From: Cliona cf. orientalis
Lineage: Eukaryota; Porifera; Demospongiae; Clionaida; Clionaidae
Direction: 5' to 3'
Assembly: GCA_963930775.1 (NCBI GenBank)
Contig: OZ005694.1
Span: forward strand, 9,502,899-9,566,898
DNA length: 64,000 nucleotides
A program made the translations under genes and the position numbers. Numbering within the stretch: position 1 is the first letter of the stretch; each line of letters begins with the position of its first letter. Positions 1-64,000 of this stretch are shown piece by piece. The notes beneath the pieces are model-generated. The model saw nothing but the letters and a program-made list of their open reading frames with translations, did no database searches and was not told the origin of the DNA.

Positions 1-378
1 AGGCAGACTAGACCGACGGCGACCTGACAGAACGGCCTGAGAACGCGCTAGTCAGTGAAAAACTACTGTCTAGGGAGCAACCCTAGGCCTTAAAAACGAG
101 TAAGTTTAATATTGGTAGCAGCTTCTCTGGGTCTGGGAACGAGGCTAGTCACTGAGCTGACTGTTTATATGCCGAGCCTGATCTAGAGCTCGCCTATGCG
201 GTGCGACCTAGTGAGGGGCGTGGCTACGACTCGCACGCAAGCAATTTCGGCCTGTCATCCTGGACAAGTATACTATTATTTATACCACTACACCATTGAA
301 ATAAAGTTAAGAGTTAATGAGAATATCATAATAGATAGCATTGATGAATTACACTAAAGAGGAACAAAAAGAACAGAA
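1..378. other. No gene seen; transposon debris
   Basis: I see no exon here. Bases near 130-147 resemble the right end of the inverted-repeat family described at 7,909-8,277 and 62,799-63,619 (it ends in GAGGCTA). The stretch does not align with the intron at the matching place in NLR copy 2 (30,616-30,979), so it is probably inserted or rearranged DNA. The CARD and DEATH exons seen in copy 2 are absent here; they may lie upstream of the window or be lost. Confidence 0.5.
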
Positions 379-778
379 ACAAGTATAAAAAACAATGAAA
401 TTGAAGGGTGAAGTAGGGATGGGAGGGCTAAAAAATATACAAACAAGATTTGTAGGGATAATCATGTTCACTATACATCCCTACGCTTACTTTTTGAGTA
501 AGAGCAGGAAAAAATAATCAGGCAGTGTGCCTCGGACAGTCAATCCCCCCAAACCTTCGTACGAGCCATAATAATAGCTAGTAGGGGATAACATTAATTT
601 CTCTCGGTTAAGGATAGCACCAATGAATCATCATCAACAGGCACATGATAGCTGTAATCAAGAAAAGCAAGCGTAGGGATGTATAGTGAACATGATTATC
701 CCTACAAATCTTGTTTGTATATTTTTTAGCCCTCCCATCCCTACTTCACCCTTCAATTTCATTGTTTTTTATACTTGT
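379..778. repeat. Foldback element with perfect 110-bp arms
   Basis: Bases 379-488 and 669-778 are exact reverse complements (110 of 110), separated by a 180-bp loop. No reading frame of interest lies inside, and I could not define a clear target-site duplication. The right arm ends 11 bp before the splice acceptor of the NACHT exon at 790. Perfect arms imply a recent insertion or recent gene conversion between the arms. A long reading frame that begins inside the right arm is only an upstream extension of the NACHT exon. Confidence 0.9.
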
Positions 779-789
779 AATACATATAG

Positions 790-2734
790 TTACCCATGAA
801 AAACATCCATTGGAGAAATCGGCTATGGAAGCGGCAGAGAAGCGTCCTTGTCTTGAAGGAAGACGTAGTGAAAGCTGGGGATCAAACCCAGGTCCTAGTG
901 GGATGCCCGTACCAATGAGCTATAACTACGTATGGCCATATCCATGGAACCCTTGGTATTATACTCCCACGAGCGGATTGAACCTTGATCACTCAACAAA
1001 TTTAGTTAGAGATATTCCACCATTGGAACACAGACCAAACTTGGCTACAAATGTCGTTGATTCTTACTCAGCCAATGTAGCTGTAGAAACTAATCAACTG
1101 TTGGAACACGGACGAAAATTGGCTGCATTCTATTCCCACCAACCCGAAGTTCCTGAAGACACATGGCCACCAGTCAAGAAGACACAGTATATAAACTTGG
1201 CACTCATTAGAACGGAACAGGCAATCGATTTTAACAAAGAATTCTTGCGTCAGACGATTCGTGGTTCTATCGATGACATCATGAAGGATAAGGATGACAT
1301 TAAGTATGACGAGGTGTTTGCAGAGGTGGAGGAGGGTAATCGGCTACTATTTGAAGGAAGGCCCGGGTGCGGCAAGACAACCATGATGAACAAAGTATCA
1401 AAAGACTGGGCTAAATGGAAGATCTTTTCTTCATCTCTGCTCTTCTTGGTTCATCTACGGAGGTTTGGAAATCGATTAGATATCGATCTTGAAACTGTTC
1501 TTCGCTCTACACCTGTTAAATTTTCTGATGAAGAAATCAGAGAATTAGCTTCACAGATCGAAAGCAATCAAGGAAAAGGTATTGTATTTGCCCTGGATGG
1601 GCTGGATGAATATTGTCCTGAAAGGAAAGATAAGGAATTCAAGACAACCTTCATACACAAATTAATAAAAAAAGAGGACCTTCCAGAATCTATAGTGATT
1701 GTAGCATCACGTCCAGCTGCTTCTCAGCAATACCGAAGAGATGCTACCAAATGTATTGAGGTGCTAGGATTTTTAAAGGAGCAAATATATGAATATATCA
1801 ATAGTTATTTTGATGGGAGGGATTCATTAGTGGCAGGACTTCGGACATACCTAGAACATCATCCCAATGTCATGCACATGTGCTACCTTCCCCTGCACAT
1901 GGCAATGGTCACATTTCTTTATGAAGTTGAAGGAGCTTCTCTTCCTCAGACTGAGACCGAGATATATCGCCGCTTCACACTTTCAACTTTGCAACGATCT
2001 ATTCGTAAGAGAGATGAGGGCATGATTGATAATGGAGAAGAATTTTGCTGTCAATCTTTCAATGATTTGCAACCAGAGGACAGAGGCATATTTGATTCTA
2101 TTCTTGAACTTGCTTACGAAGCCACTGTAGTCAATCCACAGCAGGTATTCTCAGCTGAAGAAGTCAGAAAATTTACCAGTAGACGATCCAATGACACTGC
2201 AAATAGTGATAATTTGCTTGGTTTAGTAGTTATCGATAAGTATCATGTCTGGTATGGACTCAAAAAGATCTATACCTTTCTGCATCTTACATTTCAGGAA
2301 TTCCTTTCTGCTTGTCATATTGTACAACTTGTTTCTCAAGCCCAGGAGGAAATTATTTTGAAGTATGGCAGTGATAAAAGCTTAGGAGTCGTTTGGAAAT
2401 TTTACTGTGGAATGACACAGTTTTCTGGTGAAAAAATGCGCAATTTCGAACAGTTGGTTGAAAAGACAAAATCTGAGGTACTTCTTCATTTTCGCTGTGC
2501 TCACGAATCACAACAAGATATCTTATGTACACACACAGTAAACTCATATGACTCAAAGATTGTTTTGAATTCGTCACTCAACCCTGCTGACTTCACTGCT
2601 CTGGGTTATGTGCTCACTCATTCTAATGTGCCTGCTACTGAACTTACCATCACTTCACGTAACATTGGTCCTGAAGGTCTGTCTGCATTGGAGAAGGCAG
2701 TCGATGTTTCCTCCCCTCCTCTGAAAACTTTAAG
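790..2734 (+). CDS. NLR copy 1: linker and NACHT exon
   Basis: This 1,945-bp exon encodes the NTPase core of a NOD-like receptor. The acceptor is tatag|TTACCC, which aligns with the acceptor of copy 2 at 30,980; the donor is TTAAG|GTGATT. Visible motifs are a Walker A loop (GRPGCGKTT), a Walker B segment (GIVFALDGLDEY) and a helical region after NACHT that includes FLHLTFQEFLSACH. The exon ends as the first LRR-type repeat begins (LTITSRNIGPEGLSALEKA). NACHT ATPases bind ATP and oligomerise in cytosolic immune receptors. The linker carries one basic KHPLEK...EKRPCLEG unit and a Trp/Tyr/Pro-rich stretch (VWPYPWNPWYYTP) not found in copy 2. No upstream CARD or DEATH exon is visible in the window, so the true start codon is unknown; the first in-frame ATG is at 826. 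Downstream exons join in phase 2. Confidence 0.9.
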
Positions 2735-2826
2735 GTGATTCTAGATTATTAGCATTGTTGTTGGAGTCACATGACTCTAGTAATATGTGTAGAATATTGC
2801 ATAATTATTATAAATTCTCCATGCAG

Positions 2827-5800
2827 TTTTCATGGAACAAAGCTAAAAGAAATGATTCCTGAATTGTGTAGTGTTTTGACAAAATTTCCACAGTTGTGTA
2901 ATCTTATGTAAGTAATTCACCGAGTAAATGTAGCTAGCTACCTCACTTTATTGCACTGTATCTGTTGTACAATGTCATAGTTTCTCAAGCTGTGGCATCA
3001 TACTGAAGTCATATGATTTATGATAAGTTTCTGTAGTAATCTAACCTTTTCTTGCTATTATTCATTCATGCAGTCTCCGTAATAAAGGCATGGATGATAC
3101 TGGTGCTCAGTCTCTGGCCAAAATTCTCGTACATTGTAGAAACCTTCAGCAATTAGAGTAAGCTATAATAGCATTGTCAGTGGCTTGACATCCATATTAT
3201 GTTGTGGTGCCATACATCCCTGCTCTGAATTTAGCTGTCAAGTTATCATAATGCATTCAAGGCAGTGATTATCATTAGGTAGTGGTTGTCATAGGTCCAT
3301 AATTAAAAATTTTGAACTATGTATTATTACCCCGCGCGCATGCGCAAGGGGTAAAGCAATCGGTTTGTATGTCTGTTGTTGTCGTCGTCGGCACGAAAAT
3401 CGCCAGATCTCGAATTCTAGGCGTCTGTGCGTGCTATAAGCACAACCAATCGGTAGATATCGGTGAAAAAATTGTTTATACGCGCTTCGAATTTCTCAAA
3501 AAGGCTTACTAGTGCTACAAATCGTGCATTTTCTGTTCAGCATGCCTGTGGTTTATTGACCACACCCATTCTTTTAGTATGTGGATGCGACTGCGCATGC
3601 TCAAGCACTGTGTTGGAAAGGGTCGTCACGTCATGAAACCGCTACATGTGTGCCTCATAGTGTTGCAATACTACGCTATAGTGGCTACAAGGCGCGCGGG
3701 GTATGTGCTCTACAGAGCTCTAGTTGTTGATCAGTATTAATTTTGAATTTCAGGCATATGACTTTCTTAAACACTGGGTGGATAATATGCTGTGTACGTG
3801 GAAATTTTCGATTTTGCCCAGCCCAGCTACCTTTGTGTTTTGGTGCATGGATAAAATTTTTGCCAATGCGGTCATGGTTGCCATATCCTCTATGCATTCA
3901 TTGACACAGGACAAAAAATTAGCGTGATAAACTTTTTGCCAATGAGAGCAGGTGGCGAAATTTTCTCCTGGCAAAACTTTCCATGTATACAGTACTGCAT
4001 TTGATACACTCTTCCTTATCAGCAATAGTAATACCGTATAGCAGGGAAACTTTCGAGGGAGAAAACCTTCACAAATTTCGTGATTTTTTACCCATTATTT
4101 GACCAGTTTTAACATTCTGCAGAAGTTTTCTCCCTCAAAAGTTTCCCACTATACGGTAGTATACTGCAGGTTGTTGTTAGTATTGAGTCATACGACTCGG
4201 GGGATTAATGTTTATCATTCATGTACAGTCTCAGGCGTAACAACATCAGTGATGCTGGTGCTCAAGCTCTGGCTGAAGGTCTCCAACATTGTTCGAACCT
4301 ACAAATGCTAAAGTGAGTGTTGACCATAATATGTAAAATTTGAGGACTAGTTATAAGCTATAATTGTATACATAACTGTATGTACATTATTATGCCCATC
4401 ATTAAACAATTTGCACACATACATGTAGTTAGAGATCATGTCACATAGTTTCCTAAATCAGGAACTGTAATAATTAGGACATTATAGTTATTGCTGTTCA
4501 CATACATGTGCAGTCTTGTGGGCAACAAGATAGGTAACACTGGTGCTCAGGCTCTGGCAGAATGTCTCCAGCATTGTACTAACCTCAAAGAGTTATTGTA
4601 AGTGATGTATAGTGAAAATTTCGCCACCTGCTCTCATTGGCAAATATTAGCGTGATAAACTTTTTGCCAATGAGAGCAGGTGGCGAAATTTTCTCCTGGC
4701 GAAGCTTTCCATGTATACAGTAGTGCATTTGATATACCCTTCCTTATCAGTAATACTAATACCGTATAGCAGGAAACTTTCGAGGGAGAAAACCTTCACA
4801 ATTTTCGTGATTTTTCACCCATCCGTAAAAGTTTTCTCCACGAAATTTTAGGCATACCACACCCATTGTGCGACCAGTTTTAACATTCCACGAAAATTTT
4901 CTCCGCGAAATACTCCCTTCCTACCAATCCGCAAAAGTTTTCTCTCTCGAAAATTTCCCGCTATATGGTAGTATACTGCAGGTTGTTGTTAACATTTAGT
5001 CATACACTCGGGGGATTAATATTTATCATTCACGTACAGTCTCAGGCATAACAACATCGGTGATGCTGGTACTCTAGCTCTGGCTAAAGGTCTCCAACAT
5101 TGTTCTAACCTGAAAATGCTAGAGTGAGTGTTGATCATGTGTAAAACTTGGGGGGCTAGTTATACATTGTAGGCTTTAATTGTATACACAACTGTATGTA
5201 CATTATTATGCTCATCATTGAACAATTTGCACACATAAATGTAGGTAGAGATCGTATACTCTGGTTAATAAGCACATGAGCTTATAGTTGTAAACCACAT
5301 AACCACGTCCATAAACGTTTGGGCATGTGATGGATGTGAGGCCTGCTAGCACTAGCTGGCTCGATCGATCGAGCGCTTTAGCATTTACAGCTGCCGCTCA
5401 AGATGACGAGTGCTGGTGAGTTGTCTAAAGACTCAATCTTCTTGCATGACAGCGTTGTTCGTGGCCATCATATCTCAAAAGATATCTGGACTCCACATAC
5501 TTTTTCAGCCTGTTGTTGAGGTCAAGGTCAGGTTCATAGAACGCCGCGCCTATTAAGCACATGCGCTTAATAAACAATAGCTTGTGACAAGAAGAGAGCA
5601 TCTGCTTAATAAATAATGTGCGCTTAATAACCAGAGTTTACGGTAGTTTCCCAAAATCAGGAACTATAATAATTATGTAGTTATTGCTGTTCACATGCAG
5701 TCTTATGGGCAACAAGATAGGTAATACTGGTGCTCAGGCTCTGGCAGAATGTCTCCAGCATTGCACTGACCTCAAAGAGTTATTGTAAGTGATATATGCA

Positions 5801-8800
5801 CCTTTCATATCCGCCCCCCTCCCAAAAAATTCTCACCCTGGATGATACTTGGCAATTTCATCCCTCATACAAGTTTCCTAAATTTATGAACCCAGCTTTG
5901 TCAGATGAAGCGAACTTTGTTAGTTAGCTTGCATGAGTTTGCATGCAGAAGGCTCTTGCCGCAACTGTACATGTACGTATAGGTAATACCGTATAGTGAA
6001 CAAGCTATTGTTGGCTCTTCATAAAGTTTGTAATGCACATGTAGAATACGATTATGACTTTGTTAGATTCTTGATACTGTAGATCACGATTGTTAAAATA
6101 TTTTCGGACAGCCAGGCTTACACGGAAATCAAATGCACGAAAATATATGCGCAATAATATTAATGACAATGTGGTATAGTGTTGTTTGTCCAAAAATTTA
6201 GCATGAACTTTACACGAAATATTTGCAATTTACGGTATGCATGTCACATGATGGATCACTATTCCATACAGTCTCTATGGGAACAAGGTTGGTAGTGCTG
6301 GTTTTCAAGCTCTGGCAGAACGTCTTCCACACTTCTTCGACCCACAAGGCATAACGTAAGTTCAAGGGCTGTAGCCACTGGTCATGTATAGCTAGGGTTA
6401 GGTATCACATTTTGTGTATTCTACACCTTGTCTCAGCCATTAAGAGTTGGCAGAGTGTGGTGATCAAGGTTAACATTTGCTGTATGTCTCTTTGTGCCTG
6501 CTCATACTCACTCAAATATTCACTTTTTCATTCTCAGACTATTTAAAAATATTATGTTGGCCAGGTGTTTCTCCCCCCCCCCCCCCCCCCCTCCCCCAAA
6601 AGAGATTCTATTTCCCTCCAAAATATTTATACTGAAAGGCAATTGAATACGTGTTTCATGACCTGTACCATGCAGTCTTGGTCAACAACATCTCCTAAGA
6701 TATTGCTTAGGTGGCTTTTTGGGAGCACTAATATAAATTATTTATGCTTTAGCTTTCCATACTTTGCACAGGAGGGGGTACATCCCCCACCTATACCCTT
6801 GGGCCACCAAGGTGACCCATTAGCCCAGCTACTATTCCGCCCCCAAATTTTAGGCCAGATAAAACCTGTTGGCAGAGCATGGTCATGCCTGCACTCACAT
6901 AAAATTTTCAAAGGAAAACTATAAGGTACAAACCACAGCTAGTGTACATAGCTACAAAATGCTTTCCCTCAATTGCTATATACCCCGCATGTCAATAACA
7001 AGTCAGGTATACATTTCATGGGACTCCAGGATCATAAACTGCAAATTGTGGTAATGTTTGTTGTTTATATTCAAGTCTCAGGAATAAGAACATTGGTGAT
7101 GCTGGCGCTCAGAGTTTGGCAGAAGGTCTCCAGTATTACACTGACATTCAGAAAATAGAGTAAGCAACTGTGATGACATAATTAGTATAGTCATTTGTTC
7201 TATCCTAGGTAATTACAATGTTTAAATACACCAGGAGCGCATAATTATGCGCTCCTGGTTTAACATGTTATAGTACATACACGTGGTTATGATTTCATAA
7301 TAATTATAGTGATGTTGCTCACATATAAATTGTTTAACCCCGAGTTGTTCATGTATCAACTAAAACTTGTTCATATACAGTCTCGAGGGAAATAGCATTG
7401 GTACTACTGGTGCTCAGTCTCTGGCAAAGGGTCTCCAGCATTGCAATTACCTTCAGAAGTTAAAGTAAATAACGTTTGTGTTGATTCATTTTTGCATTAA
7501 TCTGTGTACTAATAGTGTACTATAATTATGGGAAAGATCAATAATTATTAATGATAATTATTGTTTCTCTTGACAATGTGGTGATAACAAAGGACACATT
7601 GATGATAATTTTAGTTAAGCATGTTCAAAGTGCACTCTTGGTTGAGTTTATGTGCCCCTCACATAGAACATGATGGCCTTGGCCAAAATGTGTTGTAGTT
7701 ATGATTCTGATCGATGCACCCATTAGTCTCATGAATCCTAGATCAAGAGTTGTGATAATAAGTTGCTTTATTGTTCACATACAGTGTCGGATGCAACGGT
7801 ATTGGTGAAGCTGGTGCTCAAGCTCTGGCAAAAGGTCTCCAGGACTGGACTAACCTTCAAGAATTAAAGTAAGCAACCTATACTGATACACCACCTCCTG
7901 TGTTAATTTAGTCTCGTCCCCAGACCCCACCCCCAAAAAGGAGGAAGAGGGTCTGGTGACATTTGAGCGCTTTCTTGGTTCTTGCAAGCTCAGCATTCTT
8001 ACTTTTGCGAAAGCCAATCAGATTTCAGCTCCACGATTTTCATGTGACTTTGCATCTGGTCGCGCAGCAACGATTATGCAACGTCAGCTGGCGGTTTAGC
8101 ACTAGCCAATGAGAACGCAGTTCTTTGATTGTGCATTGCATTGCGTAGCAACGTGGGACTGGCACGTGGTTGATTGCATAATATTGGCATGAAATCACGC
8201 ACCTGTACAACCAAGAAACCGTTCCAATGTCACCAGATCCTTCACCGCGCGGGGATTTGGGGCTGGGTACGAGACTAGTGTTAATTACCCCACACACATG
8301 GACAAGGGGTAAAGTAGCCTTCAGCGTGTATAGTAGTACTATAATATTGTTAATCCACCAATAGCTGATCATGTGCTTGCTGCAATATATACGTACATGC
8401 CAATTGGCATAATATGTATATAGCCAAGTCATTATACCGTAGAATCCTGTGATTACGCCCCCCCTCCCTTGCGTAAACGCCCCCCCCTGCATTTTTAGCT
8501 CAAGTTCCTGCATAGATAGTTTGTCTCGCATATAAGCCCCCTCCCTGACTGCTATTTGTGTGTTATTATTCCTTACTTTGTTGTTTGTCTCGAGTTTTGC
8601 CCATCAAACAGCCAGAGAAAGTACAGAGATCGTGCACCCATGTGGCATTCAACGATCGGTAATGGTCGTCACATGGAATTGTTAGGGTCCCATGTAAAAG
8701 CCCCCTCCCCACTTTCGCCCAATCCTAGCATGCACGAGGGGGGGGCGTAATCACGGGATTCTACGGTATTATAATACTGTTGCTGCTGCAATACAATGTA

Positions 8801-11800
8801 CTAGTTACCGATATTTCATTTAGATGGGGATGCCCCAGGATATTCCCCTAAGATTACATTCTAACCCCCCCCCCCCTTAAAATCTTACTAATGCTAATTG
8901 AAGTGTTATCACAAGCAGTAATGCTCCTCATCGACTCTTAAATTTAATGCTAAATACATAAATCACAAAATTTTCTGTGGGGTGGAGGCCATGCTCCCAG
9001 ACCGCCCTGGAGATAATGGTGTTTGATCATGCATCATCCCCCCCCCCCCACCACAAAAGAAAATAACCATGAGTTGCCCATGTATCAATTAATACTTGTT
9101 CATGCACAGCCTCACAAGTAACAGCATTGGTATTGCTGGTGCTCAGGCTATTGCAGAAGGTCTCCAGTACTGCACTGACCTTCAAGAGCTAAAGTGAATT
9201 ATCTATGACATTGTAATAATAGTGCATGCACATGGTTGGGATTTTTACATTTGAATCGGATTATAATTATATTATTGCTCACATGTACAGTCTCTGTGGG
9301 AACAACATTGGTGATGCTGGTGCTCAAGCTGTGGCAGAATGTTTCCAGCATTGTACTCACCTTCAAAAATTAAAGTAAATGATTTTGTGTGTCAATATGT
9401 CTACTAGTAGTAGTGTCTGTACTGTTGTGTATGTATATTATGGGAAAGCAATATTATTCTCTTGACGATGTTGTGTGGCGGTGACACATGATGCATTGAT
9501 GGATAAGTATTTAATTTATTCTATTTGGGCTTGAAACCTGGTTCTATTTGCATAGCATAGTCCACAAGTGCCACAACAGTGTAGTTTATTGATTATACCT
9601 GTTGATCACACCCCCTAAGACCAATTTACACCCCCAATGCACACAAATAATAATAGTGTAGTATCCCGGGCAAGTGCCCACTCCCGGGTAAGCACCCATG
9701 CACCATATCCTACCTTAAGGTGACTATTTTTGTGGGTGCTAATGTTGGATATTTCTGCAGATTGGCCCAAAAACACAAAAATTTGTACTCGCTAACATTA
9801 GCTATATATAGAGAATTAGAATTTGTCGATCCTGTACCATTTTTGTATACAAATCGCAAAAATTGATACTTGCAAAATGAATTTTAAGCTAAAGTCGCCG
9901 ATGGTGTTTGATCATGATAATATTATTGACATGTCATGTCCACCCTACCCACCCCCAATAATATAATATTATAACCCTGAGGTACCCACATGTATCAACT
10001 ACAACTTTTTTATATACAGTCTCGAGAGAGACAGCATTGGTATTGCTGGTGCTCAGGCTATTGCAGAAGGTCTCCAGCACTGCACTAACCTTCAAGAGCT
10101 AAAGTGAGTGATTTATGTGTTCATATAAGTGAATGCACATGGTTGTGATTGTTGCATGTTGCATTTGATTTCTGGATTACAAATCGTAATATTGCTCACA
10201 TGTACAGTCTCCATGAGAACAAAATTGAAGATGCTGGTGCTCAGTCTCTGGCGGAAAATCTCCAGTATTGCACTATCCTTCAAAAGTTAAAGTAAATAAT
10301 CACTCATTACATTTATTTTCTGTGTCGATCTGTCTACTAGTACTGTGCATGCTATTTGTACATGTATTATAAACAGTGTGCCAACTATTCTTTCCTAGTG
10401 CCAATTATTACTCAAAAAACTACATTTTATTTTCAAAATTACTGGGGAAGGAACGAAAAAAAGGTACAATTATTTTAACCCTTGTTGTAGTGTTGCTTAA
10501 AACCATCATTTCTTAAATCCCTAGTTTCTATCTACATGGGAATAGTACAGGGTGTTTCAGTACCCCTGTAGACACCTTTCTAAATGATTCTGTTTCTTGA
10601 TTCCCCTTATAGGACTTTAACCTGGATATTTGAGTCCCTAGTCCAACTAAGGACTCAAATGTGAGACCTGATTTCTATAAAATTCAAATTTCTTGAGTCC
10701 CTAGTTGAACTAAGGACTCAAATTTGATACCTAAGTAGAAAAATATTTAACTTTATTGAGTCCCTAGTCAACTTAGGACTCAAATTTGATAATCAAGTAC
10801 ATAAAAATTCAAATATCCTGAGTCCCTATAGTGAAACAAATTTGATACCCAAGTATAGCTTTTTTTGAGTCTCTAGTCAAATTAGGTACTCAAATTTGAT
10901 AACCAAGTGCATAAAAATTCAAATCTCTTGCGTCTTTTCCTCTCAAATTAAGGAATTGTATTTCTTGATTCCCTTGTCAAACCAGGGACTCAAATTTGAG
11001 TTTCGTTTCCAAAAAATGCCTAATTCCTTGAGTCCCATGTCAAACCAGGGACTCAAATTTGAGTTTCATTTCCAAAAAATACCTGATTCCTTGAATCCCA
11101 TGTCAAACTAGGGACTCAAATTTGAGTCCTGTATTTAAATTTGTTGAATCCCTCATTAAACCAAGGACTCAAATTTGAACGTCAGTCTAAAGAAATTTTC
11201 TATTTCTAGGAACCCTAGTATAACTAGTGGCCTCAGAATATGAACAAATTTTTTATTGCCGATTTCTCTCCCATGGAATTTCTTATTTCTTGAATCCCAT
11301 GTCAAGTTGCAAGTGAGAAAAAAAATGATTTTTTGAGCAACAAAAATGGAGTAATGATTTATCAGTCATTTCTTGAGAAGTATCCTGTAAAAAAGTGCCA
11401 GATTTTGAGAAATTTTCTCAAAAAAGTAGCCATATTACCTTAAATTTTAATTGGCACTAGGAAAGAATAGCTGGCACGGAGTTTATAGAAAAGCAATTCT
11501 AACCCTCGGCACATGCGCCAGAGGGGTATAATTACGGTAGTCGTTCTGTGTGTGTGTGTGTGTGTGTCTGTCTGTCTGTTATTGAGCTAGCTGCTACATA
11601 CCTCATTTATACGTTGAAAATTAGGTGTCAATAGGCTTTCTATGCTGATTTCAATGTATGCATAAGCATTATGTGGATTTTGTTGAAAACGCTTTGTTCG
11701 GAAGTTCTGGTGACATTTGCTGGCCTACGGCCTTCTTTGCTTTTCGACCAGCTCATACTGGACAAAAGAGACAGCAATGGCTTCTTTTCAAGAAGACTAG

Positions 11801-14800
11801 TGTGTAGGACTAGCGATAGTTCAAACCTATAACTTGACTCACTAATCACTGATCACGGTAAACTATCAACAATGCTTCTTGGCTTGTACTTTCTTTGTGT
11901 GTAACAAAACTGCTGATCAAGCATATACACACACGTACATGATCACGCTGCATATTACGTAATTGTATACAATCATAATTATATGCACAAGTGCATGTGT
12001 ATTCTTGTGGTTACTCTATGTTCTTGACAATGTGGCGATAACAGGACGTACTGACGATAATTTGGGCTCTGTACAATTTCAGTCAAAGTGCACTCTTAGT
12101 AGAGTTTATGTCCCCTCGCATAGAACATGATGGTCAAGGGCATGTGCTGTAGTTATGATTCTGATGCAACCATTATATGATTAGTACATAACATGAATCC
12201 TAGATCAAGAGTTGTGATAATAAGTTTTATTATTCACATACAGTGTCGGACACAACGGTATTGGTGAAGCTGGTGCTCAAGCTCTGGCGGAAGGTCTCCA
12301 ACACTGGACTAACCTTCAAGAATTAGAGTAAGCAACCTGTACTGATACACCACCTCTTGTGTTAATTACCCCACACACATGGACAAGGGGTAAAGTGGCC
12401 TTCAGCCTATATAATAGTACTATTTGTTAATCTGTCATCAGGACAAAAATTGCAAAATCTGGAGGTCTAGTATCTGAGTTACAAGCGGGGATGGGGATCG
12501 CTCCCTTTGGCACGCACCCACTTTGCATTTTCGGCATTGACCCGGAACTATGCTCGCTACACTACACCACTGTGGAGGATGTGGCCCATATTATCACGGA
12601 TGTGGGGTCCGGAGCACTTTTAGCGAAGTTTGACATAGAATCAGCTTACCGCCTAATTCCCGTACACCCCCAGGACCGCCCCCTCCAGGCGGTACGCTGG
12701 GAAGGGAACACCTACGTGGATCCTATGCTCCCCTTCGGCCTCCGCTCGGCCCCAAAAATATTTAACGCGGTGGCCGATGCGCTCAACTGGCACTTGCACC
12801 AGGCGGGTATCCCTCTCATTCGCCACTATCTTGACGATTACATCATCATTACTCCCCCAGACACTTCCATGTGCGCCAGCTTCATCGGATTGGTGCACCG
12901 GGAATGGAATGACAGGTCAGTTATGAGGCGCCATTTTCCCGTATTGTGGCCCTTGGGAATCACGCCAAAGCGGCTGATATGCAGTGGTGGGAGGGCTGAG
13001 GTGTCTGTAAACGGGCCGAGTAGGCGGCCCAGGGATAGCTCCTTGCGCAGGTGATCCGCGATGATTTCGGGGTGCTCATATGCTGAGTGCATATTCGTGG
13101 TCGCAGATTTTAGTGTGGTCGAGCGGTTGAAACCGATTCTAAATCCGTCGCGTATTCCCCTACAAATGTAACGCGCAAATGCCTGGTCTGGGTGTGCAGA
13201 TAAAGATGTGGTCCACTCCTCCAGTGATAGCGGGGTGGAGATGGTGCCGAGCTGGTGGGCGTGGTGCTGCATTGGTTGACGACAGAAATCGAGGCAGAAC
13301 AGGTCTGCTGTGTACTGGTATAGCTGAGACCAACCTAAAGGGCATAGGCAATGTATGTGGGGGGGGGGGGGGGGGGGGGTAGGGGGTAAGATATTGGATT
13401 TTTTATAGGTGGCATTGAGCCGTCACACCCAAGGGGTGGAGTTATTTTCCTAATACCTAACCTCATGCACCCACCCTGCAAGGTGGCGTCTTTATACGGT
13501 ATACGTAACGACCTGCATGAATGCCTTAGGTAGTATTATATTGATCATGATTACGAAAGTCACAGAATCATGGATATGAGATAATAATAGTGATATTATG
13601 ATGAAAGTAAGTGACAGCGGTCAGCAAGTGCAACATAACTAATACTTATTATGATTATGACAAGTGATATACAGTACATAGTCAGTATATAGGAGGATTG
13701 GAGGCCGGCGGGCAGCGCCTAGCGAGGTGCTGATGCTGGGAACGGGCCCTTTGGAGCTGGGCGGAATGGGGAGCGGCTCCTCTGTTGAGTGGGGTGGCCA
13801 CCCCGATGGGGGCATTCAATTGCAGGATGCGGCGATCGGCATTGTAGGCAGGCATGCAGGTACCTGCACTTGGCCATCTTGCACCGGCCGTCGTTATAGC
13901 GCCGGCAAATCTCTTGCGATTTTGCTGCCGATCCCTGGTTGGGGGGTGGCATAGGGGCTGGGAGGGGCCAAGTGGGAGGAGCTTGCCATATGAACGGGCC
14001 AGGATAACCACCTAAGTAGGAGCGGTTGGGGTTATTCGGACAATATGCATCCGCGTGGTCATCCTGGAGGCAAAAGGAGCATCTCGCAATGGCCTTTGCG
14101 CGGCCGGTAAAGGTTTCGTTGTACAAGCGTGAGTCCGTGACGGACCAGTTCAGGTTTTTGTTGGCTAGGGCCTCTCTGCGGAACTGGCGGTCATAAGTGA
14201 CCCAGCGTTGGCCCTCATAGTTTCTCTCAGCCCTTACAATGGTGCCTAGGTAGGCAAACATCTCCGGCGCCTTGTCAGGAAAGCGGGAGCAGATGACAGC
14301 TGCCATCATTGAGAATTTTTCCACCCAGTGGGAAATATCAGTGATAGGTAAGCGCGCTGGGGGTGGGGCTCGTCCTGGGATCTGGGACGGGGCGTCATTA
14401 GCGGTAAGTTCAGACATCTCAACAAACTCTAAGTCGAGAATCTTTTTAACGACTTTAGGTGGGAGGGATGCTGCCGGGTTGTACGGTCCTTGGGCCCCAA
14501 CAGGGAGTGGTGCGATAGGTGGGGGGAGGGTTTTGTTTCCTGCGGTAGCTGCAGCTGCGGCCAGCAGATTGAGCCCTGAGGATTCGGCGGATCCTGGGTT
14601 GAAGGTGGGAGTGTCTTTCAGAGGGTCTGCAGTGAGGTAAGGTACCCAGGCGTGGGGTCAATGCTTCGTATAATATTAGTAGTGGTAAGTGGGCGTGGCC
14701 TAAGCGAGGCCTAGGTTGCCGCCGGCGGGCGGTGCCGCTAGCCGTGAGGGCTAGGCGGCGTATGGAAGCACAGTGTGGGGTTGGGATATGCCTCGCGTTG

Positions 14801-16886
14801 GACATACGCTAGATCTACAAGAATTAAGCTTACCGTTGTCCGAACTCCCGTTGCCTGACGGGGGGTCATCGGCGGGAGGGTCGGTCGGTGTTGTGGTAGG
14901 AGCGAACTTGGAGCGCAGCCAGGCAAGTTGCTCGTCCGAGAAGGGGGGTGTGGTGCTCATAGCTGTTCCCGAAGGGAGGCGAAAGATCTGCGGTAGCCGA
15001 GAAACTCTGACAGCGAAAAACTCTTGACGACGATCGCTCGTGCTTGTCGCTGGCTGGCTGCAGGACTGACTCTTCCCTGCGTGCGCAGCCACGTGGTGAC
15101 TTTGGCGAGCGCGCCGCCCCAGGGACAATAGGGCCGGCCGCAGCGGCCTTCCCGCAACGCGCCCTCGCGCGCGCGTGCGCGCCAGACTCCCGCCGTTAAC
15201 TACGTTTAACTACCTTAAACTACATATACATGCCATAATAGTATGCTGCACTCCCAGACTCCCCTAGAGACAATGGTATCTGATCACAAGTCATACCCAA
15301 AAATATAACCCATGTACATGTATCAACTAATACTAATTCTTATTCGTGTACAGTCTCACAGGGAGCATGTACAGTTTCACAGGGAAAGGCATTGGTACTG
15401 CTGGTGCTCAGGCTCTGGCAAAAGGTCTCCAGCATTGTACTAATTTTCAAAAGCTAAAGTAAGTGATCTAGTTGCACAATAATAGTTATAGTGCATGCAC
15501 ATGGTTGTGATATTAAATTTATATTTGAATTCTGTATTACAAATTGTGATGTTATTCACATGTCCAGCCTCAGTTGTAACAAAATTGAAGATGCTGGTGC
15601 TCAGGCTCTGGCAGAAGGTCTCCAGCATTGTACTAGCCTTCAAACGCTATAGTAAGTGATCTAATACCATGTGTTAACACAACAATAGTTATAATAGTGC
15701 ATGCTCGTGGTTGTGATATATTTGAATTCTGGATTACAAATCGTGATGTTACTCACATGTACAGTCTCTATGGGAACGAAATTGATGATGCTGGTGGTCA
15801 AGCTCTGGCAGGAGGTCTCCAGCATTGCACTAACCTTCAAGAGCTAGAGTGAGTGATCTGTGTGTTAACATGACATTGTTATAGTGCATGCACATGGAGT
15901 GGGTTGTGATTTTTACATTCGATATGTACTTTCAAGTGTGAATGTGTTATTTTGCTCAGATACCGGTACCATAGACACAGTGCATGGGTTTGATATGCAT
16001 GCACCTATTGGTAAGAAACTCAGTTTTATATATTATATGTGCTAAAAATTAATATCAGTATAAAATTGACCACACCCACATTATTATTATGCAGGGCTAT
16101 ACTAATTATTGGTCTATCCATCTATAAAAATTACCAGATCTCAAGATTTAGATGTCTTAGTGAGTGGACGATGTTATGATCAAAGTTGAAAGTGGTGGTG
16201 TGACCAACTTTGCTTCTAAGATCATAGCTACACAGCTTTTGATTGGCCACACCTTATAATGCTATTTCAACTGCACATGCTCAAGCTAGCTAGAAGGGCT
16301 GTCAAATCATAAAATGATCTACGGGACTGAGCCACCATGCTGCATGTGTTCTAGAGAGCTCTGGTTAATTGTGTATTGAGCCAGTACTGTATGATGATGA
16401 CATTTGATTGTTGTTTCTTTAGCTTACGGAGAAATGCACTGACTGACAGCAGTGTTGGTTCCCTCAGTCAGCTCATAAGAACAGCCAAACAACTTAACAC
16501 ATTGGAGTGAGTTGATGATGCATACTCAATCATATTACTGTACTTCTTCTAAAAATCCTCCCCTTCTAATTATTCATCACTTTTTACTGGATGATTGAGA
16601 ATAGTCTCTAATTTTCAGCAAAGGTCATTAAAATTCGGCAAGTATTATGATTTTCATGCCAAAATTTTTAGAAGAAATACGGTTACCGTATAATAATAAT
16701 ATGCACATGACAATCACATGCAACCACTAAACTATGTACAGTGCCATACTTCACAGTGGCATGTTTTCTCACCACAGCCTTTATGATAACCATTTCACTA
16801 ATGATGGACGGAGAGCATTTAAAGCAGCAGCAGAGGAGAGAAACTCAAATCCTGACTTTGCCAAGCTAGATGTCGATTTTAATTAA
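2827..16886 (+). CDS. NLR copy 1: leucine-rich-repeat exon array
   Basis: This is the C-terminal sensor region of NLR copy 1. Exons: 2827-2907, 3074-3157, 4229-4312, 4514-4597, 5040-5123, 5701-5784, 6272-6355, 7076-7159, 7381-7464, 7785-7868, 9110-9193, 9291-9374, 10020-10103, 10208-10291, 12244-12327, 15375-15458, 15568-15651, 15765-15848, 16423-16506, 16778-16886. Apart from the first (81 bp) and last, every exon is 84 bp, starts with the last base of a Ser codon after AG, ends in phase 2 and encodes one ribonuclease-inhibitor-type LRR (for example SLRRNNISDAGAQALAEGL). The last exon ends KLDVDFN then TAA, followed at once by a donor (CGTAAGT). This implies a 3'-UTR intron, probably to an exon at 17,233. 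The repeat at 6272-6355 is the most divergent. Near-identical exon-plus-intron blocks (exons 4 and 6; exons at 7785 and 12244) show growth by block duplication. Confidence 0.9.
2970..3010 (+). pseudogene. Relic of an LRR exon present in copy 2
   Basis: The bases at about 2,981-2,999 (TTTCTCAAGCTGTGGCATCA) match the start of the copy-2 exon at 33,287. Here the rest of the exon is missing and no intact acceptor or reading frame follows. It seems that copy 1 lost this divergent LRR exon, and perhaps its three neighbours, after the duplication. Confidence 0.6.
3328..3703. repeat. Short inverted-repeat element, TACCCCGCGCG ends
   Basis: The segment begins TACCCCGCGCGCATGCGC and ends GCGCGCGGGGTA. 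It lies in an intron of NLR copy 1 and has no counterpart in the aligned intron of copy 2 (near 35,850), so it is a copy-specific insertion. The capped ends resemble the CCCC...CATG...GGGG hairpin motif found several times in this locus. No coding capacity. Confidence 0.6.
4032..4158. repeat. MITE with TACCGTATAG ends
   Basis: It starts TACCGTATAGCAGGGAAAC and ends in the inverted form (ACTATACGGTA). Internal arms repeat the phrase TTTTCTCCCTCAAAAGTTTC. It belongs to a family with copies at 4,760-4,970 and 24,755-24,949. Intronic, no coding capacity. Confidence 0.75.
4760..4970. repeat. MITE with TACCGTATAG ends
   Basis: A longer relative of the element at 4,032-4,158, with several internal copies of GTTTTCTCC-type arms and matching ends (TACCGTATAGC ... 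CTATATGGTA). It is intronic in NLR copy 1. The sequence just before it (about 4,612-4,740) repeats that at about 3,950-4,030, so the whole block was duplicated together with LRR exons. Confidence 0.75.
5254..5644. repeat. MITE with CTGGTTAATAAGC ends
   Basis: The left end (ACTCTGGTTAATAAGCAC) and right end (GCTTAATAACCAGAGT) are inverted copies. The same family appears at about 30,087-30,271 and 38,893-39,428. Intronic, no coding capacity. Confidence 0.7.
7909..8277. repeat. Inverted-repeat element with 9-bp target duplication (MULE-like)
   Basis: The ends are TAGTCTCGTCCCCAGACCC and the near inverse. The flanks carry an exact 9-bp direct repeat, GTGTTAATT (7,900-7,908 and 8,278-8,286). The aligned intron of copy 2 (near 40,895) holds a single GTGTTAATT and no element, which is an empty site. 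A 9-bp duplication is typical of Mutator-like elements; the family call is inference. A 163-codon frame on the minus strand is a by-product of the fold. Confidence 0.85.
8435..8768. repeat. MITE with TACCGTAGAATCC ends
   Basis: Terminal inverted repeats of about 30 bp, starting TACCGTAGAATCCTGTGATT, run into C-rich and G-rich blocks. The flanking TTA trinucleotides (8,432-8,434 and 8,769-8,771) may be a 3-bp target duplication, as in PIF/Harbinger elements. Intronic, no coding capacity. Confidence 0.8.
10370..11485. repeat. DNA element carrying a palindromic minisatellite
   Basis: The outer ends are inverted repeats (TAAACAG.GTGCCAACTATT and inverse, about 40 bp) flanked by TA dinucleotides. 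Copy 2 of the locus has the uninterrupted site CATGTATTATGGGAAAGC near 39,465. The interior, about 10,605-11,240, holds roughly nine units of 55-75 bp. Each unit contains the near-palindrome GAGTCCCTAGT...ACTAGGGACTC followed by AAATTTGA. No protein-coding frame is evident. Confidence 0.85.
12535..15215 (-). mobile_element. Retroelement fossil (DIRS-like or LTR-type), rearranged and broken
   Basis: An old retroelement copy in an intron of NLR copy 1. Parts: a gag-like protein with Cys/His clusters (minus strand, 13,719-14,417), and reverse-transcriptase-like pieces with typical RT signatures at about 12,838-13,272 (minus) and 12,540-12,880 (plus). The parts are not collinear, so the copy is rearranged and broken in several places. 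RT wording such as FDIESAYR, LPFGLRSAPK and YLDD resembles DIRS-like retroelements more than classic Gypsy, but the family is not settled. I found no clear terminal repeats. The aligned intron of NLR copy 2 lacks it, so it arrived after the locus duplicated. Confidence 0.75.
15354..15374 (+). promoter_or_regulatory. Tandem alternative splice acceptor, 21 bp apart
   Basis: Two acceptors lie 21 bp apart, gtgtacag|TCTCACAGGGA at 15,354 and catgtacag|TTTCACAGGGA at 15,375, produced by a short tandem duplication. Both are in frame: the upstream choice would add seven residues (SLTGSMY) in front of the LRR. The downstream site gives the standard 84-bp exon and is my preferred call. Confidence 0.6.
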
Positions 16887-17732
16887 CGTAAGTGCATTTG
16901 CCGGACCAGTGCATGCAATGAACCAAATTAACTACCGTATAGCTGGAAATATCGGCGGGGAATTAAATTTGGCAGTTTGGCAGTCTACATCACAACCGCC
17001 AAATTAAAATCCGCCAAAATTTCCTACTCGCATATATACGTATGGCGATCCTGTACTGAACCGCCAAATTTAAATCCACAAATATTCTTGTAATAGCGAT
17101 TTTGGGCTCAATCGCCAAATTTAATTCCCGCCAATATTTCTGGCTACACGGTATCTCAGAATAATTGAAATCCTGTGATGTACACTAGCTATATCTCGAT
17201 CGTATACTTACTGTTACTTTTGTCTTCCTCAGGGATTAATTACTGGGTCTCCAGAGAAGGAGGAGGGGCCAGTGGAGGCCACTGGATCGAGGGTGCCCAG
17301 AGAGATAGTGATGACCACACGGACTACTAGGGTACATCAATCTAGCTACCAAGTCTATATTCAGTGCATGCAGACGAGGTAGCTAGGGCATAGTTATATA
17401 GAGCTAGCCTAGGTGTGGTGATCCATGCATGTGACTGCAGTGGAATAACTTAATTAATTTTTATATAGCTCTATTTATTAGGCCCGGTGGTATTTATTAG
17501 CCATATAGGTTGACACAAGCCCTTCTGTATTTATATCAAGTTTTTTTGTACAAATCTACATGTCATAGCCATACATTCTCATGCGCTTAATGCAATGACA
17601 CGTACATGTATTTATTATACAGAGAAGCCTAGGTTGTAAGTTGGTGTGTACCAGTACAAACGGGAGTTTTAATATGTGGGGGTGGAGTTTGAAATGATCA
17701 TAGTGTGCTTCAAATGGAACAAATTATAGTCA
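16887..17732 (+). other. NLR copy 1 3' UTR exon and intergenic gap
   Basis: After the stop codon a donor (CGTAAGT) and a later acceptor (cttcctcag|GGATTAATT at 17,233) suggest a 3'-UTR exon. The same arrangement is kept in copy 2 (about 44,941). An inverted-repeat element fills 16,933-17,153. The rest, up to the paraplegin-like fragment, aligns with 44,808-45,460 and shows no further gene. Confidence 0.55.
16933..17153. repeat. MITE with TACCGTATAGC ends (GCCAAATT family)
   Basis: It begins TACCGTATAGCTGGAAAT and ends GGCTACACGGTA, with internal arms containing AATTTGGC/GCCAAATT. A related copy is at 34,063-34,277. It is absent from the aligned sequence in the second copy of the locus (around 44,850), so it inserted after the duplication. 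Confidence 0.75.
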
Positions 17733-18132
17733 ATGATCATGATGCCTATTTGCCAGTGGCACCAGCGATTGCTCCTGAGTCGCTCCTTCCTATCGAGAGC
17801 AGCAGCCTTGAACTTCTGTGGTGGATGAAGAAGATCTGATCTTTGTAGGAGCATCAGCAGCGCAGTGTTTGTATAATTTTCAAGCTACTACTCTCTATCA
17901 GAACTTGACTGCAATCATTGTCAAGAATGTATCCGGGGAACTTCTCCTGCTATAGCTAGTCGAAGGATTATGTGCTCGCGATCGGGAGGGTGCGGCAGAT
18001 CACAGAGACTGTTCAGATACAGAGAGCCGGGAGGTGTTTCATTGACACAGCAGCGCTTTTCCTCTGATGATAAGAACTACAGAAGGAGTAAGTTTTATAA
18101 GAAAATTCAGTTTGCATTGGCATAGCCACTAA

Positions 18133-19098
18133 GGCCAAGAAAAGAAAATTCTTAGTTTCTCAGGCTTTTTCAGCCAAAAAATGATGCGGGCGGGCGGCTT
18201 TTTATTTTATTTTTTATTTTTTTGGGGCGTGGCCCACCCTTAACCACGCCCATATACGGCCTACCTCGAGCTGAAGTTTGGCTGAAAGTAACTGGAATTT
18301 GCAAGTCTTAGTTAATCTATAATATATACTTATTGCCATAGTAGAACGACGATACCGTGAAATATCACGAGTTCATTGCCGCGTATTGTTACGAGTGTGA
18401 AGCACGAGTAACAATGCAAAAGGCAATGAACGAGTGATATTTCCGAGGTATCGTCGTTCTACTATGGCAATAAGGTATTTATCGTATATTAAAGAAGCCT
18501 ATTCTGTACTGGAGCTTTAGTAGCTCGAGTGGCAAAGCTAAGAAGGGACTGCTTTAAGTTTGGCGATGGCTGCCGTCATTTTAGCACCGAAGACTAAAGC
18601 GTATAGCTAAGTAAGGTAAGGGCAGCGGCACCGTGGCTCATTTATCTAACTTGGGCAACAAAAATGACTGATAGCAGCAACTCACTTTCTTCTCTGGCAC
18701 TCAACGTTCAACCATTATTCAACGTTTCAACACTGTATATATAGCGATCATGCGACGAACACGACTGATATGGATTTTGCACGTGACGAACACGACTGAT
18801 ATGGGAAATTATCATACGTGTTTCCACCCACGCGTTTCCCATATGTTTGTATTACGGGTCAAAGTTCAATATACGATAATTTGTTATAGCATAGCCATCA
18901 GAGAAGCGATTTTGATAAGTTAGATGCCTACTAGAGAGTGTCAAGGCTGATGCTCAAGCACAGCCAGCCAAAGAGATAGAGCGGTAAGCACGACGATAAT
19001 TAAATTACCACACCCACTTAATTAAAAAAAAAGGGGCCCAGCAGCCAAAAACTGATGCGGGCGGGCCTGAGAAACTAAATATTTTTTTTTTCATGGCC
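18133..19098. mobile_element. Harbinger/Tourist-like MITE with a nested element
   Basis: The ends are GGCCAAGAAAA and the inverse of GGCCATGAAAA, with TAA on both sides (18,130-18,132 and 19,099-19,101). The intact paraplegin intron near 45,848 has a single CACTAATC at this spot, so it is an empty site. A TAA duplication with GGCC ends is typical of PIF/Harbinger Tourist MITEs. Inner arms include TTAGTTTCTCAGGC and its inverse. A second element (18,319-18,880) sits inside. Confidence 0.85.
18319..18880. repeat. Element with a 144-bp palindrome, copy A
   Basis: Arms at 18,330-18,356 and 18,447-18,473 (ATTGCCATAGTAGAACGACG and inverse) close a 144-bp hairpin. Beside it lies about 400 bp bounded by TTATCGTATATT and AATATACGATAA. 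A second copy in the opposite orientation is at 40,199-40,766, which confirms that the hairpin and the 400-bp body move as one unit. Confidence 0.85.
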
Positions 19099-19226
19099 TA
19101 ATCATTGTGACTTATATAAATCAGAGAGCTCTAGTTATCTCATACACTAAGGCTACAGTGACATAATATCATAATTACATGTATGATGTGTCTTGATCGT
19201 TGTACTGTATTAAACTTGTACATATA

Positions 19227-19428
19227 CAGTGGAACCCCTCTATTCCGGACACCCTTGGGACAGCTTAAAGTGTCCTGATTAAAGGAGGTGTCCTCATTTC
19301 AGGGGTAGTTTTGTATACTGTTCTAAGTAGATGGGATCGTGCATGGTGTCCTGATTAAAGGAGACGTCCTCATTTCAGAGGTATCCTTATCATAATAATA
19401 ATATTATTATTATGGAGGGGTTCCACTG
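19227..19428. repeat. CAGTGGAACCCC-type MITE
   Basis: It begins CAGTGGAACCCCTCTATTCC and ends GGAGGGGTTCCACTG. The aligned copy beside the intact paraplegin gene is at about 45,965-46,159, and a longer relative is at 62,156-62,632. The CAGTGGA ends are like Tc1/mariner or pogo-type elements. It predates the duplication, being present in both copies. Confidence 0.8.
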
Positions 19429-19666
19429 AATGGGTATTCGCTGGGACACTATGATAGTTGCTAGCCTACGAGTATATTGACTGTGCATAGGTGACCCTGT
19501 TCCCGAAGAGGAGGAGGAGCCAGAGAGACAGAACCACAACGACTGGGCGTGGCTACCGCTCTTTGCCGCACTCACAACACTGGCCTACCTCTGGACTCCA
19601 AAGCAGGATCCCATTCCAGAAGTCTCATTCCCATTCTTCCTGCAACACATGCTCTACACTGGAGAG

Positions 19667-19715
19667 GTATACCAAAACATAGAGTTACTTCTTTCCCAGT
19701 AAACATTGCATTTCT

Positions 19716-19751
<36 letters not shown>

Positions 19752-20169
19752 GGGAGGGTTTCACATTCCGTCGTAAACTTTGATCTCTGGTTGTGTGACT
19801 CAGACTGACCGCTAGCCAACTTGGACAGATGGCCAGGGGTCAATCACCTATTGTTATGAGCCAGGCTAGGCTGTGCCAGGAAGCGGGAACCAGTAAAACC
19901 GGTAAAACCGGCTTGGTTTGCATGTTTGGGTTAGAGTGATTTGCCAGAGTAATGCCGAGTCCAAGTCTTGATGACATAATATCCCTCTCCATGCGTGCGT
20001 GTTCAGTTGTATGTATAATATTATGTATAAAAGAGACTTGCCCACTACAAGGCATGCACGTCTGCTCTTTCATTTCCTTGTTTCTATGGTATTTCTGTGA
20101 CTATAATAAAAGCACCGACAGAATTATTTTTTTTGCTCGACCTGACTTATCGGTAATAATCTTTTACAG
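19667..20169. other. Duplication seam region
   Basis: Homology to paraplegin intron 2 stops at about 19,672. A GA microsatellite (about 19,718-19,754) follows, then unrecognised sequence up to the first PTB exon. A weak candidate exon near 19,803-19,893 (LTASQLGQMARGQ...) could be the missing upstream part of the PTB domain, but the match is not convincing and I do not call it. Confidence 0.5.
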
Positions 20170-23100
20170 GTCAGGAATTGATATCGTGGCCAATCGGTGC
20201 TCTCCGACGGTATGGCGTCAACAACATCTACTTCACCATCGTCACAGGAAGGTAAGCCCCTGTCCTAATTACGCTAATTACGATTGTAAGGCTACAACTT
20301 AACATGGGGGCATTGGTTTTGCTTAATAATTAATTTTTATACGTACGGATGTTATCATGAAAGCTCCATAAAGGAATATTGTGTGATAATATTAAACTTG
20401 TACATATTCTTCTGTAAACATGCAATGTAAATATATACACAATGGGAGCTTTTGAAGAAGCTTAGCGTATCGCACGGAGGGGGGTGCATAATTACCGTGA
20501 GTGTCAGTGTTCCCAGGAGCAAGCCAGCTTAGGACGCCCAGCAAACCCTGAATGTGTGTGAGAGTGCGAGAGCAGCCATTCGCTAGCTCGTTGCATGCAT
20601 GACACAGTTTCCTGTCCTTTTTGCAGTCCACCTGGCCCCAGGGCCTCGTAAGGTAGTTACATGTAGTATACATGCATGTACATGTACGTACGTGTGCATG
20701 CATGTGTGGGCTTTTAGGTTAACCGAGGCATGTTGGTTGGTCACATGTTCATCAGTGGTCCTTGTTTGAGGGAGTCATGCAGGTGTGTGGTGTGGCTTCA
20801 CTCAGCACTTACATATTACAGTGAAGTCCAGCTATACATGTACTGTATATATTTAATATGCCTATACGTAATAATATTGCCAAAATTAATCACTTACAGG
20901 TGTCTGTTTTTGAGGGAATTTTTGCATGCTGTGGCTTCACTGTGGCTCCACGGAGCCGACAATTTTTTTAGCCTGGTCCAAAATTTAATAGTACCATCAT
21001 AATAATATATACTGCTGTATCTACGTAGATCTATGTAGCTGGCCACCTGACGCTTGTGTGTGTCACATGGGCCGTATGTGTGCGCTGGTCGTTGCATAAA
21101 AATGGAGAAAGAGAGAGAGAGGAGAGAGCATGTGGATGGCTTCAGTATGGTGCCACAATGGGGCCCTGTCTGTGCATGTGTGCGTTAATGTGCTCATTAG
21201 GTTTGGCAGTGGCCTGCAGTCAAACTATACAAACCTCGATCCCTCCCTCCATCCCCTAAAAGGACCACAATTACCTGTAAATGCGCCGTCCATAGCACTC
21301 CTCCTACATGTATTTCTCCTCTATAAGCCAACCATATGACTCCCACCTACACTCGTACTAAGATTCTCCTTATTTCACAAGCTAGTATGATACTCAAATT
21401 GCAGTATCTGAGAATTACGTTATAGTTAATACACCCCTACTAGTGCTGTATGGAATATAATGCACGAGTGCAGTAACCACATACAGCACGAGGGCGAAGC
21501 CCGAGGGCTGTATGTGGTTACGCACGAGTGCATTATTCCATGGGATCGACTAAGTTCACCCGGTTTGAAACGGTTACGTCATTGGTCCCACCCACTTCAC
21601 GCGGCGCAGCGCATCGTTGGCCGCCGCGCCGCTAGTACTTGCGCACTCTGAACCACCCATATTAAACACCAAAATTATTTTTGCCATCAACAAAGAAGTC
21701 AGATCAGAGCTAGAGCTAGGGAAGGTTGTGTCTGTCTGTTTGTGCCATGGCCTGAAGAAGAGGTAGTAGTACAGCAGGGATGCTCACGCCTGGAGGAGCT
21801 TGGATTGTTCCCATGTAGCAGACCTACTGCAAAGGTACGTGCACTCATCTTTGGGCTATTCCAGATAATGAGGATACACCCCTATGGAGGAAGGTTGGTT
21901 AGTAATGTAGTATCAAGATTTAAGATGATCTAATGAAGTATTGAGGGCATTTTATGGAATTTAGTGGGGTATTGTAGGCACCATTGTAGATAGTAATGAA
22001 GTATTTGAATATATCAAAGATTTAAGTACACAATTTCCCAATTGATACAGGTACCACAGTCCTATTGCTCAGTAGCTACAGCCTTGGCAATCGCCACACC
22101 CACTCCTCTTTCTGGTCCCAGCTGCATTATGGAAAACATACCCACGTTATGAAAAACGTAAGTACACGGGTTACATGTACATGTACATGTACCACTCCAA
22201 TCCCCTCTCATATAATATAGCCCTTCACATATCTACTGAACAGTAGCAGTATAGTATTTGATTGGCTTAGTACCATTCCTGACCACTTTAGGTACTCTGT
22301 AATTGGATAATAACTGTACATATATACTTGTGTATGTGTACGTGTGTGTGTGCATACATTGTTGTACATGTAGCAATTGGCTATTCAGAATGTTTGTCCT
22401 TAGTTCCCAATGTTTTAGTTTAACGCACCTTCCGTAAGCAAAATTAATATTGAATTCTGTATTGTATAGAGGGAATATTTCCTCTTTGTACAGGACATAT
22501 TTGGCAAAGAGTGAACATCAAAGTGACTATTTTCTATTTATACTGTGTTTTTACATCATTTTAATTTGTGTGTCTGTACTGATAATAATTCTTTTCCACT
22601 GACAATGTATTTCCAGACCTAGCCTTGAGAATTGACCTGGGTACAAGGCTATTCCAGACGTGGATTTTGATGGTCTACCATACGTGTGTACCATAGCTAG
22701 TCACGTTGCCTTTGCATGTGATGAGAGCAGCTCATCAAGGTATCCCATCCTTCAAAGCAGGTACCATTCCTTTGAAGTCCCTTGACACAGTGACGTATGT
22801 AAGGCCAGACCAATTAAATAAGTTGTTGCACGGATTCGCTTGCTCCAATTTTTGGGCAAACAGAACAAAAAAAATTTAATCAACTTGGGTGGAGCTTATA
22901 TAGACGACTTACAGCGTGAACGTTTATCTCATTAAAAAGTGTGAATTGCACTATATCACACGTATGCATACGCCCACTGGTAGTCAAAAATACACTATGG
23001 GTATGGGAAGAAATGCTCTAAAACACACATATAATAGCAAGGACTCTTGCCATTCATCTATCGCCACAATTATGGATACTATATATAGTGGCCGATCTTA

Positions 23101-26100
23101 CTGCACTCAGGCTCTAGGGTGCTGCTCGATTTTTATCGTGTCGTAGCAACTGAGAGTATTTCTATTCCCATATACGACTAATACATTTGAGGCAGCAGCA
23201 AAGGTGCGATCGCGCCTGGTCACACCTCCTGGTGGTCATCTAATCGGCTAAACGTTCACGCCTTAAGTCGTCTATACAATAGAGTGGTTTTTGTATTCTA
23301 TCTTGATTCCCTGGTCCTAGATAGTCACATTAGTCTGTCTTAATTAGATTGTGGTCTATAACCACATCCCAATTTTTTCCTTTTTTCGGTCGCTCGGTCC
23401 AATTTTTACCTCACAATATCCGAGCAACAACAAATTAAATTGGTCTGGCCTAACTACCAGTGAAACCAATCAGTATAATAAACTTAGTATTTCTATACAG
23501 CTTCAAAGTTCCATAGTTTCGTATAGTGAAGACGTGTACTGTGTACACAAGGGAGAGCTTGATGTTGATATGCAATTGCGGATTTGTGGACTACAAAGCT
23601 AATTAAGTTATTAGCAACTTTCACCATTGATTTATGATCAACTGACTAAGAGAGAAAGCTGCTACTGTAGAATCTGCACCTCTACAAGTACCTTCACTAT
23701 TCATTTTAATAAAGATGACTCAGCTCTTGAGCCTGGGTACGAGGCTAATGAGTGCATGCACGTACCCTTGCAATAGGTCTTCTATATGGGAACAATCCAA
23801 GCTCCTCCAGGCGTGAGCATCGATATCCCTGCTGTACTACTACCTCTTCTTCAGGCCATGGCACAAACAGACAGACACAACCTTCCCTAGCTCTAGCTCT
23901 GATCTGACATCTTTGTTGATGGCAAAATTAATTTTGGTATTAGGGTGGTTCAGAGTGCAAGTACTAGCGGCGGCCAACGATGCGCTGCGCCGCGTGAAGT
24001 GGGTGGGACCAATGACGTAACCGTTTCAAACCGGGTGAACTTAGTCGATCCCATTATTCCATACAGCACTAGTAGGGGTGTGTTAACTGGTTTGTATCCC
24101 CACTGTTGACTTAGCACTACAAGTGTGGTGTCTGAGCCTGACCACTGGGCCAGGGCTGTCTGTAATCACTGGACTGGACAGGTGGACTGGATCACTGGAC
24201 TGGACTACTGGACTGACCTTCGACCTTAAATTTATGGGAAATTCTATGCTCGATTTAATGATTTAGTAGAAGGCTTGTTGTACAACAGCTAAGTGGTGCA
24301 ATACAACCGTTTTTAGATGCTTTTCCCTAGCCTCATCTCCAGATTTCTCCCATGACATTGTTATATGCAAGTACCTGTACCATTTCCCACTGATTCCGGA
24401 AATATAATATTATTATGCCTTATTGTCTGTCGATTAGCAACAGTGCCTGGTACAGCTAGACAAGTGGCAGTGTCCCTGAGTCCCCAAGTGCCAAGGATAA
24501 CGCATACCAGGTGGGTTTGGCTTGGAAGTGAAGCCTCAACTTTAAACTTGGCCCTAACTATGCCGACATTAATAGCTCAAAATCTATAGGCCGTGATGCT
24601 AGGCGAATGCCCCCAATTGCTAGGAAGAAAAACATTGCTTAGAGAATCCATCTCTGAGCCTGAAATACCTTATGGGGACCACTTAGCCTAGTGCAATGTA
24701 GCTATATCCTGTACTATAGCTAGCAATCACTGAGAATCTTTGAGGCAAAACATGTACCGTAACTTTCGAGGAAGAAAACTTTCACGAATTTCGCGATTTT
24801 TCAGCCATCCGTGAAAGTTTTCTCCACGAAATTCTAGGCATGCCATACCAATTATGCGACCAGTTTTAGCATTCCGTGAAAGTTTTCTCCACGAAATGCT
24901 TACCGATCCGTGAAAGTTTTCTCCCTCTAAAATTTCCCACTGTACGGTATATCTATAGATAGCTATTCTTTACTACTACCAATACATTAATTTTAGCTTA
25001 TAGTCAATAAGCTAGCTAATTCCTGAATGGTTTTGCTTGCTATTTTATATCAATCTGTGCATAATCAATCAAGGACTTGAGAACAGATTTTGTAGTCTTC
25101 ATGGTCTTTCACCACTTGCGCTAATTGCATGATAATGTGGGTAAAAGGAGGTTGAAGGTCAGTCCAGTAGTCCAGTCCAGTGATCCAGTCCACCAGTCCA
25201 GTCCAGTGATTACAGACAGCCCTGGGCCAGGTACCTGCAGTAGTCAGCTGTACCACAGGGCAATATCATGATATTGCCCTAGCCACAGGGCAATGTCCAG
25301 TATACTGCCCTGGCGGTAGCTTTGATCTACGTCATAGGTGGGATACAAATGTGTGTATAGTATGTATGTATGTATATATGTACATGTATGTATAATTATG
25401 TAGATGCTGTGGCCTAATTACTTATATAGATGCTTGGATTCCGTTACCACCAGAGGTCACGTTTTGTGTATGCAATTTACCAGTCAACCGCTCTTAGAGT
25501 TTAGACACAACTTTCTGATCCGTAAACATCCAATGACCGGATAATTGTATAGCTCTTACATAGGATTGGCAATTTTTAAAACGCCTAGCTTGGCAAACGG
25601 AAGGAGGGGTTGAGAGGGGAGGGGAGTATGTTCTTTTCTTTGTAGAGAGAAAAAAGTACTTAGGTAATGATCTTCTACTATCAAAGCATCCAAATTTGAG
25701 TGTAATTATATCCTTTACATGTAATTACAATTTTTCATTCCCAGGTTCTGCACGACTGGTGAAGGTCGATTCCAGTTCTACACTCCGAACAGTCGTCTGA
25801 TTCACAGCAAGATCCACTCCATAGCGACCCAGAAGGCGGCCACGTCCAGGGAGAGGGCCACCATGCCAAGGAGAGAGAGCGAGGTGAGAACTAAAAAACT
25901 AAAAATTTAAGGAGTGAAAAAATAATAACTGCCGACTGTCTGTAGCAGCAGTGATGGATTAATTTTTATAAAGACAGTGGTGTGCCACTCTATACATTTA
26001 ATCTTAATTTTAGTAGCTTCTATGAGTAATACATGTAATGATACAACTCACTGAAAATTTCACCCGAAATCTGATGTATGACATTTCTTACATGCATGCT

Positions 26101-27627
26101 GATAGTAACAGTTATTGTTATTGCGCTAGCTGATTAGAAAATGCAGACCACCCACTGGACCAGGACCAGGTGTCTTGAGTGCCAAGTAAAGATTGTCCCG
26201 ATCTCTTAGCTGATTCTATGCATCCATTTGTAGCAAGTAAACACATCAATTTCCATTAGCATAAAATTATAGAAATTATCTCTGGTATGCCAATGTCTCA
26301 TAGCTGCCTATAGCCCAGCGGTGGATGGCTCATTACTTAATAATGTTGTGCAAATTATATTCATAGTTTCTCTGGTCCTACTTCAGCTTAATTAGTCTAC
26401 CTAGTGATCATCATGTTATTATTATACGTGAAGTAAATTTCTTCAATCTCGTTAGGCTAAGCGGCACCACTAATAAAAAAAAATGAAATAGTGAGGCTGT
26501 TTTTAGAGTATGTTAATGTTCACATGCACAGCCACGTGCATGTGCTCTAGCGACAAATTTGAGCATATTTAATTGAGTTAAGCAGACCAGGTGTATATAG
26601 CTCTGCTAATGCATTCTGTGATGATGGAGTGAGTGTCCATTTATGAGATTACTACTATGACATTATGAGATTATCCTAATAGCTCATGTTGCCCGGTATG
26701 CGGCGGGAAATTGGTTGCCGGGGGAAACGGCATGTAAACAACGCTGGCTCTGTATGTAGCGTCTACTCGTGCATGACTGTGTGTACTGGAAAAGCCTTTT
26801 ATATGATATTGTTAGGCCTAGTTTGCATATATGAGAAAAACCTTTTATTTATGATCGGGTGCCATGTATGTTATTTGTATGATTCGTGGAAGCGAGTCAA
26901 GTGACATTACTTTCCTGTTTTGACTGATGAAGCAGTTATCCAATTCTAGCTTCAGTCCTTTCCTAGCCTACATACATGTACATGTACGTCCACATACACG
27001 ATATCACTTAGATTCTATAATTATAAGTATGTAGAGTTTGTCTCTGTTTGAGTGGTCATCACTACAAGTTATTAGCTCTGCTATGCAGTAATGACTTGAA
27101 TTAGTTGTTATCCTGGCACCAGCTGTTAGCTGATGGGCTTTGCAAAATACAGATTTTGATAGGGCTATATAAAAAATCTAAGATAGGCAACTGTGAATGA
27201 CTAAGCCTGTCTCTGGGATTTTCATAGGGTAATAAGTCCATCCTCAATGGTAAACATTGGTGTAGGGAGTGACAGGGGAAGAGTCCCATACCTGTTTGTA
27301 CCATTGGATGGAATTTGAGTAATTTGATTTCCTCGTTACAACCATAAACGCAAACTCTCTCTCTCTCTCCCTCTCCACTTGCAGCCTGCTTCACTGAGTG
27401 AGTTGCCGAGGCAGGGAGTGCCATTCGTCAACCCTTCCAACTCTCTCCCTGCTCACATGTTTTCCACATCTCCACCCTCCACCCACTCACACCATCACCA
27501 GCCATACTCACACATCCACCATGCTGTGGTTCCACCCACATCCGTCGAACCTTACGGAAAACTCTCCACCCACAGCTCAGCAGGTAGGACCCTTAATCAT
27601 TGGTAAAGATCAGAAGTTAATTCTCCC

Positions 27628-27663
<36 letters not shown>

Positions 27664-28278
27664 CCCCTCCATTCAGGTATGCACCCTTCGTCTTCCCTGG
27701 CTGCCCCTGACTACAGTAAGCTGCATCACTTCACCACTGGCAGCATGACCAGTCTTGCCAGCTACAACTCTGCGTTCTCAGCTGCCCCAGCTCCTAGCTC
27801 CTCCACCCCCTCCACCAAGTCAATCTCCTGTCCCCCCACCCCTTCACACTCACAACAACAACAGCAACAGCAGAACTTCTGCTCTCACTGCTCCCCAAGC
27901 AAGAACCAATCGTTTACGAACACTCAACACCCCCATCACCATGGTAGCAGTGACCATGTGACATCACATGCCAGTCACATGATCACAGGCTACAGAGCGG
28001 GCAGTAGTGGCTACGTTGTGTCTTCATCACCCACTAAGAATCCTTCCCTCTCTCCCTCTCCCTCCTCCTCCTTCTCAAGATCTGTCCAAGGTTCAGGCAA
28101 ACTTCAGGCCGGTCACGGCAATGGTGGCCGTGCTGGTAGTCCTAGCTTTGTGACCAGCTACAAACCAGGAGCTCCCACCAAGTTTGTGGATCGTGACTGC
28201 TCACTGAGTGAGTCTAGCTTCACTGAATCATGTACTAACTTCAATCATGAGCCATCAACTCTGCAATCTAATGTTTGA
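20170..28278 (+). CDS. IRS-type PTB docking protein (DOK/FRS-like), 5' end missing
   Basis: Exons: 20170-20251, 25745-25883, 27385-27583, 27677-28278, joined in frame with consensus splice sites. The first two encode the second half of an IRS-type PTB domain: QELISWPIGALRRYGVNN then RFCTTGEGRFQFYTPNS, with the LRRYG and GEG core of DOK and FRS2 proteins. Such domains bind NPxY motifs on receptor tyrosine kinases at the membrane. The rest is a low-complexity tail rich in Ser, Pro and His with scattered tyrosines (DYSKL, SGYVV), a likely phospho-docking region. The gene ends SNV-TGA, with AATAAA at 28,416. No convincing exon for the first half of the PTB domain or an initiator Met is found between the duplication seam (about 19,672) and 20,170. 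I therefore treat this as a 5'-truncated copy or a gene whose first exons I cannot recognise. Confidence 0.75.
21430..24082. mobile_element. Long-TIR DNA element with TTAA target duplication
   Basis: The left arm (about 21,430-21,848) and right arm (about 23,749-24,082) are inverted copies over more than 300 bp. Ends are TACACCCCTACTAGTGC and CACACCCCTACTAGTGC, with TTAA on both sides (21,426-21,429 and 24,083-24,086). TTAA duplication is known for piggyBac and Kolobok elements. The left arm has an extra 85-bp hairpin (CACATACAGC...GCTGTATGTG). I see no transposase in the interior, which is further interrupted by the element at 22,803-23,450. It lies in the large PTB-gene intron. Confidence 0.85.
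22803..23450. mobile_element. Harbinger/Tourist-like MITE nested in the TTAA element
   Basis: The ends are GGCCAGACCAATTAAAT and the inverse ATTTAATTGGTCTGGCC, flanked by TAA (22,800-22,802 and 23,451-23,453). A second inverted pair inside (GACGACTTACAGCGTGAACG near 22,905; its partner near 23,250-23,277) gives a hairpin within a hairpin. A fragment with the same end (GGCCAGACCAAAAC) occurs near 46,468. Confidence 0.85.
24148..25231. repeat. Inverted pair with CTGGACT repeats
   Basis: About 85 bp at 24,148-24,232 (GGGCCAGGGCTGTCTGTAAT, then CTGGACTGGAC repeats) recurs inverted at about 25,150-25,231. The arms carry short tandem CTGGACT units. A separate MITE (24,755-24,949) sits between them. 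It lies in the PTB-gene intron, with no coding capacity. Confidence 0.7.
24755..24949. repeat. MITE with TACCGTA ends
   Basis: Same family as 4,032-4,158 and 4,760-4,970: TACCGTAACTTTCGAGGAAG at the left, TTCCCACTGTACGGTA at the right, and internal GTGAAAGTTTTCTCC arms. Confidence 0.75.
25232..25744. other. PTB-gene intron, nothing further recognised
   Basis: AT-rich intron with a short inverted motif (GGGCAATATC...GATATTGCCC near 25,258-25,280) and TGTA-rich stretches. No exon or RNA gene seen. Confidence 0.4.
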
Positions 28279-28415
28279 TGTTCTATTAATTATCGTTGCA
28301 TGTTGTCACATGTGCTGTAATAATTATTGTAAAGCATACTGTACTTTGTGTTGCTATTTAATGATTGTAAAAGTGCTGAATATTGGCTTAATCATCTTGT
28401 TTCTTATTTATTATC

Positions 28416-28421
28416 AATAAA
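28416..28421 (+). terminator. Polyadenylation signal of the PTB gene
   Basis: AATAAA lies 138 bp after the TGA of the PTB gene and about 170 bp before the start of NLR copy 2, marking the 3' end of the upstream transcript. Confidence 0.7.
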
Positions 28422-28520
28422 AGTAATTAATTAGCTCTGTTCTGTGTTGGATTAAAATTTTTTGTGTCATGATTGGTGTATACTATTTGCTGGTAAAGAT
28501 CGTTAATTCTCAATTACAGA

Positions 28521-28532
28521 TGCGCATGCGCA
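28521..28532. promoter_or_regulatory. NRF-1-like palindrome upstream of NLR copy 2
   Basis: TGCGCATGCGCA is a perfect palindrome matching the NRF-1/alpha-Pal consensus, about 60 bp upstream of the predicted ATG of NLR copy 2. A related GCGCATGCGT occurs just upstream of the ITFG1-like start (about 57,508-57,517). Promoter function is inferred. Confidence 0.45.
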
Positions 28533-28591
28533 AAATGATCAACCCCACCCCTTGCGCTGTGCATGTGCTGATCTGGCAAACGAGATCGAAA

Positions 28592-30615
28592 ATGGTCGAC
28601 GCTGGCTTGGTATGAATCATTTATAAGATCAGCTAAATGCTATTGATTGTCTTCTACTGTATCGTTTTTAGACTGGTCATGGATTAAAGACCCTTTGGGA
28701 CCATTTTGACGAACTGGTGGACGCTATTACTGACCCAGATGCGCTCGCAGAAGAAGCATGTGAAGTTGGTCTGATTCATCCTGACTGTAAACAAATGCTT
28801 CACTTATTTCCCGCTGACGCCAAGACAAAGACTCGTTCTCTGCTTCAGTCTATCGAAGGAAAGATAAAAGATCAACCTATCTGCTTCCATGTATTTCTTG
28901 CTGTACTAAAGAAGCTACCTGGACTAGCAAACCTTGGAGCCACACTCCAGAAGATTTATGGTATTACTTCAGTAATTGCATGGCCCCTATGAGGCTATAA
29001 TAATAATATTTTTATGTGGCATGGGGTGTATCCAAATAGTCAATATAGTAAGGGAGCTTGTCCAAAGTCCTTGTGGAAAAATGAACGTCATTATGACGTT
29101 AACTTTTTACCCCCCTCCCCCCCCCCCTCTCTTAACATCACAGCATTTCAGCATAGATTCAACACTGAAACTCTGATTCTGCTCTATTCAGCCTATAAAT
29201 TTGGTATTCACTTGTATTCTACAGTGCTAGCTATGGATTCATTGCATACCTGTGCTTCTTTGACTGTTTCTTGCTTGCCTGTAGCTACGTGTACACATTT
29301 AGCTACATAGTGCTTGACACAGTTGTCACTAAAATGCAAATTTTGACACTGCTGGAGGTGTGTCTAGACTTGTTCAACCACAAGAATGCATAAAGCTCAA
29401 GTCTGCTGACAGTGCAGTTGTAAAACGTCATGGGCCAAGACACCCTCCCCCCCCCCAACGTCATAATGACGTTAATTTTTCCACAAGGTCTTTGGACAAG
29501 CCCCCTAACCAGCATTCTTATTAAATTTTTAGATGATAAAGTGACATCCAGAGTTAGTGACAGTGCAAATCCTGATTGTGTTGGATGTTCTACCGTCATA
29601 ACAGAGTCTAACTCTTGTGTACACCAGGATGAGGCTGTCGCACCACAGCAAGAAGATAATGGGAGGTCTGGAGGATCCAGAGATAGTGCAGGTAGCAGTC
29701 ATGCTAGATCTATTATTAATTTGGCATGTGCTCTTATGAAATACATACCAAATTCTGATAAAATTACAACAATCACGAATCTGATCGATTCACCTAATAT
29801 TATGTTAGCTAGCTAGTGACTGTTGGTTCCCCTAGTTGAAGGATTGCATGCACAGGAAATCATTTAATACCACATTATGTGTAGAGTATAACACACTTTC
29901 TGTGGGTTTTCTCACCACAAACCATTTAAGTGGCTGATTGCAGCCCAGGAGGGCTGCAGGTGTAGTCGGCTGATAAGCTAAGCGTGTATTGCAGTACAGT
30001 AACTGTGTAGACCTCACCACTCGTGGTTAATTTGTAGCGAGATGTTCTATAGATTGTTGGCACTGTCACCTGATCATGAATATAATTATTCTGGCTAATA
30101 AGCATAATGCAGTGGTATGTGTATGCGCCCAACATGATAAAGGATATACACTGATAGAGTGCAGCCACCCCTGCGAGGTCAGAATTCCCATGAAACAATA
30201 GCTAATAACGAGAAGATGTGCGCTTAATAAGTATTATGTATTGGGTATACTTAATAACCAAAATTTACGATAATATTATAATATGCACGTATCTTTATTA
30301 CAGTGCTTGATGAGATGCCAGAGCTGCATGAGTTGCAACGTCTTTGTAGAGGCGATGTTGTCGTTAATATAATCAGAGCAGTAGCACCATCCTGGGAATC
30401 GTTTGCGCTGTGTTTAACGATGGACAGAATCATGATTGATATATGGAAAAGAAATGCAGATGAAGTTGAAGATGCCACTAGAAAACTATTTGGTCATTGG
30501 TTAGAAGGTAATGGACGTCAACCCATTTCTTGGAAGACGCTGATCCAGGCTTTACGTGAAAATGACCTTCCCATGATTGCCACAAAGGTGGAAGAAATTC
30601 TAACTGGTTCTTCAG
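28592..30615 (+). CDS. NLR copy 2: CARD and DEATH exons
   Basis: Four exons form the N-terminal signalling part. Exon 1, 28592-28609, encodes only MVDAGL. Exon 2, 28672-28960, encodes a CARD-like helical domain (ELVDAITDPDALAEEACEVG ... LLQSIEGKIKDQP). Exon 3, 29533-29691, is a Ser/Asp-rich linker. Exon 4, 30304-30615, encodes a DEATH-fold domain (SWESFALCLTMDRIMIDIW ... ISWKTLIQALRENDLPMIA). All junctions are GT-AG and keep frame (phase 0, then phase 1 throughout), joining the NACHT exon at 30,980. CARD and DEATH domains recruit partner proteins by like-with-like contacts. The start is chosen because the 18-nt exon is in frame with the CARD exon and lies just after a promoter-like GC-rich patch; an 18-nt exon is unusual and deserves transcript support. 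No equivalent exons are visible for copy 1. Confidence 0.85.
29052..29505. repeat. Harbinger-like MITE between CARD and linker exons
   Basis: The ends GGGAGCTTGTCCAAAG and the inverse CTTTGGACAAGCCCCC are flanked by TAA (29,049-29,051 and 29,506-29,508). Arms extend about 50 bp, including AACGTCATTATGACGTT, and both carry C-rich runs. The right end lies 27 bp before the acceptor of the linker exon at 29,533. Confidence 0.85.
30087..30271. repeat. MITE relic, CTGGCTAATAAGC family
   Basis: The left end (ATTCTGGCTAATAAGC) and right end (CTTAATAACCAAAATTTACG) are degenerate versions of the family at 5,254-5,644. It lies in the intron before the DEATH exon. Confidence 0.5.
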
Positions 30616-30836
30616 GTGAAATATTTATAAGTCAGCTACATACAGATAAAACAAATGCCCATGCAATTCGTAATGCTCATAATGTACTCTGTGTTGTTTT
30701 CTTATGCATAAAATTAATGATGTGTGTGCATGCAATTGCCTCGTACCCAGTGCATGCATGCGGTAACAAAACTCCTTATTATATGGGACATTTCAATATG
30801 ATATCACTAAATATTTAACTTAAGAAGATTCTACTA

Positions 30837-30869
<33 letters not shown>

Positions 30870-30979
30870 ATTTATAGATAACTCCCTAACTTGTAGACCA
30901 TCCATATGTACATTAAGGCTGGTGCATGAGCTAGCTAGCTTATATGGTACTATTGAGATAATAATATAATTTATAATAG

Positions 30980-33014
30980 TTATCCGTGAAAAACGTCCAT
31001 TAGAGAAAGTAGCTGAGGAACCACCAGAGAAGCGTCCTCGACTTGAAGGAGAACATAGTAAAACAAGTGACGTTGATTCTCACTCAGCCAACATAGCTAT
31101 ATATATACATGTAGATAGTAATCCAGTCGTCCTTGACAAACATCCATTGGAGAAATTAGCTGAGGAAGCAGCAGAGAAGCGTCCTCGACTTGAAGGAGAA
31201 CGTAGTCACTGTGAAACAAATGACGTTGATTCTCACTCAGCCAATGTAGCTATAGATAATAATCCAGTTGTCTGTGAAAAACGTCCATTGGAGAAATTAG
31301 CCGAGCAAACAGTAGAGAAGCTTGAAGGAGAACGTAGTGAAACAAATGACGTTGATTATCACTCAGCCAATGTAGCTGCTATAGATAGTAATCCACTGTT
31401 GAAACACAGACCAAACTTGGATGCATTCTATTCCAACCAACCCGAAGTTCCTGAAGGCACATGGCCGCCAGTCAAGAAGACACAATATATAAACTTAGCA
31501 CTCATTAGAACAGAACTGGCAATTGACTTTAATAAGGAATTCTTGCGTCAGACGATTCGTGGTTCTGCTGATGACATCATGAAGGACAAGGATGACATTA
31601 AGTATGACGAGGTGTTTGCAGAGGTGGAGGAGGGTGCTCGGCTATTATTCGAAGGAAGGCCCGGGTGTGGCAAGACAACCATGATGAACAAAGTATCACA
31701 AGACTGGGCTAAGGGGAAGATCTTCTCTTCATGTCTGCTCTTTTTAGTTCACTTACGGAGGTTTGGAAATCGATCACATATCAATCTTGAAACTGTTCTT
31801 CGCTCTACTCCTGTTGAATTTCCTGATGAAGAATTTCGAGAACTAGTTGCGCAGATTGAAAGCAATCAAGGGAAAGGTATTGTATTTTCCCTGGATGGGC
31901 TGGATGAATATTGTCCTGAAAAGAAATATAAGAAGACCACCTTCATACACAAATTAATTAAAGGAGAGGTCCTTCCAAAATCTACAGTGATTGTGGCATC
32001 ACGACCAGCTGCTTCTCAAAAATATCGAAGAGATTCTACCAAATGTATTGAGGTGCTTGGATTTTTAAAAGAGCAAATATATGAGTACGTAGATAGTTAT
32101 TTTGATGGGAAGAAGAACAAGGATTCGTTAGTGTTTGGACTTAAGACATACCTGGAGCATCATCCCAATGTCATGCACATGTGCTACCTTCCTCTACACA
32201 TGGCAATGGTCACGTATCTTTACAAAGTTGAAGGAGCTTCTCTTCCTCAAACCGAGACTGAAATCTATCGCCACTTCACACTTTCCACTTTACTACGATC
32301 TATTCGTAAGAGAAATGACACAGAGATGGAAACTGATGATGAAGAATTTTATTTATCTTCTTTTGATGACTTGAAGCCAGAGGATAGAGACATACTTGAT
32401 TGTATTCTTAAATTTGCTTATGAAGCCACTGTAGTCAATCCACAGCAGGTATTCTCAGCTGAAGAAGTGAAAAAATTCAATGATAATTTGCTCGGTTTAG
32501 TAGTTTTCGACAAACAATTTGCAAGATATGGACTCAAGGAGATCTACACCTTTCTACATCTTACCTTTCAAGAATTCCTTTCTGCTTGTCATATTGTACA
32601 GCTTGATTCTCAAGCCCAGAAGGAAATTATTTTGAAGTATGGGAGCAATAAAAATTTAGGAGTTGTTTGGAAATTTTACTGTGGAATGACACAGTTTTCC
32701 GGTGAAAAAATGCACAATTTCGAACAATTGGTTGAAAAAACAAAATCTGAGGTACTTCTTCATCTTCGCTGTGCTCACGAATCGCAACAAGATGTCTTAA
32801 GTACTCACATAATAAACTCATATGACTCAAAGATTGTTTTGAATTCATCGTCACTTAATCCTGCCGACTTCACTGCTCTGGGTTATGTGCTCACTCATTC
32901 TAGTGTTCCTGCTACTGAGCTTTCCATCACTTCATGTAACATTGGTCCTGAAGGTCTTTCTGCATTGGAGAAGGCAGTCAGTGTATCACCTCCTCCTACT
33001 CTAAAAACATTAAG
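30980..33014 (+). CDS. NLR copy 2: repeated linker and NACHT exon
   Basis: Acceptor ataatag|TTATCC, donor TTAAG|GTGATT; 2,035 bp, all open. The exon starts well upstream of its first ATG (31,147). Its first 130 or so residues hold three imperfect tandem units of about 40 residues, of the form KRPLEKLAEE...EKRPRLEGE...NDVDSHSANVA, with basic KRPRL patches that could act in nuclear entry or binding (inference). The NACHT domain follows, with Walker A GRPGCGKTT and Walker B GIVFSLDGLDEY. The winged-helix-like region (FLHLTFQEFLSACH) and the start of the first LRR come next. The sequence is closely similar to copy 1 through NACHT but differs in the linker, which in copy 1 has a single unit plus an aromatic-rich insert. 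Confidence 0.92.
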
Positions 33015-33103
33015 GTGATTCTGTTCGGTACATTGTTGTTGGAGTCACTTGATTATATATTATTATAATAATATCATCATGTTGCATATTTTATATTTTA
33101 CAG

Positions 33104-34033
33104 TTTTCACAAAACAAAGGTAAAGGAAGTGATTCCCAAATTATGTAGTGTTCTGACGAAATTCTCACAGTTGCGTAATCTTACGTAAGTAATTGACCAA
33201 GTAAATATACATGTATATGTAGCTAGTTATTATTACACTCATTTTCACTGGTTACTTTGTTGATTGCATCTGTGTGTTGTACACAGTCTCTCAAGCTGTG
33301 GCATCATAATGAGATCACTAAGTGAAATGGCTGCAATATTGCCAGCATTGGAGTCGGTAGAGCATTTGGAGTAAGTTACTGTTACTGTAATCAAAGTTGA
33401 AAGTAGCTACTAGCCTTGCTTCTAAACCAATATTTCAGAGCCTCTTATAGATCTTGTTTGCATGGCCTGGCCAAAATTAAATCTGCACTTTTGATGGGTC
33501 CTCTATATAATTATATGAGTCTATTTAAATATTTATGTCTAATTTTAGCTTATCATATAACGATTTCGCCAAAACGTCTGTGGAGGTTCTCCCTAATTTG
33601 CTCGGAAAATTACCAAAGCTGAAGAAGCTCGTGTGGTGAGGCAGTAGTACCCATTTGATTCACCTTGGTCGATTGCAATAATAATATTATTATATTAATT
33701 CTTTTTTGTGCAGGGTTGATGGTCTGCTTACTTCATCTTTATTTGATACCTTAATTGAAAGAGATGTTGAAATTAATTTGTAAGTATAAATATCAGATCA
33801 ATACATGTATACTAGGAAACAATGTGTTTTCTTGCTAATAGAGTTAACAAAAGATCCGAGAGCCCCATTCAAAGGTTGAGGTATATAATAATCGAAAGAT
33901 TCCATATTAATAAATAATATTTTGCTCACTTTTTGTGTAATTTCTTTTCAAGGCTCGGTGGTGTTGATGTCAATTCCGTTTCCAGGTACTTTCAAGCTCA
34001 CCCTTGTAGTGCAGTATTTGTTCAAGAGCTTGA
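33104..34033 (+). CDS. NLR copy 2: divergent LRR exons
   Basis: Exons 33104-33184, 33287-33370, 33549-33635, 33714-33779 and 33953-34033. The first matches copy 1 (2827-2907). The next four encode weaker LRR-like units (SLSSCGIIMRSLSEMAAILP; SLSYNDFAKTSVEVLP; a short unit; LLGGVDVNSVSRYFQAHP) and have lengths of 84, 87, 66 and 81 bp. All splice in phase 2 with consensus sites. Copy 1 lacks them apart from a relic near 2,981. They are either ancestral exons lost in copy 1 or exons captured by copy 2; the relic favours loss. Confidence 0.8.
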
Positions 34034-35620
34034 GTAAGTTGACAATGTACTTTGAATCTAAGTACCATATAGCCGGCAGGAATTAAATTTGGTGGTTGAG
34101 TCCAAAATCGCTATTGCAAGAATAATATTAGCGGATTTAAATTTGGCGGTTCGGTACAGGATTGCCATATGCATATATTCGAGTAGGAAATTTTGGTGGA
34201 TTTTAATTTGGCAGTTGTAATATAGACCTCCAAACAACCAAGTTTAATTTTCCGCCAAATTTTCCGGCTATACAGTATATTGCATGTGCATGTAGGTTGC
34301 TATTGTTCCCATAGCTATAGTCAGTGTGTGGTCCACACTCAATAGTAATATATCCCACACTTTTGAGCACTCATGGATCTCAGTGAAAGTTTGCTTATGG
34401 TATAGCTGTAGCTATGTAGCATGCTCACACACCGCATACGGCACGCACTAGACCAGCCGCGCCACATAGGTATGGTAATACCTCGCAGCTTTAATATCTA
34501 TGACCAGGCAGCACACATGGCTAGCTCCTAGAAGTCAATATTATGAGCCATCTAGTGCAAAACAATTATCCCTCTCCCAGTTGGTATGTTTCATACAGCT
34601 CATAGTAGCAGGAAATTTTCAAGGGGTTTGCAATTTTCGTAGATAGTCAACTAGCTGCAAAAATTAAACCCACGAAATATGCACAATTGTACAGTGTTTT
34701 ATGGGCATGATTGCATGCCCGCAAAATTAAATCCTCCCCTTATGAAACCTATATAAAATTATAGCCTTAAAGGCATTGTGTCATGATATAAGTGTGATTG
34801 GTACTAAATTTAGATCTAGTATATGGAGAACCGTGGACTCATGATGTGATACATCGTGAACAAACAAAAAAATATTGTCGCGCACTTGATCCTTGTGGAC
34901 TCCAGAATGCCATTGAAAACAAAGCAAGGACTTAAGTATATACTCATGGCGCTGCTAGAGGACTGGTATCTCTGTCTCCTTTTTGACCTACACTCTCTCA
35001 CTAAAGGTAAACCTACTCGTGGTATACTACCTTGCATGTGGTAGATCTAGCTAGACATAGACATCGCTACTCTGGCAAGGCCGACTCTCGCCCGTCCCCC
35101 TAAAAGACCTCTTACCTTTCACCGCTAGCTGAAGACCTTCCAGTTCCAACCCTCAAACCTTTCTTGGACCGATCACGTTCTACTGCTGCGAACTACCTAA
35201 AAACGTTGGAGGCTGCAAGGAGCTTCAAGGTAGGTACCGAAAAACGGCATTATAGCTACTGTACTCTAGGGTGCCGTACACTATGTAGCTGAGGCGCTTT
35301 TGAGAGGGCTACTATTCGCTTGGCTAACGCGATAAACGCATGCTACTCCCATAGAGCCCAATATATTCAATTCCCACCGATGGGCGTGGTAGGAACCTGG
35401 GCGGAACTTCCTGAAAGGGTGCTGAATATCATCACATTAAAATTCCTTCACACGTTTGTATGGAATCCTCCTATATCGTGGCACAATGCCTTCAAAATCC
35501 TAGTTACATGGATGTCCCTGATAGCATGCAGTATATGGGGTAGTCTGACCCTTTCAGGGGTAGTGTTTTTTGTAGGATTTAATAATAAGGCACATTTCTT
35601 GCTGTTGTTCATTCATGCAG
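34034..35620. other. Long NLR copy 2 intron
   Basis: It contains a MITE (34,063-34,277), a degenerate relative near 34,600-34,740, and unrecognised sequence around 34,800-35,560 with short open frames that show no family signature. Matching sequence is missing from copy 1, where the interval between the first two LRR exons is about 170 bp, so it was gained in copy 2 or lost from copy 1. Confidence 0.5.
34063..34277. repeat. MITE, GCCAAATT family
   Basis: It begins TACCATATAGCCGGCAGG and ends TTTCCGGCTATACAGTA, with internal AATTTGG/CCAAATTT arms, and is related to 16,933-17,153. Confidence 0.7.
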
Positions 35621-38600
35621 TCTCCATTGTAAAGGTGATACTGATGCTCAGTCTCTGGCTAAATGTCTCCCACATTGTATAAATCTTCAGCAATTAGAGT
35701 AAGCTATATTATTAGCATTGTCAGTGGCTTGACATGCATAATGTTGTAGTGCCATGCATCTCTGCTCTGAATTTAGCTGTTGAATTTAATATCGTAATGC
35801 ATTTAAGGCAGTGACTGTCATTAGGTAGTGGTCCATAATTAAACTTTTGAACTGCACGTTTAATTTATTGTTAATCATGCAGTGTTTGAATTCCAGGTAT
35901 GTGACTTTCTTAAATACTGGTCATATATATAATTACCGTATACATGTGGAAGTTTCGATTTCTCCAAGCCCAGCTACCTTTGTGTTTTGGTGGATAAAGT
36001 TTTTTGCCAATGCGGTCATAGTTGGCATATATCCTCTATGCAATCAATTATACAGGACAAAAATTAGCATGATAAACTTTTTACCAATGAGAGCAGGTAA
36101 CAAAATTGGTGAAGATTTTCTCCTGGCGAAAATTTCCATGTATACAGTAGTGCTTTTGATACACTCTTCCTCATCAGTAATACCAATAGTATACTGTAGG
36201 TTTTTGTTAATTAATCATATATACAACTCGGAGTCGGGAATTTATGTTTTATCATTAATTTTATATACAGTCTCAGGGGTAACAATATCAGTGATGCTGG
36301 TGCTCAAGCTCTGGCTGAAGGTCTCCAAAATTGTTCTAACCTGCAAACGTTAAAGTGAGTATTGACCCAAGTTTGACATGTATAAATAATATTGCCACTT
36401 GTGAGGTGGGAGCCAATTATGATTCATTTATAGATTATTGTTAATTATAGTCACTTGACTCAGGGATTTATGATTTAATATTCATATACAGTCTCAGGCA
36501 TAGCAACATCAGTGATGCTGGTGCTCAAGCTCTGGCTGAAGGTCTCCAACATTGTTCTAACCTACAAATGCTAGAGTGAGTGTATGACATGTATAAAACT
36601 TGTGAAGTGGGAGCTAGTTATAAGCCATAATTATTATTGCATGCCTTCTGAGCATAATTATGTACATGAATATTAATTTACAATGTATATTATGCCCATC
36701 ATTGAATGACCTGCACATGTATATGTAATTAGAGATCAAGCCACATAATTTCCCAAATCAGGAACTATAATGATTATGTAGTTATTACTGTTCACATACA
36801 GTCTTATGGAGAACAAGATAGGTAATACTGGTGCTCAGGCTCTGGCAGAATGTCTCCAGCATTGCACTAACCTCAAAGAGTTATTGTAAGTGATGTATGC
36901 ACCTTTCATATCTCCCCCTCCCCCCCCCCCCCCCCAACACACATGCCTAAATAAATTCTCACCTCCTGGAATATTTAATTATCACTGCAGAGGAAGGCTA
37001 TTGCCACAATTGTACATGTCACATATTATAATATAGATATAGCGCAGCTAGCTGCATAAAGTTTGTGGTGTACATGTAGGATACAAATATGACTTTATCA
37101 GATTCTTGATAACAAGTCACATGATAATAGTATGACCCTGGATCACTGTTTTTGTTATTCCATACAGCCTCTATGGAAACAATATTGATGGTTCTGGTGC
37201 TCAAGCTCTGGTGGAATATCTCCCACATTGCACTAACCCACAAAACCTAAAGTAAGTTCAAGGGCTATAGCCACTGATTCTGCATGTACCTGACCTTGGC
37301 CTGCATGTGATTAATCAGCATGTATGTACAAAAGATGAAATAGTTGATATTTATGATCCGTACAGTCACCAGCTAGATTAGGTATCTGAGCAAGAAGTGA
37401 TTTATTGATTTATGGTGAAGCCTGAGGCAAATAGGCCACTAAACTGTCCAGTTCAAGTATTATAGCCAATTTATAATGCTGAGTAAAGGAAAACTATCAG
37501 GTGTAACCACAGCTTGCATATAAAGTGCTTTCCCTCAGCTGCTACATACCCCATGTCAATAATATTGTTTTTGTGGGACTCCAGGATCGTAACTATTGTG
37601 ATAGTGTTTGTTGTTTATATTAAAGTCTCAGGGATAAGAACATTGATGCTGCTGGTGCTCAGAGTTTGGCAAACGGTCTCCAGTATTATACTGACATTCA
37701 GAAGTTAGAGTAAGCAACTATGATCACATAATAATTGATCATAATTTTGTTCTGTCCTAGTTACATAGAGTGCATGGAAAGGGGCATTGTTATTTTAACA
37801 GTATGTACACGTGGATTAAAGCGGGCAATTGTTCATTCACTTGAACTCTGTACTCAGAGAGAAATGTTGCTAGTGGGGGGAACTACCCTAAAAATAACCC
37901 AGACTTGCCCATATTATGTATCAACAGTTACTATAACTTATTCATACAGTCTCAAGGGGAACAACATTGGTACTGCTGGTGCTCAGGCACTGGCAGAAGG
38001 TCTCCAGCATTGTACTAGCCTTCAAGACCTAAAGCAAGTTATCTGTGTTAACAGTGCATGCCCATGGTTGTGATGTGATTTCTGGATTACGAATCATGAT
38101 GTTGCTCACATGTACAGTCTCGAGGGGAACAAAATCAATGGTGCTGGTGCTCAAGCTCTGGTAGAAGGCCTTCAGCATTGCACTAACCTTCAAAAATTAA
38201 AGTAAATAATCTTTATGTTGACTCATCACATTTATTTTGTGTGTCGATCTGTCTACTAGTACTGTTATAGTACTCTTGTGCATGTATGTGGGAAAGCAGT
38301 GCACTAACCTTCAAGAGTTACAGGAAGAATCCTATATCAATACTAGGGGACTGCACGGCATTGTGGAGCGAGCCTCAGTGACAGTAAGCGTGCGACAGTT
38401 ATTTATGTTGCGCCACTCCCAACTAACTATAGGCTGCAGGATGCATGCTCGTAGCCTGGCCTCTCTCTTTTCTGCCGACTCTGTGTCTAATCTCTCACGT
38501 TGATACGCACTCATTTCCAGTAGCCTAGACTCCCTCTCTCTTGCAGCAATACTGGTGCTAAAAGAGGTCCTCTATATAAAACATTATTATTTGTTTGTAT

Positions 38601-41600
38601 ATAGTCTCGAGGGAAATAACATTGGTATTCCTGGTGCTCAAGCTCTGGCAGAAGGTCTCCAGCATTGTATTAACCTTCAAGAACTAAAGTGAGTGATCTA
38701 TGTGTTCACATAAGTGCATGCACGTGGTTGTAATTATTGCATTTAATTTCTGGAATACAAATCATAATATTGCTCACATGTACAGTCTCTATGGGAACAA
38801 AATCGAGGATGCTGGTGCTCAAGCTCTGGCAGAAGGTCTCCAGCATTGCGCTAACCTTCAAAAGTTAAAGTAAATAATCACTCATTACATTTGCCATAAA
38901 ATCTGGTTAATAAGCGCACATGCTTATTAAGCGCATATTTTTTAATAAGCGCATGCTTCCTTCCTGTTATTAAGTATTGTCTAATAAGCGCATGCGCCCA
39001 ATAAAGACGACAGTAAATAATCATTGTTCGATCAAGAGTATTCCATGCTCTACATGGCTAGAACTAATTTACCAACCTATTTTCGGATAGCCAGCTGCAT
39101 GAGATCGGCTATACTCAACAGTGCGATATTCCACTGAGACGAGTTCAGACTCTTGACCTGGACCAAAGCGAGTCTCGCCAAAGAAATTGGCTATTTTTCC
39201 ACGGTTTCGATCATACTCCCATGAACTATTACAGAGCTTAGTCCAAGAATCGCTGTGTCATGTGTGTTCATAACTTATTGCTAGTTTTGTGATTGAGCGC
39301 TCGAACATGCTGGCAGTGGGCGGGGCCAAAACTTCACTCTCTATTAAGCGCACATCGTCTAATAGGCGCATATTTCCTTACCACCAAGAGTGATAAATGC
39401 ATGCACTTATTGACCAGACTTTACAGTATTTTCTGTGTCAATCTGCTGTATTGTTTGTGCATGTATTATGGGAAAGCAATTCTGTTGATGATTAACCCCC
39501 AGTACATGCGCCAGAGGGTTATGGTAGTCGTTCTGTGTGTGTGTATCTATCTGATATCAAGCTAGCTGCTACATACCTCATTTATACGTTGAAAATTAGG
39601 TGTCATTAGGCTTTCTATGCTGATTTCAATGGATGCATTATGTGGATTTCGTTGAAAACGCTTTGTTCAAAAGTTCTGGTGATATTTGCTGACCACCACG
39701 GCCTTCTTTGCTTTTTGACCAACTCACGATGCACAAAAGGAACAGCGATGGCTTCTTTTCAAGAAGACTAGTATGTAGGACTAGCGATAATTCCTATAAC
39801 TTGACTGACTTATCACTAATCGTGGTAGACTATCAATAATGCTTCTTGGCTTATACTTTCTTTGTGTGTAATAAAACTGCTGATTAAGCATATAATATAC
39901 ACACGTGCATGGTCACGCTGTATATTACGTACGAATTGTATACAATCATAATTATATGCATAAGCACATGTGCATTCTTGTGGTTACTCTATGTTCTTGA
40001 CAATGTGGTGATAACAGGACGTACTGATGATAATTTGGGCTCGAGTTCTGTACAGTTTCAGTCAAAGTGCACTCTTAATAGAGTTTATGTGCCCTCACAT
40101 AGAATATGATGGTCAAGGGCATGTGTTGTATAGTTATGATTCTGATACAACCATTAGTCACATGAATCCTAGATCAAGAGTTATGATAATAAGTTTTATC
40201 GTATATTGAACTTTGACCCGTAATACAAACATTTGGGAAACGCGTGGGTGGAAACACGTATGATAATTTCCCATATCAGTCGTGTTCGTCACGTGCAAAA
40301 TCCGTATCATTTGTGTTCGTCACATGATCGCCATATATACATGTACAGTGTTGAAACGTTGAACAATGGTTGAACGTTGAGCGCCAGAGAAGAAAGTGAG
40401 TTGCTGCTATCAGTCATTTTTGTTGCCCGAGTTAGATAAATGAGCCACGGTGCCGCTGCCCTTACCTTACTTAGCTATACGCCTTAGTCTTCGGTGCCTG
40501 AAATGACGGCGGCCATCACCAAAACTTAAAGCAGTCCCTTCTTAGCTTTGCCGCTCGAACTGCTAAAGCTCCAGTACAGAATAGGCTTTTTAAATATACG
40601 ATAAATACCTTATTGCCATAGTAGAACGACGATTCCTCGGAAATACCGCTCGTTCATTGCCTTTTGCATTGTTACTCGTGCTTCGCACTCGTAACAATAC
40701 GCGGCAATGAGCTCGTGATATTTCCCGGTATCGTCGTTCTACTATGGCAATAAGTATATATTATTGTTCACATACAGTGTCGGATACAACGGTATTGGTG
40801 AAGCTGGCGCTCAAGCTCTGGCTATAGGTCTCCACCACTGGACTAACCTTCAAGAATTACTGTAAGCAACCTGAATTGATACACCACCTCCTGTGTTAAT
40901 TACCCCACACACATGAACAAGGGATAAAGTAGTCTTCTGAATCAGCCTATAATTAAAAAAAGTACGTTGTTAGTCTATCATGTGGACAAAGAATGCAAAA
41001 TCTGGAGGTCTAGTATCTGAGCTAAAAGCGGGGATGGGGAGTGAGCGAGCGAGCCCCCTTCGGCACCCACTTTGTATTTTTCATCACACACCTGCATATA
41101 CATGCCACAACAGTGTATTTTATTGATCATGCCTATCGATATCAATCAAAGGCTTATAGACCCCTCAGGAAGAGGATCATATATACCAATTAGCTGATCG
41201 TGTGCTTGCTGCAATACGTACATGCCAAATGTGTATAGGGAAATGTCAATAACAGAAATTTAGAAGGGGTAGCCCCAGGAGGATGTTCCCCCTAATATTA
41301 GATTCCACCCCGGCCCCCCTTTAAAATGTTAATTGTTATCACTAAGGCTTCCTCATTGACTCATAGATTGTAAATCACAAAATTTCTATAGGGGGTCACA
41401 CTCCCAGACTCCCCTAGAGACAATGGTATCTGATCACGAGTCATGCCCAAAAATATTACCCATGTACATGTATCAACTAATACTAATACTTGTTCATGTA
41501 CAGTCTCAAAGGGAACAGCATTGGTACTGCAAGTGTTCTCCAGCATCTTATCAGCCTATAGGACGTGTGTAGGGAAATATCATTAACAGAAATTTAGAAG

Positions 41601-44600
41601 GGGTAGACCCAGGACGATGTTCCTCCTAATATTATTAGATTTCAACCCACCCCCTTTAAAAGTCGTACTAATGTTAATTATGGTATTATCACAAGCAGTA
41701 AGGCTTCCTTATTGAGTCGTAGATTATTAATCACAAAATGTCTGTAGGGGGCCACACTCCCAGACTCCCCTAGAGACAATGGTGTCTGATCACGAGTCAT
41801 GCCCAAAAATATAATCCTGAGTTACCCATGTACATGTATCAACTAATACTTGTTCATGTACAGTCTCTTGGGGAACAACATTGGTACTGCTGGTTCTCAG
41901 TCTCTGGCAGAAGGTCTCCAGCATTGTACTAACCTTCAAAAGCTAAAGTGAGTGATCTAATACTATGTGTTAACACAATAATAGTTATAGTGCATGCACA
42001 TGGTTGTGATATTAAATTTATATTGAATTCTGGATTATAAATCGTGATGTTATTCACATGTACAGTCTCTATGACAACAAAATTGATGATGCTGGTGCTC
42101 AAGCTGTGGTAGAAGGTCTCCAACATTGCACTAACCTTCAAGTGCTAGAGTGAGTGATCTGTGTTTTTAACATGACATTGTTATAGTGCATGCACATGGA
42201 GTGGGTTGTGATATTATATATACTGTGGTTTTTACATTCAATGAAAAACTTGACCACATCCCCAGTAGCTACATAGTTCTAATGGTTCATATGGTAAAGG
42301 TTAGTCAATATAGTGCGTACACAGTCTAAGCCACATCGATGTCGGCGCCTCAATCGCAGAGATGGAGTCTGAGACCGACTCTCGGCTTCGAGTTTCGATG
42401 CTTCAATCGAAGGAGATGAACTCGACAGCACAGTACAGCTTCCGAACTTCAGATAGGTCGTGGCATTACGCGTGCTATAAATAGCGCAAGGCTAGCTATA
42501 TTTATCCACAGGATTACGTCAGCCAAGAGAACGCGTGAAGTTCTGCCAGCATTACTTGTCGGAGAAAGTAGCACTCAGCTTTTAATGTATTCGCTGGATA
42601 TGTATGTAAGTTAATATATGATTCTGTGGATTTTCAGGTCTCAGAAGTGTTCTGTAAAGGCTCTGAATTTTAGCGCTATGACGACATAGGTTACATCACA
42701 ATTACAACATAATTACCTAATAACCGCAAAAAAGTAAATTTATACTGGGGATGTAATATGTACTTCAAAATATGAATGTGCTTTTTTGCTCACCATAGAC
42801 ACAGTGGGTTTTATATGTATGCATGCGCCTATTGGTAAGAAACTTCGTTTGATAGTTATATATTATGCTTAAATGAACCCTTGACCATCTCCCCAGTAGC
42901 TGCACAGTGTAATGGTGCATGTGGTAAAAGGTCGTCAATAGAATGCGTACTCATCGATTGATGCTCGCCCCAGAAATCATGGAGATGGCGTCTAAGATCG
43001 ACTCTCATCCTTGATAGCGACAAGTTTCGATGCTTCAATCACAGAGACGAACTCGACAGCACAGTCCGAACTTCAGGTTGGTCACGCTGCTGCAGTCGCG
43101 CGCGGGCCAGCCCCTTGTGACAGTGATGCATGCTATATATAGCGCAAGGCTAGCTTTATTTATCCACGGCATTACGTAAGCCAAGAAAACACGTGAAGTT
43201 CAACCAACAGTACTTCTCAGAGAAAGTAGCGCTCAGCTTGTAATGTATTCGCTGGATACACGCGTAAGATACTCTACATATTTACTGATTTTCAAGTCCC
43301 AGAAAGGCTCCAGCGAGGCCCTAGATTTTTTCATAATTACCTCATAGGTTGCATCATAATTTCATCATAGATTACACTACAATTACCTCATAACCACAGA
43401 AAAGTAAATTGCTACTGGGGAGATAATATCAGTATAAAATTGACCACACCCACTTTATTATATGGATGATAAGGCTCACTACAAACAGCGACCAGGAAAC
43501 AGATGGGAGATTCTGCTTGATACAAATAAACCGAGCAATGCATTATGACATTGTGTAGATCTAGGCTGTATACATGACTGTACATGACCAACTACGAGTA
43601 ATAAGACTGGAAAGAATGTATGCACCCAAATCAAAGTTACTGTACCATATATATATACATGTTTTTCGCTGGATAAAAATTTCGCCAAGCCCAGCTACCT
43701 TGGTATTGCAGAAATATTTGGTGGAAAAAATTTTTACCAACGTGATAAAGGCCGCCATATCCCCTATGCAATCTTTAACAAAGTACAAAAATTTAGCGTG
43801 ATAAAATTTTGGCCAATGAGAGCAGGTGGTGAAATTTTTCTCCTGGCGAATGTTTCTGTGTATACGGTATGTGCTTAATTCCTAAACAATCCTCTCCTTC
43901 AGTATTCTAGTTTGTACTTGAGTGCACCATAGCATGTCAACTATATGATAGCTTGACTCATGTATAGTATATCACAGAATTAGCTAATTGCCCCTAATTA
44001 GCTATTACATGCAGGGCTATACTAATTGGTCTATCCATCTGTAAAAATTACCAGATCTCAAGATATAGAGTGGACAATAATATTATTATGATCGAAGTTA
44101 AAAATGGTGGTGTGACCAACTTTGCTTCTAAGGTCGTAGCTACACAGCTTTTTGATTGGCCACACCTTATAATGCTATTTCAACTGCACATGTTCAAGCT
44201 AGCTAGAAGGGCTGTCAAATCATAAAATGATCTATGGGACTGGGCCACCATGCTGCATGTGTTCTAGAGAGCTCTGGTTAATTGTGTATTGAGCCAATAC
44301 TGTATGGTAATGATATTACATGATTGTTGTTTCTTTAGCTTACAGGTAAATGCACTGACTGACAGCAGTGTTGGTTCCCTCAGTCAGCTCATAAGAACAG
44401 CCAAACAACTTAACAAATTGCTGTGAGTTGATGATGCATACTCAATCATAATATTATTACCGTACTTCTAAAAATCCACCCCTTCTAATTATTTGGCACC
44501 CTTTACCGAATGATTGAAAATAGTCTCTAATTTTCAGCAAAGGTCGTTGTAACCTCTAAAATTCGGCAAGTATTATGATTTTCATGCCAAAATGTTTGGA

Positions 44601-44807
44601 AGAAATACTGTATATACATATGACGTTGACAGTCACATACACCACTGAACTATGAACAGTACTGCCATACTTCACAGTGGCATGTTTTCTCACCACAGCC
44701 TTTGGTATAACCGTTTCACTAATGATGGACGGAGAGCATTGAAAGCAGCAGCAGAGGAGAGAAACTCAAATTCTGACTTTACCAAACTAGATGTCAGTTT
44801 TAATTAA
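35621..44807 (+). CDS. NLR copy 2: main LRR exon array
   Basis: Exons: 35621-35698 (78 bp, two codons shorter than its copy-1 partner), 36271-36354, 36492-36575, 36802-36885, 37168-37251, 37626-37709, 37950-38033, 38118-38201, 38605-38688, 38786-38869, 40778-40861, 41864-41947, 42066-42149, 44339-44422, 44699-44807. All but the first and last are 84 bp, phase 2 to phase 2, one ribonuclease-inhibitor-type LRR each (for example SLEGNKINGAGAQALVEGL). The exon ending at 38033 uses a GC donor (AAA|GCAAGT). The final exon ends KLDVSFN-TAA followed by a donor, as in copy 1. A degenerate exon lies at 41,504-41,556. The array is shorter than in copy 1, and transposons enlarge several introns (38.9-39.4, 40.2-40.8 and 42.3-43.9 kb). 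Confidence 0.9.
38893..39428. repeat. MITE with CTGGTTAATAAGCGC ends
   Basis: The left end is ATCTGGTTAATAAGCGCAC and the right end is the degenerate inverse TTATTGACCAGACTTTAC. The interior repeats TAATAAGCGCATG-like phrases. Same family as 5,254-5,644; intronic in NLR copy 2. Confidence 0.65.
40199..40766. repeat. Element with a 144-bp palindrome, copy B
   Basis: An inverted-orientation relative of 18,319-18,880, with the hairpin now at the right end. The aligned intron of NLR copy 1 (12,225-12,243) reads straight through GTTTTATTATTCACATACAG, an empty site. Its right boundary is about 10 bp before the acceptor of the LRR exon at 40,778. Confidence 0.85.
41504..41556 (+). pseudogene. Degenerate LRR exon
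   Basis: After a good acceptor (catgtacag) the frame reads SLKGNSIGTA, then loses the GAQALAEGL core, runs into TAG and has no donor in the right place. It is the shortened remnant of one 84-bp LRR exon. The surrounding intron block is repeated at about 41,580-41,863, where the exon is intact. Confidence 0.75.
42256..42754. repeat. CATCCCCAGTA-ended element, copy A
   Basis: Terminal inverted repeats ACATCCCCAGTA and TACTGGGGATGT enclose 499 bp containing ATCGCAGAGATGGAGTCT and GCGCAAGGCTAGC. Related copies are at 42,887-43,424 and 58,312-59,361. It is absent from the aligned intron of NLR copy 1. Confidence 0.85.
42887..43424. repeat. CATCCCCAGTA-ended element, copy B
   Basis: Ends ATCTCCCCAGTA and TACTGGGGAGAT enclose 538 bp of the same family as copy A, only 130 bp away. 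It is also absent from NLR copy 1 (compare 16,020-16,070). Confidence 0.85.
43462..43985. other. Copy-2-specific intron insert
   Basis: About 0.5 kb lies between sequences that are adjacent in NLR copy 1 (near 16,083). It contains a TTTCGCCAAGCCCAGCTACC block, also seen at about 3,815 and 35,960, and a CCAATGAGAGCAGGTGG block, also seen at about 3,940 and 4,670. It looks like an inverted-repeat element of that family, with end TATACGGTA near 43,869. No gene seen. Confidence 0.55.
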
Positions 44808-45460
44808 CGTAAGTGCATTTGCTGGACCAGTGCATACAATGAACCAAATTAACTATCTCAGAATAATTGAAACTTATAAGCCGGCCTGTGATGTACACTG
44901 TATCTCGATCGTACTTACTGTTGCTTTTGTCTTCCTCAGGGATTAATTACTGGGTCTCCAGAGAAGGAGGGGCCAGTGGAGGCCACTGGAGGGTGCCCAG
45001 AGAGATAGTGATGAGACCACATGGACTACTACGGTACATGTACATCTAGCTACTGAGCTGGAGTCTATTCAGTGCATGCAGGCGAGGTAGCTAGGGCATA
45101 GTTAGTGTTATATATATAGCTAGCCTAGGTGCGGTGATCCATGCAAGTGACTGCAGTGGAATAACTTATTAATTTTTAGCTCTATTTATTAGGCCCGGTG
45201 GTATTGATTAGCCATATAGACACAATTAAGTACGTACATACGTCTCTTTAATTTTTGTCCATGGCCTTCTGTATTTATATCAAGTTTTTTGTACAAATCT
45301 ACATGTCACAGTCATACATTCTCATGTGCTTATAATGCAATGACACGTACCTAAGTTGTAAGTTGGTGTATACAAGTACATGCTAGTACCAACGAGAGTT
45401 TATGTGGGGGTGGAGCTTGCAGTGATCATAGTGTGCTTCAAATAGAACAAATTATAGTCA
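44808..45460 (+). other. NLR copy 2 3' UTR and spacer to paraplegin
   Basis: The stop codon is followed at once by a donor (CGTAAGTGC). An acceptor near 44,940 (cttcctcag|GGATTAATT) begins the presumed 3'-UTR exon, as in copy 1. The rest, up to the paraplegin ATG, shows no other gene and aligns with 16,887-17,732. Confidence 0.55.
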
Positions 45461-51107
<5,647 letters not shown>

Positions 51108-51394
51108 TAATAATTATTATACTGATACTTGTTTGTCTGTTCCCCTCACCACTGCATCTAATGTGATGCATTTCAACAAAAGATTATCAATGAATAACAC
51201 ACTCTTGATCATAGCTACTGATCAGCCTACAAAAATAATAATATTATGTGCACAATTCTATAATTGTGCACTATAACAGCTAAGAATGTTATACTCTACG
51301 AAACTACAAAGTCAGGTTCTCACTAAACTATTGCTAGCTATATACTTCAGTTTTTCTTTGATATACCGTAGTGTGGCAGAATTAGTTCGTTCAA
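51108..51394. other. Gap between paraplegin and the secreted-protein gene
   Basis: AT-rich sequence holding the convergent 3' ends of two genes. There is no clear AATAAA. Candidate 3'-UTR runs of TAATAA occur just after the paraplegin stop. Confidence 0.4.
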
Positions 51395-51871
51395 TCAATC
51401 GAGCAGGCGCAAGAGAAGCTCCTGAAGGCGTGAATTTTCACCGTCAATCATATTATCAAAGTCATAGTCATCATCGTCACCCTCAGCCATGGCAATGGAC
51501 AATTCCTTGGGCTTCGAGTATTTCTCAATTATTGGATTAATAATACTGTAGAAGCGTTGCCTATCTTTATGTGAGCTTACCCTGAACCATGCTGAACCAC
51601 GAGTTTTTTTTATAAGCTCATCTTGTACAGCTTTCACTGCCGCCGTGCAATCACCAGATATGTGGTAAACTTTATCTACTCCAGGATTGTCTTTGGGATC
51701 GGGTTCGGTTTTTAGAGTGTGAATTCCAACGACTGTATACAACTTGACATGTTTGGCTCCCTGTGCCGTACCCGTAATGACGTAAATTGTGCACTTGTTA
51801 GTAGCTTGAACAGTCTCAAGCATCAACAGTGCACCAAGTGAGAACACAAGAATGATGACCAGCTTTCCCAT
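51395..51871 (-). CDS. Predicted secreted protein, 158 residues, unknown family
   Basis: An uninterrupted frame of 158 codons on the minus strand. It begins with a classic signal peptide (MGKLVIILVFSLGALLML, then ETVQATNKC with a likely cut after VQA). The mature part has only two clear cysteines (NKCTIYV and SGDCTAA), a mixed alpha/beta pattern, and an acidic tail (GDDDDYDFD) ending LLLRLLD. I do not recognise the family. The frame is bounded by stops, starts at the first Met and has coding-like composition, unlike the AT-rich surroundings. It sits between the 3' ends of paraplegin (opposite strand) and ITFG1 (same strand). Expression is unproven. Confidence 0.7.
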   Translation of the reverse strand: MGKLVIILVFSLGALLMLETVQATNKCTIYVITGTAQGAKHVKLYTVVGIHTLKTEPDPKDNPGVDKVYHISGDCTAAVKAVQDELIKKTRGSAWFRVSSHKDRQRFYSIINPIIEKYSKPKELSIAMAEGDDDDYDFDNMIDGENSRLQELLLRLLD

Positions 51872-52851
51872 GGCTAGTTGGCGGCCAACTGTTTATAGCT
51901 GTGCTTTTGGATGTTCAGATCTTTCTCTGATGGGTGATTTTCACGTTGCTGGTTGCTCGAGTTGGGCTCCTTCCTTCGTAGGATGGTGGTGATCAAACGT
52001 ATGCACGCATGCATTTATACACAACACTGCAAACCCTATAGTGCTGTACTTCCTCTCTGTCTGCTTCTGCATAGCTATCTACCAAGAGTGGTAATGATAA
52101 TTAATATAATTTTTATACGCTTGAATCTTTATTATGCTTTTCCTCGTGCAAAGTCAAGTGTATGGTTTCAGAGGATTCTTGTGACTGTGATATTATGAGT
52201 GATCTCATTAGTTTGAGGTATTGTGAAGAAGGTAACTTGGTTACTAATAATAGAGCAGTTTAGCTTCTGTTTGCGGTGCTTTGAGGCAAGAAAATAATTT
52301 TTTTGTGTAAGACGTGTGATCCCATTAATTATTATTTAAGGTATTGTAATTGTGAAGAAGGCAGCTTGGTTGCCAATAATAGACCAGTTTAGCTTCTGTT
52401 TATCTCTAGATAATAAGTCGGATTGCTTATACCCAACATGCATGCAGGAATTAGCCATTTTGTGGGCATATAATTATAATAATTATATTATTAAAACTTA
52501 ACATGTGATGTTTATATTCCGCCACCGGTAGCGTTTATTGAATTAGCCGTAACATGCCGGTATTGTTGAAATGTTGTATAGTACGTACCGAAACCGTGCA
52601 AAACAAAGGATACCAATTACTGCCGAAGTCGCTTACAAGACTTTAGCTAGTTCCCACAGGAAAACCGGTACCAGTATATTAATAATATTATTCTAGCTCC
52701 TGCACGCAAGACCTAGTATAACTGAATTGTAATGAGCCAGCTTATAGTAACACTTTTAGTGTAACTTCAGGTGTGGTATAATATACTATGGGGGTGGGGG
52801 ACAGTTGCAGGAAACTATTATTACAAAATTAATCAATTAAGCCAAATTTTT
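51872..52851. other. Upstream region of the secreted-protein gene; no other gene seen
   Basis: About 1 kb of AT-rich DNA. It contains two similar blocks (about 52,200-52,275 and 52,318-52,400, sharing GGTATTGTGAAGAAGG and AATAATAGA.CAGTTTAGCTTCTG), a short local duplication. The promoter of the 51,395-51,871 gene should lie here. I see no exon. Confidence 0.5.
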
Positions 52852-57499
<4,648 letters not shown>

Positions 57500-57916
57500 T
57501 CTATTAAAAGCGCATGCGTATGCGTTTGTGTGTTTTGTTCCTCGTCCCGCGTTTCCTGGACTGCAAAGAATCAATTATAGGCGGCCATAATCGAACCTTT
57601 CTTCGTATATGAACTATTGTAAGTGCAAAAGAAACCGATCATTTTGACAGATTTTAATTTGACTATTCCAATTATTGGGCTTTTCCATTTATTAAACACC
57701 CCCAAGGAAGATCCATAATTACTTCTGAGGGGTGTAAATTTATGCCATTTTAATGAGTTCTTGACGGGTACAAATAGATTTTTTAATGAGTCTTGGAGGG
57801 ATCAAGTCCTTTTTGTTTGATTCTTGATGGTTGAAATCAATAATTAGGCTTCCTGAGGGGGTAAATCAAAATTTGGTCTTCCGGGGGTGTATCTTTACAT
57901 ATCGGAATAGCCCATT

Positions 57917-58309
57917 GTGTATTGTACCAGTGTACGCAACGTCTTGCTGTACAAAGGAATGTGGCAAAGTGATCAATGTTCGTGCTGTTGCTCCTATTGT
58001 GGAGTGTTGATCGATCAAATAATAATAATTGCCTGTCTTAGTTGTGGGGAGAGTTTTAGGAAGCGAGGTAGACCACAGAAAACGGCCGAAGTTGATGGCT
58101 TTTCGGTAGGCCGTAATGGTGGTAGACCCCGCAATACTACCAGAGAAACTGGCTCCTTCGTTGTTGATGATCATCCCTGTGGGATAAACCAGGAAGCAGG
58201 CTTTGCTGTCAGTGATGGACGACTACGTGGTATCACCCAAGAAGCAGGCTTTTCTGTTTGTAATGGTCGACCAACTAGAGAGGCTGGTAGCAATGTAAGT
58301 GGTGGATGA
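57917..58309 (+). pseudogene. Repeat-protein fragment with CxxC and GRP motifs
   Basis: An open frame of 130 codons. Cysteine pairs (CSCCCSYCG ... CLSCG) resemble a zinc ribbon. FRKRGRPQK, an AT-hook-like stretch, follows, then four to five imperfect 15-17-residue units of the form GRPxGITQEAGFxVxxG. The frame ends just before the transposon at 58,312, suggesting a gene or mobile-element protein cut off by the insertion. I do not recognise the family and cannot find partner exons. It could be an expressed exon or a relic. Confidence 0.4.
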
Positions 58310-58523
58310 ACACATCCCCAGTAGCTGCATAATTCTAATGGTACATGTGGGAAAAGGTCATCAACATAGTACAAGCCACAGTGCCTCAATCGCAGAGATG
58401 GAGTCTAAGATCGAGTCTCGACCTCGACAGGGACAAGTTTCGATGCTTCAATCACAGGAGATTAACTCGACAGCGCAGTACAGCTTCCGAACTTCAGATC
58501 AGTCATGGCATGATGCGTGCTAT

Positions 58524-59075
58524 CAAGAGTGTATTAGGAAGAGTATGTAGCTCCTGTATGTTAGTAGTGTGCTTATGTAGTGTGATGGTGGCCTCACAGC
58601 ACGTAGTCAGAGGAGGTAGGACAGGCTCTAGTATAGACTTTCGTGAAGGTTCTTAGAGGATATCGTTGCGATTTTCGAACTCAGCGCTATTGATTTAGTG
58701 GGGGAGCCCCTCTTAGTAGCAGCTGATTAACATTCCAAAGACCTAAAATTGCTCTACAGTGCTAACTATGAGGGGCTCCCCCACTAAATCATAGCAGGTA
58801 CTGAGTTTCAAGTAGATACCAGACAAATGCTGTACAAGTGCATGATTTTGTGAAAACTGTGTGGCCACAAGCCTATGAATAATACTGCAGGGTAGTCCCT
58901 TGCATTGGTGGGCCAGACACTGTGCAGCACACCTGCAACCACACAGCCACGTGTATGATCACTGTGTAAACCAAACATGAATTCTGCATAGCTATGGTTA
59001 GGCTGGCACACCACCATTTTACAGTGTAGAGCTTGCTCGCCCACGCAGTTACGTACTCTTCCTAATACACTCTTG
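58524..59075. mobile_element. Nested DNA element with 7-bp target duplication
   Basis: 22-bp perfect terminal inverted repeats (58,524-58,545 and 59,054-59,075; CAAGAGTGTATTAGG...) are flanked by GTGCTAT on both sides (58,517-58,523 and 59,076-59,082). The uninterrupted relatives at 42,470 and 43,130 show the empty site (GTGCTATAAATAGCGC; ATGCTATATATAGCGC). It has hAT-like features, but a 7-bp rather than 8-bp duplication is seen. Confidence 0.85.
58691..58791. repeat. 101-bp hairpin nested inside the nested element
   Basis: Perfect 22-bp inverted arms at 58,691-58,712 and 58,770-58,791 (TGATTTAGTGGGGGAGCC...). This is a third level of nesting or an internal hairpin of the element; I cannot tell which. 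Confidence 0.7.
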
Positions 59076-59361
59076 GTGCTATGTATAGCGCAAGGCTAGT
59101 TTTATTTATCCACAGGATTATATATATCAGCCAAGAGAATGCGTGAAGTTCGGCCAGCGGTACTTGTCGGAGAAAGTAGCACTCAGCTTTAATATATTCG
59201 CTGGATACAGGTGTCAGATACTCTACGTATGTACCAATTTTTAAGTATCTGATGCCTGCAGTAATTATGAGGAAATTCAAGGGTGCCCTGTCATAACTAG
59301 TTCATAGATTACACCATAATTACCTCATAACCACAGAAAAGTAAATTGCTACTAGGGATGT

Positions 59362-60082
59362 AATGAATCTGATATGAAATCTAGTGCTAGATCACAGGTG
59401 ACTAGATATAGATGTGGATTGTGCGGCTGGCTAGGCTCTATGGTGTTTCCTATCCACGTCCACGTCGACGTTGTGAGAGAGCATGCGGGCATGCGGTTGG
59501 TCATTATATATAAATATCATTATGTAACCACTGAACCTTGCCCACTTCCTGTGGTTTGTAAGCATGTGGGAAACAATACAGTGGCCTAAGTCTCGTGCTC
59601 ATCCCCTCCTATGCGTATGCACCACTAGCGCTACTGGTGGACATTCTAATCACAAATCGCAGGATCTGTCAAATATAAAGTGCTTGTTCTCATTTAATTT
59701 GTAAGTGAAATCATACTATCCCAGGGTTCTCCCCAGAATTTTGAGTGGGAGTAAATCTTTAGATGTGTAGGGGGATACAAGCCTACAGCCTATAGTAATG
59801 GACTTGTAAACTGTGGTTACTATGAAATTAGTGGTTAATTGACTATGGCACTCCCTGGTTACTATGGAATTAGTAGTTGTAGGCATGCCCAAAGCATTTA
59901 TGTAGCCATTTGCAGTGCATCGTAGCTAGGTGAAATTTGAGCTAGCAACTGGTTGGCCCTTTACCAGAACCAACCAGTGTGGGGAGAACCCTGCCATGCC
60001 CTATAGCTATTTTGTACAGTGAATTACATGTACTATTTTTGTATATCTATGTAGCTATATACTAGCAGACGATCTAATCGAA
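59362..60082. other. Intergenic, upstream of the CARD exon
   Basis: Holds an inverted pair typical of small MITEs: TCCCAGGGTTCTCCCCAGAA near 59,719 and GTGTGGGGAGAACCCTG near 59,978. No exon or RNA gene seen. Confidence 0.5.
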
Positions 60083-60464
60083 ATGGCAGAATCTGTTGAA
60101 TTTGAAATTCTCATTCGCCACACAACTGATCTTCAAGTAGCAGTCAGGGCAAATCTCACTCCCCTCGGTGCTCAACTTGTCTCTGCTCAAATTATCACTC
60201 ACGGCCAGTATAGTAAAATCAGAAATGCCCACCGACCAGTGGACGAAAGGGGGGCTGATTTAGTTGAATATATCCAAAACAAAGTGCTCCAAAATCCTCA
60301 GCATTATCATACTTTTATTGATGTTCTACGGAGTGATCTGTCCCAGTATGGGGATATTCTAGCGAAACTAGAGCAAGCTAGGTTGTCACAGGTATCGGAG
60401 CGGCAATTCGTGATCCCACAACCCCCACCGCTGAGAAAAGACGACAATCAACTTCCTGCTCAAG
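60083..60464 (+). CDS. First exon of another CARD-domain gene
   Basis: The ATG opens a frame MAESVEFEILIRHTTDLQVA that encodes a CARD-like six-helix pattern (LTPLGAQLVSAQIITHGQY ... LVEYIQNKVLQNPQHYHTF ... LRSDLSQYGDILAKLEQ), followed by a Pro-rich linker (VIPQPPPLRKDD). A donor follows CAA-G|GTATCT at 60,464. The length and layout match the N-terminal exons of sponge NLR genes, so a third NLR or a CARD adaptor is likely, but the next exon is not recognisable in the remaining window. The reading frame continues past the donor for about 50 codons of low-quality sequence, which I regard as intron. Confidence 0.65.
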
Positions 60465-62155
60465 GTATCTTGTTTTTGTTGGTCTTATCCCGATTCTGCA
60501 TGTATACAGGGGACATTTCCAGTCTTGGACCCCTCTCCCCCCACCCCTTTACTAAATGGCGTCATGGACTTGAAGACAGTGGTGGACAACTGACATATAT
60601 ACTTGTAGCTAGAACAATCTAGCTCAAGGACATAATTATTAATTCATGCTAATATTAGCATCATGGCCCAGACCCCCTCCCCTAGCCCTCATGATGATGT
60701 TAACGTCGTAGCTAATGGCTCTAAATCTATTAATTTTTAGAAAGATATCATATGTGTAGTTACTATATTATGTGACTAGATCTGAGAAAACCCGCCATAT
60801 TGGTCAATCCATGAAAATTTAGTTAGCTGTATATTTGGATAGCTGTATCATAGGGCTAACCTGCTTCCAAGTCTGACACATCGCGTACTTTTGTTGTGGA
60901 GATACAGTGCTTTGTTTGCAATCGTGCCACACCCTCAATAATCGAGAAATTACGGTCTAAAGGCGTTGCTATGCACGTGTATGGCATTTCTGTATACTAC
61001 GCATGAACCGGAAATGGACCTGGGTACGGTGGAGCCATTCGAAATGAACGTAAAGATGGAGCAAAGGTCGGATTTCGATGTTGACAACGTCGGCAATTGT
61101 TCTTTGATGCCCAAGAAGCTAAAAAGGTGAGCGAACGTACAGTAGTTCGATGAATCTAGCTGTAACCAGATAGAGAATTCTAATTAGCGCCCATAGCAAC
61201 GGGCTCCGTGTACTGCAGCTATACTGACTACGTAGGTCAAAATGAAGGCTTATTTCGCCTTGGTAATTAACTTACGTTTACCCTCCGTAGGCGGTGGCAA
61301 CAGTTAGTAGAAGGATTCTTTGACATAAATATGGCAAAAACTGGACTTTGATATTTTTTGATTGTTGATACTACTAAAAACGCGCATTGCGCCATATGCG
61401 CGTTTGACAAATATGCCGGGTCATCTCAGATCCGGTCACATATTATATACTGGGCATAATATATTTCGCATGACCGACGTACCATAGTATATATTGTATA
61501 CAATACGCGTACAGCTGTACCATTTCGGTGCTGTGAGATTTATTGGGGCGAGCCTGAGTTAACCCAACATATGGTTTGGCACCAATGGTGTTCTTTATTA
61601 GTGGTAATACAAACAGGGTTTCATTTAGGATTTTTGTCAAGGGGGGGGGGGGGGCAAACGCGACAATTTCGGAGTTAAGGGGGGACAAAGATTAGTATGT
61701 TTTTCCATCCATGAAGAATGACGTGCTCATTAACTTAATTATATTAGGGGGTCTGGGGGTATGCTCTCCCAGGAAAATTTTTTAATGTTTCAACCTCTGA
61801 GACTGTTTCTGGTGGCTTCTGAGCGCTAGGATGGGGAAAGTCTGTCAGTAATATCCACTAGTTCCCCTCTATTTCATGTCAAATGTTTGGGATGTTTGTC
61901 TCCTGCCACGCGTAGCGTGAAGCCTCAGCTAGTTTATGGCTTAAAAATAAGCATAACTGCCGCTTTGGACACTTTCACCATTTAAATCTTTTACTTGTGC
62001 ATGTATTGCATGTATGGATGATGGCTACTCTCAGGGGGGGGGGGCGAGTGACTCCCTCCCCCCCCCCCAAATGAAACCCTGACAAACAAACATGCATGCA
62101 AATGTATGTATGGTTGTTAATTATCTTCTAGTGTTACTTTGAATTATCTCATATA
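60465..62155. other. Unresolved region after the CARD exon
   Basis: Contains one doubtful short exon (61,014-61,126), poly-G and poly-C runs near 61,641 and 62,034, and fragments typical of degraded MITEs. No exon of the CARD gene can be supported. Confidence 0.4.
61014..61126 (+). CDS. Possible short first exon
   Basis: An ATG opens MDLGTVEPFEMNVKMEQRSD and runs to KKLKR, where a consensus donor follows (AAAAG|GTGAGC). The same segment recurs in degraded form at about 63,725-63,835 (GAATGTAAAGATTGAGCAA), where the frame is closed. It could be the first exon of an unseen gene or part of a repeated element; no family recognised. Confidence 0.3.
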
Positions 62156-62632
62156 CAGTGGAACCCCTCTAAAGCGGACACCATTGGGACCAAAAATTTT
62201 GTCCGTTGTAGCGAGGTGTCCTTTGCTCAGGGGTTAGTGGTTGACCACGCCCCTCCTACAATCGCGGCCAGCTATGATAAAGCACTACTGCGGACGACGA
62301 TGAAGACCGTATTGATGAGAGATCTGTCAACTGACAGCTTCTAAGCAAAGAATATGAGACATATTTAGGCTTTACTGTAGTTACTGGTCGCTGAAATCGA
62401 CCGATTTGAATGGTGGGTATGGCCTAACTGTCCGTTGTGCGAGGTTGTTTACTATTGCCCAGGCTCGAACGGGACCAAAATAAGTGTCCGTTATACGGAA
62501 TAGCGGGGTGTCCGCTATTGAGGGGGTTTGAATGTATTGAAGTCTATGAAAATACAATCCGGACATTCAGAATTGTCCGTTATATCGCAGGTGTCCGTCG
62601 TTGAGGGGTGTCCGCTAAGCGGGGTTCCACTG
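62156..62632. mobile_element. CAGTGGAACCCC-type DNA element
   Basis: Ends CAGTGGAACCCCTCTAAAGC and GCGGGGTTCCACTG, flanked by TA on both sides. The interior repeats GTCCG..AT.GAGG.GTGTCC phrases. TA duplication and CAGTGG ends suggest a Tc1/mariner or pogo-type non-autonomous element. Relative of 19,227-19,428. Confidence 0.8.
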
Positions 62633-62798
62633 TATATATCTCTAGAAAAATCCGGCATAATTATTAATTTGTGAAAGTTGACATTTTTGATAAACTCTAC
62701 CCTGGAGTTGCACTAGTGGCCAAAAAAATTTTTTGATTCATTGTATGCATCATTGAACGGCGGTGTGAGCTAATGTTAAACAGAACCAGGACTGTAAC

Positions 62799-63619
62799 TA
62801 GCCTCATCCCCAGGCCTTCTGTGGAGGAGGGGGAGAAAAGGCCTGGTATCCACTATATGCGCATGCATTGCTGTTATTCAGATTTTGAATAATCCGATTA
62901 TGTACGGATGCTGCCTAGTATACTTGCCCTTTGACCTTAATTCATCGTGCTCAATGTACTTAGAAATGGCAGGCTTAGACAGTTCAAGTTTCGAGCGAGA
63001 TTTCGAGGTAGTTTGAGTGACATCCATCGATCGACAAAGGCCTCTGAACAGCGTGGGCATGTGTGTAGTGCAATCACTAGTAAAAAGGTCAGGAGGTCAT
63101 CCTGTATTCTTTAGACATAATGTGGACCGTTTCACTTGTTAGCATATGGTAGGAATTGGTCACTTTTACGGTAAATTATACGGAAAATGTAGTGCATGTG
63201 CATGCAGTGGCGTAGCCGGGGGGGGGGGGGGGGGGGGGGGCTGCTCAGGGTGCTCAAGCACCCCCTTCTGCTCTTGGCATAGTTCACATAGTCCATAAAA
63301 CAGCCTCATCCAGCACCCTTAGCTACTTCAAACCATCAGCTACTACAAAGAAATAACTTAGAAGACAGTTAGAAACTCTTCTTTTGGCCGAAAACCTTGA
63401 GCTAGCTTGCTAGCTACATTCAGAATGCGTTCTCTGACAATATGAACTTTGACCTTACTGGTTAGTAAGTGGGTGTGGCTTAAACATTTGCACGCACGCT
63501 TTTCACACGTAGTCCAGCACCCCCTTACCTAAAATCCTGGCTACACCCCCTGATGCGCATGCAGTGGATACCAGGCCTTCTCTCCCCCTCCCCCCTCAGA
63601 AGGCCTGGGGACAAGGCTA
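62799..63619. mobile_element. TAGCCTC-ended element with 9-bp target duplication (MULE-like)
   Basis: Ends TAGCCTCATCCCCAGGCC and GGCCTGGGGACAAGGCTA, with exact 9-bp flanks GACTGTAAC (62,790-62,798 and 63,620-63,628). Arms extend about 75 bp to TATGCGCATGC/GATGCGCATGC. It is the same family as 7,909-8,277. A second element is nested inside at 63,208-63,551. Confidence 0.85.
63208..63551. repeat. Nested GGCGTAGCC / GGCTACACC element
   Basis: It begins TGGCGTAGCCGGG with a poly-G run and ends ATCCTGGCTACACCCCCT, enclosing CAGCACCCTTAGC and AGCACCCCCTTACC phrases. It sits inside the right part of the MULE-like element. Confidence 0.65.
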
Positions 63620-64000
63620 GACTGTAACTCACCTGCAAGTTTGAGACAGCTGCACTTTGTTCAGGATTTTGCTACATGCACAGAAACCAAGACAATACAG
63701 TCTGATGGCGTTGCTACTGCGTGGGTGGAACTGTTCAAAATGAATGTAAAGATTGAGCAAGGGTTGAGTTTCGTCATCAATGACAGCTGCTTGTTCTTCG
63801 ATGCCTATGAAGCTTAAAGGAGCGAACGTACAGTTAATTTTAACCGTACTACACAGCCACTATAAGCAGGGAATAGGTACACCACAAGTAGGCACACTAT
63901 ATACAAGCTGCATCACAAACGCTGTATTTTTATTGGCTACGACTGTCGACCCATGTGCTTTCTGCTCGTGTGCACAATATGTAGGTAAGGGTCGTCAGCT

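Follow-up and report, generated by a model that had tools for sequence, protein, structure and literature searches.

The 64,000-nucleotide stretch analysed here, referred to as the window, lies at positions 9,502,899 to 9,566,898 of contig OZ005694.1 (C6 in the following) in the Cliona cf. orientalis assembly GCA_963930775.1. It contains two NLR genes, a 3'-truncated and a full copy of a paraplegin-type m-AAA protease gene, and the 3' part of a DOK-type docking-protein gene that directly follows the truncated protease (Table 1). In the NLR genes, the NACHT exon has a weak match to LRR_6 (E=0.009), and the later exons appear as repeated LRR-like frames. The full protease copy matches the AAA (2e-41) and M41 peptidase (4e-20) families in Pfam and thus combines an AAA ATPase with an M41 peptidase carrying the HEAGH motif. 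In the PDB it matches AFG3L2 at 1e-123 and, along a shorter chain, paraplegin at 2e-101, which does not settle its identity as one or the other.

Table 1. Features of the window (positions in window coordinates; C6 coordinates in brackets)
Feature	Position	Strand	Remarks
NACHT exon of NLR copy 1	1044..2735 (C6:9503942-9505633)	+	open frame
Paraplegin exon 2, 3'-truncated copy	19491..19666	+	donor GAG/GTATAC, phase 0
Seam A, paraplegin intron 2 to DOK intron	19678..19681	+	common 4 bp CATA
DOK middle PTB exon (M)	20170..20251	+	acceptor expects phase 1
Insertion of ~3.9 kb in the window DOK copy	21421..25348	.	in neither the parent nor the 9.006 Mb copy
DOK last PTB exon (PTB3)	25745..25883	+	
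DOK C-terminal exon E4	27385..27589	+	
DOK terminal exon E5	27677..28278	+	with stop codon
Open frame between DOK remnant and NLR	28672..28989	+	CARD/DEATH-type by eye; no Pfam match
Open frame with DEATH domain match	30282..30815	+	Pfam E=3.7e-4, just under curated cut-off
NACHT exon of NLR copy 2	30970..33015	+	682 aa; Pfam NACHT E=3.9e-23
Full paraplegin-type m-AAA protease gene	46222..51098	+	exons 2 to 18, all open
Seam-equivalent point in paraplegin intron 2 of the full copy	46409..46412	+	
Seam type T, FG-GAP gene end to CARD-bearing block	57456..57458	+	common CTA
CARD-like exon upstream of next NLR	60023..60619	+	Pfam E=0.09, weak, under curated cut-off

From the window alone, the original prediction had proposed a tandem duplication of the NLR locus that cut both flanking genes, and the analysis supports this reading. 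When the window is compared with itself by BLAST, copy 1 matches copy 2 in exonic and intronic DNA alike: 1,047-2,932 with 31,342-33,209 (84.6%), 16,089-16,934 with 44,009-44,855 (87%), 17,152-18,132 with 44,854-45,855 (83%) and 19,098-19,681 with 45,852-46,412 (93%). Many indels and insertions break up this match. As predicted, the similarity ends abruptly in paraplegin intron 2, but at 19,681/46,412 instead of 19,672/46,403, and the match of the docking gene to its parent starts at 19,678, so that the two homologies share the bases CATA. A 3'-truncated paraplegin and a 5'-truncated PTB gene do meet at this seam. Two exons of the parent, the PH exon and the first PTB exon, are missing from the latter; between 19.7 and 20.2 kb there is no PTB 5' end, only the internal exon at 20,170. 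The window copy has neither a PH domain nor a complete PTB domain, the first PTB exon lying to the left of the breakpoint and the PH exon being single-copy elsewhere.

The intact PTB gene that the prediction expected upstream was found, in the same orientation, although it lies about 564 kb away, at the left edge of a large array. It encodes a PH domain (6e-10) followed by an IRS-type PTB domain (1.9e-13), both above the Pfam cut-off after exons were joined by eye, and its best PDB match is DOK5 (1j0w, E=1.3e-16); its DOK identity is thus backed by Pfam and PDB sequence matches. The copied part of this parent starts precisely at position 8,958,319, which lies in an intron and corresponds to the seam base in the window. 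Across the 216.8 Mb genome, the 1,119 bp to the left of this position are matched once, and so is the PH exon, whereas the DNA to its right occurs at five places, parent and window counted.

The window is part of this array, so that the duplication extends well beyond the two copies first described, to a row of at least 26: 26 NACHT exons were found on C6, all on the plus strand and free of stops in the matched stretch. The unit order, a DOK piece or CARD block, then an NLR, then paraplegin, repeats, and the units differ by about 4-30%. Paraplegin 3' exons occur at 16 places, and three of the four paraplegin copies examined are open through exons 2-18. At the far right, the exon-2 end and 3' exons of another paraplegin are found, and homology to the window and to the 200 kb at the left end ceases near 9,804,720, after paraplegin and an FG-GAP gene.

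The DNA of seam A itself is present at four places, namely in the window and at C6:9,006,463, 9,227,864 and 5,711,860 (minus strand), with 84-92% identity. Given this recurrence in diverged form, neither chance nor a single mis-join accounts for the seam. Judged by these repeats, the window seam does not stem from faulty assembly: what had been proposed as the breakpoint itself is an ancestral breakpoint present in four copies, this one included, and two further types of paraplegin-DOK seam exist beside it.

We therefore favour, with a probability of roughly 0.85, a reading in which the seam descends, as a copy, from the breakpoint of an ancestral tandem duplication and the DOK halves behind it are apparently still translated and constrained until mutations break them. 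A segment running from inside DOK (the intron before exon M) across the whole NLR gene and into paraplegin intron 2 was, as the sequence shows, duplicated head to tail. The join falls at the 4-bp match, where the 5' end of paraplegin now continues into DOK exons M, PTB3, E4 and E5; the short overlaps suggest an origin by end-joining or template switching. Later rearrangements copied the seam to its four places and gave rise to the other seams. Each unit delivers a whole NLR gene, which may be why the copies were retained. Translation and constraint of the DOK halves would have continued after the copies separated, most simply via transcripts from the duplicated paraplegin promoter.

The case for constraint comes from the substitution pattern. 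Changes unique to one of eight DOK remnants comprise 58 synonymous and 46 nonsynonymous ones (neutral nonsynonymous share 0.72, p=3e-9), and own-branch changes over the four remnants with open frames comprise 25 and 12, these counts being small and those of the type B copies (1 to 3, and none) uninformative. The intron control, read as pseudo-codons, looks neutral, with a nonsynonymous share of 0.71-0.74. Pairwise dN/dS between remnants is 0.12, and in six remnants the exons evolve 1.2-4.0 times more slowly than the intron, while in the parent, within the same seven rows, they evolve faster (ratio 0.61). Distances to the parent amount to a dS of 0.145-0.215 in the seven remnants with more than 90 synonymous sites compared, and to 0.12 and 0.07 in two others with short overlaps. 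The orphaned DOK halves hence do not look simply dead and appear to be still under purifying selection; their truncation, correctly predicted, need not mean decay. For the paraplegin halves, the two C copies give 8 synonymous to 11 nonsynonymous changes, which is compatible with neutrality; exon 6 has a stop in the copy at 9.0915 Mb and is out of frame in that at 9.1955 Mb. In the C copies, constraint on the paraplegin half thus looks relaxed.

A more far-reaching reading of the same DOK halves, which we regard as possible but would not bet on, is that they have turned into new docking-protein genes without a PH domain, a small family whose members are expressed from duplicated paraplegin promoters or joined by splicing to other 5' exons. 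NLR expansion would then have repeatedly made, and kept, truncated signalling adaptors beside the receptors. None of the array copies has the PH domain, and each is missing roughly a third or more of the PTB domain at its start. In five of 11 remnants (9.0063, 5.7045, 5.6950, 9.4425 and 9.7701) the DOK part has a broken frame or an internal deletion. The E5 stop codon is kept at 10 of 11 loci (the parent and nine of ten remnants), for which reason a fused DOK-NLR protein was dropped as a candidate.

Somewhat less probable is the opposite view, that the DOK halves are inert debris with a selection signal inherited from the parent by gene conversion. Three remnants (9.0063, 5.6950 and 9.4425) are broken on both sides, the own-branch exon rate of the parent is not below its intron rate, and the DOK tree is star-like. 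This tree, built from the 465 bp of exon E5 common to ten rows, with the two most deleted remnants left out, addressed whether seams A, B and C had separate origins. Six of its seven inner branches remained open and it showed no grouping by seam type; we accordingly claim no order of seam events, and gene conversion among the DOK copies is likely. Yet synonymous changes remain in excess among those found in one remnant only, a bias that the neighbouring intron does not show, and seven remnants have diverged from the parent to the extent given above, both of which speak against mere inheritance of the signal.

It is also conceivable, though improbable, that the seams are deletion products: the array would once have held full paraplegin genes with fuller DOK copies behind them, and the middle would have been lost in separate deletions. 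The two further seam types, B and C, found at three and four places, are relevant here. Both hold more paraplegin and less DOK than A and cannot be simple trims of it, and the same joints would result if a long-range deletion linked a unit with full paraplegin to one carrying DOK, which for B and C is as likely as separate duplications. For seam A, however, the repeat begins right at the seam, and the PH exon matches only once, like the 1.1 kb to the left of the breakpoint. Seam B additionally contains a filler of about 125 bp, whose source was not found in the window or in the 200 kb at the left end of the array.

How the DOK halves might be read is constrained by splicing phase. The paraplegin exon 2 donor and the acceptor of exon M are in different phases (0 and 1), and a plain fusion would yield three more residues before a stop, so that an in-frame paraplegin-DOK fusion by this route was rejected. 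Splicing to an AG located five bases inside M would bring the frame back in three copies (window, 9.0063 and 5.7045). It would not do so in the 9.2276 copy, whose sequence at this site is that of the parent, and the AG is only a lead as a putative acceptor. Very unlikely, in turn, is a role of the DOK halves as a set of alternative 3' ends that trans-splicing or long-range splicing would attach to the one PH/first-PTB half. While the first-PTB donor and the M acceptor do keep matching phase 1 in the seam-A copies, unlike the paraplegin donor, no native DOK acceptor is left in the type B remnants and no exon M in those of type C. Such splicing would also have to span other genes and a distance of about 30 to 820 kb, or of more than 3 Mb from the copies at 5.7 Mb.

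Finally, although curation removed 81 haplotypic duplications and primary k-mer completeness is given as 60.5% in the assembly report (PMC12639293), an assembly error or unmerged haplotypes can hardly explain a seam present at four loci in diverged sequence, in an array of tandemly ordered, mutually divergent units whose left-end 200 kb contain no N.

Gene trees are often the basis on which the growth of NLR families is reconstructed. In this array, the joints can be read directly: there are three types of paraplegin-DOK breakpoint with short overlaps, and one uncut parent at the edge, which would allow the order and mechanism of an immune-array expansion to be worked out base by base. The fate of the bystanders is visible as well, in the 3' exons of a mitochondrial-type protease at 16 places and in truncated adaptor genes apparently under selection. 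If these half-genes are expressed, immune receptors that expand in tandem would give rise to new adaptor proteins as well. We found no report of this array in the literature searched.

Several known systems offer points of comparison. The DOK parent shares the PH and IRS-type PTB domains of Dok4/5/6-type docking proteins, from which its truncated array copies differ. Expanded NLR families in a demosponge are also known from Dysidea avara, where they have been described as CARD- or DEATH-NACHT-LRR genes, with duplication proposed as the driver; according to the parts of the text available, which do not name Cliona, these genes are spread over all chromosomes, with some clusters and a few near-identical neighbours (PMC12909245), whereas Cliona has a 26-unit array that includes neighbouring non-immune genes. 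A parallel to the seams is found in Drosophila yakuba and simulans, in which tandem duplications have left chimeric and truncated genes at their boundaries; there, breakpoints inside genes likewise create hybrids of the 5' end of one gene and the 3' end of another, often with new expression (PMC5460883, PMC4503668). As far as the accessible parts of these reports describe them, however, the Drosophila duplications are recent and segregating, while in Cliona a single seam now stands at four loci, the same pair of genes is joined by two more types, and most DOK remnants have reached the synonymous distances from their parent given above (dS 0.145-0.215).

The window spans C6:9,502,899-9,566,898. 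Comparison of the window with itself places the end of homology on the paraplegin side at window position 19,681, equivalent to 46,412. The original prediction, which had the similarity stop at about 19,672/46,403 in paraplegin intron 2, was thus right about the intron and slightly off in position. Homology to a docking gene begins at 19,678, equivalent to C6:8,958,319, so that the two sides share the bases CATA. The predicted intact PTB gene upstream is indeed present: the left edge of the array holds an uncut DOK-type gene (the parent) with a PH exon and all PTB exons (see table), and it is through this gene that the window piece can be recognized as DOK. Its joined PH-PTB stretch matches PH (6e-10) and IRS-type PTB (1.9e-13) domains, with DOK5 as the top PDB chain. 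Both its PH exon and the 1,119 bp immediately left of 8,958,319 have a single match in the 216.8 Mb genome, while the DNA immediately to the right occurs in five places, counting the parent and the window. Judged from the sequence, this is the signature expected of a duplication with its left end at 8,958,319.

Coordinates of the DOK parent exons on C6 and of the paraplegin/DOK seams (paraplegin breakpoints as window positions, DOK breakpoints as parent positions on C6; (-), minus strand)
Feature	Position or breakpoints	Places
Parent, PH exon	frame 8,947,931-8,948,803	
Parent, first PTB exon	end ~8,951,717, left of breakpoint	
Parent, middle PTB exon (M)	from ~8,958,974, past breakpoint	
Parent, last PTB exon (PTB3)	~8,960,595-8,960,733, past breakpoint	
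Parent, two C-terminal exons (E4, E5)	past breakpoint	
Seam A	paraplegin intron 2 / DOK 8,958,319	window 19,678; 9.0065, 9.2279, 5.7118(-) Mb
Seam C	inside paraplegin exon 6 (47,348) / DOK 8,960,331; 2-3 bp shared	9.0925, 9.1955, 5.7004(-) Mb
Seam B	paraplegin intron 11 (~49,167) / ~125 bp other DNA / DOK 8,962,865 inside E5	8.9807, 9.6740, 9.7703 Mb
Seam B variant	shorter paraplegin	9.4427 Mb

The same gene pair is joined in the same direction at all 11 seams. Since seams B and C retain more paraplegin and less DOK than seam A, they are not trimmed forms of it; separate duplications and deletions between adjacent units are both possible origins. Because the overlaps measure 2-4 bp and seam B contains filler, the seams probably arose by end-joining or template switching. 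At 5.544 Mb there are two more E5 fragments of about 68 bp. A different seam, at window 57,456-57,458, joins the end of a minus-strand FG-GAP gene, presumably ITFG1-like (FG-GAP Pfam match weak, E=0.024), to a CARD-bearing block with CTA shared; this block also comes after the end of a full paraplegin copy at C6 9,033,082. An insertion of ~3.9 kb (21,421-25,348) in the window's DOK copy, which neither the parent nor the 9.006 Mb copy has, contains a 300-bp inverted repeat (21,540-21,843/23,757-24,054, 92%).

The analysis of the array covered the window, 200 kb at the left end, seven stretches across junctions and the right edge, together with the positions from genome searches, whose counts and positions are lower bounds. 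All matches in the own genome fell on C1-C19. The NACHT exon has at least 26 same-strand copies at C6 8.966-9.779 Mb and two minus-strand copies at C6 5.58 and 5.67 Mb; a single one at C8:1,380,381-1,382,123 is 80% identical to the array, the next-best outside matches reaching at most 57%. None of 29 NACHT exons has a stop codon in the matched stretch. The end of paraplegin exon 2 occurs in at least 25 plus-strand places (8.98-9.79 Mb) and three minus-strand ones (5.55-5.71 Mb), and the FG-GAP gene exon is found in at least nine places. Homology to the array stops near 9,804,720, past the last FG-GAP gene copy; in the following 10 kb, matches to the window and to the left-end 200 kb were all short. 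A smaller, inverted part with two NACHT exons and seams A and C lies on the minus strand of C6:5.54-5.71 Mb, ~3.2 Mb from the main array, which suggests that an inversion or transposition split the array.

The units also differ in what precedes their NLR. The DEATH exon occurs in at least nine places, by position all nine in units behind a DOK-type seam; the genome search did not find it in two of the 11 DOK-seam units (after 9.2279 and 9.4427) or in the first NLR on the parent side. The CARD-like exon found at 60 kb in the window lies upstream of an NLR at 16 or more main-array places, 13 of 16 of them after the 3' exons of a full paraplegin; it also occurs once at 5.60 Mb and at least eight times on C2, C10, C11 and C14. 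By these placements, seam type goes with the putative effector module ahead of the NLR, the DEATH and CARD calls both being weak in Pfam. Within the first NLR copy of the window, the GC-rich (~51%) stretch 12,500-15,249 has long minus-strand frames, and no counterpart reaching 100 bp turned up in the second copy.

DOK halves persist in several copies. Over PTB3, E4 and E5, with frame-broken rows omitted from the affected exon, pairwise dN/dS is 0.12 among the 5'-truncated remnants and 0.10 between remnants and parent. To exclude shared history, we counted synonymous/nonsynonymous changes seen in one sequence only, including exon M and leaving aside the two most deleted remnants (9.7701 and 9.4425; copies are named by their Mb position on C6). 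The counts were 9/2 for the parent, 6/3 for the window, 7/2 for 9.2276, 7/4 for 9.1955, 5/3 for 9.0915, 10/2 for 9.0063 and 1/3 for 9.6738, with none in 8.9797; in the B copies the changes are too few for a verdict. Two frame-broken remnants gave a weak signal (5.7045, 13/15, p=0.03) and none (5.6950, 9/14, p=0.17). Eight remnants pooled yield 58/46, where neutrality predicts a nonsynonymous share of 0.719 (p=3e-9), and four, picked for their open frames, 25/12 (p=7e-7); pseudo-codons of the adjacent intron in three frames gave nonsynonymous shares of 0.71-0.74. This synonymous excess beside a neutral-looking intron argues that, once the copies had separated, the DOK exons evolved as coding sequence. 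A coarser comparison over seven shared rows put the exon rate 1.2-4.0 times below the intron rate in six remnants, but the parent showed the contrary (ratio 0.61), which speaks against relying on rates alone. Remnant 9.0063 looks constrained but lately broken, with a stop in paraplegin exon 2 and DOK frameshifts. The E5 stop codon, TAA in the parent, is TGA in the same position in nine of the ten remnants compared and lost in one.

How such halves could be expressed is constrained by phase. In seam A, the 5' end of paraplegin and the DOK exons run in one direction, but paraplegin exon 2 has a phase 0 donor and M expects phase 1, and their direct fusion in the window reads E-V-R-N-stop. A retained DOK protein would therefore need an alternative start, a shifted acceptor, a different 5' partner or exon skipping, which might join paraplegin exon 2 to E4 (phase 0 to phase 0) or exon 1 to M (phase 1 to phase 1, going by the acceptor of exon 2). 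Each unit brings an NLR whose NACHT exon is open, and this is probably why units are retained.

On the paraplegin side, exon 2 is 95.6-100% identical across the 15 copies examined and broken by a stop or frameshift in three of 11 truncated ones. Two C copies gave 5/7 and 3/4 over exons 2-6, compatible with neutrality, and among three C-copy exons 6 one has a stop (9.0915) and one is out of frame (9.1955); the B copies gave 6/9, 2/2 and 9/3 over exons 2-11, with a stop in exon 11 of 8.9797. The C halves thus look relaxed and the B halves mixed. Four full copies gave 18/6 over exons 2-11 and 27/8 over exons 12-18; in a reading of each exon, three have open frames all the way from exon 2 to exon 18, and a frameshift interrupts exon 9 of 9.0645. 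As judged from these results, the full copies that were read look functional. The names paraplegin and FG-GAP gene are partly the reader's or author's labels; for paraplegin, the better PDB score, over a longer chain, went to AFG3L2. Genes for m-AAA proteases are usually low-copy; the 3' exons of this one occupy at least 16 places in the C6 array.
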